A stretch of 64,000 bases of DNA, from contig NZ_BOMZ01000079.1 of the NCBI RefSeq assembly GCF_016862455.1, positions 1-64,000 of the forward strand. The letters run 5' to 3'. A model generated the notes under the pieces. The model was not told the DNA's origin and did not search any database. It saw nothing but the letters and a program-made list of their open reading frames with translations. Shown here piece by piece: positions 1-64,000 of the stretch; positions within the stretch are counted from its first letter, which is position 1; every line of letters begins with the position of its first letter. Position numbers and translations under genes: made by a program. The DNA comes from Actinoplanes utahensis. GTDB taxonomy: Bacteria; Actinomycetota; Actinomycetes; Mycobacteriales; Micromonosporaceae.

Positions 1-1
1 C

Positions 2-1900
2 CGGCGCCTGGTCGCCTACGTGATCCCGGAGCCCGGCGAGGCCGTCGACCCGGCGACCCTGCGGTCCTCCGTGGCCGACGTGCTGCCGGCCTACATGGTC
101 CCGTCCGCGGTCGTGACCCTGACCGACTTCCCGCTGTCGGCGAACCAGAAGGTCGACCGGCGCGCCCTGCCGGCCCCCGACTACCAGGAGCAGTCGGCCG
201 GCGGCCGGGCCCCGCGCAACCCGCGCGAACAACTGCTGAGCGACCTGTTCGCCGAGGTGCTCGGACTGGAGAAAGTGAGCATCGACGACAACTTCTTCAC
301 CCTCGGCGGCGACAGCATCATCTCCATCCAGCTCGCCAGCCGGGCCCGCCGGGCCGGCCTCGCCTTCTCCGCCAAGGACGTCTTCCAGAACCAGACCGTC
401 GCCGAACTCGCCGCGGTGGCCGGCCGGACCGCCGACGAACACGGCGAGGAGGACGGCGCCGGCGTCGGCGACCTGCCGATGACCCCGATCGTCGGCTGGC
501 TCGCCGAGATGCGCGGCCCGGTCGACGGATTCCACCAGTTCCGGTTCCTGCGGACCCCCGCCGGCGCCCGCCACGACCAGATCGCCGCCACCCTCCAGGC
601 CCTGCTCGACCACCACGACGCCCTGCGGCTGCGGGCGGTCGGCGCACCCGGCGCCGACTGGTCGCTGAGCGTCACCCCGCCCGGATCGGTGACGGCCGCC
701 GACCGGCTCGCCCACGTGGACGTGTCCGGCCTGGACGACACGGCGTACGCCGACCGGGTCCGCGCCGAGTCCACCGCCGCCCGGGACCGGCTCGGCGTCG
801 GCGGTGACCTGGTCCACGCGGTGTTCTTCGACCGCGGCCCGGACCGGGCCGGCCGGCTGCTGCTCTACATCCACCACCTGGCGGTCGACGCGGTGTCCTG
901 GCGGATCCTGCTGCCCGACCTCACCGAGGCGTGGGCCGCGGTCGCCGGCGGCCGCCCGGTCCGGCTCGCCCCGGTCGGCACCTCGCTGCGGAGCTGGGCC
1001 AAGCGGCTGCACGAGTGGAGCCGGCTGCCCCAGCGGCAGGCCGACTTCGCCGGCTGGTCCGCGGTGCTCGGCGAACCGGAGGCCCCGCTCGGCGGCCGCC
1101 CGCTCGACCCGGCCCGGGACACCGCCGGCACCGCCGGCAGCCTCACCGTGCGGCTGCCCGCCGACCTCACCGCGGCGGTGCTCGACGAGGTCACCTCGAC
1201 GTTCCACGCCGACGTGGTCCACGTGCTGCTGGCCGGTCTGGCGGTCGCCCTCGACGGCGCCGGCCTGGCCGGGCCCAAGGGGGTCCTGGTCGACCTGGAG
1301 AGCCACGGCCGCGCCGAGGAGGTGATCGACGGCGTCGACCTGAGCCGGACCGTCGGCTGGTTCACCTCGATGTACCCGGTGCGGTTGCCGGCCGGGTCCG
1401 CCGACATCGTGCTCAAGGGCGTCAAGGAGAACCTGCGCCGGATCACCGACCTGGGTCTCAGCTACGGCGCCCTGCGCTACCTGGACCGGCGGTCCGGGGC
1501 GGTGCTGGCCACGGCGGGACACGCCCAGATCGGGCTCAACCACCTGGGCCGGGCCCCGGCCTCGGGCACGGCCGGTGGCGACTGGACGCCGGCGTTCGAC
1601 GTTCCCGGCGTCGGCGCGCAGGACCCGGCGTTGCCGCTGCCGCACGCGCTGGACGTCGGCACGATCATCCGCGACACCCCGGACGGGCCGTGCCTGGAGA
1701 GCACCTGGGTGTGGCCGCGGGAACTGCTGACCGAGGAGCAGGTCCGGGCGATCGCGGCCGCCTGGTCCGCCGCGCTGGCCGAACTGGTCGCGCACGCCGA
1801 GACCGAGGGCGGCGGCTTCAGCCCGTCCGACGTCGAACTGGCCGGCCTGAGCCAGGACGAGATCGACCTGATCGAAGCCGAATGGGGGACGGACGAATGA
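2..1900 (+). CDS. NRPS, 3' part only: adenylation C-terminus, PCP, epimerase
   Basis: This is the C-terminal part of a non-ribosomal peptide synthetase; the frame is open from base 2, so the start is upstream of the window. It begins inside an adenylation domain and shows the A10 motif [10 protein letters not shown] near 145-175. A carrier domain follows with FFTLGGDSI near 295-320; the GGDS form, rather than GGHS, is typical of carriers that feed an epimerase. The rest (about 470-1860) is an epimerization domain with [10 protein letters not shown] at 872-901 and [10 protein letters not shown] near 1353-1382. The module therefore hands a D-residue to the next synthetase. Its substrate cannot be read because the specificity pocket lies outside the window. 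The stop codon overlaps the next start as ATGA, so the two synthetases are translationally coupled. Confidence 0.95.
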
Positions 1901-4900
1901 CGAGGGCCGCGCTCGACGACCTGCTGCCGCTCACGCCGCTGCAGGAGGGCATGCTCTTCCACAACGTGTACGACGAGTCCGCGCTGGACTTCTACGCCGC
2001 GCAACTCGTCGTCGACCTGGACGGCGACCTCGACCAGGACGCCCTGCGGGCCGCCGGGCAGGCGCTGCTGGACCGGCACCCGAACCTGCGCGCCGGGTTC
2101 CGGCACGAGGGCCTGAGCCGCCCGGTGCAGATGATCCCGAAGAAGGTCCGGCTGCCGCTGGCCGTGCACGACCTGGCCGGGCAGCCGGAGGACGAGCGGG
2201 AGGCGGCCGCCGCGCGGATCGTGGCGGCCGACCGGACCACCCGGTTCCGCCTCGACCGGCCGCCGCTGGTCCGGCTCACCCTGGTCCGGCTCGGTGAGCG
2301 GCGGCACCGGCTGGCGCTCACCCTGCACCACATACTCGCCGACGGCTGGTCCACCGGTGTGCTCTGGCGGGACCTGCTCGCCCTCTACGAACGGCGCGGC
2401 GACCCGGCCGGCCTGCCGCCGGTGGCGCCGTACCGCTCGTACCTGGCCTGGCTGAAGAAGCAGGACCCGGAGGCCGCCCGCACCGCGTGGCGGGAGGCGC
2501 TCGCCGGGCTGGACGGGCCGACCCTGGTCGCCCCGCACGACACCGGGGCCGCCGAGCTGCCCGCCCAGGTGCGCCGGGTGCTGCCCGAGGACACCACCAC
2601 CCGGCTCACCCGCTGGTGCCGTGCGCACGGGGTCACCCTCAGCACCGCCGTGCAGACCGCGTGGGTGCTGGTCCTCGGCCGGTTGACCGGCCGCGACGAC
2701 GTGGTCACCGGGATCACCGTGTCCGGCCGGCCCGCCGACGTGCCGGGCGTGGAGACGATGGTCGGGCTGTTCATCAACACCGTTCCGCTGCGGGTCCGGC
2801 TGCGCGACGACGAGACCGTCGGGGAACTGGCGCGGCGGGTGCAGCTGGAGAGCCTGGACCTGCTGCCCTACCACCACCTCGGCCTGGCCGAGATCCAGGG
2901 ACTCGGCGGGCACCAGCGGCTCTTCGACGCGCCGACGGTCTTCGAGAACCACCCCGGCGGGCGGGCGCCCGGCTCGGCGGCGCCGCGGGAGAGCGGCCTG
3001 CGGGCCAGCCGGGTCCGCGGCCACGACAGCACCCACTATCCGCTCGCTCTCGTCGCCGCGCCCGGGCCCGGTCTGGTGCTGCGCGTCGACCACCGGCCCG
3101 CGGCGGTCGACCCGGACAGCGCGCGCCGGATCCTGGACCGGGTCGCCCGGGTCCTGGAGCTGCTCGCCGACGCGCCCGGCACCCCGGTGTCGGACGCGGA
3201 CCTGCTCGAACCGGGGGAACGGGACCGGCTGCTGGAGTGGTCCACCGGCCCGGCGGCGCCGGCCGCGGCGACCCTGCCCGCGTTGTTCGAGGAGCGGGTG
3301 GCCCGTACCCCCGACGCCGTCGCCGTCGTCGACGACGGCGGATCGGTGACGTTCGCCGAGCTCAACCGGCGGGCCAACCGGCTCGCCCACCGCCTGATCA
3401 CGCGGGGCGCCGGGCCGGAGAGCCTGGTCGCGGTGCTGCTCGGCCGGGACGCCCGGCTGCCCGCCACGCTGCTCGCGGTGGTCAAGGCCGGCGCGGCGTA
3501 CCTGCCGCTCGACCCGGCGCACCCGCCGGCCCGGATCGCCGCGCTGATCGCCGCGGCACAGCCGTCCTGCCTGATCACCACCGGCGACATCGCCGCTCCC
3601 GAGGGCGTCCCGGTGCTGCTGCTGGACGACGGTCCCGCCGGCGACGGGCCGGACCACGACCCGGTGGACGCCGACCGGCACGCGCCGCTGAGCCCGGCCC
3701 ACCCGGCGTACGTCATCCACACCTCCGGCTCGACCGGTAAGCCCAAGGGCGTCCTGGTCACCCACCAGGGCCTGGCCGCGCTGGTGGCCGGGCAGGAGCG
3801 GGTCTTCGCCACCGGGCCCGGCCGGCGGGTGCTGCAGTTCGCGGCGCTCAGCTTCGACGCGACCAGCTCCGAACTGTGGGTCACCCTGGTCTCCGGCGCC
3901 ACCCTGGTGCTGACCGCGGGGGAGCGGATGCTGCCCGGCGAGCCGCTCGCCGCGCTGCTCGCCGAACGCGCCGTCGACTGTGTCACGCTGCCGCCGACCG
4001 CCCTCGCCATGCTTCCCGACGACGCCCTGCCCGCCGGGGCGACCCTGGTCGTGGCCGGGGAGCCGTGCCCGCCCGCGCTGGTCGCGAAGTGGGCGCCGGG
4101 CCGGCGGATGATCAACGCGTACGGGCCGACCGAGAACACCGTGTGCGCCACCATGAGCGACCCGCTCACCGGCGAGGCGGGCGTCCCGCCGATCGGGCGG
4201 CCGATCGACGGCACCCGGGCGTACGTCCTCGACGACCGGCTCGCTCTGGCCGCCACCGGGGTCGCCGGGGAGCTGTACCTGGCCGGGCCGGGACTGGCCC
4301 GCGGCTACGTGGACCGGCCCGACCTGACCGCGGAACGGTTCACCGCCGACCCGTACGGCCCGTCCGGCGCCCGGATGTACCGCACCGGCGACCGCGCCCG
4401 CTGGCGTGCCGACGGCCGCCTCGACTTCCTCGGCCGCGCCGACGACCAGGTGAAGATCCGCGGCTTCCGGATCGAGCCGGCCGAGATCGAGACGGCGCTC
4501 GGCGAGCACGCCGACGTGGCGCAGGCCGCGGTGATCGCCCGCGCCGAGCCGGACGGCGGGAAACGGCTCGTCGCGTACGTGGTCCTGCGTGACGGCGCGA
4601 ACCACCCGGACCTGCGCGCCCACCTCGCCGAGCGGCTGCCCGCGCACATGATCCCCGGCGCCGTGGTGACCCTGGACGCGATGCCGGTGACCCCCAACGG
4701 CAAGGTCGACACCCGCGCGCTGCCCGAACCCGAGCAGAACGGCGCGGCCGGCGGCCGGCCGCCGCGCGACCCGCGCGAGGAGATCCTGTGCGGCCTGTTC
4801 GCCGAGGTTCTCGGCGTCGCCCGGGTCGGCATCGACGATGACTTCTTCGCCCTCGGCGGGCATTCGCTGCTCGCCACCAAACTGGCCGGCCGGATCCGCG

Positions 4901-7900
4901 CGGCCCTCGGTGTGGAGCTCGCGGTGCGCCGGCTGTTCGACGCGCCGACCGTGGCCGCGCTCGCCGGCGTCCTCGACGACGGTCTGGAGCGGCGCCCGCC
5001 GGTCCGGGCGTTCCGGCCCCGGCCGGAACGGCTCCCGCTGTCCGCCGCCCAACGCCGGCTGTGGTTCCTCAACCAGGTGGAGGGGCCCAGCCCCACCTAC
5101 AACGTGCCGATGCCGATCCGGCTGCGCGGCGCCCTCGACGTCGGCGCGCTGCGCGCCGCGCTGGCCGACGTGACCGAACGGCACGAGACGCTGCGGACCG
5201 TGTTCGCCGAGGACGACGAGGGCCCCCGGCAGATCGTGCTGGACGGCGCCGCCCCCGACTTCGCGATCGTCGAGGTGGCCCCGGACGGTGTCGCCGCCGC
5301 GATCGCCGAGGTCGCCGGGCACCGCTTCGACCTGGCCGCGGGCGCCCCGCCGTTCCGGGCGCGGCTGCTGACGCTCGGCGGCGACGACTACGTGCTGGTG
5401 CTGGTGGTGCACCACGTGGCCACCGACGGCTGGTCGATGCCGCTGCTGGCGGGTGACCTGACCCGGGCGTACGCGGCCCGCCGGGACGGAACCGCACCGC
5501 GGTGGCCGGAGCTGCCGGTGAGCTACGCCGACTACGCCCTGTGGCAGCGCGACGTCCTCGGCGAGGAGGTCCTGGACCGGCAGATCCGGCACTGGACCGA
5601 GGCCCTCGCCGGGCTGCCGGTGGAGTTGCCGCTGCCGGTGGACCGGCCCCGTCCCGCGGTCGGGACGCAGCGCGGCGGCGAGGTCACCTTCGAGGTGCCG
5701 GCGGCCCTGCACACCGCCCTCGCCGGGCTGGCCCGGGGCCGCCGGGCCACCCTGTTCATGGTGCTGCAGGCGGCGGTCGCCGGTCTGCTGTCCCGGCTCG
5801 GCGGCGGCGCCGACATCCCGATCGGCACCCCGGTCGCCGGCCGGCCCGACGCGGCCCTGGAGGGGCTGGTCGGTTTCTTCGTCAACACGCTCGTGCTGCG
5901 GACCGACGTGTCCGGCGATCCGGCCTTCAGCGACCTGGTCAGCCGGGTCCGGGAGACCGACCTGGCCGCGTACGCCCATCAGGACGTCCCGTTCGAGCGG
6001 CTGGTCGAGGCGCTGAACCCGCCCCGGTCGCTGTCCCGGCACCCGCTGTTCCAGGTGATGCTGTCGCTGAACAACACCGAACCGCCGCTGGCCGGCGCGC
6101 CGTCGTCCGGCCTGACCGTGGAACGGGAACGGGTCACCCTGACCACCGCCAAGTTCGACCTGCTGTTCTCGTTCGCCGAGCGCACCGGCACGGACGGGCA
6201 GCCGCTCGGCATCCAGGGCGCCGTGCAGTACAGCGCCGACCTGTTCGACGCCGGCACCGCCCGGAGCCTGGCGAACCGGCTGCTGCGCCTGCTCACCGCC
6301 GCCGCGACCGACCCGAAGACCCGGCTCAGCCGTCTCGACGTCCTGGACGCCGCGGAACGCGACCGGGTGCTGCGCGGCTGGAACGGCGCGGACCGGCCGG
6401 GCGACGGCCGGGGCCTGGCTCAGCGGCTGGCCGATCAGGTCGCGGCCTCCCCGGACGCCATCGCGGTGCGGTACGGCGACGAGGCGCTCACCTACCGCGA
6501 GCTGGACGGGGCGGCGGCCCGGCTGGCGGGATCGCTCGCCGCCCGCGGCGCCGCCCGGGACAGCGTCGTCGCGGTCGCCCTGCCCCGATCGGTGGACCAG
6601 GCGGTCGCGTTCTGCGCCACCGTCCGGGCCGGCGTGACCTATCTGCCGATCGACCTGAAACTGCCGGCCGACCGGATCGCCGCCGTGCTGGCCGCCGCGA
6701 AGCCGTCGGTCCTGATCATCGGCGGCGATCCGGAGCCGTGGGCGGTGGCCCACCCGGTGCTGCGCCTCGGCGACCCCGCCCCGGCGGGCCCCGCCGCGTT
6801 CGCCCCGGCGCATCCGGACACCGGCCTCTACCTGCTCTTCACCTCCGGCTCCACCGGCACGCCGAAGGGCGTCGTGGTGCCGCACCGGACCATCCTCAAC
6901 CTGCTCGACTGGCAGCGCGACACGCTGCCGTCCGAGCCGGGCCGGATCACCGCCCAGTTCGCGCCGACCGGCTTCGACGTGTCCGTGCAGGAGACGTTCC
7001 ACGCTCTGACCACCGGCGCCACCCTGGAGATCTGCCCGGAGGAGGTACGCCGGGACGGCCCGGCGCTGGTCCGCTGGCTCGACGCCACCGGGGTGAACGA
7101 GCTGTTCGCCGCGAACCTGGTGGTCGAGGCCGTCGCCGAGAACGCCGCCGCCGCCGGGCTCACCCTGCCCGCCCTGACCGACGTCGTCCAGGCCGGTGAG
7201 GCGCTGCGGCCGTCCGGCGCGACCCGCGCCTTCTTCGCCGCGGTGCCCGGGCGGTGGCTGCACAACCAGTACGGCCCCACCGAGTCGCACGTGGTCACCG
7301 GCACGGTCCTGGACGCGGACCCGGCCGGGTGGCCGGCCCGGCCCGGCATCGGCCGGCCGGTGCACAACACCCGGGTGTACGTGCTGGACGCGAGCCTGCG
7401 GCCGGTGCCGCCGGGCATCACCGGTGAGCTGTACCTGGCCGGCGACGCCCTGGCCCGCGGGTACGCCGGCCGGGCCGACCTGACCGCGGAACGGTTCACC
7501 GCCTGCCCGTACGGGCCGCCGGGGGAGCGCATGTACCGCACCGGCGACCTGGTCCGCTGGACCCCGCGGGGCGAGCTGGACTATCTGGGCCGGGCCGACA
7601 GCCAGGTGAAGATCCGCGGCTTCCGGGTGGAGCCGGGCGAGGTCGAGGTGGCGCTCGCCGGGCATCCCGGGGTGAGCCGGGCCGCGGTGCTGGCGCACGA
7701 CGGGGCCCTGGTGGCGTACGTGGTGCCCGCCCCCGGCGCGGATCGGCGGGACTGGGCGGAGCACCTCGGCAGGCTGCTGCCGGACCACATGGTGCCCGCC
7801 CACTTCGTGGCGCTGGACGTCCTGCCGGTCACCGCGAACGGCAAACTCGACCGGGCCGCGCTGCCCGCCGTCGACACCACCGGGCCGCGCCGCCTGCCGC

Positions 7901-8973
7901 GTACCCCGCAGGAGGAGACCCTCAGCGAGCTGTTCGGCGAGTTGCTGGGCCGGCCGCCGGCCGGGGTGGACGACGACTTCTTCCGGCTCGGCGGCCACTC
8001 GTTCCTGGCCACCCGCCTGGTCCGGCGGATCCGTGAGACGTTCGGCGTCGACCTGTCGGTTCGCAGCGTCTTCGAGGCGCCCACCGTCGCCGCGCTCGCC
8101 CGCGAACTCGGCTCGGACGCCGACCGGGACGCGTTCGGCGTGATCCTGCCGCTGCGCCGGACCGGTGACCGGCCGCCGCTGTTCTGCGTGCACCCGGCGT
8201 CCGGGACCAGCTGGAGTTACGCCGGGCTGATGGCGCACCTGCCCCCGGAGCACCCGCTGTACGGGGTGCAGGCGCGCGGCCTGGGCGCGGAGCCGGCCAC
8301 CCTGCCGGCGTCGGTGGAGCAGATGGCGGCCGACTACGCCGACGAGGTGCAGGCCGCCTACCCGGACGGGCCGTACCGGCTGCTCGGCTGGTCGTTCGGC
8401 GGCCTGGTGGCGCACGCCGCCGCGGTCGAGCTGCAGCGGCGGGGCGCCACGGTGGACCGGTTGATCATCGTGGACGCGTACCCGAACCCGGCGGAGGCGC
8501 TGCCGGACCGTACCGACGAGGAGATCATCGCGGCGCTGCTGCCGGACGACTTCGCGTACGACCCGGGGGAGCTGGCCGCCGACCGGGACGCCGTGCTGAC
8601 CCGGTACGCCGAGCACCTGGACCGCACCGGCCACCGGCTCGCCGGGCTGGGCGCGCAGGGCCTCAAGGACAGCATGCGGGTCTACCTGAACAACTCCCGG
8701 ATCATGGCCGGTTATCGGCCCGAGCCGTTCCTGGGTGACCTGCTGTTCTTCACCGGTGCGTTGAAATCCGAGGCCGCGGCCGGTCGCGACGAATTCACCG
8801 CGGCCGCCTGGCAGCCCCATATTAAGGGAGAAATTGAGAACCATGACATCGACGCCAGCCACGATAAAATGTTGAGTGATCCGTCATCGGTCGCGGCGAT
8901 CGGGCGAGTCGTCGCCGTCTCCCTGAATGATTCCGAGACCGAATTCACGGGCATTTCCGATCTGAGGAGTTGA
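1897..8973 (+). CDS. Terminal NRPS, C-A-PCP-C-A-PCP-TE
   Basis: A 2358-residue synthetase that adds the last two residues and releases the peptide. C1 starts with [12 protein letters not shown], the form seen in D-L condensation domains, which fits the upstream epimerase; its active site HHILADGWS is at residues 144-152. A1 has [12 protein letters not shown] near residue 608; pocket residues read by alignment to GrsA are D-A-S-T-V-A-A-V-C, close to known Tyr/Phe codes. PCP1 has GGHSL with Ser990. C2 opens with [13 protein letters not shown] (L-L type) and has [10 protein letters not shown]2 pocket residues read D-V-Q-F-V-A-Q-V-V, a proline-type pattern with Gln where proline domains usually have His. 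PCP2 carries Ser2035. The thioesterase has GWSFGG with Ser2166. Whether it cyclizes or hydrolyses cannot be told from sequence. Substrate calls are moderate confidence. Confidence 0.97.
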
Positions 8974-8978
8974 GCGCG

Positions 8979-9209
8979 GTGAGCACCAATCCGTTCGAGG
9001 ACGAAGACGGCACCTACCTCGTGCTGGTCAACGACGAGGGGCAGCACTCGCTGTGGCCGTCGTTCGCCGAGACGCCGGCCGGCTGGACCGTGGCGGTGCC
9101 CGAGACCGACCGCAAGTCGGCTCTGGACTACATCAACGAGAACTGGACCGACATGCGGCCGAAGAGCCTGATCGCGGCGATGGAGGCCGACGCTCTGGCG
9201 CGGGCCTGA
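8979..9209 (+). CDS. MbtH-like protein
   Basis: A 76-residue protein of the MbtH family, small partners that bind NRPS adenylation domains and are often required for their folding or activity. The family signature is complete: [20 protein letters not shown], then SLWP, PAGW and the tail [15 protein letters not shown] chose GTG at 8979 because GAGGAG at 8964-8969 lies nine bases upstream and the product then begins MSTNPFED like other members; the TTG at 8970 directly abuts that ribosome binding site. It follows the terminal synthetase by five bases and is surely in the same transcript, serving the aromatic-type or upstream adenylation domains. Confidence 0.96.
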
Positions 9210-9272
9210 CGCCCGCCGTCCCCGCCCGCCGCCCGGCGGGCGGGGCCCGACCCCTCAAGGGAGACCGCTTCC

Positions 9273-11699
9273 GTGGCCCGTCCGTTCACCCTGCCCGGCC
9301 GCCGCCTCCCCGCGGCGGCCGTGCTGTTCCTGCTCGCCGCGCTGCCCTGGGTGGCGACACCCGCCGCCGCGTCCGGCGCCGACCGTCCGCACGCCGTCGT
9401 CCGCTACACCGAGTACGGTGTCCCGCACATTCTCGCCGCCGACCACCGTGGCCTCGGATACGGCTACGGATATGCCGTCGCGCGGGACAACATCTGCATT
9501 CTCGCCGACAGTTATGTCACCGTCTCGGCGCAGCGATCGCTGTTCCACGGCCCGGCCGCGCCGACCCGTTCCGATTTCGGCCGGGTCACCACCGCGCTGA
9601 ACAGCGACCTGTATTTCCAGAACCTCAACGACAGCGGTGTGGTGGAACGGCTGATGAGCCTGCCCGCGCCGCTGGGCCCGGAGCGCGAGGTCACCGACAT
9701 GGTGCGCGGCTACGTCACCGGGTACAACCGCTACCTGCGCGACACCGGGGTGGACGCCCTCACCGACCCGGCCTGCCGGGGCGCCGACTGGGTGCGGCCG
9801 ATCACCGAGCTCGACGTGTTCCGTGCCATGCACGCCTTCGTGATCGGCTCCGGCAGCGGCTCGGTGATCGACGGCCTGGTCACCCCGCAGCCGCCGGCCG
9901 GCCCGGTCCCGCCGACGGCCACCCCCGCGGTGTCGGCCGAGCAGGCCCGCACCGTGCGTGACAGCGGCGCCGACCGGGGCAGCAACGCCGTCGCCGCCGG
10001 GCGGGACGGCACCTCCGGGGCGCGCAGCGTGCTGCTCGGCAACCCGCACTACGGCTGGTCCGGGGTGGCCCGGTTCTGGCAGAGCCAGCTCACCATCCCG
10101 GGACGGCTCAACGTCTCCGGCGCCGGGCTGCTCGGCTTCCCGGCCGTGCTGATCGGCCACAACCGCGACGTGGCCTGGTCCCACACGGTGTCCACACCCA
10201 CCACGTACGGCCTGTTCGAGCTGACCACCGACCCCGCCGACCCGACCCGGTACCTGCGCGACGGCGTGTCCACGCCGATGACCTCCCGGACCGTCACGGT
10301 GCGGGCGAAGCAGGCGGACGGCTCGGTCACCCCGGTCTCCCGGACGCTGTGGTCGACCGAACTGGGCCCGGTGATCGGCGCGATCCCCGGCGTCACCCTG
10401 CCGTGGGGCGCCACCGTGCACGTCTTCCGGGACGCCAACGCGGGCAACCTGCGGATGCTGAACACCTGGTTCGGGTTCGGCGCCGCCCGTAGCACGTCCG
10501 AGGTGGACCAGGTGCTGCGCCGCACCCAGGGCGTCCCGTGGCTCAACACCGTCGCGTCCGACCGTGCCGGGAACGCGTACTACAGCGGCATCCAGGTGGT
10601 CCCGCACGTCACCGACGAGCGGCTCGCCGCGTGCAGCACCGCGCTGGGGCAGCAGCTGTTCCGGATCAACGGGACGCCGGTGCTGGACGGCAGCCGCGCC
10701 GCGTGTGCCTGGGGCACCGACCCGGACGCGGTGGAGAGCGGCCTGTTCGGGCCGTCCCGGCTGCCCACCCTGACCCGGGCCGACTACGTCGCCAACGCCA
10801 ACGACAGCGCCTGGCTGACCAACCCGGCCCAGCCGCTGACCGGCTACCCGGCGGTCCTCGGCGCGGCCGGCACCCAGCGGTCGGCGCGGACCCAGCAGAC
10901 CATCGTGTCGGCGCAGCGGCGGCTGGCGGGCGCCGACGGCCTGCCCGGCGCCGGGTTCTCCCTGGACACCATGAGCCGGGTGCTGTTCTCCGACGACAGC
11001 CGGGTCGCCGAGCTCACCGCCGCGGACGCCGCCGCCATGTGCGCCGCGTTCCCGGACGGTGTCGCCGCCGGCGCAGCCGGGCCGGTCGACGTCACGGAGG
11101 CGTGCCCGGTGCTGGCCGCCTGGGATCGTTCGTTCCGCCTCGACAGCCGCGGATCGCTGCTGTTCGCCCGGTTCGCCACCCGCCTCGGCGCGGTGCCCGG
11201 CGGGCCGTGGGCCACCCCGTTCGACCCGGCCGACCCGATCGGCACGCCGGCCGGGCTGGCCACCGCCAAACCGGCGGTGCAGCGGGCGTTCGCCGACGCG
11301 GTCGCCGAACTGCGGTCGGCGGGCATCGCGCTGGACGCGCCGCTCGGCGACCACCAGAGCGTCACCCGCGCCGGCGAGACGATCCCGGTGCACGGCGCGC
11401 CGCACGCGCTGGGCGTGCTCAACGTGATCACCCCGACGTGGCGGGCCGGCGCGGGCAACGTCGACGTCGTCCACGGCTCCAGCTTCATCCAGGTGGTGGA
11501 GTTCGGCGCGACCGGCGCGCCGCGGGCCCGCACCCTGCTGACGTACTCCCAGTCGGCCGACCCCACCTCCCCGCACCACGCCGACCAGACCCGGCTGTTC
11601 TCCCGCTCCACGTGGGTGACCAGCCGCTTCACCGAGCGCGAGATCGCGGCGTCGCCGGTGCTGAGCCAGATCAGACTGACCGAGCGAGCGCCGCGGTGA
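9273..11699 (+). CDS. Exported Ntn-hydrolase acylase (aculeacin/penicillin acylase family)
   Basis: An 808-residue secreted precursor of the penicillin amidase superfamily, which cleaves amide-linked acyl chains. A Sec signal peptide (LPAAAVLFLLAALPWVATPA) opens the protein. The alpha-chain region has YGVPHILAADHRGLGYG and the DNICILADS segment, closest in style to aculeacin A acylase of Actinoplanes utahensis. Autoproteolysis is expected before the Ser of DRGSNAVAAG (about residue 238), which becomes the N-terminal nucleophile of the beta chain. GTG start, with AAGGGAGA about nine bases upstream. It lies in the NRPS transcript, so it probably removes an N-terminal fatty acyl group from the peptide outside the membrane, as PvdQ does for pyoverdine; alternatives are self-resistance or quorum-signal hydrolysis. 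Length fits the family. Confidence 0.93.
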   Translation: MARPFTLPGRRLPAAAVLFLLAALPWVATPAAASGADRPHAVVRYTEYGVPHILAADHRGLGYGYGYAVARDNICILADSYVTVSAQRSLFHGPAAPTRSDFGRVTTALNSDLYFQNLNDSGVVERLMSLPAPLGPEREVTDMVRGYVTGYNRYLRDTGVDALTDPACRGADWVRPITELDVFRAMHAFVIGSGSGSVIDGLVTPQPPAGPVPPTATPAVSAEQARTVRDSGADRGSNAVAAGRDGTSGARSVLLGNPHYGWSGVARFWQSQLTIPGRLNVSGAGLLGFPAVLIGHNRDVAWSHTVSTPTTYGLFELTTDPADPTRYLRDGVSTPMTSRTVTVRAKQADGSVTPVSRTLWSTELGPVIGAIPGVTLPWGATVHVFRDANAGNLRMLNTWFGFGAARSTSEVDQVLRRTQGVPWLNTVASDRAGNAYYSGIQVVPHVTDERLAACSTALGQQLFRINGTPVLDGSRAACAWGTDPDAVESGLFGPSRLPTLTRADYVANANDSAWLTNPAQPLTGYPAVLGAAGTQRSARTQQTIVSAQRRLAGADGLPGAGFSLDTMSRVLFSDDSRVAELTAADAAAMCAAFPDGVAAGAAGPVDVTEACPVLAAWDRSFRLDSRGSLLFARFATRLGAVPGGPWATPFDPADPIGTPAGLATAKPAVQRAFADAVAELRSAGIALDAPLGDHQSVTRAGETIPVHGAPHALGVLNVITPTWRAGAGNVDVVHGSSFIQVVEFGATGAPRARTLLTYSQSADPTSPHHADQTRLFSRSTWVTSRFTEREIAASPVLSQIRLTERAPR

Positions 11700-11724
11700 G
11701 CCCGCGGCGTGGAAGGAGTGCGCC

Positions 11725-12525
11725 ATGCCGATGCTGACCGCCGCCGACGCCGTGATCCCGTACGAGGACCGGGGCGCCGGTGAGCCGATCGTGCTCATCA
11801 TGGGGTCGGCGGCATCCGGCCGGGCGTGGCACCTGCACCAGGTGCCCGCCCTGGTCGCCGCCGGCCACCGGGTGGTGACCTTCGACAATCGGGGGATGCG
11901 CGCCGGCGACACCGGCACGCCGTTCACCATCGACGACCTGGTCGCCGACACGGTGGCGCTGATCGAACAGCTGGACCTCGGGCCCTGCCGGGTGGTCGGG
12001 ACGTCGATGGGCTCGTACGTCGCCGCGGAACTCGCGCTGGCCCGCCCCGAGCTGCTGCGGCAGGTCGTGCTGATGGCGGCGCGGGCGCGCAGCGACGAGA
12101 TGCGGATCGCGCTGTCGAAGGGGGAGCGGCTGCTGGCCGACTCCGGTCTGGAACTGCCGCCCGAGTACCGGGCGGCGGTCCGGGCCCTGCAGACGCTGTC
12201 GCCGCGCACCCTCGACGACGAGCGGGCCGTCCGGGACTGGCTCGACCTGTTCGAGCTGTCGCCGGAGACCGGGCCGGGCGTGCGCGCACAGGCCCGGCTG
12301 GAGCCGATGCCGGACCGCCGGGCCGCGTACGCCGGGATCACCGTGCCGTGCCATGTCCTGTCCTTCGCCGACGACCTGATCACTCCGCCGTCGCACGGCC
12401 GGGAGCTGGCCGCGGCCATTCCCGGCGCCACGTACGAGGTGATCGCCGAGGCCGGCCACTACGGCTACCTGGAGCAGCCCGACCTGGTCAACCAGAGCCT
12501 GCTCCGGACCTTCACCACCTCCTGA
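11725..12525 (+). CDS. Alpha/beta hydrolase
   Basis: A 266-residue cytoplasmic alpha/beta hydrolase with no signal peptide. The oxyanion region is LIMGSAASGRAWH, the nucleophile elbow is GTSMGS, the acid is in DDLITPP and the histidine in EAGHYGYLEQP, so the triad is complete. Such proteins in NRPS clusters act as type II thioesterases or tailoring hydrolases, but this one is closer to the peroxidase/esterase-like group than to classic TEII proteins, so its substrate is unknown. It begins 25 bases after the acylase with GGAAGGAG just upstream and ends the rightward NRPS transcript. It is followed by two hairpins. Confidence 0.88.
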   Translation: MPMLTAADAVIPYEDRGAGEPIVLIMGSAASGRAWHLHQVPALVAAGHRVVTFDNRGMRAGDTGTPFTIDDLVADTVALIEQLDLGPCRVVGTSMGSYVAAELALARPELLRQVVLMAARARSDEMRIALSKGERLLADSGLELPPEYRAAVRALQTLSPRTLDDERAVRDWLDLFELSPETGPGVRAQARLEPMPDRRAAYAGITVPCHVLSFADDLITPPSHGRELAAAIPGATYEVIAEAGHYGYLEQPDLVNQSLLRTFTTS

Positions 12526-12532
12526 CACACCG

Positions 12533-12573
12533 CGTGTGGAGTTCGGCCGCTGTCCGCGCCCGAACTCCACACG
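12533..12573. repeat. Hairpin element related to the 23.1-kb tandem array
   Basis: Perfect 14-bp arms, CGTGTGGAGTTCGG (12533-12546) and its reverse complement (12560-12573), enclose a 13-base loop. The whole 41 bases match the start of the tandem array at 23110-23152 (GTGTGG, then TTC, GGCCGC, CGCGCCCG, TCCACAC in the same order). It could help terminate the upstream transcript, but the sequence match suggests a dispersed palindromic repeat. Confidence 0.75.
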
Positions 12574-12580
12574 CGGCGAA

Positions 12581-12628
12581 CACACGAAATGGCCCGCCGC
12601 TCCCGGGAGCGGCGGGCCATTTCGTGTG
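12581..12628. terminator. Bidirectional terminator, 48-bp perfect palindrome
   Basis: Two 24-base arms (12581-12604 and 12605-12628) are exact reverse complements with no spacer, beginning CACACGAAATGGCCCGCCGC. It sits between the convergent hydrolase (ending 12525) and VioB-like gene (ending 12638), as expected for a shared terminator. Confidence 0.85.
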
Positions 12629-12637
12629 GATGGGGTG

Positions 12638-15388
12638 TCAGCGCGGGGCCGGCGACTGGAACGCCGGGCCGAGGACCGTGGACGCACCCTCCGCGGACGG
12701 GATCTCGTACAGCCGGCGGGCCTGGATCTGCAGCTGGCCCATCAGCGCCACCGCGTCGTCCAGCTGCTCCGGGTGGCCGTTGAAGACCCGGTGCAGGCTG
12801 GCCAGCATGTTGGTGTACGACTCGTCGCACTTGAGCGACTCGCGGCGGCCCAGCGAGCCGTCCGGCAGGTTGTAGCTGTCCGGGTCGTCGACCACCGGGT
12901 ACACGCCGTCCGGGTCGAACGGGATCTCCGGACCCTCGTACGCCCACTTGCCCTTGCTGTTGCGGATCAGCTGGCGGCCCTTGACGATCTCCTCGAACCG
13001 GTAGTAGTGCCCCAGCTCCTCCGGGTCGCCCAGGTTGTCGCCGTCCAGGTCGTGCGGGCTGCCCTCGCCCTGCTCGATGATCTGCAGGATGCCCAGCAGC
13101 GCGCTGCGCCGGTCGGTGACCTGGTACAGCGTGGTGGGCGCGTCGGGCCAGGCCACCTGCTTCTTCGGGTCGCCGGTGAACAGCTTGCCGTCGTCGAACT
13201 TGATGATGGCCCGGGCGATCTGGTTGTAGAACCAGCCGATCGTCATCGGCGTGTACTCCGCCTTGCCGAACCACTCCTGGACCTGCTGCATCGCGCCGGC
13301 CTCGGCCTCCTGGACCCGGCCCTGCTTGTCCGCCTTCACCGCGCCCTTGGCGACCACCGCGCCGTGGTACGGCTTCCCGTCCACCTTCGGGTGCTCGGGC
13401 AGCTCGATCGTCATGAAGATGTCCTTGACGTGCTGCGGCGAGAGCTTGCGCAGGCGCACGTTGAGGTCCGGCAGCACCGGGCCGGGAAGCCGGCCGGGGT
13501 AGGTCGGCACGGCGCCCGGCCGGCCGATCACCGGCGTCCCGCCCAGCGCGTTGATGATGTTGGCGACCTGGGCCATGTGCTGCATCTCCTCGAGCAGCAC
13601 CCCGCGCAGCAGCTGGCGGATCTCGTTGTTGAAGCCCGGTTTGATGGAGAACAGCGCCGCACAGTACGGCGGGATCACCGCCTGCTCGAGCAGCAGCGCC
13701 TGCTGCAGCACGGTGAGCAGTTCCTCACGGGAGCTGATCTCCATAATCGGCGGAACGGGCTTGGTCTCCAGCCACTTCACGATCATGTCTCGCTTTCCAG
13801 GTGAGAGGTCCCGGCTCACCGGCATGTGCGTCGGGGAGTCGAGGGGTGCCATCAGGGTGCGTTTGACGTAGGTCTTCTGCTCCACCACGTGGTTGTAGTT
13901 ACCGAGATCGAAAAGACCTCGCATCACAGGGTAGAGGTTCGCGTACTGCTGGAAGATCGGGCGCACATCGCGATTCCACGTTGGACGCGCGGGCGCCTCG
14001 TGCCGGTCGAAGACCAGTGCGGCGACCCGCGCGTCGGGCTGGCCGGGACGGGCCGGACTGCCCAGCAGAACGGCGGTCGCGATGCCGTCGATGGCGAGCT
14101 TGGTGCTCGGTCCCACCGCGGTCAGGGTCAGTTCGGTCCGGCCCTGGGCGTCGGTGGTGATGGTGGACGGGAACCTCAGCGCCGGGTTGACGTTCGGCTG
14201 TGTGACGGCCACCTCGAAGTTCGGCGCCGGGCGGCCGAACCTGGTCACCCGCACCGCGGTGGTGACGGTGTCGTACGGCTTGCCCGGGAACAGCCGGTGC
14301 ACCGTCTCCTCGGGGTGGATCCAGGTGCCGTCCGCGCTCTCCGAGAGGATCACCACCGGCGGCTCGGCCGCGTTGATCACGGCGAGTCGCTTGTCGGCGA
14401 TCGACGCGAACTGCTCGGCGGTCAGCGGCACCGGGATCACACCGGCGCGACCCTCCAGCAGCTTGTCGTCCACAGCGGGCAGCGGCGTCAGCGCCGTGGG
14501 CTTGCCGTCGCCGTCCAGCACCGCCAGGCTGACCGCGCCCAGGTCGGTCAGCGGGCCGCCCTTGCTGCTGGTCGGCCAGCTGTTCGACACGTCCAGGAAG
14601 ACGGTGCGGGTGTCGTCGTCGACCCGGACCGGGGTGTCCCACATGGTGCCGTTGACCCTGCGCAGCCGCCGCCCGGCGACGAACCGGCGCGGCTCTCCGG
14701 GCAGGTACGGCCCGATGCTGCCGACCACCCGGCCGTACGTGTGCGCGGCCCCGAACTCCGCCAGGTCGATCTCGTAGCCGTCCAGCACCAGCCGGATCGA
14801 CAGCAGCCCGCCGGTGGTGGTCTCGCGCAGGTGCCGCAGCAGCGGCGACGACAGGTCGTCGGCCCATCGCAGGTCCTTGAGCACGGTGGTGAGCCCGGCG
14901 CTGGCGTTGGTGCCGCCCGGGGTCTGCGCGCCCGGCCCGCGCCGCCACAGATCCTCCACCCAGGACGGTTCCACGCTGCCGGCGAGCAGCTCACGCTCCT
15001 GGTCGTCGACGATCCGCACGCCCAGCCCGTAGATGCCGGGTGTGGTCTGGTCGCGCTGGTCGATGTCCACCATCTTCGCCGACACCCGCCGGTTGTCCTC
15101 CAGCAGCGCCATCCCGACCACCGGGTCCTTCTCGGCGGAGTCGACGATCGTGCCGTCCGGCAGCAGGCCGCTGCGGATGCTCAGCCCGGACAGCCGGAAC
15201 GCGCCGGTGCCACGCGGGTTGAACAGCCCGTTCTCGTCGATCACGCCCTTCGACGTGAAGTACGCCGGCCGCTGGAACCGCGGCTCGAAGGTGTCGTTGT
15301 TGTAGTGGCGCAGGGCGTTGTTGACGGTGGAGATGTCCGACTGGAACTTGCCGGAGAAGTTCAGCCGCGGGAATCCCAGATACGACAT
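12638..15388 (-). CDS. VioB/RebD-like ferritin-domain protein
   Basis: A 916-residue protein resembling the VioB/RebD/StaD group (family name iminophenylpyruvate dimer synthase, often mislabelled polyketide synthase). Those haem/iron proteins couple two indole-3-pyruvate imines in violacein and indolocarbazole pathways. The N-terminal half opens MSYLGFPRLNFSGKFQSDIS, typical of the group. The C-terminal ferritin-like part holds EQAVIPPYCAALFS, then EEMQHMAQVANIINALGG (ExxH) and ELGHYYRFEEIVKGRQL (second ExxH), candidate metal ligands. It is the last gene of a leftward operon, 23 bases after the glutamate mutase E gene. No amino-acid oxidase partner (VioA/RebO) is visible in the window, so a dimerase role is not established; it may oxidize an amino acid or peptide-bound residue instead. 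Confidence 0.85.
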   Translation of the reverse strand: MSYLGFPRLNFSGKFQSDISTVNNALRHYNNDTFEPRFQRPAYFTSKGVIDENGLFNPRGTGAFRLSGLSIRSGLLPDGTIVDSAEKDPVVGMALLEDNRRVSAKMVDIDQRDQTTPGIYGLGVRIVDDQERELLAGSVEPSWVEDLWRRGPGAQTPGGTNASAGLTTVLKDLRWADDLSSPLLRHLRETTTGGLLSIRLVLDGYEIDLAEFGAAHTYGRVVGSIGPYLPGEPRRFVAGRRLRRVNGTMWDTPVRVDDDTRTVFLDVSNSWPTSSKGGPLTDLGAVSLAVLDGDGKPTALTPLPAVDDKLLEGRAGVIPVPLTAEQFASIADKRLAVINAAEPPVVILSESADGTWIHPEETVHRLFPGKPYDTVTTAVRVTRFGRPAPNFEVAVTQPNVNPALRFPSTITTDAQGRTELTLTAVGPSTKLAIDGIATAVLLGSPARPGQPDARVAALVFDRHEAPARPTWNRDVRPIFQQYANLYPVMRGLFDLGNYNHVVEQKTYVKRTLMAPLDSPTHMPVSRDLSPGKRDMIVKWLETKPVPPIMEISSREELLTVLQQALLLEQAVIPPYCAALFSIKPGFNNEIRQLLRGVLLEEMQHMAQVANIINALGGTPVIGRPGAVPTYPGRLPGPVLPDLNVRLRKLSPQHVKDIFMTIELPEHPKVDGKPYHGAVVAKGAVKADKQGRVQEAEAGAMQQVQEWFGKAEYTPMTIGWFYNQIARAIIKFDDGKLFTGDPKKQVAWPDAPTTLYQVTDRRSALLGILQIIEQGEGSPHDLDGDNLGDPEELGHYYRFEEIVKGRQLIRNSKGKWAYEGPEIPFDPDGVYPVVDDPDSYNLPDGSLGRRESLKCDESYTNMLASLHRVFNGHPEQLDDAVALMGQLQIQARRLYEIPSAEGASTVLGPAFQSPAPR

Positions 15389-15411
15389 GCTCTATTCCTT
15401 AGGGGTCGGGG

Positions 15412-16783
<1,372 letters not shown>

Positions 16784-16791
<8 letters not shown>

Positions 16792-17221
16792 CGTGGGCCA
16801 CCGGGACGCGGGCGGTGCGCAGCATGTCCAGCAGGGGCACCAGCGCGGCCACGTCCTGCAGGATGTGGTCGACGCCCAGCCGGTGGAGCCGGTCCAGGTC
16901 GGCGCTCTGCTTGTGGGCGCCGAGCGAGAGGTTGCCGCCGAGGATCACCGGCCGCCGCAGCCGGCCGCGGCCGCGCAGCGTCGGCAGGTCGTGCAGGTCC
17001 TCGTACGCGTGCCCGTTCAGGCTGCCGATCAGCACCGCCTCGGCGCCCGGCTCGTCGTCCAGGGCGTCGGCGAACTCGGTCAGCGGCGTGCAGACGCCCA
17101 GGTTCATCACGGTGAACCCGTGCGCGCGCAGGTGCCGGTCGATGAGCTGGTTGGCGACCGCGTGCGCGTCGCTGGCGGCCACGCCCAGGATCACGGTCCG
17201 TGCCGTCTCGAAGGTGATCAT
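16784..17221 (-). CDS. glmS: Glutamate mutase S subunit, cobalamin-binding
   Basis: A 145-residue B12-binding sigma subunit, partner of the E subunit that follows. The family motif DxHxxG(41)SxL(...)GG is present as SDAHAVAN, GSLNGH and GGNLSLG; the cobalt-ligating His is kept but the Gly of DxHxxG is Ala here. MITFETARTVILGVAASD is a normal N-terminus. The start ATG at 17221 overlaps the P450 stop as ATGA, and its own stop overlaps the E subunit start, so P450, S and E are one translationally coupled unit. The acidic loop sequences before and after the motif align well with clostridial GlmS by memory. The Gly to Ala change probably tolerates base-off binding but should be checked against other cluster-encoded homologues. 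Confidence 0.93.
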
Positions 17222-18444
17222 GCTGCCTCCCCGGGCTTCCGCTCGTCGAACCGGATCGGCAGCGCGTTCAGGAACCGGAAGTTGACGCTGTCGAGCCAGC
17301 TCGGCTCGCCGCCCTCCAGCCGCCAGTTCCGGGTGCGCTGCACCAGCCGGTGCATGGCGATCTCGATCTCGGTCAGGGCGAGCGCCGCGCCGAGGCAGAA
17401 GTGGATCCCGTGGCCGAACGACAGGTGGTCGGTGGCCTTGCGGGTCAGGTCGAGCCGGTCCGGGTCGGTGTACCGGGCCGGATCGTGGTTGCCGGCGCCG
17501 AGCACCAGCGTGACCGTGTCCCCACCGCGGATGTGCCGGCCGGCGACCTCGATGTCGGCGGTGGCGACCCGGGTGGTGAACTGGACCGAGCTGTCGTAAC
17601 GCAGGAACTCGTACGCCGCGTTGCCGGCCAGCTCCGGCCGCTGCCGCAGCAGGTCCGCCTGCTCCGGATGGTCCAGCAGGGCCAGCGCCGCGTTGCCGAC
17701 CAGATGCGTGGTGGTGGCCTGCCCGGCGTCGATGAGCAGCAGGAAGTTGGCGAACACCTCGTCCTCGGTGTACTCGCCGTCGCGCAGCTGCGCGCTGATC
17801 ATCTGGGTGAACAGGTCGTCGCCCGCGCCGCTGCGCCGCTGCTCGGCGCCGGCGTCGAAGACCTCGCGCAGGGCGGTCAGCCGGGACATCTCGGCCGACG
17901 ACTGGGAGAAGAACTCGGGCAGCAGGCCGCGCCAGTCCTTCAGCAGGTGCGCCGCGTGCGCAGGCACCCCGGCCAGCAGCGCGATCACGCCCCGGGTCAG
18001 CGGCTCGGAGAAGTCGTGGATGACGTCCATCCGGCCGGTCGGCACCACCCGGTCCAGCAGTTCGTCGGCCAGCTCCTCGATCATCGACCGGACGGTGCGG
18101 ATGAACCGCGGCGTCAGGCCCGGCCGGATCAGCCGGCGTAGCCGGGTGTGCTCCGGAGGCTCCCGGAACAGCATCATGTCCTGCAGGATCGCGGCCAGCG
18201 GCGCCATGTCCGCGCGGGACTCCGGCGGCAGCGCGGCGTGGAACTCGCCGATCCGCGCGCCGGAGAGCCGGTCGTCCTTGGAGAGCGCGGCGATGTCGGC
18301 GTGCGACAGCACCACCCAGCTGCGCATCAGGTCGTCCCAGTGGACCGGGTTGCGCCCGCGGAGTGCGGAATAGAATTCGTACGTTCGCCCGCTCCATTCC
18401 GGCTCGAAAAGGTCCAACAGGCTCTCGGTCTCGGTAATCGTCAT
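17218..18444 (-). CDS. Cytochrome P450
   Basis: A 408-residue soluble bacterial P450. The ExxR pair is likely in EFLRYDSS, and the haem loop is FGHGIHFCLGAALA with the axial Cys. The I-helix oxygen-activation motif reads DAGQATTTHL: the acidic residue usually before the Thr is Ala. Such changes occur in some P450s that act on carrier-bound amino acids or that take substrate-assisted protonation. The ATG at 18444 was chosen because AAAGGA precedes it at normal spacing and the product begins MTITETESLLDLFEPEW. It is first in the operon with the glutamate mutase, so hydroxylation of methylaspartate, of an aromatic residue on a carrier, or of the finished peptide are all possible. Confidence 0.92.
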   Translation of the reverse strand: MTITETESLLDLFEPEWSGRTYEFYSALRGRNPVHWDDLMRSWVVLSHADIAALSKDDRLSGARIGEFHAALPPESRADMAPLAAILQDMMLFREPPEHTRLRRLIRPGLTPRFIRTVRSMIEELADELLDRVVPTGRMDVIHDFSEPLTRGVIALLAGVPAHAAHLLKDWRGLLPEFFSQSSAEMSRLTALREVFDAGAEQRRSGAGDDLFTQMISAQLRDGEYTEDEVFANFLLLIDAGQATTTHLVGNAALALLDHPEQADLLRQRPELAGNAAYEFLRYDSSVQFTTRVATADIEVAGRHIRGGDTVTLVLGAGNHDPARYTDPDRLDLTRKATDHLSFGHGIHFCLGAALALTEIEIAMHRLVQRTRNWRLEGGEPSWLDSVNFRFLNALPIRFDERKPGEAA

Positions 18445-18667
18445 GTCGCGAAGTCCTTTGTCCCCGAGCTCAGTGACAGAGAATGTATAGACGCAAGGAT
18501 CTTCGCCCGGCAATCCTGGACCAGGTCCGGGAGCTGGTCTTTTAGCCCTGGTGGCGGCTTATTCATCGAGCGCTGAAAGTCGGTGACACCCGCTCCGGGC
18601 CGATGTTAGCTTTGCGGCACCAATTATCGAGCCGGGTGGCTTCCCTCATTTCATTGAGGTACCGAGA
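18445..18667. promoter_or_regulatory. Divergent promoter region, P450 operon and glycosyltransferases
   Basis: A 223-base gap between the leftward P450 operon and the rightward glycosyltransferase genes. It is noticeably less GC-rich than its surroundings (for example TTATTCATCG and CAATTATCGAG). GAGG at 18656-18659 is the likely ribosome binding site for the gene at 18668. I could not assign -35/-10 boxes with confidence. Confidence 0.5.
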
Positions 18668-19849
18668 ATGAGCAGATTCCTTTTCGTGACTTTCCCGATG
18701 CACGGCCATGTGGACCCGATGGTGCCGGTGGTGGCCGAGCTGGCCGCCCGGGGCGCCGGCGTCGACGTCGTCGCCGACCCCCGGTTCGCCGGCGCCTTCG
18801 CGGGCACCGGCGCGCGGGTCCACGAGATCGAGATCCCGGTCCTCGGCTCGGTTCCCGAAGGACTCGACGACCGGTCCGCCCGGTCCGCGCGCCGCCGCGC
18901 GAACGCCGACGTCCGGCGCCGCCGGGCCCGGCTCGCCGACGATCTGAGCGAGCGCTGGCCGGACCTGCGGCCGGACGCGGTGATCACCGACCTGTACGCG
19001 GAGTGGGGCGCGACCGCCGCCCGCCGCAACGGCACCCCGCTCGTCTCGTTCACCGGCACCCACGCGGTCAACCGGCGGATGGCCGTCGAGGGGGTCCGCC
19101 GGTCCGCCGGCCCGGTCGTGGCGGCGCTGCTGAACGCGACCGGCCTGATCCGGATCGCCCACCCGGCGCTGCGCGACCGCGCCGACCTGGCCCTCGCCAA
19201 CACCACCGACGAGCTGCAGCCGGACCGTGCCGGGTTCGGCGAGCGGCACCGCCTGGTCGGCCCGCTGCTGCGCGAGGACAGCATCGACGACCCCGGCCTG
19301 CCCTGGGACGCGATGGCCGCCGGCCCGGTCCTCTACGTCTCCTCCGGCACCGTGTACGAACGCGGCGCGGAGTTCTACCGGACCGTGGCGGACACCTTCG
19401 CCGACACCGAGTGGACGGTGGTGATGGCGACCGCCCGGACCGACCCGGCCGAGCTCGGCGCCCTTCCCGCCAACGTGCACGCCCGGCGCTACGTGCCGCA
19501 GAGCCGGGTGCTGCGGTCCAGCACCGTCTTCCTCACCCACGCCGGGATGAACTCGGTCCTCGACGCGATCCGCTGCGAGGTGCCGATGCTCACCGTGCCG
19601 TGCTCGCTCGACCAGAAGGGCACCGCCGACCACCTGGAGCGGCTGGGTGTCGGCGAGGTCGTCGGGCGGACGGTCGCGGTCGGCGATCTGCTCACGGCCG
19701 CGCGGCGCCTGGCGGCGGATCCGGAGGTACGGGCCACCCTGCGCCGCCTCGCCGCCCCGATGACCGCCGGCCGTCCCGGCGCGCGCGCCGCCGACGCGCT
19801 GGAGGAGTTCGCCGCGACCCGCCTGGCCGGCGTCGCGGCAGTCCGCTGA
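18668..19849 (+). CDS. MGT-family glycosyltransferase
   Basis: A 393-residue GT-B glycosyltransferase of the macrolide-glycosyltransferase (GT1) type, which moves an activated sugar to a small-molecule acceptor. It opens MSRFLFVTFPMHGHVDPM, where the second His is the usual catalytic base. The donor-binding region near 19530 has FLTHAGMNSVLDAI followed by EVPMLTVPCSLDQKGTA, the intact H-A-G-x-N-S pattern. Start ATG has GAGG eight bases before it. It is followed after 29 bases by a paralogue, so the pair looks like a tandem duplication. Proteins of this type in clusters either decorate the product or inactivate it for self-protection. Confidence 0.92.
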   Translation: MSRFLFVTFPMHGHVDPMVPVVAELAARGAGVDVVADPRFAGAFAGTGARVHEIEIPVLGSVPEGLDDRSARSARRRANADVRRRRARLADDLSERWPDLRPDAVITDLYAEWGATAARRNGTPLVSFTGTHAVNRRMAVEGVRRSAGPVVAALLNATGLIRIAHPALRDRADLALANTTDELQPDRAGFGERHRLVGPLLREDSIDDPGLPWDAMAAGPVLYVSSGTVYERGAEFYRTVADTFADTEWTVVMATARTDPAELGALPANVHARRYVPQSRVLRSSTVFLTHAGMNSVLDAIRCEVPMLTVPCSLDQKGTADHLERLGVGEVVGRTVAVGDLLTAARRLAADPEVRATLRRLAAPMTAGRPGARAADALEEFAATRLAGVAAVR

Positions 19850-19878
19850 CCACCCGCCCACCGACCGGAGGTTGCCCC

Positions 19879-21036
19879 GTGGCGCGGTACCTGTTCGTCC
19901 CCTATCCGATGCACGGCCACGTCAACCCGCTCGCCACGGTCGCCGCCGAACTGGTCCGGCGCGGCGACGAGGTGGCGGTCGCCGTCGCCGCGCCGTTCGC
20001 CGCGGTCTTCCGCGACCTGGGCTGCGACGTCACCGAGATCGAGACGACGGTGGTGCCCGGCTTCCCGGAGAACCCGACGAAGCAGCAGCGGCGCCGCAAC
20101 CGGCGGACCGCCCTGCGGATGATCGCCGAACGCCGCGGGATCGTCCGCGCGCTGCGCCGCCGCTGGGCGTCCTGGCAGCCGGACCTGGTGGTCGCCGACC
20201 TGGCCGCCCGGTGGGGCGCGATGGCCGCGCACGCCGAGGGCACACCGCTGGCGTCGTTCAGCGTGACCTACACGGTCAGCGAGGACATGGTGCTGGACAG
20301 CCTGCGGCGGCGGCGCAGCGAACGCTGGATCCGCACGGTCCGCCGGCTGGGGCTGCTGAAACAGTTCCATCCCGCGCTGCGTGACCGCGCCGACCTGGCG
20401 CTGATCAACGCGACGCCGCAGTTGCAGCCGCGGCACGCCACCTTCGGCGACCGCTACCACTTCGCCGGGCCGCTGATCCACGACACCAGCACGTACGGCG
20501 ACGCCGACCTGCCCTGGGACCGGATCGGCGCGGGCCCGCTGCTGTTCGTCTCGCCGGGCACCGTGTTCGGGTGCTCACCGGCGTTCTTCCGCTCGCTGGC
20601 CGCCGAGTTCGCCGGCACCGAATGGACCGTCGTGCTGGCCACCGCCGGCACCGACCCGGCCGAGCTCGGCGACCTGCCGGACAACGTCGTCGCCCGGCGG
20701 TTCGTGCCGCAGACCGCGCTGCTCCGGCGGGCGTCGGTGTTCCTCACCCGGGCCAGCATGAACTCCGCGCTGGAGGCGGTGCTGCACGAGGTGCCGATGA
20801 TCGCGGTGCCCCGGGCGTACGACCAGATCGGCATCGCCGCGCAACTGACCGGCCTCGGCGTGGCCGTGACACCCGGCCGCCCGGCGGGCGGCACCCCGTT
20901 CCTCGACGCGGCCCGGCAGCTGACCGCCGACCCCGAGGTCGCCACCCGGCTCGCCGAGCTGGCCGAGCCGATGCGCCGCCTCGACGGCGCCGGCACGGCC
21001 GCGGACGCACTCCAGAAATTCATCAAGAACCGTTAG
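19879..21036 (+). CDS. MGT-family glycosyltransferase paralogue with altered donor motif
   Basis: A 385-residue paralogue of the preceding glycosyltransferase; the two share PMHGHV near the start, HPALRDRADLAL in the middle and TDPAELG before the C-terminal donor site. GTG at 19879 is chosen because GGAGG lies eight bases upstream and the product starts MARYLFVPYPMHGHVNPL. The key difference is in the donor motif: FLTRASMNSALEAV replaces FLTHAGMNS, so His becomes Arg and Gly becomes Ser, and the following loop reads AYDQIGIAAQ. That could mean another donor sugar, or an auxiliary non-catalytic partner for the upstream enzyme. The N-terminal acceptor-side His is kept. Confidence 0.9.
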   Translation: MARYLFVPYPMHGHVNPLATVAAELVRRGDEVAVAVAAPFAAVFRDLGCDVTEIETTVVPGFPENPTKQQRRRNRRTALRMIAERRGIVRALRRRWASWQPDLVVADLAARWGAMAAHAEGTPLASFSVTYTVSEDMVLDSLRRRRSERWIRTVRRLGLLKQFHPALRDRADLALINATPQLQPRHATFGDRYHFAGPLIHDTSTYGDADLPWDRIGAGPLLFVSPGTVFGCSPAFFRSLAAEFAGTEWTVVLATAGTDPAELGDLPDNVVARRFVPQTALLRRASVFLTRASMNSALEAVLHEVPMIAVPRAYDQIGIAAQLTGLGVAVTPGRPAGGTPFLDAARQLTADPEVATRLAELAEPMRRLDGAGTAADALQKFIKNR

Positions 21037-21073
21037 GCGCCGTGCTCCGGCGCCGCCCGTCGAGGAGAGACGA

Positions 21074-23098
21074 ATGCCAGGATTAGAGCGACGCGTATTC
21101 CTTAGAGGCCTGGCCGCCGCGGGCTTCGCCGCGACGGCCGGCGCCCAGCTGGCCGGTGGCGGCGCCGCCTGGGCGAACGGCGTCACCCCGGCGACGGCCG
21201 CCGGCGGCGCCGCGGGCGACCCCTGCGAGGCCGCCGTCCGGGACGCGACGATGCTGTGGACCCGGCCGCCGACCGGCTGGGCGGACGCCCCGGTCCTCGG
21301 CGACGGCGAACTGACCGCCCAGGTGTGGACCACCGCCGACGGCACCGGACTGGTCTTCGCGCTGAGCGGCGCGGGCGTCGGCTGGGACCGCCCGGCGGCC
21401 CGCTTCACCCTTCCCCTCAGCGGTACCCTGACCGCCGTACGGTGGCAGCTCAACCCCTGGAACGCCGAGCTCACCGGCACCGTCACCACGACCCGCGGCA
21501 ACGTGGGCCTGACCCTCACCGTGCCGCACGGCACCGGCACGCTGCTGGCCGGCCTCGACCCGCGGGGCGGCGAGCGGGGCGACGCCGCCCCCGCGGCGGA
21601 CGGCGCGACCGCCGGCCTCGGCTGGCGCGACCGGTGGGAGGGCGGCCGCCGCTGGCTGTTCTTCGGCGACCCCAAGGGACTGCCGGCCGGCGACCCGCGG
21701 AAGCTGCTGACCACACACCGGGACTGGTGGCACCGCTACTACGGCGGCAGCTTCGTCTCGGTGCCGGACAAGACCCTCCAGCGCTTCCACTGGCTGCAGG
21801 TCTACACCGCCGCCAGCACCGCCCGCAGCGACGCGGCCGGAGGTCTGGACACCCCGTCGATCCTGAGCGCGGTCAACCATCTCGAACGGCACCCCGCAGT
21901 CTCCGCCGCAGGGGACGGCGGCTGGCCGCAGGGCCTGGACCACGTGCTGTTCGCGATGCCCGGCGCCGGGCTCAAGGCCGGCGACGCGGAGAACCCGATC
22001 CTCGCCTGGAACCTGCCGGAGCTGTGGGACAGCTACCGGTACGGCGCCGGCGAGCGGGTGCTGCGCGACGTGCTGCGCCCGATGCTGCGCAGCGCCGTGA
22101 TCCACTACGAGGACTCGCTGGTCCCGGGCGCCGACGGGCGCCTGCACCTGCCGATGACCTACTCGCCCGGGTACGGCGACGTGGAGGACGCCACCTACGA
22201 CCTGGCACTGCTGCGCTGGGCGGCGGGCCGGCTCGAGCAGTCCGCGGCGGTGGATCCGGCCGGGGGCGAGCGGGACCGCTGGCGGGCGCTGCTCGACCGG
22301 CTCACCCCGTACCACACCGACGAGACGGGCGTGCTCATCGGCGCCGGTGTCCGGCTCTCCGCCTCCCAGCCGCGCCCGGCGCACCTGCTGTGGATGCACC
22401 CGCTGGGGGAGAAGGTGTGGGCGCGCGCCGACGACCGGGCCGTCATGCGGCGCAGCCTGGAGCACTGGGCGTCGATGCCGGAGGCGTGGGACGGCCGCTC
22501 CTACCTGTCGGCAGCCGCGATGGCGGCCGGGACCCGGGCGCCCGGCGAGGCGCTGGGGCACCTGCACCGGGTCCTGGACGGGACCGAGCACGCCGGCACC
22601 CGGCTCTCGTCGGCCGCGCTCTTCTCCGGCGGCGGCGCCGCGCACTCCGGCGCGACGTTCGAGGCCGCCCAGGTGACGATGCGGCTGCTGCTCTCCGCCG
22701 ACACCGACGACGTGGTCGACCTCTTCCCGGCCCTGCCCGAGCAGTGGCGCGACGCCTCGGTGAGCGGGCTGCGCGCGCCCGGATCGTTCGTGGTCGACGC
22801 GTCGCGCAGCGACGGCCGCACCGACTGGGTGCGGGTCCGCAGCGAGGCCGGGCGACCCCTGGTGCTGCGGCACGGGATCGCCGGGGAGGTGGACGTCCGC
22901 GACGACGCCGGCCGTCCGGTCGCGGTGCGGCAGCTCGCACCCGGGGTGCTCACCGGCGACCTGCGGACCGGCGAGGCGATCGTGGTGCGCCCGGCGGGCG
23001 CCCCGGTGGCGGAGATCGGCGTCCGGGACGTGCCGGCCCTGGGGACCGCCCGCCAGTGGGGCCTGTCCGGCGCCGACCGGGTCGCCGCTCTGCTCTGA
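21074..23098 (+). CDS. Tat-exported glycosidase, GH95-like
   Basis: A 674-residue secreted protein with a twin-arginine leader (RRVFLRGLAAAGFAATAGA). The body resembles the (alpha/alpha)6 glycosidases of family GH95 (alpha-L-fucosidase/galactosidase type): APVLGDGELTAQVW near the start, YSPGYGDVEDATYDLALLRW in the catalytic half, and DLFPALPEQWRDASVSGLRA at the C-terminus. Exact specificity cannot be read. Codon 4 is TTA, a very rare codon here and one that makes expression dependent on the bldA tRNA in streptomycetes. It follows two glycosyltransferases by 37 bases, with GAGGAGAG upstream of the ATG, so an extracellular sugar-removal step on the same product, as OleR does for oleandomycin, is an attractive inference. 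Confidence 0.82.
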   Translation: MPGLERRVFLRGLAAAGFAATAGAQLAGGGAAWANGVTPATAAGGAAGDPCEAAVRDATMLWTRPPTGWADAPVLGDGELTAQVWTTADGTGLVFALSGAGVGWDRPAARFTLPLSGTLTAVRWQLNPWNAELTGTVTTTRGNVGLTLTVPHGTGTLLAGLDPRGGERGDAAPAADGATAGLGWRDRWEGGRRWLFFGDPKGLPAGDPRKLLTTHRDWWHRYYGGSFVSVPDKTLQRFHWLQVYTAASTARSDAAGGLDTPSILSAVNHLERHPAVSAAGDGGWPQGLDHVLFAMPGAGLKAGDAENPILAWNLPELWDSYRYGAGERVLRDVLRPMLRSAVIHYEDSLVPGADGRLHLPMTYSPGYGDVEDATYDLALLRWAAGRLEQSAAVDPAGGERDRWRALLDRLTPYHTDETGVLIGAGVRLSASQPRPAHLLWMHPLGEKVWARADDRAVMRRSLEHWASMPEAWDGRSYLSAAAMAAGTRAPGEALGHLHRVLDGTEHAGTRLSSAALFSGGGAAHSGATFEAAQVTMRLLLSADTDDVVDLFPALPEQWRDASVSGLRAPGSFVVDASRSDGRTDWVRVRSEAGRPLVLRHGIAGEVDVRDDAGRPVAVRQLAPGVLTGDLRTGEAIVVRPAGAPVAEIGVRDVPALGTARQWGLSGADRVAALL

Positions 23099-23124
23099 CC
23101 AGGAGCAACGTGTGTGGCTTCCGG

Positions 23125-23313
23125 CCGCGGTACGCGCCCGGAATCCACACACAGGACCGCGGCACGCCCCCGGAAGCCACATGCAGGAGCGCGGTCCGCG
23201 TCCGGCAGCCACATGCAGGACCGCGATACGCGCCCGAAAGCCATACGCGGGACCCCGGTACGCGCCCGAAACCCATACGCAGGACTGCGGTACGCCCCGG
23301 ACCATGCACAGGA
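23125..23313. repeat. Six-copy 32-bp tandem repeat
   Basis: Six head-to-tail units start at 23125, 23157, 23189, 23221, 23253 and 23285; the first five are exactly 32 bases, the last 29. Each contains CGCGGTACGCGCCCGGAA-like sequence, then CCACATGCAGGA-like sequence. Units differ from each other by several bases. The period is not a multiple of three, so it does not encode a protein repeat. Together with the 15 bases before it, unit 1 forms a hairpin with GTGTGG and CCACAC arms matching the element at 12533-12573. Confidence 0.9.
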
Positions 23314-23314
23314 C

Positions 23315-23355
23315 GAGGAAATGCCGCGCGGGCATCGGCCCGCGCGGCATTCCTC
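23315..23355. terminator. Bidirectional terminator hairpin
   Basis: Left arm GAGGAAATGCCGCGCGGGC and right arm GCCCGCGCGGCATTCCTC pair over 18 positions with one bulged A and a short loop. It separates the convergent glycosidase and ArsR-like genes. Confidence 0.85.
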
Positions 23356-23370
23356 ATGGAAGGGAAGGGG

Positions 23371-24279
23371 TCAGGACGCCCGCAGCAGGGCCGGTCCGGC
23401 GACCGCCACCGGGCCGCGCGGCACCGCGCGGTCGACCAGGGCCGCGCCCAGCGGGGTGAGGCTGTGCTGCACGGTGTTCTGCCGGCGCTGCGTGGTGATC
23501 AGCCCGGCGTCCCGCAGCACGCCGGTGTGCTGGCTGACCGACGCGGCGGAGACGCCGAGCCGCCGGCCCAGCTCGGTGGTGGACGAGCCGCCGGCCAGCG
23601 CCGCCAACAGCCGGCTGCGGGTCCGCCCGAGCAGGGCGGCCAGCGCCCGCTCGCTGTGCACCTCGGCGTCCCACAACCGGGCCGCGGTCTCGCTGTTCAC
23701 CGGCGGGGTGTAGACCAGCACCGGCGGGCCGCCGTCCGGGCCCGCGTTGGCACCGAAGACCTCCGGCCGGTCGAAGTGGAACAGCGACGGGGTCACCAGC
23801 AGGCCGCGCTCGTCGACGCGGATCGTCCGGTCCGAGCCGTTCGGGATCTCCAGGACCGGGAACTGCCAGGTCGCGAGGGGGTGCAGGCTGCGCAGGAAAC
23901 CGTCCACCCCGGAGGTGAGGATGATGTTGCCGCGGGTGGTGCGGTCCGCCTCCAGGAAGGCGGACATCGCCTGCCGGTACGGGGCGACCGCCGTGTCGTG
24001 GAAGCGCCGCAGCAGTGTGTTCGTCGGGGTGCCGGTGTCGCCGTCGCCGAACGGGATCCGGAACAGCTCGGCGACCGGGCGCATCTGCTGGGCCATCGGA
24101 CCGATCTGCTGCGCGGGGTGGCCCAGCCGAACCCGTACCGAGCGTCGCCATCGGTCGAACAGTGCGGCGCCTGCGCTGCGACTGAAGAGACGCGCGGCGA
24201 AAATGGTCTCGGAGACGGGATCGTGCGTGCTCAGCAGTCGAACACGCGCCAGTCCCTCGGCCGAGAAGACGATCCTCAT
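23371..24279 (-). CDS. ArsR-like winged-helix regulator with DUF5937-type N-terminus
   Basis: A 302-residue transcription regulator. The C-terminal third is a winged helix: RLLAALAGGSSTTELGRRLG, SAASVSQHTGVLRDAGLITT and the wing QRRQNTVQHSLTPLG. The N-terminal two thirds (MRIVFSAEGLARVRL onward) match the layout of actinobacterial DUF5937 regulators, probably a ligand-sensing part. ATG 24279 is used; GTG at 24288 is possible. It is divergent from the VTT-domain gene, and three TACCCCAC repeats lie in the gap between them, a plausible binding site for this protein or for the SARP. It could control exporter or tailoring genes nearby. No metal-binding Cys cluster is visible, so it is not a metal sensor. 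Confidence 0.85.
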   Translation of the reverse strand: MRIVFSAEGLARVRLLSTHDPVSETIFAARLFSRSAGAALFDRWRRSVRVRLGHPAQQIGPMAQQMRPVAELFRIPFGDGDTGTPTNTLLRRFHDTAVAPYRQAMSAFLEADRTTRGNIILTSGVDGFLRSLHPLATWQFPVLEIPNGSDRTIRVDERGLLVTPSLFHFDRPEVFGANAGPDGGPPVLVYTPPVNSETAARLWDAEVHSERALAALLGRTRSRLLAALAGGSSTTELGRRLGVSAASVSQHTGVLRDAGLITTQRRQNTVQHSLTPLGAALVDRAVPRGPVAVAGPALLRAS

Positions 24280-24345
24280 TGCGTCCACCCCCGTCGATGT
24301 TTTGCTCTCTGCCGACGGACGTTACTGAGGCCCTCCGCGGGTGCG

Positions 24346-24396
24346 TACCCCACTCGCGGCGCCCCCTACCCCACACGTCCTCGGGGGGTACCCCAC
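24346..24396. promoter_or_regulatory. Three TACCCCAC direct repeats at two-turn spacing
   Basis: TACCCCAC occurs at 24346-24353, 24367-24374 and 24389-24396, that is 21 and 22 bases apart, placing all copies on the same DNA face. This layout is typical of activator or SARP operators. The third copy overlaps the palindrome GGGGTACCCC. The gap serves the divergent ArsR-like and VTT genes. Confidence 0.6.
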
Positions 24397-24507
24397 CCCT
24401 TCCGGCGTCGGGGTTTAGGCCAGGCCCGAAAGTCGTTGTCGCTCTCCGCCCCGCGCAGGATCGTCAGAAACCGCCGGAACGAGATCGAGAGGATCGGTGA
24501 CGACACG

Positions 24508-26168
<1,661 letters not shown>

Positions 26169-26289
26169 TCAGGCGTCGCTTCAACACCGTGGTGACAGCG
26201 ATTCGGCGGAATCGTCTTTAACGTATCGCAGAATGACCTGGATCGCTTCCGGAAATGCTCGATACGCTCGCCGGCATGGCGGGTTCCGA

Positions 26290-28023
26290 GTGTTGATCCA
26301 GCTGCTGCGGCGGCGATTGCGGCCCCAATCGGCGCCGCTCGCCGGAGTCGTGGCCCTCCAGGTGATCGCGACCGCCGCGGTGCTCTACCTGCCGCGGCTC
26401 AACGCGGATCTCATCGATCTCGGGGTCGTGCCCGGTGACACCGGCGCGATCCTACGGACCGGCAGCGTGATGCTGGCGGTGACGGCGATCCAGATCGTCT
26501 GCTCGGCGGCGGCCGTGCGCCTCGGCGCGCTGGCGGCGATGAGCCTCGGCCGTGACCTGCGCGCCGAGGTGTTCCGCCGGGTCGGCACGTTCGGCGGGGT
26601 GGAGCTGGGCCGGTTCGGCCGGGCCACGCTGATCACCCGGACCACGCAGGACGTCGCCCAGGTGCAGGGGCTGGTGCTGACCGGCTGCACGGTCCTGGTG
26701 GCCGCGCCGATCATGTGCGTCGGCGGCACCGTGATGGCGCTGCGCGAGGATGTCGGGCTGAGCCCGCTGGTCCTGCTCGCCGCGGTGGTCATCGCGGCCG
26801 CGGTCGGGCTCATCATCCGGCGGATGGTGCCGCGGTTCCGGCAGGTGCAGTCGCGGGTGGACAAGCTCACCTCGGTGCTGCGCGATCAGCTCGGCGGGGT
26901 CCGGGTGGTCCGGGCGTTCGCTCAGGAGGACCGGGAGGAGGAGCGGTTCGCCGAGGCCAACGAGGCCCTGACCGGGGCCACTCTGGGCACCGCCCGGCTG
27001 CAGGCGCTGATGCTCCCGGTGATCGTGCTGGTCTTCAACGTCTCCACCATCGTGGTGCTGTGGTTCGGCGCCGGGCAGGTCGGCGCGGGCCGCCTGCAGA
27101 TCGGCGAGCTGTCCGCCTTCCTGCAGTACCTGGTGCAGATCCTGATGGCGGTCATGATGGCCAGCTCGATGGCGATGGCGGTGCCGCGGGCGGCGGTGTC
27201 GGCGGAGCGGATCGCCGCGGCGGTCGGCGTCCGGCCGGCGATCAGCGGCCCGGACCGTCCGGTGCGGTGGCCGGCCGGCGCCGGCCACGTCGAGCTGCGC
27301 GACGTCGGGTTCACCTATCCCGGCGCCGAGGAGCCGGCCTTGCGCGGTGTCTCGTTCACCGCGGCGGCCGGCCGGACCACCGCCGTCGTCGGCGGCACCG
27401 GCGCGGGCAAGAGCACGCTGCTGGCGCTGCTGCCCCGGCTGCTCGACGCGACCGGCGGATCGGTGCTGGTGGGCTCCGTCGACGTCCGCGACATGCCGCT
27501 CGGCGAGCTGCGCGGCCACATCGGCCTGGTGCCGCAGCGGCCGTACCTGTTCTCCGGCACGGTCGCCGGGAACCTCCGGTACGGCGACCCGGCCGCCACC
27601 GACGACGACCTGTGGCGCTGCCTGGAGGTGGCGCAGGCCCGCGAGTTCGTGGCGAGCCTGCCGGGCGGCCTGGACGCGCTCGTCGAACAGGGCGGCGTGA
27701 ACTTCTCCGGCGGCCAGCGCCAGCGGCTCGCCATCGCCCGCGCCTTGGTCCGGCGCCCCGCGATCTATCTCTTCGACGACTCCTTCTCCGCGCTCGACAC
27801 CCGTACCGAGGCCGCCCTCCGGGACGCGTTGCACGAGTTCGCCGCGGACGCGGTGGTGCTGGTGGTGGCGCAGCGGATCGCCACGGTCGCCGGCGCGGAC
27901 CGGATCGTCGTCCTGGACAACGGCGCGGTGGCCGGCGACGGCCGTCACGAGGAGCTGATCGAGACATGCCCGACGTACGCCGAGATCGTGCGCTCCCAGG
28001 CCTCGGCCGCCGTGGTGCGATGA
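26290..28023 (+). CDS. ABC exporter half, degenerate-site subunit
   Basis: A 577-residue half-transporter with an N-terminal six-helix membrane domain and a C-terminal ATPase, predicted to export the peptide. Walker A is GGTGAGKST, the signature is FSGGQRQRL, and Walker B reads IYLFDDSFSALD: the catalytic Glu is Asp. GTG 26290 gives the usual start LIQLLRRRLRPQSAPLAG; an upstream ATG at 26233 would add 19 residues without family support. Its stop overlaps the next start (ATGA), and the partner has a normal Walker B, so the pair should form an asymmetric heterodimer with one degenerate ATP site, a pattern known from BmrCD and TM287/288. Confidence 0.92.
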   Translation: MLIQLLRRRLRPQSAPLAGVVALQVIATAAVLYLPRLNADLIDLGVVPGDTGAILRTGSVMLAVTAIQIVCSAAAVRLGALAAMSLGRDLRAEVFRRVGTFGGVELGRFGRATLITRTTQDVAQVQGLVLTGCTVLVAAPIMCVGGTVMALREDVGLSPLVLLAAVVIAAAVGLIIRRMVPRFRQVQSRVDKLTSVLRDQLGGVRVVRAFAQEDREEERFAEANEALTGATLGTARLQALMLPVIVLVFNVSTIVVLWFGAGQVGAGRLQIGELSAFLQYLVQILMAVMMASSMAMAVPRAAVSAERIAAAVGVRPAISGPDRPVRWPAGAGHVELRDVGFTYPGAEEPALRGVSFTAAAGRTTAVVGGTGAGKSTLLALLPRLLDATGGSVLVGSVDVRDMPLGELRGHIGLVPQRPYLFSGTVAGNLRYGDPAATDDDLWRCLEVAQAREFVASLPGGLDALVEQGGVNFSGGQRQRLAIARALVRRPAIYLFDDSFSALDTRTEAALRDALHEFAADAVVLVVAQRIATVAGADRIVVLDNGAVAGDGRHEELIETCPTYAEIVRSQASAAVVR

Positions 28024-29780
28024 ACGCCGCCCCGGCCCGCCGCCTGCTCGCCCGCCTGCGCCCCTACCGGTGGCGCGTCCTGTCGGTCGCCGCCCTGGCG
28101 GTGGGCGCCGTCGGGGTGAACGTATGGGTGCCGCGGCTGCTCGGCATGGCCACCGACGTGGTGTTCGCCGGGGTGATCGGCGACACCGACATCGACTTCG
28201 GCCGGCTCGCCCTGGTGCTCGCGGCCACCACCGTGGTCTGCCTGGTGGCCGGCGCCCTCCAGTGGGTGCAGGCCCGGATGCTGGCCGAGGTGGTCGGTCA
28301 GGCGGTCCGCGACCTGCGCCGGGACGTGGAGGAGAAGCTGCACCGGCTGCCGGTGCGGTACTTCGACCACCACCCGCGCGGCGAGCTGCTGAGCCGGGTC
28401 ACCAACGACGTGGACAACATCGCGCACGGCTTCCAGCAGGTGCTGGGGCAGCTGCTCACGGCGACGCTCACACTGACCGGGGTGCTCGCCATGATGCTGG
28501 TGATCTCCCCGCTGCTGGCCGCCGTCGCGGTGGTGGTGATCCCGCTGTCGGTGCTGATCACCCGCGCCGTGGCGAAGCGGTCCCAGCAGCAGTTCCGGGA
28601 CCAGTGGCGGCACGCCGGGTCACTGCACGCGCACATCGATGAGATCTACACCGGGCACGAGCTGGTCACCGCGTACGGCAGATGGGACGAGGCCGGCCGG
28701 GTGTTCGCCGACCGCAACGACGCGCTGCACCGGGCCGCGTACCGGGCCCAGTTCACCTCGGGCCTGATCGCGCCCGCCACCATGTTCATCGGCAATCTGC
28801 TGTACGTGGTCGTCGCGGTGGTGGGCGGCCTGTGGGTGGCGGCCGGGACGATGAGCCTCGGCGAGGTGCAGGCGTTCATCCACTACTGCCGCCAGTTCTC
28901 CCAGCCGATCAGTCAGATCGCGTCCACCTCGAACCTGCTGCAGTCCGGGCTGGCCTCCGCGGAGCGGGTGTTCGATCTGCTCGACGCCGGGGAGCGGCGG
29001 CCGGATCCGGTCGCCGCGGACCGGCCCCGGGCGCCGCTCGGCCGGGTGGTCTTCGAGCGGGTGTCCTTCCGGTACGAGCCGGACCAGCCGCTGATCGAGG
29101 ACCTGTCGCTCACCGTCGAGCCGGGCTCCACCGTGGCCGTCGTCGGTCCCACCGGGGCCGGCAAGACCACGCTGGTCAACCTGCTGATGCGGTTCTACGA
29201 GCTGGACTCCGGGCGGATCCTGCTGGACGGCGCCGACCTGACCACGCTGCGTCGCGCCGACCTGCGCGGCCGGATCTCGATGGTGCTCCAGGACGTCTGG
29301 CTGTTCCACGGCACGATCCGGGAGAACATCGCGTACGGGCGGCCGGACGCCGACGACGAGCAGGTGCTCCGGGCGGCGCGGGCCGCGTCCGTCGACCACT
29401 TCGTCCGCACCCTGCCGGACGGCTACGACACCGTCCTGGACGCCGACACCGGCACCCTCAGTGCCGGCCAGCGCCAGCTCATCACGATCGCCCGAGCCCA
29501 CCTGGCCGACCCCAAGCTGTTGATCCTGGACGAGGCGACCAGTCTCGTCGACACCCGTACCGAGGCGCTGGTGCAGCAGGCGATGACGGCGCTGCGCGCC
29601 GGGCGGACCAGCTTCGTCATCGCGCACCGGCTGTCCACCGTCCGCGACGCCGACCTGATCCTGGTGATGGACCGGGGCCGGATCGTCGAGCAGGGCGACC
29701 ACGCGAGCCTGCTGGCCGCCGGCGGCCTGTACCGCGACCTCCACGACGCGCACGACAACCGGCCGGTCACCCGGCCCTGA
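28020..29780 (+). CDS. ABC exporter half, consensus Walker B
   Basis: A 586-residue half-transporter, partner of the preceding one. The membrane domain spans about residues 20-320 (for example PVRYFDHHPRGELLSRVTND at the first coupling helix region) and the ATPase follows: Walker A GPTGAGKTT, Q-loop MVLQDVWLF, signature LSAGQRQL and Walker B LLILDEATSLVD with the catalytic Glu, then the His switch VIAHRLST. The signature has Ala where most have Gly. Start ATG 28020 overlaps the previous stop. The glycosyltransferase gene follows 15 bases later, putting export and tailoring in one transcript. Confidence 0.94.
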   Translation: MNAAPARRLLARLRPYRWRVLSVAALAVGAVGVNVWVPRLLGMATDVVFAGVIGDTDIDFGRLALVLAATTVVCLVAGALQWVQARMLAEVVGQAVRDLRRDVEEKLHRLPVRYFDHHPRGELLSRVTNDVDNIAHGFQQVLGQLLTATLTLTGVLAMMLVISPLLAAVAVVVIPLSVLITRAVAKRSQQQFRDQWRHAGSLHAHIDEIYTGHELVTAYGRWDEAGRVFADRNDALHRAAYRAQFTSGLIAPATMFIGNLLYVVVAVVGGLWVAAGTMSLGEVQAFIHYCRQFSQPISQIASTSNLLQSGLASAERVFDLLDAGERRPDPVAADRPRAPLGRVVFERVSFRYEPDQPLIEDLSLTVEPGSTVAVVGPTGAGKTTLVNLLMRFYELDSGRILLDGADLTTLRRADLRGRISMVLQDVWLFHGTIRENIAYGRPDADDEQVLRAARAASVDHFVRTLPDGYDTVLDADTGTLSAGQRQLITIARAHLADPKLLILDEATSLVDTRTEALVQQAMTALRAGRTSFVIAHRLSTVRDADLILVMDRGRIVEQGDHASLLAAGGLYRDLHDAHDNRPVTRP

Positions 29781-29795
29781 GCAATGGGGAGTTCC

Positions 29796-31019
29796 ATGCG
29801 TATCCTGCTCGCCACCATCGGCTCGCGCGGCGACGTGCAGCCGCTGGTCGCCCTCGGCACGCGGCTGCGGGCCCTGGGGCATCAAGTACGGGTGTGCGCG
29901 CCGCCCGACTTCCAGGACTGGCTCACCGAGCTGGGCTTCGAGGCCGCCGCCATCGGCCCGCCGATGCGCCAGGCGCTGGCCACCAAGCCGCGCCCGCACT
30001 ACACGCCCGAGCAGTTGCGCCCGATGGCCGAACGGCAGATCGTCGCCCAGTTCACCAAGCTCGCCGAGGCCGCCCAGGGCTGTGACCTGCTGCTGTCGCA
30101 GACCCCGCAGTTCCCGGCCGCCCGCTCGGTGGCCGAGTCGCTGGGCATCCCGTACGTCTTCGCCGTCCTGAGCCCCAACCAGCTGCCCTCGCCGCACCAC
30201 GCGCCGCCGCCGATGCCGCTGTCCAACCAGGGGCCGGCCGGCCCCGGCGCCGACCACCGGGCACTCTGGGAGTCCGACCGCGAGTTCATGAACACGCTGT
30301 TCCTCGACGCGCTCAACAAACACCGGGCGGAGGTCGGCCTGCCGCTGGTCGACGACGTCCGCGGTCACGCCTTCACCGACCGCCCGTGGATCGCCGCCGA
30401 CCCCACCGTCGGGCCGTGGGTGGAGCCCGCCGACCTGGAGGTCTTCCAGCCCGGCGGCTGGTTCCTGCCGGACGACCGGCCGCTGCCCGCCGAGCTGGAG
30501 CGGTTCCTCGACGACGGCGAGCCGCCGCTCTACTTCGGGTTCGGCAGCATGCTGTCGGTCGAGGACGACCTCGGCGAGGTGATGGTCCGCACCGCCCGGG
30601 CGCTGGGCCGCCGGGCCGTGATCTCCCGGGGCTGGGCCGGTCTGCGGCTGCCCGACGACGGCCCGGACACCCTGGCGGTCGGCGAGGTGAACCTGCAGCG
30701 GCTGTTCCGCCGGGTCGCCGCCGTCGCCCACCCGGGCAGCGCGGGCACCACGCTGGTCAGCGCGATGGCCGGCGCGCCGCAGGTGCTCGTCCCGCAGATG
30801 TACGACCAGCACTACTGGGCCGCCCGGATCGAGACGCTCGGCGCCGGAGCCGCGCACGCGCCGGGCCGCCCGACCACCGCCTCGCTGACCGAGGCCCTGG
30901 AACGGGTCCTGCGCCCGGCCGTGGCCGCGACCGCCGCCACCGTCGCGGCCGCCGTCCGCCACGACGGGGCCGAACTCGCCGCACAGCACCTGACCACCGC
31001 CGACGCCCTCGCGGGCTGA
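29796..31019 (+). CDS. Vancomycin-type glycosyltransferase
   Basis: A 407-residue GT-B enzyme of the group that glycosylates vancomycin-class glycopeptides. It begins MRILLATIGSRGDVQPLVAL and has VRVCAPPDFQDW, hallmark segments of the GtfA-E proteins; the donor site reads HPGSAGTTLVSAMAGAPQVL followed by VPQMYDQHYWAARI, with HP for the usual HH. Known members move dTDP sugars to phenolic or beta-hydroxy positions of aromatic residues, which fits the Tyr-like adenylation domain in the terminal synthetase. ATG 29796 is favoured by homology and by GGGGAG at 29786-29791, although the spacing (4) is short; ATG 29784 is the alternative. It is followed by sulfotransferase and methyltransferase genes. 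Confidence 0.93.
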   Translation: MRILLATIGSRGDVQPLVALGTRLRALGHQVRVCAPPDFQDWLTELGFEAAAIGPPMRQALATKPRPHYTPEQLRPMAERQIVAQFTKLAEAAQGCDLLLSQTPQFPAARSVAESLGIPYVFAVLSPNQLPSPHHAPPPMPLSNQGPAGPGADHRALWESDREFMNTLFLDALNKHRAEVGLPLVDDVRGHAFTDRPWIAADPTVGPWVEPADLEVFQPGGWFLPDDRPLPAELERFLDDGEPPLYFGFGSMLSVEDDLGEVMVRTARALGRRAVISRGWAGLRLPDDGPDTLAVGEVNLQRLFRRVAAVAHPGSAGTTLVSAMAGAPQVLVPQMYDQHYWAARIETLGAGAAHAPGRPTTASLTEALERVLRPAVAATAATVAAAVRHDGAELAAQHLTTADALAG

Positions 31020-31046
31020 CCCGCCGGAGGGCGGAAGGAGACGACG

Positions 31047-32075
31047 ATGTCCTTGATCTTCGTAGTGGGCACCGGCCGGTGCGGCTCGACGATGCTCAGC
31101 AAGGCGCTGCACACCCATCCGGAGGTGCTCAGCCTCAGCGAGTTCTTCGCCTCGCTGCGCAACCGCGCCTTCCCCGACGGCCCGATCACCGGGCGGGAGT
31201 TCTGGCAGCTGCTGAGCGCCCCGGACAGCCACATCGACGCGATGGTGCGCAGCGGGCTGAAGACGGCGGAACAGCGTTATCCGTACGGGACCGGCCGGTT
31301 CCGGGAGGTCTCCGGGGTGCCGGCGATCAGCCACATGACGCTGCCCGCGCTCACCGACAACCCGGACCGGCTCTACGACGAGCTGGCGGGCGAGGTGCCG
31401 TCCTGGCCGCAGCGGCCGATCGGCGATCACTACCGGGCGCTGTTCGCCTGGCTGACCGGCCGGTTCGGCCGCCCGGTGCTGGTCGAGCGGTCCGGCGCGT
31501 CGCTGCTCTACGTGCAGCGGCTGAAGACGATGTTCCCGGAGGCGCGGTTCGTGCACATGTTCCGGGACGGGCCGGACTGCGCGCTGTCGATGAGCAGGCA
31601 CTACGGATTCCGGCTGATGATGCTGCCGCAGGCCGCGGCGCGCAAGGCGGGCGTCCCGGTGCCGGGGCTGATCAAGAAGCATCTGGACCGGGTGCCCGCC
31701 GACTTCCGGCGCTTCTTCAACGACGAGTTCACGGTGGACTCGCTGATGGCCGCCGACCTGCCGCTCAGCGACTTCGGCGCGTTCTGGTCCTCGATGATCC
31801 AGCACGGGGTCCGCGAGCTGGCCGGCACGGACCACCTCGAACTGAGCTACGAGCGGATGCTCGACGACCCCCGGACCGAGCTGGCCACGCTGGCGTCGTA
31901 CGCCGGGATCAGCGCCGACCCGGCCTGGCTCGACCGGGTGGGCGCCGGGATCGACGCGTCGCGTGGCGGCGCCGCCCAGCGTCTCGGTCCGGCCGAGTAC
32001 GCCGAGCTCGTGGCCGCCTGCGCACCGGGTGAGCAGGCCCTGACCAAGCAATCGCAGACGATCGGAAAGCGGTGA
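31047..32075 (+). CDS. Sulfotransferase family protein
   Basis: A 342-residue PAPS-dependent sulfotransferase (Sulfotransfer_3 type). The 5'-phosphosulfate loop is FVVGTGRCGSTMLSKAL at the N-terminus and the 3'-phosphate segment is FVHMFRDGPDCALSMS; the C-terminal LSYERMLDDPRTELATLASY is also usual. Actinomycete clusters use related enzymes to sulfate glycopeptides (for example A47934/UK-68,597 type) and other products. AAGGAG precedes the ATG by seven bases. It lies three bases before the methyltransferase gene. The acceptor may be the sugar or the phenol of the aromatic residue; alternatively the enzyme acts on an envelope glycan, but cluster position argues for tailoring. Confidence 0.88.
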   Translation: MSLIFVVGTGRCGSTMLSKALHTHPEVLSLSEFFASLRNRAFPDGPITGREFWQLLSAPDSHIDAMVRSGLKTAEQRYPYGTGRFREVSGVPAISHMTLPALTDNPDRLYDELAGEVPSWPQRPIGDHYRALFAWLTGRFGRPVLVERSGASLLYVQRLKTMFPEARFVHMFRDGPDCALSMSRHYGFRLMMLPQAAARKAGVPVPGLIKKHLDRVPADFRRFFNDEFTVDSLMAADLPLSDFGAFWSSMIQHGVRELAGTDHLELSYERMLDDPRTELATLASYAGISADPAWLDRVGAGIDASRGGAAQRLGPAEYAELVAACAPGEQALTKQSQTIGKR

Positions 32076-32078
32076 ACG

Positions 32079-32948
32079 ATGAGCGTTGACTACAAGGTGC
32101 CGACCCCGGAGTCGGTGGGCGCGTTCTACGACCGGGCCAACACGGTCATCGCCCACGTCCAGGGCGGCAACATGCACTACGGCTACTGGACCGGGCCGGA
32201 CGACGACAGCGACTACGAGACGGCCGGCGCCCGGCTGACCGACCTGATGATCGAGCGGGTGGACGCGCGGCCGGGGGACCGGGTGCTCGACGTGGGCTGC
32301 GGTCCCGGCCGGCCGGGCGTCCGGCTGGCTCGGACCAGCGGCGCCGGGGTGCTCGGCATCTCGGTCAGCGAGCAGGACGTGCGTCTGGCCAACGAGCGGG
32401 CGGCCGCCGAAGGGCTGGCCGGCCGGGTCGGCTTCCAGGTGGCCGACATGCTGGACCTGCCGTTCGCCGCGGACACCTTCGACCACGCGATGGCGCTCGA
32501 GTCGATCGTGCACGTGCCGGACCGGGTGCGCGCGCTCAGCGAGATCAGCCGGGTGGTCCGGCCCGGTGGCCGGGTGGTGCTGACCGACTTCACGGTGCGG
32601 TCGGTGCCCGGCGGGCGGACCGGCGAGACGTTCGCCGGCGTGCTCGACTCGTGGCGGGCCGCGGAGCCGGTCCGGGTCGAGGACTACCAGGGCTTCGCCG
32701 AGCAGGCTGGTCTGGTGATCGACGAGATCCTCGACATCACCGACAACACCAAGTACACCGGTCTGTGGACCTATCTGGAATTGCGCCGGTACGCCCGGGA
32801 GAACGCTGTTCCGGCGGAGGTGCAGCAGATCATCGACGCCGTTCCGATGCCGGACGTCAGCGACGAGCAACTCGTCGCGGGTTGGAAGAAGCTGCTCGAC
32901 GGCGAACAGATGCAGGGCGTCATCATCGTCCGCGCACACGTGGCCTGA
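32079..32948 (+). CDS. SAM methyltransferase, RebM-like
   Basis: A 289-residue class I methyltransferase. The SAM-binding motif is VLDVGCGPGRPGVRLAR, with the acidic loop ISVSEQDVRLANERA and motif HAMALESIVHVPDR. The sequence style (FYDRANTVIAHVQGGNMHYGYW, RVVRPGGRVVLTDF) resembles the RebM and RifMT group, which methylate sugar or polyketide hydroxyls, so sugar O-methylation is the best guess. It is the last gene of the transcript that begins with the exporter, and a strong hairpin follows at 32961. A geranyl-diphosphate or mycolate-type methyltransferase is less likely. Confidence 0.9.
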   Translation: MSVDYKVPTPESVGAFYDRANTVIAHVQGGNMHYGYWTGPDDDSDYETAGARLTDLMIERVDARPGDRVLDVGCGPGRPGVRLARTSGAGVLGISVSEQDVRLANERAAAEGLAGRVGFQVADMLDLPFAADTFDHAMALESIVHVPDRVRALSEISRVVRPGGRVVLTDFTVRSVPGGRTGETFAGVLDSWRAAEPVRVEDYQGFAEQAGLVIDEILDITDNTKYTGLWTYLELRRYARENAVPAEVQQIIDAVPMPDVSDEQLVAGWKKLLDGEQMQGVIIVRAHVA

Positions 32949-32960
32949 CCGGTGCGGATC

Positions 32961-32992
32961 CGTCCCGGGGCGACCATTGCCGCCCCGGGACG
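32961..32992. terminator. Terminator hairpin
   Basis: Arms CGTCCCGGGGCG (32961-32972) and CGCCCCGGGACG (32981-32992) are perfect complements around an eight-base loop, 12 bases after the methyltransferase stop. Confidence 0.85.
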
Positions 32993-33415
32993 ATCACGTT
33001 TAATCAAATGATGTTCTTCGATTAATTGTCCCGGGATGTGATATCAATTCCCGGTCGGCCGCGGCCGGCGGTGATGCACGACGGGGGTCTCCGGGCGTTC
33101 TCCGCGAAGATCGCCAAGTTCGGGCGAATCGGTACGTCGATCGACGTCGATGCATAAGTCGAGCCTTAGGTGCAATCGGCGGTTCGGCCAGTCTTCAGTA
33201 GACGCTTGGGCCCAGCTTGGGGTCAGCGGTAGCGACGCCCTCAGTGACTTCGTACCCTCGATTTCGACACATGGGGGACTGACGTTTGTGGAGACGAACT
33301 CACCGGGGAGCATTGATCCGCCCGGGGAATGCGCCGCTACCCGACAATGGCCGTGGGATACGCCAGGCAAAGGTAGGCCGCCTCCCACAGGCCCGGCGAT
33401 AGGGCGGTGGTGCCT
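32993..33415. promoter_or_regulatory. Long leader/promoter region of the SARP gene
   Basis: More than 400 bases without a convincing gene precede the SARP. The first 60 are unusually AT-rich and contain nested dyads: TTAATC (33000-33005) with GATTAA (33020-33025), AATTG (33024-33028) with CAATT (33045-33049), and CCGGGA (33031-33036) with TCCCGG (33049-33054). A short open frame at 33150-33434 has no homology signs or ribosome binding site and runs into the SARP frame. I read this as a control region with a long untranslated leader. Confidence 0.5.
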
Positions 33416-36400
33416 ATGGACTTCCACGTATTAGGACCGTTGGAAGCGCTCGTCGACGGTCAACGGCTCGACATCGGCGGTAACCGACAACAGATCGTCC
33501 TGGCCAGCCTCATCCTCGAGGCCGGCTCGGTCATCTCGATCGATCGCCTGATGAAGGCGGTCTACGGGGAGAACCTCCCGTCCAGCGCCAGAGTGCAGGT
33601 CCAGATCTGCGTGTCCGCTCTGCGCCGACTGTTCGGGACGCACGGCCATCCCAAGATGATCGCCACCCGTAACCAGGGTTACGTCCTGGTGCCCGCCGGC
33701 ACCACCATCGACGTGCAGCGCTACGAACGCCTGATCCTGGAGGCCCGTGCCGCCGGCAACGTCGGCCGCAAGGAGGAGGCGACCACCCGTTATCGCGAGG
33801 CGCTCAGCCTGTGGCGGGGCCTGGCCCTGGAGGGTCTGGACAGCGAGCCGCTGCGGATGGTCGCCGACCGGCTGACCGAGCGCCGGCTCACGGTGAACGA
33901 GGACTGCATCGAGTTCGAGCTGGACCTCGGCCGGCATCGCGAGGTGATCGCGGAGCTGGGCGGCCTGGTGGCCGACCACCCGCTGCGCGAGCGTCTGCGC
34001 GGGCAGTTGATGCTGGCCCTCTACCGTTCCGGCCGGCAGGCCGAGGCGCTGGACGCCTATCGCGCGGCCCGCGCCGCGCTGATCGACGAGCTGGGCCTGG
34101 AGCCCAGCGAATGGCTCCAGCGGCTGGAACGGTCGATCCTGACCGCCGACTCCGCGCTGAGCGTGCCGGAGGTGGTGGTCGCCGCGGTCCCACCGGTGGT
34201 GCTGCCGCAGGAGCCGGCGGAGATCCTGCCGCCGCCGCTGATCATCGAGACGCTGGAGACGGTGGAGCCGGAGCCGGCCGCCGAAGCGGCGCCGCCGCCG
34301 CGCAACGACCCGGCGGTTCCGAGCATGCTGCCCACCGACATCGCCGACTTCACCGGTCGCAGCAAGCAGATCGACGCGATCCAGGTGCAACTGGCGATGG
34401 CGGCCGACGACCCCGGTCAGCTGGCCGTGCCGATCATCGTGGTGGCGGGCAAGCCGGGTATCGGCAAGACCGTGCTCGGCGTCCACGTCTCGCACCGGCT
34501 GGCGCCGCGTTATCCCGACGGCCAGCTCTTCGCCGACCTGCACGGCCGGGCCTCCAGCCGGGTCAGCCCGATGCAGATCCTGGAACGGTTCCTGCGCACG
34601 CTCGGGATCCCGGGCACCTCCATCCCCGACGGGCTGGAGGAACGCGCGGAGATGTACCGGGGCCTGCTGTCGAACCGGCGGATGCTCGTCGTGCTCGACA
34701 ACGTCGGCTCGGAATCCCAGGTGCTGCCGCTGCTGCCGGGCAATCCGGCGACCGCGGTGCTGGTCACCACCCGCAGCCGGCTCGGGGCGCTGCCCGGCGC
34801 CGTGCACGTCGACATCGACGTGCTCGACCCGCAGCAGTGCGTCGAGCTGCTCTCCCGGATCGCCGGCCCGGACCGGTTCCTGGCCGAGCCGGACGCCACC
34901 ACGATGCTCATCGACCTGTGCGGCCGGCTGCCGCTGGCGCTGCGGATCGCCGGCGCCCGGCTGTCGGCCCGCCCGCACTGGACGGTCGACCAGCTGGTCG
35001 AACGGCTGGAGAACGAGTCGCGCCGGCTCGACGAGCTGAACCACGGCGCGATGGGCATCCGGGTCAGCATCTCGATCACCTACGACAACATCAGCGACCC
35101 GGCTCGGCGGTTGTTCCGGCTCCTCGCCGTCCTCGACTGCACGTCCTTCTCCGTCTGGGTCTGCGCCGCGCTGCTCGACGAGCCGCTGCCGGACGCCCAC
35201 GACCTGCTGGACCAGCTGGTGGAGGCGCAGTTGGTGGAGCTGGTCGGCACCGAGCACGGCCCGCACCGGCAATACCGCTTCCACGACCTGATCCGGGTCT
35301 TCGCCCGGGAGCGGCTGGCCGCGGAGGAGCCGCTGGGCGAACGCAACGCGGCGCTGCACCGGGTCTTCGGCGGTCTGCTCTTCCTCGCCGAGGAGGCCCA
35401 CCGCCGGTTGTACGGCCAGAGCAACCGGCAACTGCACAGCCCGGCCCCGCGCTGGGAGTTCCCGCCCCGGTCCACCGACCGGATGCTGGTCGAACCGCTC
35501 GCCTGGTTCGAACGGGAACGGCAGCTGATCAGCTCGTCCGTTCGCCAGGCCGCCAAGGTCGGCGCCATCGAGTTCTGCTGGGACCTGGCGGTCACCGCGG
35601 TCACCCTGTTCGACTCCCGGGTCTATCTCAACGACTGGCGGGAGACGCACGAGGTGGCGCTCGGCGCGGTCCGGCAGGCCGGTGACCGGCTCGGCCAGGC
35701 CGTGGTCCTCTATTCGCTGGGCTCCCTGAACATCGTGGAGAAGCGGTTCACCGACGCCCGGCACCGGCTCGAGGACGCCGCCCAGCTGTTCCACGTCGTC
35801 GGCGAGGATCACGGCGAGGCCCTGGCCAGCCGCAACCTCGCCTATCTGGAACGGATCAACGGCAACCTGGCCGAGGCCGCCCGTCGGTACGAGCAGATCC
35901 TCCCGGTGCTGCGCCGGGTCGGCGACCTGGCCGCGTCGGCGTACGTGCTGCACAGCATGGCGCAGGTCGAGCTGGAGCGGGAGAACGCCGAGGGCGCCAA
36001 GGCGATGCTCGTCGAGGCCCTGGAACTCAGCCGCCGGGTCGGCAGCCGGCGGATCGAGGCGCAGGCGCTCTACCACCTCGGCGACGCCCACCTGCAGGCC
36101 GGTGAGGCCGACCGGGCGGTGAACGTCTTCGACGAGGCGCTGTCGGTGGTCCGCGACCTGGGCGATCCGATCGGGGAGGCGTACGCCCGTCTGGGTCTCG
36201 GTATGGCGTACACCCGCGGCGGCGACTGGGACAAGGCCGACGCGGCGCTGGCCAGCGCGCAGCAGATCGCCACCGACAACGGCGAGTTGCTGGTCGACGC
36301 GCGAGCCGAGTTCAGCAAGGGGGAACTGGCGCTGGTCGGCGGGAAACCGCACGCGGCGGTCACCCACCTGCAACGGGCGCTGGACAAGTTCCGGGAGATC

Positions 36401-36484
36401 AACGCGCCGGTCCTCGAGGAGCGGGTGCTGACGATGCTCAGCGGGGCGTACAGCGCGATGTCGCGCAGCGTCAGCCGTTCTTAA
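33416..36484 (+). CDS. AfsR-like SARP regulator with NB-ARC and TPR domains
   Basis: A 1022-residue pathway activator. Residues 1-90 form the OmpR-like DNA-binding domain (MDFHVLGPLEALVDG, ASLILEAGSVISIDRLMKAV, ATRNQGYVL); the bacterial activation domain follows to about 240 (GLALEGLDSEPLR, LYRSGRQAEALDAYRAAR). An acidic/proline linker leads to an NTPase with P-loop VVAGKPGIGKTVLG, Walker B RMLVVLDNVG and a TR motif VLVTTRSRLGALPG. C-terminal TPRs run from about 750 to 1000. Start ATG 33416 is preferred over GTG 33407/33410 because it gives the standard MDFHVLGPLE. Codon 6 is TTA, so translation may depend on a late-acting leucyl tRNA. It is the likely main switch of the cluster. Confidence 0.94.
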   Translation: MDFHVLGPLEALVDGQRLDIGGNRQQIVLASLILEAGSVISIDRLMKAVYGENLPSSARVQVQICVSALRRLFGTHGHPKMIATRNQGYVLVPAGTTIDVQRYERLILEARAAGNVGRKEEATTRYREALSLWRGLALEGLDSEPLRMVADRLTERRLTVNEDCIEFELDLGRHREVIAELGGLVADHPLRERLRGQLMLALYRSGRQAEALDAYRAARAALIDELGLEPSEWLQRLERSILTADSALSVPEVVVAAVPPVVLPQEPAEILPPPLIIETLETVEPEPAAEAAPPPRNDPAVPSMLPTDIADFTGRSKQIDAIQVQLAMAADDPGQLAVPIIVVAGKPGIGKTVLGVHVSHRLAPRYPDGQLFADLHGRASSRVSPMQILERFLRTLGIPGTSIPDGLEERAEMYRGLLSNRRMLVVLDNVGSESQVLPLLPGNPATAVLVTTRSRLGALPGAVHVDIDVLDPQQCVELLSRIAGPDRFLAEPDATTMLIDLCGRLPLALRIAGARLSARPHWTVDQLVERLENESRRLDELNHGAMGIRVSISITYDNISDPARRLFRLLAVLDCTSFSVWVCAALLDEPLPDAHDLLDQLVEAQLVELVGTEHGPHRQYRFHDLIRVFARERLAAEEPLGERNAALHRVFGGLLFLAEEAHRRLYGQSNRQLHSPAPRWEFPPRSTDRMLVEPLAWFERERQLISSSVRQAAKVGAIEFCWDLAVTAVTLFDSRVYLNDWRETHEVALGAVRQAGDRLGQAVVLYSLGSLNIVEKRFTDARHRLEDAAQLFHVVGEDHGEALASRNLAYLERINGNLAEAARRYEQILPVLRRVGDLAASAYVLHSMAQVELERENAEGAKAMLVEALELSRRVGSRRIEAQALYHLGDAHLQAGEADRAVNVFDEALSVVRDLGDPIGEAYARLGLGMAYTRGGDWDKADAALASAQQIATDNGELLVDARAEFSKGELALVGGKPHAAVTHLQRALDKFREINAPVLEERVLTMLSGAYSAMSRSVSRS

Positions 36485-36500
36485 AAATCGGCACAGCCGA

Positions 36501-36544
36501 AAAGGCCGCCGCACCGATTCTTTCGCATCGGTGCGGCGGCCTTT
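36501..36544. terminator. Bidirectional terminator hairpin
   Basis: Eighteen-base perfect arms (36501-36518 and 36527-36544) around the loop TCTTTCGC, flanked by A-run on the left and T-run on the right. It serves the SARP gene and the convergent small secreted peptide gene. Confidence 0.92.
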
Positions 36545-36562
36545 TTGCGTTCGTGCCCGCAA

Positions 36563-36757
36563 TTACCAGGGGAAGTTGTCCAGCGGGGCGTCGGAGGGGC
36601 CGTCGGTTCCCGGCGCGGGGGTGCTGGTGGCCGCCGGCGCGGTCGTGGGGGCGTCACCCTCAGCGGCGTATGCCGAACCAGTGCCGGTGACGGCGATCGT
36701 GATCGCGGTGGCGGCGGCGAGGACGATACGAGTGGTCCAACGGGCGAAGATACGCAT
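36563..36757 (-). CDS. Small secreted Pro/Thr/Ala-rich peptide
   Basis: A 64-residue predicted secreted protein I do not recognise. The N-terminus MRIFARWTTRIVLAAATAIT continues to a signal-peptidase site at AYA-AEG (around residue 31), leaving a mature chain of about 33 residues rich in Pro, Thr, Ala and Asp that ends PSDAPLDNFPW. There is no Cys and no known fold. GAGAGG lies upstream of the ATG and a bidirectional terminator lies at its 3' end, so it has its own transcript. Codon usage matches the window. Possibly an exported signal or envelope peptide; function unknown. Confidence 0.7.
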   Translation of the reverse strand: MRIFARWTTRIVLAAATAITIAVTGTGSAYAAEGDAPTTAPAATSTPAPGTDGPSDAPLDNFPW

Positions 36758-36821
36758 GGGGATGACTGCCTCTCAGTGTCTGATTCGTGGTGAGCGGTGC
36801 TTGCCGCTTCGACACCGATGA

Positions 36822-36922
36822 CGTTATGGATGCCGCCTATCGCAGCGTTATCAACGCCCTTTGGTCATGGCATCATCGGCGATATCGCCGGACGATAACG
36901 GGATGGAAACCCGGCGATAACG
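36822..36922. promoter_or_regulatory. Cluster of GATAACG motifs and a palindrome
   Basis: GATAACG occurs at 36894-36900 and 36916-36922 (22 bases apart, two helical turns); the inverted form CGTTATC is at 36846-36852 and CGTTATG at 36822-36828. A 14-base palindrome, CGGCGATATCGCCG, is at 36877-36890. The region lies between the divergent small peptide gene and the transthyretin-like/leuA pair. Suggests operator sites for a cluster regulator. Confidence 0.55.
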
Positions 36923-36982
36923 CGATGCCGGACCATTGCGCCAATGGGAGTCACCCACGAACCGGACAGCAAGGCCCACGCC

Positions 36983-37348
36983 ATGAGAATCTCTGCACAG
37001 GCCGTCGACGTCGTCTACGGGCGGCCGGCAGCAGGAGTACGTGTCCGCATCGATCGCAAGATCACCGACGTCTACGGGAACGCGGACGAGTGGGTGACCG
37101 TCGCGCAGGCCGAGACGGACGGCGACGGCTGCATCGATCTGCAGGACTGGACGGTGGATCATCGGCTCGGGCCGGGACCGTACCGGCTCGTGTTCGACAG
37201 CGACGCCTACTTCGCCACGCTCGGGCTGAGCGCCGCGTACAAGGAGGTCTCGGTGGAGGTCCGGCTGACCGACGACTCCGACGGATGCCAGGTCGAGGTT
37301 CGGCTGGCGCCGTACTCCTACTCGATGTTTTTCGGACTCCGGGGCTGA
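36983..37348 (+). CDS. Transthyretin/HIUase-like protein lacking catalytic residues
   Basis: A 121-residue protein with the fold signature of 5-hydroxyisourate hydrolase: VDVVYGRPAAGVRVRID at the start, ETDGDGCIDLQDW in the middle, GPYRLVFDSDAYFATLG and a C-terminal strand pair. In true enzymes the N-terminus has a catalytic His in a THVLD-like segment; here the matching segment is AQAVD. The second His region reads CQVEVRLAPYSYS, and the C-terminal YRGS tetrapeptide is replaced by MFFGLRG. It should therefore not hydrolyse hydroxyisourate. ATG 36983 is chosen for family fit; ATG 36944 would add 13 residues. It is 30 bases before leuA and shares its regulatory gap, so a cluster role such as binding or an altered reaction is possible. 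Confidence 0.72.
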   Translation: MRISAQAVDVVYGRPAAGVRVRIDRKITDVYGNADEWVTVAQAETDGDGCIDLQDWTVDHRLGPGPYRLVFDSDAYFATLGLSAAYKEVSVEVRLTDDSDGCQVEVRLAPYSYSMFFGLRG

Positions 37349-37378
37349 ACGGTCCCGCTCTGCAATCAGGGGGAAGAC

Positions 37379-39073
37379 ATGTCGGCACCATTCCGCCGTG
37401 CGGTGGAGCGTTACCGTCGTCCGGCCGCGGAGGCGTTCCCGGACCGCTTGTGGCCCTCCCGGACCATCACCACGGCGCCACGGTGGCTCTCGACCGACCT
37501 GCGCGACGGCAACCAGTCCCTGGTCGATCCGATGAGCCCGGAGCGGAAGATGACCATGTTCCGGCTGCTGACCGGGATGGGGTACAAGGAGATCGAGGTC
37601 GGGTTCCCGGTCGCGAGCCAGGACGACCACGACTTCCTGCGGATGCTCATCGAGCGGGACCTGATCCCGGACGACGTCCGGATCTCGGTGCTCGTGCAGG
37701 CCCGCGACGAGCTGATCCGGCGGACCGTGGAGAGCCTGGCCGGCGCGCGGAAGGCGACCATCCACCTCTACAACGCCACCTCGCCGCTGTTCCGCCGGGT
37801 GGTCTTCGGGATGGACCGCGCCGAGTGCAAGGAGATGGCCGTCCAGGGCACCCGCCTGATGCTCAAGTACGCCGACCGCACCCTGGCCGACTGCGACCTG
37901 GGCTTCCAGTACTCGCCGGAGCTGTTCAACGACACCGAGCTCGACTTCTCCCTGGAGGTCTGCGAGGCGGTGATGGACGTGTGGCAGCCGGAGACGGGCC
38001 GCCCCATCACGCTGAACTTCCCGACCACGGTGGAACGGACGATGCCGAACGTCTTCGCCGACCAGATCGAGTACATGGACCGCGGCCTGAGCCGCCGCCG
38101 GCACGTCTGCCTGTCGGTGCACCCGCACAACGACCGGGGCACCGGGGTCGCGACCGCCGAGATGGCGCTGCTGGCCGGGGCCGAGCGGATCGAGGGCTGC
38201 CTGCTCGGCAACGGGGAACGGGCCGGCAACGTCGACCTGGTCACCCTCGGGCTCAACCTGTTCAGCGCGGGCATCGACCCGGGCATCGACTTCTCCGACC
38301 TCAACGAGGTCCGCCGGGTGGTCGAGCACTGCACCGACATCCCCGTGCACCCCCGGCACCCGTACGCCGGCGACCTCGTCTACACCGCCTTCTCCGGCTC
38401 CCACCAGGACGCCATCAAGAAGGGCTTCGACGATCGCAAGCGCACCGGCGACCCGCGCTGGGAGATTCCCTACCTGCCGATCGACCCGCGTGACGTCGGC
38501 CGCACCTATGAGTCGATCGTGCGGATCAACAGCCAGTCGGGCAAGGGCGGCGTCGCGTACGTGATCAGCTCCCGGCTCGGCCTCAACATGCCCCGCGACC
38601 TGCAGATCGAGTTCGCCGCCCTGGTGCAGGCCCGGGCCGACGCCGAGGGCGGCCAGATCACCGGCGACCGGGTCGTCGAGCTCTTCGAGGCCGCGTACGC
38701 CACCCGGCCGCTGCTGCGGGTGCCGTTGAAACTGCGTACCGCCGTGCCCGTCGTCCTGCACATCGACGGCGCCGCCTTCGAGGTCGGCGCCGCCCGCACC
38801 GAGACCCTCGACCGGGTCCGGCAGAGCCTCGCCGCCTGGCGGGTCGACCTGCGTGCCGTGCACCGCACCGGAACCGGGCTGGCCGGGCACGACGGCACCG
38901 CCGTCTACGCCGAGATGCAGGCCGGCGACCGCACCCTGTGGGGTGTCGGGGTCGACGGCGACGTCGAGACGGCGATCCTGGCGGCGGTCCGTGCGGCGGC
39001 CCACCGGATCGGCCGCACCCGTGCCCGGACCCGCGATACCGCGCTCCTCCCGCACGCCGCCGACGCTGCATAA
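37379..39073 (+). CDS. leuA: 2-isopropylmalate synthase
   Basis: A 564-residue alpha-isopropylmalate synthase, which condenses acetyl-CoA with 2-oxoisovalerate to start leucine synthesis. The catalytic TIM barrel has STDLRDGNQSLVDPM, VGFPVASQDDHDF, SVHPHNDRGTGVA and GCLLGNGERAGNVD; the C-terminal regulatory domain follows from about residue 430. GGGGGAAGAC precedes the ATG. Position inside the cluster, downstream of regulatory repeats, suggests a dedicated copy that raises leucine or branched-chain supply for the peptide or for a branched fatty acyl starter. Whether it has lost leucine feedback cannot be told by eye. A housekeeping copy cannot be excluded. Confidence 0.92.
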   Translation: MSAPFRRAVERYRRPAAEAFPDRLWPSRTITTAPRWLSTDLRDGNQSLVDPMSPERKMTMFRLLTGMGYKEIEVGFPVASQDDHDFLRMLIERDLIPDDVRISVLVQARDELIRRTVESLAGARKATIHLYNATSPLFRRVVFGMDRAECKEMAVQGTRLMLKYADRTLADCDLGFQYSPELFNDTELDFSLEVCEAVMDVWQPETGRPITLNFPTTVERTMPNVFADQIEYMDRGLSRRRHVCLSVHPHNDRGTGVATAEMALLAGAERIEGCLLGNGERAGNVDLVTLGLNLFSAGIDPGIDFSDLNEVRRVVEHCTDIPVHPRHPYAGDLVYTAFSGSHQDAIKKGFDDRKRTGDPRWEIPYLPIDPRDVGRTYESIVRINSQSGKGGVAYVISSRLGLNMPRDLQIEFAALVQARADAEGGQITGDRVVELFEAAYATRPLLRVPLKLRTAVPVVLHIDGAAFEVGAARTETLDRVRQSLAAWRVDLRAVHRTGTGLAGHDGTAVYAEMQAGDRTLWGVGVDGDVETAILAAVRAAAHRIGRTRARTRDTALLPHAADAA

Positions 39074-39086
39074 GCGCAGGTCAATG

Positions 39087-39108
39087 GCGATAGGCAAGCG
39101 ATAAGGGT
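39087..39108. promoter_or_regulatory. GCGATA direct repeat with 11-base period
   Basis: GCGATAGGCAA (39087-39097) is followed directly by GCGATAAGGGT (39098-39108), one helical turn apart, about 90 bases before the LAL regulator gene. It resembles the GATAACG sites at 36.9 kb and the 11-base periodicity of SARP sites. Confidence 0.5.
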
Positions 39109-39195
39109 ACGACAACGCAGCCCCGTAGCGTCCTTGGTGAAGGTAGACGTACAGGGCGCTCGGACACAGGGCACCCGCGGGAAGGAGGGAAGACC

Positions 39196-41970
39196 ATGGG
39201 ACTGGTGGAACGAGACGACGCTATGGCGATGCTCGACAGCCTGCTGGCCGCCGCAGTGGCCGGGAAGGGCCGCGTCGCGATGGTGACCGGCGCCGCCGCC
39301 ACCGGCAAGACCGAGCTGTTGAACACGTTCGCCGAACGTGTCGTCGACCTGAACGGCCTGGCCATCACCGCGGTCGGCTCGCGCTCCGAGCAGGATCTGC
39401 CGCTCGGCGTGTTCGGTCAGCTGCTGATGGACGCGCCGCTGGTCGCCGAGGAGAGCCGGCGCGCCATGGACCTGCTGTCCGAGGGCGCCCAGAGCATCCC
39501 GCCCGGCCCGGACGGCGCCGCCCGGATGGACCCGCAGATCATGCACGGCCTCTGCACCATCCTGCTCGACCTGTCGCAGCGGTACCCGCTCGTCATCGTC
39601 ATCGACGACATCGACCAGGCCGACCCGGCGTCGATCCTGTGCCTTTCGTACCTGGCCCGCCGGGTGCGGTTCGCGCCGATGCTCGCGCTGTTCAGCCACT
39701 CGGCGCACGCCTGGTCGGACGAGGCGACGTACGAGCTGGAAGGGTTGAGCCGGGCCCCGCTCGGCGCGCACCTGACCATCTCCACCCTGTCGCCGGCGGG
39801 CGTGGCGGCGATGGCCGCCGACGCCCTCCCGGCCGGCGACGCGCACCGCGTCGCCACCCGGTGGCACGAGCTCAGTGGCGGAAACCCGCTGCTCATCACC
39901 GGTCTTATCGACGATTATCGGCAGACCCTCGCCGAGGGCGGCACCCCGGACGAGGAACCGATCGTCGGCGGCCACTTCGCCCGTGCCGTGGTCTCCTGCC
40001 TGCACCGGGCCGACCCCCGACTGCGGCGGGTCGCCCGCGGGGCGGCGATCCTGCCCGGCCCGGCGTTCCTCAGCCGGCTGATCGACGCCGACCCCGCGCT
40101 GGTCAGCCAGGCCGTCCGGGCCCTCACCGCCGCCGGGATCCTGCGCAACGGCGAGTTCCGGCACGCGGTGGCCCGCGAGGCGGTGCTCGCCGAGATCGCC
40201 GACGCCGAACGCCGTGAGCTGCACGGGCGGGCGGCGGTGCTGGCGCACGACGGCGGCGCGTCCAGCCAGGTGGTCGGTGACCAGCTGCTCGGCGCGGGCC
40301 GGGCCGACGAGCCCTGGGGCGTCGCGGTGCTCGAGGACGCGGCCCGGCAGGCGCTGCGCGAGGGCCGGGTCGACGCGGCGATGAGCTACCTGCGGCTCGC
40401 CTGGCAGAACTGCTCCGACGAACAGCGCCGCGCGAAGATCATGACGACCATGCTGCGGGCCGCCTGGCGGATCAACCCGGGCAGCTCCACCACCTATCTG
40501 CCCGAGCTGACCGCGGCCCTGCGCCGCGGCCACCTGCGCAGCGGCGACGCCCTGGCGCTGACCAAGGCGCTGCTCTGGAACGGGCAGTTCACCGACGCGA
40601 AGGACGTGTTCGAGCACCTCAACGCCGCTACCGGCGATCTCGACCAGGAGAGCCGCAGCGAACTGGCGATCGCCCGGCCGCTGCTGCGGGTCACCTACCC
40701 GTCGTTCTTCGACGTGCTGCGTCAGCCGCCCGCGCACCTGCCGGCGGTGTCGACGGTCGCCTCCGGGCACCGGCTGGAGGCGGCGTCCGCGCTGGCCACC
40801 GTCCTCACCCACGGCCCGTCCGAGAAGATCGCGGCCGCGGTCGGCCGGATCCTGCACAACTCCCGGCTCGACGAGATGAGCCTGGACACCGTGGAGAGCG
40901 CGCTGCTCGCCCTCACCTACGGCGGCTGGTGCGACCAGGCGGCGTCCTGGTGCGCGATGTTCGTCGAGGAGGCCGTCACCCGGCGCGCCCCGAGCCGGCT
41001 GGCCCGCCTGTCGGCGATCAGCGCGGAGATCTCGCTGCGGCTCGGTGACCTGCCGGCCGCCGTCCGGCACGCGCAACTCGCCCTGAACGCCATGCCCGCC
41101 TCCAGCTGGGGTGTCGCGGTCGGCGCCGCGGTCGCGCCGATGATGATCGCGGCCACCGCGATGGGCCGCTACGACCTGGTCCGCGAGCAGCTGGACCAGC
41201 CGGTGCCGGAGGAGATGTTCCAGACCCGGCACGGCCTGCACTACCTGCAGGCGCGCGGCCGGTACAGCATGGCGATCGGGCAGCTGCCGCTCGCGCTGCG
41301 TGACTTCCAGCGCTGCGGTGAGCTGGCCGCGCGGTGGCACCTGGACGTGCCGGGCCTGGTCGCGTGGCGGGTGGACGCCGCGGAGGCGCTGCTGCGGCTG
41401 GGCCGCCCCGACGAGGCGCACAGTCTCGTCGAGGACCAGCTCAACCGGTGCGGCAAGAACAACGCCCGGGCCTGGTCGATGGCGATGCGGGTGTTCGCGG
41501 CGACCAGCCAGCTGCGGCACCGCCCGATGTTCCTGCGGCAGGCGGTGGACCTGCAGAGCGGCGACGAGTACGAGCAGGCCCGCGCCCTGGTCGACCTCAC
41601 CGAGGCGTACCAGTCGCTGGGGGAGCAGCGGCGGGCCGGGATGATCGCCCGGCGGGCCCGCGCCCTGGCCGAGAAGATCGAGGCCGGGCCGCTGCTGCAG
41701 GCGCTCAAGCCGGAGCTCGGCGGCGACGACGCGGAGATGCCGGCGCAGTCGCTGAACCCGGCCCCGGGCACGGCGACCCTCAGCGAGGCCGAGCGGCGCG
41801 TCGCCGTGCTGGCCGCCGACGGCTACACCAACCGGGAGATCTCCAAGAAGCTGTTCATCACGGTCAGCACCGTGGAGCAGCACCTGACCCGGATCTACCG
41901 CAAGCTCAACGTGACCCGGCGTACCGACCTGCCGGCGCACTACCTGCTGGACCACGCGATCAGCGCCTGA
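39196..41970 (+). CDS. LAL-type LuxR-family regulator
   Basis: A 924-residue large ATP-binding LuxR regulator. The N-terminal ATPase has MVTGAAATGKTELLNTFAER (P-loop GAAATGKT) and Walker B YPLVIVIDDIDQAD; the middle is a long helical-repeat sensor region; the C-terminus is a LuxR helix-turn-helix, LSEAERRVAVLAADGYTNRE then STVEQHLTRIYRKLNVTRR. AAGGAGGGA lies before the ATG. It is likely the second pathway-specific activator, sitting just after leuA and before a transcription terminator. The 11-base repeat upstream may be its own control site or that of the SARP. Confidence 0.94.
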   Translation: MGLVERDDAMAMLDSLLAAAVAGKGRVAMVTGAAATGKTELLNTFAERVVDLNGLAITAVGSRSEQDLPLGVFGQLLMDAPLVAEESRRAMDLLSEGAQSIPPGPDGAARMDPQIMHGLCTILLDLSQRYPLVIVIDDIDQADPASILCLSYLARRVRFAPMLALFSHSAHAWSDEATYELEGLSRAPLGAHLTISTLSPAGVAAMAADALPAGDAHRVATRWHELSGGNPLLITGLIDDYRQTLAEGGTPDEEPIVGGHFARAVVSCLHRADPRLRRVARGAAILPGPAFLSRLIDADPALVSQAVRALTAAGILRNGEFRHAVAREAVLAEIADAERRELHGRAAVLAHDGGASSQVVGDQLLGAGRADEPWGVAVLEDAARQALREGRVDAAMSYLRLAWQNCSDEQRRAKIMTTMLRAAWRINPGSSTTYLPELTAALRRGHLRSGDALALTKALLWNGQFTDAKDVFEHLNAATGDLDQESRSELAIARPLLRVTYPSFFDVLRQPPAHLPAVSTVASGHRLEAASALATVLTHGPSEKIAAAVGRILHNSRLDEMSLDTVESALLALTYGGWCDQAASWCAMFVEEAVTRRAPSRLARLSAISAEISLRLGDLPAAVRHAQLALNAMPASSWGVAVGAAVAPMMIAATAMGRYDLVREQLDQPVPEEMFQTRHGLHYLQARGRYSMAIGQLPLALRDFQRCGELAARWHLDVPGLVAWRVDAAEALLRLGRPDEAHSLVEDQLNRCGKNNARAWSMAMRVFAATSQLRHRPMFLRQAVDLQSGDEYEQARALVDLTEAYQSLGEQRRAGMIARRARALAEKIEAGPLLQALKPELGGDDAEMPAQSLNPAPGTATLSEAERRVAVLAADGYTNREISKKLFITVSTVEQHLTRIYRKLNVTRRTDLPAHYLLDHAISA

Positions 41971-41990
41971 CGGCGCCGCATCGGCACGAC

Positions 41991-42021
41991 AGAACGCCCG
42001 GTCGCGACGACCGGGCGTTCT
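41991..42021. terminator. Bidirectional terminator hairpin
   Basis: Arms AGAACGCCCGGTCG (41991-42004) and CGACCGGGCGTTCT (42008-42021) with a three-base loop, between the convergent LAL regulator and phosphopantetheinyl transferase genes. Confidence 0.88.
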
Positions 42022-42039
42022 CTCGTGCGTGCGATCGGC

Positions 42040-42726
42040 TCAGCGAGCGCTGAGCGTGGGCTGGCGGGCCTGCGCCGGAACGGCGATGGCGGTGATCACC
42101 AGGTCCTTCTCCACCAGCCAGCGGCCGCTGAAACCGGTGAGGCTGCGGCCGTGCAGCCGCGGCCCGGTGACCTTGAGCTCGGCGGTGAAGGTGGCCGTGC
42201 CCGGGTGGAAGGTCACCGAGGCGTCCTCGAAGTCCAGCCACCGCTCGGCGAGCGGGTACCACGCCTTGTACACCGACTCCTTGGCGCTGAACAGCATCCG
42301 GTCCCAGTGCAGGCCGGGATGCTCCCGCTCGAGCAGCATGATCCGGTCGCGTTCCTCGGGCAGCGAGACCGCCTCGAACACGCCGTCCGGCATGGTCTCG
42401 TGCGGCTCCGCGTCGATGCCGACCGTGCTGACGTGCGCCGCCGGCGCGGCGACGGCCGCGCGGTACCCGGCGCAGTGCGTGATGCTGCCGACCAGCCCGT
42501 CCGGCCACTGCGGCTCACCGCGTGGCCCGACCAGGATCGGCGCCGGCCGGCGGCCCATCCGCTGCATGGCCTGGCGGGCGCACCAGCGCCCGGTGGTGAA
42601 CTCGGCCCGCCGTTTCGCCACCGCCTTGCTGACGAGGAACTCCTCCTCCGGGAAGAGCGTCGCCTGGGGCGGGTCCTCGAACGTGTCGACCGCGATGACA
42701 CCGGCCGGCAGGATGCTCTCGATCAT
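42040..42726 (-). CDS. 4'-phosphopantetheinyl transferase
   Basis: A 228-residue Sfp/EntD-type phosphopantetheinyl transferase, which converts apo carrier domains to their active form using CoA. Motifs are complete: GSITHCAGYRAAV, STVGIDAEPHE with the Mg-binding acids, and FSAKESVYKAWYP. It opens MIESILPAGVIAVDTFEDPP. It is the last gene with a clear link to the NRPS and probably primes the PCP domains at 0.3, 4.9 and 8.0 kb. I take it as the right edge of the cluster, though the exact border is a judgement. Confidence 0.95.
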   Translation of the reverse strand: MIESILPAGVIAVDTFEDPPQATLFPEEEFLVSKAVAKRRAEFTTGRWCARQAMQRMGRRPAPILVGPRGEPQWPDGLVGSITHCAGYRAAVAAPAAHVSTVGIDAEPHETMPDGVFEAVSLPEERDRIMLLEREHPGLHWDRMLFSAKESVYKAWYPLAERWLDFEDASVTFHPGTATFTAELKVTGPRLHGRSLTGFSGRWLVEKDLVITAIAVPAQARQPTLSAR

Positions 42727-42943
42727 GACGTCCCCCGCGCCGGCGAGAAGGCGCCGAGCCGCCGGGCGTCCGGTTCCCTCTCGACAATGGTCATGGATAC
42801 GAGCGTATGGAGCCCTCCGGCGCGGTGGAACGGGCGTGGCCCCTTTGCCGGGTGCGCCGTGCCGCGGCTAAGGGACGCTAGGGGCGCTCGCGGCTGCGGG
42901 GCGGGTCACCCCGGGCGGGCCGACCTCTGAACCGCGGTCGCCG

Positions 42944-43213
42944 ATGGCCGATACTGCAGAGGTGACGTCTTCCCCCACGCCGCCGGAAACCCCCGCCGAG
43001 CCGCCGCGCAAGCCCGCGAACAACAGCTGGATCCTCACCGCCGGCGGCGGCCTGATCGGCGTCTACTTCCTGGTCAACGGCGCTCTGATGATCCGTGACG
43101 AGCACGGCGACGGCATCTTCGCCCTGCTGATGGCCGGCATCGTCGTCCTGGTCACGACGCTCGCCGTCTTCATGTTCAAGACCTACCGCGCCGAACGCGC
43201 CCCCCGCGACTGA
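42944..43213 (+). CDS. Small membrane protein
   Basis: An 89-residue protein with a Pro-rich, disordered N-terminus (SSPTPPETPAEPPRKPANN) and two predicted membrane helices (ILTAGGGLIGVYFLVNGALM and IFALLMAGIVVLVTTLAVFM), ending in a basic tail. No family recognised. ATG 42944 is used; GTG 42962 would remove six residues. A hairpin follows at 43214. Confidence 0.65.
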   Translation: MADTAEVTSSPTPPETPAEPPRKPANNSWILTAGGGLIGVYFLVNGALMIRDEHGDGIFALLMAGIVVLVTTLAVFMFKTYRAERAPRD

Positions 43214-43250
43214 CCGGAGGGCGCCCCTCGTGAGCGGGGACACCCTCCGG
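43214..43250. terminator. Terminator hairpin
   Basis: CCGGAGGG (43214-43221) pairs with CCCTCCGG (43243-43250), with further pairing of CCCC and GGGG inside. It lies between the convergent membrane protein and cellulase genes. Confidence 0.7.
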
Positions 43251-43258
43251 CGTACGGG

Positions 43259-44833
43259 TCAGGCGCTCATGATGGCGTCGATGATGCCCTGCTGGGTCAC
43301 CGTTGCGGAGTTGCGGTCGAACAGGGCGAACCCGTACTGGCCGTTGTAGCCGTTGTCCCAGTAGGCGGTCGCCGCGCCGTACTTCTTCGCGGTGGCCACC
43401 AGGGTGCGGGCGAAGTCGGCGCGGTACCTGTTGTTCGTCGCGTCGGCCGACGTCTTGTCGACCGAGCCGTACTCACCGACGAACACCGGGTAGCCCTTCG
43501 CCACGAACGTGTCGTGCACCTTCTTCAGCTGCGCGTCCATGAAGTCCTGCTGGCCCCACGTGGACTTCTTCGCGGGGTTGCTCGCCGCCGGGCCCCACTG
43601 GGTGATGGCGCCGCTCTCCTCGCCGGCGAAGTCCCACGGGTCGTAGTAGTGCACCGAGATCATGATCCGCTGCTCGGCGGCCGGGATGGCGGCCGACCGG
43701 TACCGGTCCGTGGGCAGCGCGAACCCGGAGCCGACGGTGTGGTCGATGTTGGTGTTCCAGCCCGGCACCAGCAGCCACCGGGAGGTGTTGTTGCCACCGG
43801 TCCGGCGGACCGTGTCGACGAAGATCTGGTTGTACGCGTTGATGTTGGAGTAGCACGGCTGGGTCGGTGCGCCGTACTGCCCGTCGAAGTTCTCGTTCAT
43901 CGACTCGAAGATCAGGCGCCCGCTGTAGCTCTGGAACCTGCTCGCCACCTGCTGCCAGACCTTCTGGTACTTCTCCTTGATGGTCGTCTGCGCGGCCGCG
44001 TCGCAGATGAGCCAGGCGCCGCCGACGCTCTTGTACCCGTCGCCGTGCATGTTGATCAGCACGTACAGCCCGCGGTCGTGGGCCAGGTCGACGACCTGCT
44101 GAATCCGGTTCAGCCAGGCGGCGGCGACGGTGTAGCCCGGCGCGGCCCCGATCTTGCCCAGGTAGGACACCGGGATGCGGATCGTGTCGAAGCCGGCCGC
44201 CTTCACCCGGTCGATGAGGGCCGCCGTCACGACCGGGTTGCCCCAGGCCGTCTCGCTGGGCACCCCGCCGACGTTGGCTTCCAGCTGGTTGCCCAGGTTC
44301 CAGCCCTGGCCCATGTCGGCGACGAGCGCGGCGGCACCGCCGGTGACCGGCCCGGTGCCGGTGCTGGGTGACGTGCTCGGGGTGGTGCTCGGCGACGTGG
44401 CCGGCGAGCTGCTCGGCGTGGTCACCCCGCCCGTGCAGACGGTGCCGTTCAGGGTGAAGGCGCCCGGGACCGGATTCGACGAGGTGAAGGCGCCGTTGAA
44501 CCCGAACGAGGTGGTGCCGTTGGTGGCGATCGAGGCGTTGTGACCGGCGTCGCGTACCGTCACCGCGGTCCCGGACTGGGTGAAGGAGCCGTTCCACAGC
44601 TGGGTGATGCTCTGGCCGGCGCCGAAGGCGAAGCCCAGATTCCACCCGGTGATCGGGTCGCCCAGGTTGGTGATCTTCACTGACGCGCCGAAGCCGCCCT
44701 GCCACTGGTTGGTGACCGCGTAGTCGACCTGGCAGCCGGCCGCCGCGCTGGCCTGAACGGCCACCGCCACCGACCCGCCGACGGCGGCCACCGCCATCGC
44801 GGCCGCCGACAGCACTTTCCGTGTTCGAGACAT
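43259..44833 (-). CDS. Secreted cellulase, CBM2-linker-GH5
   Basis: A 524-residue exported endoglucanase. A Sec signal peptide (AAAMAVAAVGGSVAVAVQAS) is followed by a family 2 cellulose-binding module (about 34-135: CQVDYAVTNQWQGGFGASVK, ITGWNLGFAFGAGQ), a Ser/Thr/Pro linker, and a GH5 catalytic domain with MGQGWNLGNQLEA, the acid/base Glu in FESMNENFD and the nucleophile Glu in VFVGEYGSVDK. It acts on cellulose outside the cell. A CebR-type operator lies 23-36 bases upstream of the ATG, so induction by cellobiose is expected. It has no link to the peptide cluster. Confidence 0.95.
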   Translation of the reverse strand: MSRTRKVLSAAAMAVAAVGGSVAVAVQASAAAGCQVDYAVTNQWQGGFGASVKITNLGDPITGWNLGFAFGAGQSITQLWNGSFTQSGTAVTVRDAGHNASIATNGTTSFGFNGAFTSSNPVPGAFTLNGTVCTGGVTTPSSSPATSPSTTPSTSPSTGTGPVTGGAAALVADMGQGWNLGNQLEANVGGVPSETAWGNPVVTAALIDRVKAAGFDTIRIPVSYLGKIGAAPGYTVAAAWLNRIQQVVDLAHDRGLYVLINMHGDGYKSVGGAWLICDAAAQTTIKEKYQKVWQQVASRFQSYSGRLIFESMNENFDGQYGAPTQPCYSNINAYNQIFVDTVRRTGGNNTSRWLLVPGWNTNIDHTVGSGFALPTDRYRSAAIPAAEQRIMISVHYYDPWDFAGEESGAITQWGPAASNPAKKSTWGQQDFMDAQLKKVHDTFVAKGYPVFVGEYGSVDKTSADATNNRYRADFARTLVATAKKYGAATAYWDNGYNGQYGFALFDRNSATVTQQGIIDAIMSA

Positions 44834-44855
44834 GAGGTGGTTTCCTTCGGGGGAT

Positions 44856-44869
44856 CGGGAGCGCTCCCA
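44856..44869. promoter_or_regulatory. CebR-type operator
   Basis: CGGGAGCGCTCCCA is one base from the canonical palindrome TGGGAGCGCTCCCA bound by the cellobiose repressor CebR, and sits just upstream of the cellulase start on the minus strand. Confidence 0.9.
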
Positions 44870-44980
44870 TTGGGGGATGGGCGGCGGCTCCGTCGGAGGA
44901 GAGGGGACCCGAATACTATGCCTGACGCCACGCCCGGGTCACCATGACCATCGACATCCGTGCCTCCGGAGGCCAATCGC

Positions 44981-45047
44981 GGGGGATCGCCGGCGGCGAG
45001 ATCCGTGCTCCTCAGGGGGCCTGTCGTGGGGGATCGCCGGCGGCGAG
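44981..45047. repeat. 20-bp direct repeat, 47-base period
   Basis: GGGGGATCGCCGGCGGCGAG occurs at 44981-45000 and exactly again at 45028-45047. It lies beside a broken-gene junction at about 45.17 kb and may mark a local duplication. Confidence 0.75.
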
Positions 45048-45172
45048 CAGGGCGGTGCTCAGCGCCTCGACCAGCCAGGTCTCCGACTCGTCGAGAGGCC
45101 AGCCGAGGTCGTCGGTGCGGATGAAGTAGGCGGCGTTGCACAGGTGCAGCCACAGGATGTCGCCGGCCCGGC
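45012..45172 (-). pseudogene. C-terminal remnant of a possible TetR-like regulator
   Basis: About 52 codons read as a natural protein end: GDILWLHLCNAAYFIRTDDL, then GWPLDESETWLVEALSTALL. This looks like the last helices of a TetR-type regulator, but the match is by feel only. Upstream of about 45172 the coding sense stops abruptly where the truncated glycosyltransferase on the other strand begins, so the gene has lost its DNA-binding part. Confidence 0.5.
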
Positions 45173-45174
45173 CG

Positions 45175-46002
45175 GCGGAGGCGCTCGCCGCGGCCGAGGA
45201 GTTCCGTCCCGATCTCGTCGTCGCCGACATGGTGGACTTCCTCGGTCAGCTCGTGGCCGCCGTCCGCGGTGTTCCCTACGCGGTCCACGGATCGACCCTT
45301 CCGCTGGCCGGCCCGCTCGCCACCGCCTTCGAGAAGGCCCTCGAACCCCGGTTCCGGGAGCACGGGGTGACGCGCACCCCGCCGGTGGCGTACCTCGACC
45401 CGTGGCCGGCGAGCCTGCTCCGGCCCACCGACGAGTACCCGGTCACCCGGATCCAGGTCCGGGCGCAACCGCACAGCAGCGAGGCCGGCCCGTCACCGGT
45501 GCCGCGGTTCCCCGGACGGGAGGGCCGGCCGGTCGTCCTCGTGACCCTCGGCACGGTCGTCGACGACTCGACCGCCATCGAGTCCATCGTCGGCTCCCTG
45601 ACCCCGCTCGACGTCAACATCCTGGTCGCGCCGTACAGCGGTGACGGCCTCGAGGAACAGGACCTTCCCGACGCTCAGGTGCGCAGCGCGGCCTTCGTAC
45701 CGATGAAGGATCTTCTCGCGGTCAGCGACCTGGTCGTCTCCACCGCCGGAGCCGGCACCGTCCTGGCCACCCTGAGCCGCGGGCTGCCGATGGTGCTGCT
45801 GCCCATGGGCCTGGACAAGCCGGTCAACGCGGAGCGGGCGGCGGCCGGCGCCGCGCTCGTCGTTGCGCGGCCCGGCCAGGTCGGCCCGGCCGTGGCGCAG
45901 GTCCTGGCCGACCCCTCCTATGCCGCCGCCTCCGGGGCGGTGGCCGCCCAGATCGCCGCCGCGAACACCCCGGACGCCGTCCTGGAGATGCTCCTCCGGT
46001 GA
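45175..46002 (+). pseudogene. Truncated MGT-like glycosyltransferase
   Basis: The C-terminal ~275 residues of a GT1-type glycosyltransferase. Coding sense begins around ALAAAEEFRPDLVVADMVDF, which in full-length relatives lies near residue 100, so the N-terminal domain with the catalytic His is missing. The C-terminal domain is complete: VVLVTLGTVVDDST, AFVPMKDLLAVSDLVVSTAG with AGAGTVLATLSRGLPMVLLP. The donor motif has TAGAGT where active enzymes have HGGxGT. An ATG at 45136 exists but gives no family-like N-terminus. The break meets the remnant of another gene on the opposite strand. Probably non-functional. Confidence 0.82.
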
Positions 46003-46045
46003 ACGCCGCATCAGCCCGGGTTCGCCGCGGGCATCAGCATGCCGG

Positions 46046-47134
46046 TCATCGGGCCGGGACCAGCGCCCGGCCGTAGTTCTCGGCGGCCAGGTACGGATTG
46101 AGGTGCGGGTGCCGGCTGCCGACCGCCACGTCACGCCAATGCCGCTGCAAGGCGTTCGTCGTGGCGAACCCGCTCGCGCCGTGCAGGTCGAGCATCAGGT
46201 CGAGGGCCGCCCGGCAGTCACGGGCGGCGTCGGCCAGGTCCGTCTGCAGCCGCGGGCCGTCGGCGCCGGTCAGCTCGCCCGCGTCGGCGGTGGCGGCGAG
46301 GGCGAGCATGGTGCGCTCGGCCCGGTCGACCAGCCGGGTGGCGTCGGCCAGCCAGAGCCGCGCGCCCGGGGAGTCACCCATCCGCTGGTGGGCGCTCATG
46401 AACGGCTTGCGGTCCGAGCCGAACATCGCCGCGACGACGTCCAGCGCACCGCGGGCCGCGCCGACCACCGGGCCCAGCACGGTGAGCTGGATCAGGAGCC
46501 GGTCGGCGGGGTCGGCGGGCTGCGGCACCGGCACCAGCCGTGCGGCCGGCACCGGCACCCGCTCCGCCACCAGGGTGTGGCTGCCGGTACCGCGCATGCC
46601 GGCCATCCGCCAGGTCCGGTCGATGGTCAGGTCGGTCACCGGGATCAGGGCCAGCGCGACGGTGTCGCCGTCACGTACCGCCAGGACGGCCCACGACGCG
46701 TCCTCGCATCCGGAGGCGTTGGGCCAGCGGCCGGTCACGCGTACGCCGCCGGCGGCCCGTTCGGCCCGGCCGCCGGGGAAGCCCACCCCGCACACCAGCG
46801 CGTCCGGGTCGGCGTAGAGGTCTCGCAGCGCCTCGTCCCCGAAGGTGCGGGCGGCGAGTGTCTTGCCGGTGGCGCAGGTGCCGGCGATCCACGCCGTGGC
46901 GGGACAGGCGCGTCCCAGTTCGGCCAGGTGGCGTGCGACGTGCACCGCGCCGGCCCCGGCGCCTCCGTACGACGCCGGGGTCCGCAGCCCGAAGGCGCCG
47001 GCCTTCCGTGCGGCGGTCAGGCTCTCCGGGGCCGGGCGGCCCTGCTGGTCGGTGCGGGCGGCATGGCCGGCCAGGATCTCTCGTTCGTGTTCCACAGCAG
47101 TGAACTGAATCATCGCGGCACTGTGACCGGCCAT
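46046..47134 (-). CDS. Acyl-CoA dehydrogenase-like flavoprotein
   Basis: A 362-residue protein of the acyl-CoA dehydrogenase/HsaA-type flavin hydroxylase superfamily. Seen are AGAFGLRTPASYGGAGAGAV, RACPATAWIAGTCATGKTLA, the FAD region ALIPVTDLTIDRTWRMAGMR with GTGSHTL, and the C-terminal LHGASGFATTNALQRHWRDV. The HxxxWRD-like end and lack of the usual catalytic Glu context suggest the group D monooxygenase branch rather than beta-oxidation. ATG 47113 (MIQFTAVEHE) is an alternative start. It is divergent from an AraC regulator 53 bases away, which probably controls it. Confidence 0.85.
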   Translation of the reverse strand: MAGHSAAMIQFTAVEHEREILAGHAARTDQQGRPAPESLTAARKAGAFGLRTPASYGGAGAGAVHVARHLAELGRACPATAWIAGTCATGKTLAARTFGDEALRDLYADPDALVCGVGFPGGRAERAAGGVRVTGRWPNASGCEDASWAVLAVRDGDTVALALIPVTDLTIDRTWRMAGMRGTGSHTLVAERVPVPAARLVPVPQPADPADRLLIQLTVLGPVVGAARGALDVVAAMFGSDRKPFMSAHQRMGDSPGARLWLADATRLVDRAERTMLALAATADAGELTGADGPRLQTDLADAARDCRAALDLMLDLHGASGFATTNALQRHWRDVAVGSRHPHLNPYLAAENYGRALVPAR

Positions 47135-47187
47135 ACGCAGCAGTTCCGCGGGGATACGCGAACGTACCGGGTGGCTACGATCGGGCC

Positions 47188-48069
47188 GTGGACGTGATCA
47201 ACGAGGCGGTGGGCGGTTTCCGTACCGGCCGCGTCCACGCCCGCCGGATCCACCGGTCCGGTTCCTGGGGCATGCGGTTCCCGGCCTTCACCGGCGTCGG
47301 CTTCCACGTCGTCCTGCACGGCGCCGGCTGGCTCGTCACCGCGGGCGAGCCGCCGGCGGCGCTGCGCCGAGGTGACATCGTGCTCGCCCCGCACGGTGCC
47401 GAGCACGGGCTCAGCCATGCGGCCGTGCACGGTCCCGGCGGTCTGCCGGTTCCGGACCGGCCGTCCGGCGATCCGGAACCGGAACAGGCCGACTTCATCC
47501 TGCTCTGCGGGGCGTACCGGCTCGACCGTGGGCAGGTGCACCGTTTCCTGCAGGACCTGCCGGCCGTCATCGCCGTGTCGCCCGACTACGACCGCCACCC
47601 CGAGTTGCGGGCGGTCGCCGGGCTGCTGAGCACGGATGTGGCCGAGGAGCGTTCCGGCGCCGCCACGACCAGGTCCGCGCTCGTCGACCTCATGCTGGTG
47701 CACGTGCTGCGTCAGTGGCAGGAGCAGACCGGGGCGGACGGCTGGCCCGCGGTCGGCGACCCGGCGATCGCGGCCGCGCTCCGGGAGATCCACGGCAGCC
47801 CGCAGCGGCCGTGGACGGTGCAGCAGCTCGGCGCCGTCGCGGGGATGTCCCGGACCGCGTTCACCAGGCGTTTCCACGCGCTGGTCGGCACCCCGCCGAT
47901 GGCGTACCTGACCGGCTGGCGCCTGAGCCGCGGCGCCCGGCTGCTGCGCGAGACCACGGCACCGCTGGCGGCGATCGCCCGCCAGGTCGGCTATTCCACC
48001 GAGTACGCCTTCGCGGCCGCGTTCCGCCGGGAGTACGGCATCTCACCCGGCCGTTTCCGGCAGAGCTGA
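47188..48069 (+). CDS. AraC-family regulator
   Basis: A 293-residue regulator. The N-terminal part is a cupin of the AraC-binding type (FHVVLHGAGWLVTAGEPPAA, GDIVLAPHGAEHGLS) and the C-terminal part has two helix-turn-helix units: WTVQQLGAVAGMSRTAFTRR with GTPPMAYLTGWRL, then IARQVGYSTEYAFAAAFRRE and YGISPGRFR. GTG start. The divergent arrangement with the flavoprotein gene suggests local control in response to a small ligand. Confidence 0.93.
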   Translation: MDVINEAVGGFRTGRVHARRIHRSGSWGMRFPAFTGVGFHVVLHGAGWLVTAGEPPAALRRGDIVLAPHGAEHGLSHAAVHGPGGLPVPDRPSGDPEPEQADFILLCGAYRLDRGQVHRFLQDLPAVIAVSPDYDRHPELRAVAGLLSTDVAEERSGAATTRSALVDLMLVHVLRQWQEQTGADGWPAVGDPAIAAALREIHGSPQRPWTVQQLGAVAGMSRTAFTRRFHALVGTPPMAYLTGWRLSRGARLLRETTAPLAAIARQVGYSTEYAFAAAFRREYGISPGRFRQS

Positions 48070-48195
48070 CCGGGACGTCATCGGTCGCCGTGGGTGGCCG
48101 CGCCTTGCGGCAGCCTCGTCACCAGCTCGGTCTTCAAACCGTCGGTCGTGGGCGCGGACGTGTGAGCCCTTGAACCGAAGCGGGAGGATGGACCC

Positions 48196-48447
48196 ATGAT
48201 GATCACCATCGCACTTCTGGTCGGTGCCGTCGGCGTGGGGATGCTGCTCGTCTCCGGTGTGCTGCGCAGGTCCAAGCGGTCCGCCCCGGAGCACCCGGCC
48301 GATGCCGGAAGCCTGCACGCGGAGGTACGCGCCCTCCTCGCCGAGGACGGCGACACGGCCGCGGTCCGGCTCTACCGCCGCCGTACCGGGGCCGGGTTGG
48401 TGGAGGCCAAGGACGCGGTCGAGCGGATCGCCCGTGAGCAGCAGTGA
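48196..48447 (+). CDS. Membrane-anchored L7/L12 C-domain-like protein
   Basis: An 83-residue protein: one N-terminal membrane helix (ITIALLVGAVGVGMLLVSGV), a short basic linker, and a C-terminal segment AVRLYRRRTGAGLVEAKDAV with ERIAREQ, which resembles the helical end of ribosomal protein L7/L12 (the GLxEAKxxV pattern). Such small fusion proteins recur in actinobacteria and their function is unknown. GGGAGG precedes the ATG. The 126 bases before it show no gene. Confidence 0.75.
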   Translation: MMITIALLVGAVGVGMLLVSGVLRRSKRSAPEHPADAGSLHAEVRALLAEDGDTAAVRLYRRRTGAGLVEAKDAVERIAREQQ

Positions 48448-48513
48448 CGGGAGTACCTCCGTCGGTAGCCACCCAGCCGTCATGGGGCCCCGCAGATGAC
48501 CACCGTATCGCCC

Positions 48514-49197
48514 TCAAGCCAGCGTGAGCCACCGCATGCCGAGCCGTTCCACCCGCGCGGCATCTGCCGACTCCAGCCGCTGCCGTCCGGTTGCCTTACG
48601 CAGGAATGTCAGTCGATCCCAACCCAGCTCGCGCATCGCGCTCCTCCAATCCGGGCCGAGCTGCAACTCCATCACGACGTCTCCGGCCTGCCGAGTCAGC
48701 CAGGGCGGGCGCCCCAGCGCATCGGCGATGTCGAGACCGTGGACGGCGATCTCGACCACCCGAGTGAGCAGGAACTGCGACAACAACATCGCGTCCCCAT
48801 GCCGAGTACGCACCACCCGGTCCTCCCGCTCAGCACGGCACTGCCGATCCACCAGCTGCCATGTCGCGGTGAAATCCTCCACAAGCGCGGCACCGCTGCC
48901 CAACCCGGCCGCGTAGTCCTGCGCCACACCGATCCGGGCCGTATTGGTCGGCACGTCGAAACGGTCGTCGGGCCGGTAGTAGTCGACCGCGGAGACCTCC
49001 GCCTTCGCCGGCTCAGCAGCGGTCAGCATGCCCGGCAGCCAGGCGATCACCACCCGGACATGCCCCAACAGCTCTCGAACCGTCCACGGCTCACATCTCG
49101 TCGGGAGGCGCCATTCCTCCTCGGACAAGCCTGCCGCCGCCCGAGAAAGGCACTCGGCCTCAAGACGAAACGCGTCCAGCGCACCACTCAACGTCAT
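48514..49197 (-). CDS. Maleylpyruvate isomerase family (DinB-like) protein
   Basis: A 227-residue protein of the mycothiol-dependent maleylpyruvate isomerase/TIGR03083-type group. It has LSEEEWRLPTRCEPWTVREL followed by LGHVRVVIAWL near the start and FLLTRVVEIAVHGLDIADAL with GRPPW in the second half; the His residues of these segments are the usual metal ligands. ATG 49197 (MTLSGALDAFRLEAECL) fits homologues; the frame stays open to 49344 but that extension has no family character. The role may be thiol-dependent detoxification. Confidence 0.82.
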   Translation of the reverse strand: MTLSGALDAFRLEAECLSRAAAGLSEEEWRLPTRCEPWTVRELLGHVRVVIAWLPGMLTAAEPAKAEVSAVDYYRPDDRFDVPTNTARIGVAQDYAAGLGSGAALVEDFTATWQLVDRQCRAEREDRVVRTRHGDAMLLSQFLLTRVVEIAVHGLDIADALGRPPWLTRQAGDVVMELQLGPDWRSAMRELGWDRLTFLRKATGRQRLESADAARVERLGMRWLTLA

Positions 49198-49390
49198 GCC
49201 GATCAATTTATCAATCGATTTCGAGAAGGAGGGAATCGCGACACAGTGGCCAATGTTCATCGCGAACCCGGAGGTTCCGGCGAGCGTCTGACGCGTCTCC
49301 GTATCGACTTCTCGGCTGCGGTGCGCTGTTCTCACCCCGACCATGGGAAAATATCGATGCTCGTCAGCAGGCGGCCGCTACAGTGCCGCC

Positions 49391-49680
49391 ATGTTGGATA
49401 CGCACGGGCGATTTGTTGCTTTGGACCGTTACGGATCTGGACCGAGCGAGTCGGGGATCCGGAGCTTCCCGCTGTCCTGATGGTCATGGGGTCGGCTGCT
49501 CAGGGTGTCAGTAGCCCGAGGCGCTGGTCGGCCGGTTGGTCGAGCGCGGGGTCCAGGTGATCCGGTTCGATCATCGGGACACCGGCCGGTCCAGCGTCGT
49601 GGACTTCGACGCGCACCCGTACACGATCGTCGACCTGGGCCGCGACTGCCTGGCCGTGCTGGCCGGCTATGGCCTACAAC
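49391..49680 (+). pseudogene. Frameshifted, truncated alpha/beta hydrolase
   Basis: Two consecutive frames match the start of one hydrolase. The first, from ATG 49391, reads LPAVLMVMGSAAQGVSSP; around 49511 the match shifts frame and continues LVERGVQVIRFDHRDTGRSS with VVDFDAHPYTIVDLGRDCLA and VLAGYG. No nucleophile elbow or C-terminal part follows; after about 49680 the similarity ends. The layout resembles the intact hydrolase at 11.7 kb. The following 300 bases (49681-49987) hold nothing I can identify. Confidence 0.78.
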
Positions 49681-49987
49681 CCATCTCCCTCCCAACGCCA
49701 TCGGCCCTCGACACGACGGAGCGGAAACAGGCCGTATGCAGGTCCCGCGGCCCACGGCCGACGTGCAGGAGAAGGTCAGGTACTCGCCGGGTAGCTCGAT
49801 GCCCAGCTGTAACTCCAACTCGGCCGGCGTCTGCTCGGAGCATCCCTGCGCCACGGCCGAGCTCCTCCATGGGCGCGGGGTCGGTAACCCGTACGTCGAG
49901 CAGCGATCGCCCGCCGCCTCGCAGGGCCGGTCCCCTCACGTTGTGAGCCCTCCGGGCACGGGGGATGTCACCGGTATCGTGCCGAGC

Positions 49988-50518
49988 ATGCCGGCGGCGG
50001 GCGAAGAGGATTGGTGGTCGGTACTGCGCGCTTTGGACGAGCCCGGCAGATTGGGCTCGGCCGTCGGCCTGGAATTCCCGAGCAACTTCGATCGTGCGGC
50101 GACGCAGAATCGATTCGATCAGCTGGTCAAGGGTTTGAGCGAGGTCTTCGGCTGTCCGCTGGCCGGAGGGCACGGTCCGCAGGAGGACGCCGCTCGCTTC
50201 GGCGTCATCCAGATTCCAGCCGAGGTCACCCACACTCGCGACCAACGGAGCGGGGCCGGCCTCCCGCTCGCCGTCATGCTGAGCAATTTCGGTGCGCTGA
50301 CCACTTGCCTGCCGTACCGGATTCGGCCCGCACCTGACGACAGCCAGACACCACCGGTACATCAAGAGGATTACCGTCGTATCGAGCTGGTGTCAGCCGA
50401 TCTGCAACTCCGCCTCGTTCCCGAGTGCATCCTCGATGCGCCATATGAAGGTCCGAATCAATGGGTATTCGGGCCTAACCGGGCGACTTGGTTCCGGCGG
50501 TTCTTCGACTACCTATGA
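49988..50518 (+). CDS. Hypothetical protein
   Basis: A 176-residue soluble protein that I do not recognise. It opens MPAAGEEDWWSVLRALDEPG and contains LEFPSNFDRAATQNRFDQLV, ARFGVIQIPAEVTH, LAVMLSNFGALTTCLPY and the end PNQWVFGPNRATWFRRFFDY. The mix of acidic and aromatic residues and the compact length recall immunity-type proteins from toxin loci, which is only an impression. GTG 49979 is an alternative start. Local base composition is less GC-biased than the rest of the window, suggesting later acquisition. Confidence 0.6.
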   Translation: MPAAGEEDWWSVLRALDEPGRLGSAVGLEFPSNFDRAATQNRFDQLVKGLSEVFGCPLAGGHGPQEDAARFGVIQIPAEVTHTRDQRSGAGLPLAVMLSNFGALTTCLPYRIRPAPDDSQTPPVHQEDYRRIELVSADLQLRLVPECILDAPYEGPNQWVFGPNRATWFRRFFDYL

Positions 50519-50651
50519 AGCACCTTGTCATCGTCCAGAACGCACGACTGCTCCCAAGCAGCCGCGACTCGCGCGTGCCACGAGCGCAATGTGGTCGGCG
50601 GCGGGTCTGCAGGAGTCGCCATCGCATACTCGTCAGCACGGCACCTTCGCG

Positions 50652-50891
50652 TCACCGGATCCGGCAGGTGAGGATCCGGCCGTCGCTGGTTCCGACCAGC
50701 AGCCGATCGCCTCCGACCGCTGTGAGCGCCGTCGGAAAGACTCCTTGACGGCGCTGTCGCCAGCGTACGGAGCCGTCCTGCAGATCGAGCGCCAGGATGT
50801 CGCCGTCTTGGTAGGCGACGTAGGCGGTTGCGGTGTCTGTATCCAGGTCGGTGACGGGACAAGCAGCGCGAAAGACCCAGTGCCTTGTCAT
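50652..50891 (-). pseudogene. Beta-propeller (PQQ-like repeat) fragment
   Basis: About 79 codons read AYVAYQDGDILALDLQDGSV followed by RWRQR and LTAVGGDRLLVGTSDGRI, two blades of a PQQ-like beta-propeller ending in a natural stop. Full proteins have six to eight blades, so only the C-terminal end remains, or the rest has diverged or been deleted. The preceding minus-strand sequence holds another unrelated gene at 50947. Confidence 0.6.
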
Positions 50892-50946
50892 CTTCCAGCC
50901 CGATCGCTGTTCACACAGGGTCCGCCAGTCAGTCCGTGGCGAGGTG

Positions 50947-51507
50947 TCACCAGAAGAAGATCAAGCCGTCGTCCGCAGCGATTACAAATGCCCGAGCGAA
51001 GGCGTCGAAGGCTTCTCCGCACCACTCGTGCGGCGGCCGGTATGCCGGCGAGTGTCTCCGGAAGTCGGCCAGTAGATCCGCCGCGGCTTCGGAGCCGATG
51101 GTGCCCTCGCAGTCGGAGAACCAGATCAGCTCATAGAACGGGCCGTCTGGGTCCAGCGTCGGATTGAATTGTTCCTGCAGGGTCGACCGCCAGTACCCAT
51201 AGCTGCGGCACGAACCAGACCAGGCTTCGTACTCTTCGGTTTGAGCCGTAGTGGCGTAACACCCGCCGGTGAGGTATTCCCCCTGGCCAACGACAGGGAT
51301 TCCCCGGAACGAGGCAGGGAAAGCGCTGTCGGTTAAGGTCGTCAGGTGCTCCTTCTCCTGGCAGCATAGGATGTGTTCCGGGGTCACCCGACCGGCATAA
51401 CCCGGATTGTGGCTTTCCGGGGAGCAGAGCAAAACGTGTTCGCCCACGTATGCCAGCCTGCTGTAGGCATCAACGACTACGCCCAAGATTTCCGCCTCTC
51501 GAAACAA
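50947..51507 (-). CDS. Hypothetical protein with TTA codon
   Basis: A 186-residue protein without recognised domain. It is rich in Cys and aromatic residues (HVLLCSPESHN, HILCCQEKEHLTTL, GSCRSYGYWRSTLQEQFNPT, FYELIWFSDCEGTIGSEAAA, RPPHEWCGEAFDAF) and ends LIFFW. One Leu in HLTTLTD is encoded by TTA, and GC bias is weaker than in neighbours; both suggest recent transfer. No signal peptide. Located in a small block of unfamiliar and broken genes. Confidence 0.6.
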   Translation of the reverse strand: MFREAEILGVVVDAYSRLAYVGEHVLLCSPESHNPGYAGRVTPEHILCCQEKEHLTTLTDSAFPASFRGIPVVGQGEYLTGGCYATTAQTEEYEAWSGSCRSYGYWRSTLQEQFNPTLDPDGPFYELIWFSDCEGTIGSEAAADLLADFRRHSPAYRPPHEWCGEAFDAFARAFVIAADDGLIFFW

Positions 51508-51675
51508 AGTTCGTGAATATTAGCGTCGGCAGGCGCAGCCTGATGGAGCACCATGGCGGATCAGTGTCCGTTCTGGCACCGCCGAGCGGGCGTTGTCGGC
51601 ACTGGCTTTCGCCGGGACGCCGGGTAGCCCCTCGATCGACGAAGGCCTGACTCTGTATCGGCTTCGGACCGGGTG

Positions 51676-53058
51676 TCAAAGGCGCCAGGCGGCTGGGGAG
51701 GCCAGGTAGCGCGGCGGTAGGTGCGGCCAGGACAGCGCGCGGCCGTCGAGCGAGCCGGGTGGTGTGATGCCGCTCCACCCGTCGCCCAGGTCGGTTCGGT
51801 ATAGCTGCGCTCGGTCGGCCGCGTCGTTACCTCCCGGGGCCGGGCTGGCCTCGCGGCTGCCCTGGTCGAGCAGCCAGCGGGCCGTGCGGGCCAGTGACAG
51901 CGACGCGTGCAGCGTCTTGCCGGTGCGTTCACGGTGGGTCAGGGCGGCGAGGACGCCGGCGGCGAGGAGGTAGCCGGTGGCGTGGTCGAGTAGCTGGCAG
52001 GGCAGCGTGCCGGGCCGTGTCCCGTCGGTGCTGGTGGCCCAGCCGATACCGGTGGCGACCTGCACCAGGCTGTCGAAGCCGCGGCGGGAGCCCCAGGTTC
52101 CGGTGGTCCCCCAGGCCGACAGTGTCGCCACCACCGTGCCGGGGTGTCGGTCGGCGATCTGGTCGGGGTCGAGCCCGAGCCGGCGCATCGCACCGGGGCG
52201 GTATCCGGTCACCACTACGTCGGCGTCGGCGATGAGCCGGTGCAGCGTCCGGCGGCCGTCCTCGGTATCGGCGTCCAGCGCTGCACTGGCCTTGCCCACC
52301 ACGCCGTCCACGGCGTGCAGCCGCGGCTCCGGCCGGTGCGGATCATCGATGCGCAGTACCTCGGCACCGACTGCTGCCAGCATTCGGGTGCCCACCGGAC
52401 CGGCTATGACCCGAGTCAGATCGAGCACTCGCACTCCGGCGGCCGGTAACGAGCCGCCGGCCCCCAGCGACGGGGCGCCGAGCGGCGGTGCGGTGCCGAG
52501 CGGCGTCAAGCCGACCAACGGCGTGGCATCGACCGGCTGCTCGGCGAGCCATTCGGCTTCGGTCCGGGCGGCTACCGCCAGGCCACCCGCCTGATATACC
52601 GCCCGCTCCACTTCTTGGGCCGGGCGTGCGGCCACTGCCGCGGCCACCGCCGCCTCGGTCTCCGTGTCCGGGCCGTCGGCTACGCCGAGGGCGGTCAGCA
52701 GCGCCGCCCGGTGCCACGGGTAGTTGCCATGGGTACGCACCCAGCTGTCCCCGGCCCGCCAGAGCCGCGAAAGCGGGGCCCAGCCGTTGACCGGCCGGCC
52801 GGCCGGGTCGTGCAGCCAGACCTCGCCGCGTACGGCGGCGGCCACGTGTCCGGTGTCCAGCGTGACGTCGGGCCGACGGCCGGTACGGGCGTACCCCAAT
52901 TCCGCGGCAGCGGCAAGACAGGTGGCCACGGAGGCGATCGCACACTCGGCGACCGCCAGCGGCGATGCCAACACCACCGGCCGGGACTCCCCGGTCAGCC
53001 GAATCTCCCCGGTCTCCGAGCATCCGAGGTCGGCCAGCACAGGCCTCCACAGCGTCAT
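51676..53058 (-). CDS. CaiB/BaiF family CoA-transferase
   Basis: A 460-residue family III CoA-transferase-like protein. The C-terminal half has the characteristic VRVLDLTRVIAGPVGTRMLA, GAEVLRIDDP, RLIADADVVVTGYRPGAMRR and LGLDPDQIADRHPGTVVATL segments; the Asp used as catalytic residue in the family is not obvious by eye. The N-terminal half is a second, weaker copy of the same fold, as in the fused proteins of this family. ATG 53058 (MTLWRPVLADLG) was chosen; the frame is open further upstream without family support. The CoA substrate is unknown. No operon partner is adjacent. Confidence 0.85.
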   Translation of the reverse strand: MTLWRPVLADLGCSETGEIRLTGESRPVVLASPLAVAECAIASVATCLAAAAELGYARTGRRPDVTLDTGHVAAAVRGEVWLHDPAGRPVNGWAPLSRLWRAGDSWVRTHGNYPWHRAALLTALGVADGPDTETEAAVAAAVAARPAQEVERAVYQAGGLAVAARTEAEWLAEQPVDATPLVGLTPLGTAPPLGAPSLGAGGSLPAAGVRVLDLTRVIAGPVGTRMLAAVGAEVLRIDDPHRPEPRLHAVDGVVGKASAALDADTEDGRRTLHRLIADADVVVTGYRPGAMRRLGLDPDQIADRHPGTVVATLSAWGTTGTWGSRRGFDSLVQVATGIGWATSTDGTRPGTLPCQLLDHATGYLLAAGVLAALTHRERTGKTLHASLSLARTARWLLDQGSREASPAPGGNDAADRAQLYRTDLGDGWSGITPPGSLDGRALSWPHLPPRYLASPAAWRL

Positions 53059-53283
53059 GGCCCCATCCTGGCGTAGCCCGGTGCACCAGAAGCACCGGCC
53101 GCCGGAGGCTTTGATCACCACCAGGGCAACTGTGAGGCCGTGAGGCGGCCCGCCGTCTGTTGGCCGCAGGAGCGCTGGTTGGCGCCCGCGATTCGTACGG
53201 CAACTCCCATTGTCGAAACACCGACACGGACTTCCCTGGCCTGACAGCAACCCGATGCTCGTCCGTCGTCGGTCCCCGGAACC

Positions 53284-56088
53284 TCATGGCGGGCCGGTGT
53301 CACCGAGGGCCGCCCGGGCCCGTGCGGCCCAGTGCTCCGCCCCGATGCGCTGGGCGATGCCGGCGGCGTCCGCGTAGTGGCCGGCGGCGTCGCCGGGCCG
53401 GCCGAGCGCCCGCGCCAGGTCGCCCAGGGTGTGATCGACGGGGCCGAGGGTGATGTGCGCGTGCAGCAGCCCGGGAAGGTGGCCGCTCCACGGCAGCAAC
53501 GCCCGATAGCAGGCCGCCGCCGTCTCGCGGTCACCGAGCGCGACCGCGTTCTCGGCCCGCAGCGCCATCCACCGGAACCAGTAGTGGTCGCGGGCCAGCG
53601 GCACTTGCGGACGCCACGCGGCACGCGCCTGCGCCCGCCGGCCGGCGGCGATCAGCAACCGGACGTACGGCTCGGCGACCGCGTCGCCGTACCGCTGGTG
53701 GATCGGGCCGGCCAGGTCGGCGAGCACCGTCATCCGCTTACGGCTGCCGGGGCCGCCCCGGGCATGTTCGATGCAGAAGCGGATGAGCAGGTCCACCTCG
53801 TCGATGTTGGGGCTGCCGACATGCTTGAGCTGGGCGATGACCGGGGCGTACGCCTGTTCTGCCGCTCCGAAACGGCCCGCGATCAGCTCCCGCAGCCCTC
53901 GGAACATCGCGATGATGCCGAGCGCCAGCGGAAGCTGCCCGATGGTCGCGTGCCCGGCGGCCCGGTCCAGGTGCCGGCGCGCCTCGTCCAGGTTGTTGCG
54001 GGCGAGCTGCGCCATGCAGAGGATGTGGTGGGCCTGGGCACGGTACGCCGTCAGCTCGTTGGCGGTGGCCACGTCCAGTTGCCGCTTGCCGATGTCGTCG
54101 AGCTCACCCCACCGGTCCGGCCCCAGCGTCGCGACGTACCGGTACCGCGCGTTGAGCGCCCGGCAGAGCAGTTCCGGGTCGTCGAGGACGGCGGCGATCT
54201 CGACCGCCTCGCCGCTGGCCCGGTCCGTCCGCGGCGCGTCGGTGGCCTCGGTCTCCAGCGCGAGGGTGGCGAGCAGCCGGCACCGGCGGGCCGCTTCCCC
54301 CGCCGGCGTCCGGGACAGGGTGGCCTCCAGACCGGCGATGAGCTGATGATCGGGCTCCTGGTACAGCCGGTTGGTCCACAGGGTGGGAGCGTCGTAGGCG
54401 CAGTACGCGCGGGCCAGATCCGGCAGGCCGCCGAGCCGCCGGGCGGTCCGGACCGCCCGTTCGCGGGACTGCCGGGCCCCGCGTACGTCACCCGCGTGGC
54501 CCTGCGCGGACACCAGCATGCAGAGCAGATCCAGGTACAACGCGTCGTCGCCTGCCCGGCGCGGGACGGACCCGGCGGTGCGGGGGAGACCCGGTGGCGC
54601 GTCGAGCACCGCGACCGATGTGGACAGCAACGTGATCGCCTCGGTGTAGGAGCAGGACGCGAGGGCGGCCCGGCCCGCCTCGGCGCCCCGGACGGCTGCG
54701 GACCGCGCGGTGTCCGGACCGGCGGAGGCGAGCGCGTGATGGGCCAGCGCCACGGTCTCGCCGGGCCGGGCCCGCGACAGCAGCCGCAGCGCCTCGGCGT
54801 GCAGGGCGGCCCGGCGCGGCCAGGTCAGGTCCCGGTAGACGATGTCGCGGATCAGCACGTGCGGGAAGCGGACCATCCCCGGTGACGGTTCGGTGAGCAG
54901 GCCCGCGCCCACGGCAGCCTCCAGCCCGTCGAGGGTCGCCGCCGCTCCGGCGCCGCCGGCCGCGAGCACCATCCCGGCCTCGGCCTCGATGCCGAAGACG
55001 GCAGCCGTCCGCAAGGTGGCCAGCGCGGACGGCGGCAGCCGCTCCAGCCGGCGTCGCAACACGTCGTCGACCCCGGCGGGCACCAGGTCCGCCGCCGCGC
55101 CGGCGCCCTGGTCGGCGATGAGCCGGGCGGTCTCGCCGACGAACAGCGGGTTGCCGCCGGTACGGCCGGTGATCAGGCGTACCAGGTCGGGTGCCACGAC
55201 GGCGCCCAGATGCGCGTGCAGCAGACCGGCGACGCCGGTTTCGCCGAGCCCGGCGAGGCTGAGCCGGGACGAGCGGGGGCCGGTCAGCGCGGCCCGGGTC
55301 GCGCTCAGGGCCGGGCCCACCTCGGTCGGCCGGAACGTGGCCACCACCAGGACCGGCCGGTCGGCGAGCTCGGTGGCGGCGTACCGAAGAATCTGCAGGG
55401 TCTCCTCGCCCGCCCGGTGCACGTCGTCCAGGACTACCAGCAGCGGCCCCGCGTGCTCACGCAAGCACGCGACCACGGCCTGGGCGGTCCGGAACGGCGC
55501 CGGGGCGGCGCCGTCGACCGGCGGCGCACCGGCCGGCCCGCCGGCGGCCAGCGCCCGCACCACGTCCGTCCAGGCCCACGCGGACGGCACCCCGGTCACC
55601 TCGGGGCTGTGACCGGTGGCGGCACGCCACCCCCGTTCGCGCAGCCGGCCGGCGAGCGCCCGGGCCAGCGCCGATTTGCCGGCGCCCGCCTCGCCGTCCA
55701 CCCAGACCAGGTGGAACCCGCCGTCCCGGGCCGCGTCCGCCCGGTCGAGCAGCGCCGACATCTCGGTGTCCCGGCCGAGCAGCTCCCGGACATCGGGCGC
55801 ACCGGCCGGCGCCGCCCGGGCGCCGGACAGCTCCCGGCCGGCGGGCGTGCCGGCCCGCGCCGCCCGGTCCGGCCGGGCGACGAGCGCGAGCTGACAGAAC
55901 TCGTCGCGGCCGGCGCCGGACATGCCGAACGCGTCGGCCAGCAGCCGTACCGTGACCGGCCGGGGCGCGCCGACCAGCTGGGCCTCGATCTTGCGGATGC
56001 CGCGGACGCTGATGCCGCTGCGGTGCGCAAGATCCTCCTGGGACAGGCCCAGCCGGTGCCGGTGCGCGCGGACCACCTCGCCGAACAT
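53284..56088 (-). CDS. XRE-AAA-TPR transcription regulator
   Basis: A 934-residue regulator. The N-terminal helix-turn-helix is of XRE type: VRAHRHRLGLSQEDLAHRSG followed by ISVRGIRKIE. An AAA/STAND ATPase follows with P-loop VDGEAGAGKSALARALAG and Walker B LLVVLDDVHRAGEE; the last 500 residues are helical repeats. It has the body of a LAL regulator but no C-terminal LuxR domain (it ends AARARAALGDTGPP), so the DNA-binding head is at the other end. ATG 56088 gives MFGEVVRAHRHRLGLSQ. It is divergent from the small secreted protein gene at 56335. Confidence 0.9.
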   Translation of the reverse strand: MFGEVVRAHRHRLGLSQEDLAHRSGISVRGIRKIEAQLVGAPRPVTVRLLADAFGMSGAGRDEFCQLALVARPDRAARAGTPAGRELSGARAAPAGAPDVRELLGRDTEMSALLDRADAARDGGFHLVWVDGEAGAGKSALARALAGRLRERGWRAATGHSPEVTGVPSAWAWTDVVRALAAGGPAGAPPVDGAAPAPFRTAQAVVACLREHAGPLLVVLDDVHRAGEETLQILRYAATELADRPVLVVATFRPTEVGPALSATRAALTGPRSSRLSLAGLGETGVAGLLHAHLGAVVAPDLVRLITGRTGGNPLFVGETARLIADQGAGAAADLVPAGVDDVLRRRLERLPPSALATLRTAAVFGIEAEAGMVLAAGGAGAAATLDGLEAAVGAGLLTEPSPGMVRFPHVLIRDIVYRDLTWPRRAALHAEALRLLSRARPGETVALAHHALASAGPDTARSAAVRGAEAGRAALASCSYTEAITLLSTSVAVLDAPPGLPRTAGSVPRRAGDDALYLDLLCMLVSAQGHAGDVRGARQSRERAVRTARRLGGLPDLARAYCAYDAPTLWTNRLYQEPDHQLIAGLEATLSRTPAGEAARRCRLLATLALETEATDAPRTDRASGEAVEIAAVLDDPELLCRALNARYRYVATLGPDRWGELDDIGKRQLDVATANELTAYRAQAHHILCMAQLARNNLDEARRHLDRAAGHATIGQLPLALGIIAMFRGLRELIAGRFGAAEQAYAPVIAQLKHVGSPNIDEVDLLIRFCIEHARGGPGSRKRMTVLADLAGPIHQRYGDAVAEPYVRLLIAAGRRAQARAAWRPQVPLARDHYWFRWMALRAENAVALGDRETAAACYRALLPWSGHLPGLLHAHITLGPVDHTLGDLARALGRPGDAAGHYADAAGIAQRIGAEHWAARARAALGDTGPP

Positions 56089-56334
56089 CTGAGCGACCCC
56101 CTCGCTGGGTACGTGCCGCCACCGGACAATCTGCCAGCTTCGGGACACGCGGTCGTCACTACCGTCGGATGGCCGTCACCGCGGCGTCTCCCGGTCCGCG
56201 AAGTGCCGGTCGAGTGCCTGCCGCGTACCTCGTGATGGGCCGCGCCGGCCGAGAGAGTGGAAGACGCGGCCGGCGAACAGGTTCGGCGGGCCGCGTACCG
56301 AACATCACCGTTCCGCTCAGGAAAGGGACCACTC

Positions 56335-56799
56335 ATGTCCAAGCTCCGCATGGCCGCCGGTGTCACCACGGTCGCCGGTCTGGCTCTGCTGGCCGGCGCC
56401 ACCCCGGCGTACGCCGAGTCCGTAACGGCCGACTGCAAGGCCCTGCTCGGCCGTTACCACTCCACCGCCGTCGCCGATTACACGACTCAGGGCGCCACGC
56501 AGCACTGGATCAACGCCCAGTACCGGTTCACCAGCGCCTCGCCGTTCCCGGTCGGGAACAAGAGCAACGTGAACTTCCGGCTGCGGCACTCGCCGGACGG
56601 CGTCAGTCACAGCACCAGCCACAAGACCTACTTCGCGTACGACTCCCCGGACGCGCTGAGACCGAACATCGACCATACGACGCCGATCAACAAGGACACG
56701 CCGGTCAGCGAGAACATCTACGTCAAGTTCGACACGATCTTCGACCTGCCCAACGGCATCCCGGACGTCAACTGTGAGGCCTACACCCCGTTCGTGTGA
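56335..56799 (+). CDS. Small secreted protein
   Basis: A 154-residue exported protein with a clear signal peptide (MAAGVTTVAGLALLAGATPA, cleavage after AYA). The mature part (ADCKALLGRYHSTAVADYTT, QYRFTSASPFPVGNKSNVNF, then FDLPNGIPDVNCEAYTPFV) has two Cys that may pair and a beta-rich look. No family recognised. GAAAGGGA precedes the ATG. A lipoprotein gene follows 54 bases later and may be cotranscribed. Confidence 0.78.
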   Translation: MSKLRMAAGVTTVAGLALLAGATPAYAESVTADCKALLGRYHSTAVADYTTQGATQHWINAQYRFTSASPFPVGNKSNVNFRLRHSPDGVSHSTSHKTYFAYDSPDALRPNIDHTTPINKDTPVSENIYVKFDTIFDLPNGIPDVNCEAYTPFV

Positions 56800-56853
56800 T
56801 CACCGGGCGCCGGCCGGGCCGTCCGGCCGGCGCCACCGTCGAGGGAGGCCACC

Positions 56854-57933
56854 ATGAAGCATCGGCGGCTCGCCGTCGTACCCGCGCTGCTGCTGTTGAC
56901 CGCCGCGGGCTGCGCGCCCACCGCAACCACCACCGGGCAGCCCAGGCCCCGGCCGGCCGAGTTCATCGTCATCGACGCCGACGCGCACGGCGCCGTCATC
57001 GCCGACGTGCGCCGAGCCGCGTTCCTCGGCGCCGACCGGAACGGCGCCGTCGTCTGGCGGGCGCCGCAGGACACCACCGCCCCGGACGTCACCGGCTGCG
57101 CCCGCCGATGCCCCGACGCGCTGCTCTCCGGGAACTCCGGCGCACGCAACGACGACGCCGCCGCGGGCCCCGCCCCGGCCCTGATCCGCGGCGGGCACCG
57201 CGAACCGGTCCGCGGCGCCGCACTGGCCGGGCGCACCGTGCTCACCGCCGACGGCGCCGACGACTACATCGTCACCGGCGGAACACCCGGCCGGTGGAGC
57301 CTCGACACCGTCCGGCCCGGCGCCCCGCCCACGCACGTCCCGGTCCCCGGCCCGCACGCGTCCTGGACCGCCACCGCCGACCGGCGTCACGGCCTCGCCG
57401 TCGCCTACGGCACGGACCCGTCCGCCGCGGTGGCCGTGTGGTTCACCCGGACCCGCGACGGCTGGCGCCCGGACCCCGCGACCACACCCGTCACCGGCAC
57501 CGCCGCCTGCCTCGCCCCCGGCGGCGACCGGGCCATCGTGCTCGGTGACCGGCCGGCGGTACGAGCCCCCGGCGGACCGGCCCGCCCGGTGACCGGACTC
57601 GACCTCGCCAGCGACTGCGCCTTCGCCGCCTCCGGTGGCATCGTCGGCGCCTACGGACAGGACGCCGGCGGCGAGACCGTTCGCGTCGAGGTGTTCGGCC
57701 CCACCGGCGCGGTGGTCCGGCACATCGAGTCGCGGCACGCCACCCGGGTGACCGGCGACCCGCTCAGCAACCGGGTGGCGTACACGGCCGGCGGCCGGAC
57801 CGTGGAGGTCGACACCGTCACCGGCGACATCGTGCGGACGACGGAAAAGGCTTTCGGCGCCCGGTACGACGGCTCCGGCAACCTCGTCACCGTCGACGCG
57901 AACGGCGTACCCCGCTGGCTGCCGGCGACCTGA
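56854..57933 (+). CDS. Lipoprotein with beta-propeller-like body
   Basis: A 359-residue lipoprotein: the signal peptide ends in the lipobox LLTAAGC (Cys about 20). The remainder is made of repeated short strands ending in AP/DG turns (TVLTADGADDYIVTGGTPGR, GLDLASDCAFAASGGIVGAY, VTGDPLSNRVAYTAGGRTVE), as in WD40/PQQ-like propellers, though no sharp repeat motif is kept. It would be anchored on the outer face of the membrane. Function unknown. Confidence 0.75.
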   Translation: MKHRRLAVVPALLLLTAAGCAPTATTTGQPRPRPAEFIVIDADAHGAVIADVRRAAFLGADRNGAVVWRAPQDTTAPDVTGCARRCPDALLSGNSGARNDDAAAGPAPALIRGGHREPVRGAALAGRTVLTADGADDYIVTGGTPGRWSLDTVRPGAPPTHVPVPGPHASWTATADRRHGLAVAYGTDPSAAVAVWFTRTRDGWRPDPATTPVTGTAACLAPGGDRAIVLGDRPAVRAPGGPARPVTGLDLASDCAFAASGGIVGAYGQDAGGETVRVEVFGPTGAVVRHIESRHATRVTGDPLSNRVAYTAGGRTVEVDTVTGDIVRTTEKAFGARYDGSGNLVTVDANGVPRWLPAT

Positions 57934-58019
57934 CCACCCCACAGGCTCAGGGAGGTCCCGGCGCCGTCGCGCTCAGGAGGGCGAAAGCCTCCGCGGAGCG
58001 GGATCGAGGGTCGGCTGGA

Positions 58020-58335
58020 GGACGGCGAACTGCTGGTGGGGCGCGCTACGAACGGCGAACGCGCTGGCGACGGCGCCGCACAGCGGTTTCGCACGGTTCG
58101 ACAACCTGGCCCGGATGGTGTTCGCCGACCCGGCGGGCCGGGACTTCTATCCGGAGTGGGACCGGGCCGCGCACAGTTGTGTCGCCGAGATCCGTGCCGC
58201 GTACGGCGTCGATCCGTCGTCGCGGCGCATCGCGACGGTGGTGGGCGAGCTGAGCCGGGCCAGTGACGAGTTCGCCCGGCTGTGGCGGTTGCACGAGGTC
58301 CGGAGCAAGACCCAGAAAGGCAAACACCTCAGGCA
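58020..58335 (+). pseudogene. Remnant of an XRE/MmyB-like regulator
   Basis: One frame reads ALRTANALATAPHSGFARFD, then NLARMVFADPAGRDFYPEWD and VVGELSRASDEFARLWRLHE, matching the ligand-binding C-terminal domain of MmyB-type regulators. The N-terminal helix-turn-helix is missing and the frame decays after GKHLRHP. A second short tail, AEAFQRLRASIAARGHAESP, lies in another frame at about 58350-58422 and ends in a stop, so debris from more than one gene is mixed. The stretch 57934-58019 and 58423-58565 hold nothing recognisable. Confidence 0.72.
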
Positions 58336-58565
58336 TCCGCGAGCCCGGCCGCCGAGGCCTTCCAGCGGCTGCGCGCGTCGATTGCGGCGCGCGGGCACGC
58401 CGAGTCCCCGGCCGCGGTGTGACCCGTCGAGGGGCGCCGCGGTCCTGGGAGTGACGCACCCAGGCACCGGCCGCCGGATCCGGGCACGCTGAGGTGGCGC
58501 ACCGTTCGGCGAGAACCACCGGGTCCCGCCGGCGGCCGAACCGTGAGGAGCCGTCGTGATCATCC

Positions 58566-58871
58566 GTGTTGTCGCCCGGCCGCGGGCGCTGTAGCGCAGA
58601 CGTGCGTCGCGTCCGGCGAACGTACCGGGACCTGGATCGACCGGGCCGCTGGCTGCACCAGGAACTGCTTGCCGAAGGCCGGTACGACGAGACGCGTGGC
58701 GGGCGCCGGCACGCCTACACCGGCCGTCACCGGCTCGACGGGGACCGCATCGACTACCTCGACGACTCCGGGTTCTACGCGATCGGCAGTTTCCTCGGCG
58801 AGGAGCTCTACCACGCCGAGTTCGTCATGCGGCACGGAGGAGGCGGGCGGGGCACGCCCCCTGCCCGGTGA
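58566..58871 (+). CDS. Atu4866-like protein, possibly frameshifted
   Basis: A 101-residue frame whose last two thirds match the Atu4866 family of small beta-barrel proteins: WLHQELLAEGRYDETRGGRR, GRHRLDGDRIDYLDDSGFYA and GEELYHAEFVM. The expected family start (a VGTWxxxDG segment) appears as GTWIDRAAG in a different frame just upstream, so a one-base shift near 58650 may have broken the gene. No good ribosome binding site precedes GTG 58566. Function of the family is unknown. Confidence 0.55.
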   Translation: MLSPGRGRCSADVRRVRRTYRDLDRPGRWLHQELLAEGRYDETRGGRRHAYTGRHRLDGDRIDYLDDSGFYAIGSFLGEELYHAEFVMRHGGGGRGTPPAR

Positions 58872-58955
58872 CCGGGGTGCGGGCATAAATCCGCGGGTCG
58901 TAAGGTTTACCGGACAGAATTTGCTTGACGAATCAAATAGTTGGAGGGCTGTGCC

Positions 58956-59996
58956 ATGACGGACCTCATCATGGGTCTCGACACCTTCGGCGACGTGCCG
59001 GAGGACGACTCCGGCACCCTCATCTCGCAGGCCGCGGCGATCCGGCAGGTCATCGACGAAGCCGTGCTCGCCGACGAGCTCGGCGTCGACGTGATCGCGC
59101 TCGGCGAGCACCACCGCCCCGAGTACTCGATCTCCACCCCGGAGACCGTGCTCGCCGGCATCGCCGCGAAGACCTCCCGGATCACCCTCGCCTCCGGCGT
59201 GACCGTCCTCAGCTCCGACGACCCGGTACGCGTCTTCCAGCGCTTCGCCACCGTCGACGCCATCTCCGGCGGCAGGGCCCAGGCGATCCTCGGCCGCGGG
59301 TCGTTCACCGAGTCGTTCCCGCTGTTCGGCTACGACATGAGCGACTACGACGTGCTGTTCGAGGAGAAGCTCGACCTGTTCGTCAAGCTGCTCGACGAGA
59401 AGCCGGTCACCTGGAACGGCGCCACCCGGCCCGCGCTCACCGACGCCGAGGTCTTCCCGCACACCGAGTCCGGGCGGCTGAGCACCTGGGTCGGCGTCGG
59501 TGGCTCCCCGCAGTCGGTGGTGCGCACCGCCCGGCACGGGCTCCCGCTGATGCTCGCCATCATCGGCGGCCAGCCGCAACGCTTCGCGCCCTATGTCGAC
59601 CTCTACCGGCGTGCGGCCGAGCAACTGGGCACGGTCGCGCACCCGGTCGGGATGCACTCGCCCGGCTTCCTCGCCGACACCGACGAGCAGGCCAAGGAGC
59701 TGTTCTACCCGTACTACAAGGTTCAGCGGGACCGGATCGGCGCGCTGCGCGGCTGGCCGCCGCTGCGCCGGCAGGAGTTCGACGCCGAGGTGGCGGACGG
59801 CTCGCTCTACGTCGGCTCACCGGACACCGTGGCCCGCAAGATCGCGGCCGCCGTCACGGCGCTCGGCATCGGCCGGTTCGACCTGGTCTACACCGTCGGA
59901 GCGCAGCCGGTCAGCGCCCGCATGCGCGCCGTCGAGCTGTACGGCGCGAAGGTGATCCCCATGGTCCGCGACATCCTGGCAGGTGAGCGGCGATGA
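58956..59996 (+). CDS. LLM-class flavin-dependent oxidoreductase
   Basis: A 346-residue luciferase-like monooxygenase/F420-type oxidoreductase with TIM-barrel features: [60 protein letters not shown] and [26 protein letters not shown] lies eight bases before ATG 58956. The next gene, an NADPH:F420-reductase-like protein, overlaps its stop (ATGA), so the two probably form a small redox module. Substrate unknown. The AT-rich stretch TTGACGAATCAAATAGTTGG just upstream may be part of the promoter. Confidence 0.92.
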
Positions 59997-60676
59997 CCAC
60001 GATCGGCATCCTCGGCGCCGGCAAGCTCGGCACCGTGCTGGCCCGGCTCGCCCGGGCAGCCGGGCACGACGTCCTCCTCGCCGGCTCGGGGGAGCCGGCG
60101 AGGATCGCCCTGATCGCGGAGATCCTCACCCCCGGCGCGACGGTGGTGACCGCGGCCGAGGCCGCCGAGCGCGCCGACATCGTGGTGCTGGCGCTGCCGC
60201 TGGGCCGCTACCGCACCATCCCGGCCGGTGCGCTGCGCGGCAAGCTGGTGATCGACGCGATGAACTACTGGTGGGAGGTCGACGGCGTCCGCGACGACCT
60301 GACCGACCCGCGGACCTCCTCCAGTGAGATCGTGCAGGAGTTCCTGCCCGGCGCCACGGTGGTCAAGGCGTTCAACCACATGGGCTACCACGACCTGGAA
60401 CAGGAGGCCCGCGCCGCCGGAGCGCCCGGCCGCAAGGCGATCGCGCTCGCCGGCGACGACCCCGCCGCCGTCGCGCGGGTGGCGGACCTCGTCGACGCGC
60501 TCGGCTTCGACCCGGTGGCCGCCGGGCCGCTGGCCGAGGGCGTCCGGATGGAGCCCGGGACCGAGCTGTTCGGCGCGAACACCGGCGCGGACGAGGTCCG
60601 CGCCATGCTGAATCGGTTCGCGGACACCGAGCGGGGACGCCTCGTCAGCGCGGCCCGGGCGACCGGGCACGTCTGA
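59993..60676 (+). CDS. NADPH:F420 oxidoreductase-like protein
   Basis: A 227-residue NAD(P)-binding protein with the fold of F420H2:NADP oxidoreductase and proline C5-carboxylate-type reductases. The Rossmann motif is [37 protein letters not shown] and [15 protein letters not shown], then [20 protein letters not shown] are typical. The start overlaps the LLM oxidoreductase stop. It may supply reduced cofactor to its partner. Whether it uses F420 is inference. Confidence 0.9.
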
Positions 60677-60677
60677 G

Positions 60678-60805
60678 TCACCGGCTGAAGGCGCACGACG
60701 GCATGCCGTCCGGCGGGTGCACCGGTGCGGTGAGGTCCCCGCCGGCGACGTACCCCCAGCCGTCCCACTGCTGCTCGGTGCCGGCCTCGGCCCGGTCGCC
60801 GCGGG
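60678..60805 (-). pseudogene. C-terminal tail of a lost gene
   Basis: On the minus strand 42 codons read as a plausible protein end: AGTEQQWDGWGYVAGGDLTA, then PVHPPDGMPSCAFSR and a stop. Upstream (beyond about 60805) the strand instead holds the antisense of FG-GAP repeats, so the tail has been fused to unrelated DNA. Family unknown. Confidence 0.5.
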
Positions 60806-60807
60806 TC

Positions 60808-61362
60808 GACGGGGCCCTGCTGTTGTACGCCCACAGCGGTGACAACGCGGCCCCGTACGGCACGGGCCGGTCGATCGGGAGTGGCTGGGCCTCGTTCCGG
60901 CACGTGACCGTCGCCGACGTCACCGGTGACGGCAAAGCCGACATCCTCGGTGTCGCCTCCGACGGGACGCTGCTGCTGTATGCCCACAGTGGCGACAATG
61001 CGGCCCCGTACGGCACGGGTCGTCAGGTGGGCACCGGCTGGGCGGGCTTCTCGCATGTCACGGCTGCTGATGTGACAGGTGACGACAAGGCGGACGTGGT
61101 CACGGTCAGCCCGGACGGCTCGCTGCGGGTGTACGCCCACGGTGGTGACAACGCTGCCCCGTACAGCGGTGGTGCTGTTCTCGGTTCGGGCTGGCAGGGC
61201 TTCGACCGGGTGATGGCCACCGACGCCACCGGTGACGGCAAGGCCGACATCGTCGGCACGCACCCCGACGGCAGCCTCTACCTCTACACCCACAGCGGCG
61301 ACGACACCGCCCCGTACGGCACCGGCCGCCTGATCGGCAGCGGCTGGAACACCCTCGCCTGA
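60808..61362 (+). pseudogene. FG-GAP repeat protein, 3' duplicate
   Basis: About 184 codons of FG-GAP/VCBS repeats (VADVTGDGKADILGVASDGT, LLLYAHSGDNAAPYGTGR) that copy the end of the intact gene at 61389-62744. There is no signal peptide or N-terminal domain; an ATG at 60703 lies in unrelated sequence. By eye 61086-61365 shows no mismatch to 62468-62747, whereas 60808-61085 differs at many positions. This is a partial duplication, probably not functional. Confidence 0.85.
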
Positions 61363-61388
61363 CCCGACACCCCGAACGGAGTACGGAC

Positions 61389-62744
61389 ATGACCAGCTTC
61401 CTTCACCGGCGGGGCGCGACCACGGCTCTCGCCACCGCCGCCCTGATCGCCGGACTGCTGACCGGCACGGCCACCCCGGCGCACGCCTACGCCACCGTCG
61501 CCTGCAGCGCGGCGGGGGTGACCGCCGCCGACAACGCTCTCGCCGCCTCGCTCAACTCCCGGTTGCAGGCCCGGATGCGCAACCAGATGACCGGCTACCG
61601 GGTGTCCTGCGCCCGTGCCGTCGTCGCCGCCGTGCAGGCCCGTGGGCTGGACCGCCGCGCCGCCACGATCGCGGTGGCCACCGTCATCGTGGAGTCGACG
61701 ATCCAGAACATCTCCGAGGAGGTCGACCACGACAGTCTCGGCCTGTTCCAGCAGCGGGCGTCCTGGGGCAGCCGGCAGCAGCGCCTCGACCCGGCCTGGG
61801 CGACCAACGCGTTCCTCAACAAGATGCTCAGCCTGTACCCGGACGGCTCCTGGCGGACCCGCCCGGTCGGTCAGGTGGCCCAGGCAGTGCAGGTGTCGGC
61901 CTACCCGAGCCGGTACGAGCCCGAGGCCGCCGACGCCGCCGTCATCACCGGGGCGCTGTTCGCCGGGTTCGGCGGGGTGGCGGCCGGGGATGTGACCGGG
62001 GACGGTTACGCGGATCTGGTCGGTCGCAGGTCCGACGGCACCTTGGCGTTGTATCCGAACAACGGTGCCGGGGCCACGGCGCCGTACGGCCCGAACCGGG
62101 TGGTGGGTTCCGGTTGGCAGTCGATGTCGACGTTCCGGGTCGCCGATGTCACCGGGGATGGCAAGGCCGACATCGTGGCGGTGGGTGCTGATGGGGCCTT
62201 GCTGTTGTACGCCCACAGTGGTGACAACGCCGCCCCGTATGGAACCGGCCGGGCGATCGGCAGTGGGTGGGCTTCGTTCCGGCACGTGACCGTCGCCGAT
62301 GTGACCGGTGACGGCAAGGCGGACGTTCTCGGTGTCGCCTCGGACGGGGCGCTGTCGTTGTACGCCCACAGTGGCGACAACGCCGCCCCCTACGGCACCG
62401 GGCGTCAGGTCGGGACCGGCTGGGCCGCCTTCGCTCATGTGACCGCCGCAGATGTCACCGGTGACGGCAAGGCGGACGTGGTCACGGTCAGCCCGGACGG
62501 CTCGCTGCGGGTGTACGCCCACGGTGGTGACAACGCTGCCCCGTACAGCGGTGGTGCTGTTCTCGGTTCGGGCTGGCAGGGCTTCGACCGGGTGATGGCC
62601 ACCGACGCCACCGGTGACGGCAAGGCCGACATCGTCGGCACGCACCCCGACGGCAGCCTCTACCTCTACACCCACAGCGGCGACGACACCGCCCCGTACG
62701 GCACCGGCCGCCTGATCGGCAGCGGCTGGAACACCCTCGCCTGA
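61389..62744 (+). CDS. Secreted lysozyme-like domain with FG-GAP repeats
   Basis: A 451-residue exported protein. A signal peptide (TTALATAALIAGLLTGTATP, cut near AHA) precedes a helical domain at about 45-180 with VATVIVESTIQNISEEVDHD, SLGLFQQRASWGSRQQRLDP and AWATNAFLNKML, reminiscent of lysozyme/transglycosylase-like actinobacterial domains (Glu in VESTIQN may be catalytic). From about 195 five FG-GAP-type units follow, each with a D-x-T-G-D-G-x-A-D calcium-binding motif and an APYG-GSGW turn. The product probably acts on or binds the cell wall or a glycan. A hairpin follows. Confidence 0.85.
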   Translation: MTSFLHRRGATTALATAALIAGLLTGTATPAHAYATVACSAAGVTAADNALAASLNSRLQARMRNQMTGYRVSCARAVVAAVQARGLDRRAATIAVATVIVESTIQNISEEVDHDSLGLFQQRASWGSRQQRLDPAWATNAFLNKMLSLYPDGSWRTRPVGQVAQAVQVSAYPSRYEPEAADAAVITGALFAGFGGVAAGDVTGDGYADLVGRRSDGTLALYPNNGAGATAPYGPNRVVGSGWQSMSTFRVADVTGDGKADIVAVGADGALLLYAHSGDNAAPYGTGRAIGSGWASFRHVTVADVTGDGKADVLGVASDGALSLYAHSGDNAAPYGTGRQVGTGWAAFAHVTAADVTGDGKADVVTVSPDGSLRVYAHGGDNAAPYSGGAVLGSGWQGFDRVMATDATGDGKADIVGTHPDGSLYLYTHSGDDTAPYGTGRLIGSGWNTLA

Positions 62745-62793
62745 CCCCGGGCAGGGAGACAGCTCCGGTCCATGGTCGTCAGCTCGCGTGGTC

Positions 62794-62825
62794 GTGGTGG
62801 GCCCCTCAGCCGAGGGGCCCACCAC
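62794..62825. terminator. Terminator hairpin
   Basis: GTGGTGGGCCCCTC (62794-62807) pairs perfectly with GAGGGGCCCACCAC (62812-62825) across a four-base loop, 49 bases after the FG-GAP protein stop. Confidence 0.88.
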
Positions 62826-62826
62826 C

Positions 62827-62940
62827 GTGTGTGTGTCGGTGGCATCCGGATGTCGGCTACCACAACGTCGGGCTGATGCTCCACCACCGCGGCCAGCAAC
62901 GCGTCGCCGTCGCCTACGGCTGCGCAACGGCACCCACGTA
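62827..62940 (-). pseudogene. Response-regulator receiver fragment
   Basis: The minus strand reads AAVGDGDALLAAVVEHQPDV then VVADIRMPPTHT, the receiver-domain segment around the phospho-Asp of NarL-type response regulators, where DEGL normally follows PPTHT. It is cut exactly at the terminator hairpin and has no start or DNA-binding domain. The remaining 62941-63067 holds only the ribosome binding site of the next gene. Confidence 0.7.
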
Positions 62941-63067
62941 GGGGGAGTGGGCCGGCCGGCGGTTCAGCGGGATTTCGGGGGGTACACCAACCCGGACAGG
63001 CTGCGCGCCACAGGCCGCCGTGGGCCGGGCGGCGCGGCTGAGAGCGATGCGAACACGGAGGCTGCCC

Positions 63068-64000
63068 GTGACTCGACTGGCAACCCGAGAACAGGCGAAC
63101 GACAGACAGGACCAGATGCAGCGGCGGGGCCGCGGACTCGGCTGGATGAGTCTCGGCCTGGGCGTGGCACAGCTGGCGGCGCCGGACGTGGTGCGCCGGA
63201 TCAGCGGCGTGGACGACTCCGCGACCGCGCGGGCCGTGGTGCCGCTGGTCGGAGCACGCGAGTTGATCCACGCGGCCGGGCTCCTGACGAGCCGGCGGAA
63301 GGGCGCCTGGGCGTGGACCCGGGTCGCGGGCGACGCGATGGACCTGACCGCGCTGGGGATGGCCCTGGCTCACCGTGGCGGGAGCCGCCGGCGGCGGCTG
63401 CTCGCCGTGACCGGCGTCGTCGCCGGGATCACCGTGATCGACCTGCTGACCGCGGTGCGGGCCATCCGAACGAAGGAGCCGGCGGTGCACGGCGCACGCA
63501 GAGGAGGAACCATGGAGTTGACAGCGGCGACGACCATTCGCAAACCCGCCTCGGAGGTGTACGCGTTCTGGCGTGATCTGGAGAACCTCCCGACGTTCAT
63601 GGCGCACCTCGAGCAGGTCCGCGCCACCGGTGACCGGACGAGCCGGTGGACCGCCGACGCCCCGTTCGGCAAGGACGTCGGATGGGACGCGGAGATCACC
63701 GAGGAGTCACCCGGCGAGAGGATCGCGTGGCGCTCGATCGGCAACGCCGACGTGCCGAACTCCGGCACCGTACGGTTCGTGCCCGCCCCCGACGGGGTGA
63801 GCACCGAGGTGCACGTCGCCCTGACGTACGACATCCCGGGCGGCACGATCGGCAAGGCGGTCGCGAAGTACTTCGGCGAGGAGCCGCACCAGCAGCTCGA
63901 CGACGACCTGCGCCGGCTCAAGCAGGTGCTGGAGACCGGCGAGGTGGTCCGCTCCGACGGCGCGCCGTGGGGCAAACGGGCGCGTAAGGAGTTCCCGCAG
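63068..64000 (+). CDS. SRPBCC family protein with membrane N-terminus, partial
   Basis: A frame of 311 codons open to the end of the window. The first ~145 residues contain hydrophobic segments (GWMSLGLGVAQLAAPDVVRR, LLAVTGVVAGITVIDLLTAV), and from about residue 150 an SRPBCC (START-like) domain begins: MELTAATTIRKPASEVYAFW, RDLENLPTFMAHLEQVRATG, ESPGERIAWRSIGNADVPNS. This matches the COG5637-type membrane-linked SRPBCC proteins common in actinobacteria and proteobacteria. GGAGG (63057-63061) precedes GTG 63068. The end is missing, so length is unknown. Confidence 0.85.
   Translation, partial: MTRLATREQANDRQDQMQRRGRGLGWMSLGLGVAQLAAPDVVRRISGVDDSATARAVVPLVGARELIHAAGLLTSRRKGAWAWTRVAGDAMDLTALGMALAHRGGSRRRRLLAVTGVVAGITVIDLLTAVRAIRTKEPAVHGARRGGTMELTAATTIRKPASEVYAFWRDLENLPTFMAHLEQVRATGDRTSRWTADAPFGKDVGWDAEITEESPGERIAWRSIGNADVPNSGTVRFVPAPDGVSTEVHVALTYDIPGGTIGKAVAKYFGEEPHQQLDDDLRRLKQVLETGEVVRSDGAPWGKRARKEFPQ

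Follow-up and report, generated by a model that had tools for sequence, protein, structure and literature searches.

The question raised by this locus is what a transthyretin-fold protein without the catalytic residues of hydroxyisourate hydrolase (HIUase) does directly before a leuA gene, in a stretch of DNA that also carries NRPS genes. The window, i.e. the whole stretch that was analysed, comprises 64,000 nucleotides of Actinoplanes utahensis (positions 1 to 64,000 of contig NZ_BOMZ01000079.1). The original prediction proposed a tailoring or binding protein for the product of the peptide cluster in which the gene lies. Our analysis indicates that the protein has probably been recruited into a regulatory module that consists of a SARP, a peptide pheromone and a LuxR regulator, in an operon with leuA2. 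The features of the window on which the argument draws are as follows.

33407 to 36484, plus strand: large SARP regulator of the AfsR type, 1025 aa, with a DNA-binding domain, BTAD, NB-ARC ATPase and a C-terminal TPR superhelix (Pfam BTAD at 142.6 bits, Trans_reg_C, NB-ARC, TPR_12).
36488 to 36536, no strand given: terminator-like hairpins where the SARP and small-ORF genes converge (consensus scan, 3 found against 0.4 expected).
36563 to 36757, minus strand: small divergent ORF, 64 aa, with a signal-peptide-like N-terminus, a P/T/A-rich linker and a C-terminal ...LDNFPW; candidate precursor of a secreted peptide signal (design conserved across loci).
36837 to 36852, minus strand: candidate SARP operator directed at the small ORF, made of GATA repeats at a distance of 11 bp (also kept in the four nearest orthologues).
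36893 to 36921, plus strand: candidate SARP operator directed at the transthyretin gene, made of CGATAAC direct repeats at a distance of 22 bp (phased repeats across loci).
36983 to 37348, plus strand: transthyretin-fold protein of 121 aa that lacks the catalytic residues of HIUase (PF00576, TIGR02962 score, residue table, AlphaFold2, Foldseek, VIA-align).
37379 to 39073, plus strand: second 2-isopropylmalate synthase, leuA2, without detectable LeuA_dimer (Pfam; the other LeuA of the genome is 55% identical).
39088 to 39116, plus strand: candidate SARP operator before luxR, three heptamers CGATAGG, CGATAAG and CGACAAC with an 11-bp period (repeat scan).
39196 to 41970, plus strand: large LuxR-type (LAL) regulator with an AAA_16 ATPase and a C-terminal GerE HTH (Pfam; homologue in 36 of 44 loci).
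42040 to 42726, minus strand: 4'-phosphopantetheinyl transferase, often found near the module (20 of 44 loci have a homologue).

The transthyretin gene is one open frame; an in-frame ATG is also present at 36944, but the homologue alignments begin at 36983. Its product matches the whole Pfam profile PF00576 with 61.8 bits (cut-off 25.3), and its score of 58.2 bits for the HIUase equivalog TIGR02962 lies under the cut-off of 87.45. An AlphaFold2 model based on an alignment of 17 sequences (mean pLDDT 83.9, pTM 0.78) has the bacterial transthyretin-like proteins 2gpz and 2igl as top Foldseek matches, with E of about 1e-10. VIA-align gave Z values up to 18.6, the best structural matches being bacterial HIUase-type proteins and vertebrate transthyretin. 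The profile match and the structure prediction thus agree on the fold that had been claimed from the letters. The HIUase catalytic motif is formed by His9, His98 and a C-terminal YRGS, and it was checked against the comparison rows of our active-site table, in which 44 members of the clade were set against 41 other PF00576-type rows (44 tried, 3 filtered out). His9 is present in all 41 comparison rows and in 0 of the 44 clade members, 40 of which have Gln instead. At position 98 His is kept by all 41 comparison rows but by just 3 of the 44 clade members, and the Pro that follows is replaced by Gln in 38 of 44. The Arg of YRGS is found in 39 of 41 comparison rows and only 1 of 44 clade members, with Phe in 39. 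It may be noted that the Arg49 column is less telling because only 21 of the 41 comparison rows have Arg there. At His9, His98 and the YRGS tail the window protein reads Q, Q and FFG, so that the predicted loss of the catalytic residues holds for the window and for nearly the whole clade. The dN/dS of the gene lies between 0.04 and 0.37 (14 pairs), which is purifying selection and rules out a pseudogene. Since the replacement residues are conserved and selection is purifying, the pocket appears remodelled and not decaying.

The clade was found in 17 of 67 genomes of the genus including that of the window, the other 16 proteins being 48 to 73% identical; the remaining transthyretin matches in the genus are clearly separate (31 to 42% identity). 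More members come from the same family and from records named Sphaerisporangium, Planomonospora and Verrucosispora, and they are also present in 62 of the 341 genomes from a second family, which the data suggest to be Streptosporangiaceae. At least two clade-like records were among the matches listed for a plasmid collection. Set 1 was made of 44 loci of 10.5 to 20 kb each, analysed by gene calling and BLAST. L072 and L073 (34% and 27% identical, gene without an adjacent SARP homologue) lie outside the clade and were excluded from the 44, as were duplicate contigs from the analysis (L074, L075, L077-L079, L081, L083, L084, L090, L257, L261, L262, L264). A held-out search gave 65 matches, 8 of them already in set 1; 40 of the other 57 were fetched and 36 non-duplicate loci counted, including near relatives of the set-1 genera.

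The constant partner of the gene is the SARP. A homologue was found in 43 of 44 set-1 loci, the contig of the exception ending 182 nt upstream of the transthyretin gene, and in all 17 loci of the genus. On the held-out side it lies within 2.5 kb in 34 of 36 loci (L268, counted here, at only 33% identity); in L253 no SARP match was found in the 735 nt up to the contig edge, and the best match in L279 is 3.2 kb away. The SARP gene is in tandem upstream in Actinoplanes/Micromonospora-type loci and divergent in most loci of the Sphaerisporangium/Nonomuraea (Streptosporangiaceae) type. A LuxR homologue occurs in 25 of 36 held-out loci. The original prediction had taken absence of the gene from orthologous clusters as evidence against itself; on checking, the gene was retained there. 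Nine regions do have close SARP homologues without a transthyretin gene, and in L209, L214 and L216 the SARP and LuxR genes are present with neither transthyretin gene nor peptide.

The original prediction overlooked the small ORF, which is located on the opposite strand between the SARP and transthyretin genes and has the product MRIFARWTTRIVLAAATAITIAVTGTGSAYAAEGDAPTTAPAATSTPAPGTDGPSDAPLDNFPW. The design common to the loci is a hydrophobic start, a P/T/S/A linker and a C-terminal W motif such as GNWPWG, DNWPWT, SQPWG, DTKWG, GDMPWD or NTPWG. It is kept across two actinobacterial families, in precursors of 33 to 89 aa that lie beside the SARP gene in most loci. Such an ORF was found in 38 of 44 set-1 loci, 36 by a rule that itself includes the W motif and two on further inspection, namely L135 (between transthyretin and SARP genes on the same strand) and L087 (33 aa). 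In the held-out set 28 of 36 loci have it, 26 by the rule fixed beforehand and two, L273 and L278, farther away. By rule and further inspection no peptide was found in L069, L070, L071, L129 and L130 of set 1, with L080 set aside, nor in the testable held-out loci L260, L268, L269, L274, L276, L279 and L282; the transthyretin-SARP pair can therefore exist without it. Conversely, L211 (minus strand from 8221) has a SARP and a small ORF ending in ...DGDTPWG without transthyretin gene, leuA or phased GATA repeats, which means that SARP-peptide pairs also occur without the rest of the module. As a control, 20 regions were scanned that contain 21 of the 24 further SARP-domain matches in the genome of the window; they gave 2 hits, none of the W-motif type, under a filter that additionally demanded hydropathy and excluded overlap with large ORFs. 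Among all small ORFs in these loci, 2.1% (67 of 3169) end in [PQKI]W.{0,2}. The putative secretion signal was judged by hydropathy, and the hydrophobic stretches of several Sphaerisporangium precursors are weak. Some precursors carry the core in tandem: DSPWE five times in L221 (Nonomuraea gerenzanensis), L290 and L291, GDPWD five times in L289, GDPWG three times in L288 and DTWPWT three times in L058.

The gap between the small ORF and the transthyretin gene contains phased repeats. GATA[AGC] direct repeats 22 or 11 bp apart were found in 29 of 36 such gaps (the set-1 loci with a rule-found peptide) against 0.2 expected from first-order Markov shuffles; among the held-out loci, 26 of 36 have them before the transthyretin gene, against 0.3 expected. 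They are missing from 7 of 36 and 10 of 36 loci, respectively. An 11-bp repeat is present in 12 of 21 gaps between leuA and luxR, where 0.07 would be expected, whereas none of 45 regions upstream of SARP genes has a phased pair. The exact form CGATARN5CGATAR has only 2 sites in the 9.4-Mb genome, one of which is the luxR site. The published AfsR site is CGTT(T/C)ATCGNN, and heptamers with an 11-bp period are a SARP signature (PMC10972967, in excerpt). The repeats suggest with fair support that the SARP controls the promoters of the peptide gene, of transthyretin-leuA2 and of luxR.

As for what could read the peptide, we ran Mantel-type tests on 47 and 45 loci (52 and 54 minus near-identical ones), in which the correlations remove shared ancestry only in part. 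Over the 47 loci the peptide core co-varies with the TPR part of the SARP at 0.23 to 0.32 when the DNA-binding domain, NB-ARC, LuxR or transthyretin protein is accounted for, whereas its correlation with each of these given the TPR part is -0.10 to 0.08; the DNA-binding part retains 0.20 with the peptide given LuxR. The transthyretin protein co-varies with LuxR at 0.25, with TPR at 0.22 and with LeuA at -0.02 (45 loci). As peptide receptor it is not favoured, its partial correlation given TPR being 0.00. The model of the TPR part (pLDDT 92.2) consists of helical repeats and resembles the TPRs of LGN solved with peptide partners; RapF ranks lower among the matches, as does a kinesin light chain in complex with a tryptophan-acidic peptide. 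By sequence the same part matches the AfsR structures 8k60 and 8jke, and RapH weakly. Co-variation and TPR likeness together make the SARP TPR domain a likelier receptor than the transthyretin protein, and we infer with fair support that the peptide is the signal read by this domain.

A portable module of the AfsR type may be proposed from these elements, in the order SARP, small secreted W-motif peptide, transthyretin protein with leuA2, and LuxR. The precursor would be exported and cut to its C-terminal 5 to 7 residues around the tryptophan. When abundant, the peptide would act on the TPR domain of the SARP, as peptides do on RRNPP receptors. The SARP would then bind the GATAAC direct repeats, whose phasing is one or two helical turns, and drive the divergent peptide gene, giving positive feedback, as well as the transthyretin-leuA2 operon and luxR, and LuxR in turn would serve the neighbouring biosynthetic genes. 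LeuA2, without a leucine-sensing domain, might supply precursor. The TRANSTHYRETIN protein (36983 to 37348) is encoded by the first gene of this putative SARP-driven operon and is also kept without leuA2. Its own part is the weakest step: most likely it belongs to the circuit as a cytosolic protein that binds a ligand or a regulator, and it would act as an accessory of the regulatory module without hydrolysing HIU. We tentatively propose, as a possibility rather than an expectation, that these loci form a new actinobacterial class of peptide quorum sensing, in which W-motif pheromones, some in five copies, address the TPR domain of AfsR-type SARPs and the transthyretin protein is a binding or adaptor part.

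Several known systems share parts of this arrangement. Large SARPs combine SARP/BTAD, NB-ARC and TPR in about 1000 aa (PMC10972967, in excerpt), the architecture that the window SARP shows by Pfam. In the AfsR-afsS system of Streptomyces a large SARP likewise lies beside a small gene with SARP-type direct repeats, and the AfsR site, CGTT(T/C)ATCGNN in the excerpted PMC10972967, resembles CGTTATCG of the window. By contrast, the small gene here is divergent, signal-peptide-like and has the W motif; the module also adds transthyretin gene, leuA2 and luxR. With RRNPP/RRNPPA systems of Firmicutes it has in common a small, putatively secreted propeptide encoded next to the gene of a TPR receptor. 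The criteria excerpted from PMC10075063 are a Sec-secreted propeptide of 10 to 100 aa, its gene beside the receptor gene, and a receptor of 250 to 500 aa with TPRs. Propeptide size, adjacency and TPRs agree with these, but the receptor is a SARP-NB-ARC-TPR protein of 1025 aa, so that the module may work like RRNPP without being a member. RRNPP precursors with repeated copies of the mature peptide are known (PMC9765709, in excerpt). The host of the module belongs to Actinomycetota, whose signals are typically small molecules (PMC10075063, in excerpt). The PimR-PimM cascade also leads from a SARP to a LuxR protein through three heptamers with 4-nt spacers, and NosP is a SARP that responds to peptide-derived ligands (both PMC10972967, in excerpt). 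PimM is a PAS-LuxR, whereas the LuxR of the module is a LAL; the NosP ligand is the thiopeptide of its own cluster or an intermediate, not a dedicated exported peptide. In a literature library with few subscription journals, none of the papers listed deals with SARP modules that contain a transthyretin-like protein or a secreted peptide of their own, and the excerpts of PMC9838390 and PMC11019849 concern subjects other than such a module.

Against a pheromone, the small ORF might be a regulatory target in the manner of AfsS, or encode a structural or antimicrobial peptide for export, and the SARP would sense phosphorylation, ATP or a metabolite. AfsR does activate its small neighbour afsS and is kinase-controlled (PMC10972967, in excerpt), and the leader and linker of the peptide evolve fast: dN/dS is 0.40 to 1.50 except for two pairs, one identical and the other with no synonymous change, some of the rule-picked starts having been moved to a later start codon for this calculation. 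But the signal-like N-terminus, the conserved short C-terminal core, the preferential co-variation with TPR and the tandem core copies in at least five loci are harder to place under it, and we regard it as possible though unlikely. The pheromone reading has a practical side. To our knowledge, the activating input of large SARPs, and hence of many silent antibiotic clusters, is mostly unknown. If the W-motif peptide is the cognate signal, a synthetic 6-mer could switch on silent clusters in Actinoplanes, Micromonospora, Sphaerisporangium and Nonomuraea.

The transthyretin protein might instead be a re-tuned enzyme that opens or isomerises another ring, e.g. of a lactone or acid derived from LeuA2 products, its gene being a metabolic one of the SARP regulon. 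leuA2 begins 30 nt past the transthyretin stop codon, in agreement with the adjacency seen originally, and 12 of 67 genomes of the genus have leuA2 at a strict threshold (E 1e-205, under which the leuA fragment of G031 falls), all 12 with the transthyretin gene. The enzyme has the HMGL-like catalytic domain and IPMS_D2 in Pfam; LeuA_dimer (PF08502) gave no match in it at E 1e-3, as compared to 90.7 bits in the other LeuA of the genome, and leuA2 probably encodes a feedback-insensitive supply enzyme. The conserved replacements themselves (Gln in 40 and 38, Phe in 39 of the 44) would also suit a new activity. In the plasmid NZ_CP108815.1 of Streptomyces sp. NBC_00868 (L220) the transthyretin-like gene lies 2 nt after an NRPS gene, with a convergent SARP gene overlapping its 3' end, and the W-motif peptide was not found. 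Genes for leuB/C/D-like proteins, a pyruvate-carboxyltransferase and an aminotransferase are nearby, a set suggestive of a pathway to a chain-extended amino acid, and this arrangement keeps the enzyme alive as an explanation. On the other hand, leuA was found in 33 of 44 set-1 and 26 of 36 held-out loci only. Where it is missing (11 of 44), the transthyretin gene stays with the SARP in 10 of the 11, e.g. L063, L064, L066, L067 and L069-L071, and leuA coupling as the core function is weakened. No co-variation with LeuA is left once the other genes are accounted for, the His98 position varies within the clade (Q, R, H, L, D, W, S), and a new conserved acid-base pair was not noticed among the 44. 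The enzyme is the main rival reading, but doubtful as compared to a binding protein in the SARP circuit.

Still less survives of the tailoring or binding protein for this cluster's NRPS product. Pfam confirms NRPS genes in the window, together with MbtH, penicillin-amidase, glycosyltransferase, sulfotransferase and methyltransferase genes, and NRPS-type domains lie near some other loci, as does the NRPS gene of Streptomyces sp. NBC_00868. BLAST with the C and A domains of the window NRPS found 2 of 80 loci, an undercount given that Pfam also detects adenylation or condensation domains in L052, L063 and L070; the flanks searched were 6 to 10 kb, and even the NRPS of the window is beyond the 20 kb that were covered. 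However, the biosynthetic neighbours differ by locus, with DUF1702 in 11 of 80, acyl-CoA carboxylase subunits in 16 of 80, a PKS in L055 and NRPS-type genes in some, and the identical gene order is also found next to DUF1702/FG-GAP genes. This argues against a tailoring role for one product, and since the constant partner is the SARP we do not retain that role, whether tied to leuA or to the NRPS, as the main reading and rate it as very improbable. DUF1702 genes were seen near the module in L128, L131-L135, L272, L284, L288, L289 and L291, with FG-GAP genes in some; such genes are known from enediyne cassettes.

That the gene encodes a normal HIUase, or what is left of one in decay, as the PF00576 match and the annotation of the Streptomyces relative might suggest, is hardly credible with His9 lost in 44 of 44 members, low dN/dS and an intact HIUase elsewhere in the genome. 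The latter is a second PF00576 gene (111.7 bits, usual HIUase residues) whose neighbours we take by eye to be OHCU decarboxylase and urate oxidase, and the window paralogue is thus not needed for uric-acid breakdown. The window protein shares fold and full-length homology with HIUase (TIGR02962) and transthyretin (PF00576), but the clade has another set of conserved residues and sits in a SARP module, not in a uric-acid cluster. Vertebrate transthyretin is an HIUase turned into a carrier, and structures titled as HIUase/transthyretin ancestors (7kcn and 7kjj) are among the matches of the window protein. If the binding role is true, these loci would show that bacteria, too, have turned an HIUase-fold enzyme to a non-catalytic use, as happened with vertebrate transthyretin. 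The public record of the Streptomyces relative labels a gene of this kind as hydroxyisourate hydrolase, which is a trap for annotation.

Some further observations were made in passing. L221 is NZ_LT559118.1, filed as a plasmid though 11.85 Mb long, from Nonomuraea gerenzanensis, the A40926 producer; its five-copy DSPWE precursor (minus strand from 11732) adjoins SARP, transthyretin-like, leuA and luxR genes. In L051 a gene near the module (16010 to 19864) has a Tc-toxin A TcB-binding domain (PF18276). The window has a penicillin-amidase-like gene at 9273 to 11699. At 29784 to 31019 it encodes a glycosyltransferase related to the rifamycin-inactivating Rgt (376 bits, under the equivalog cut-off of 800), which adjoins the sulfotransferase and methyltransferase genes.
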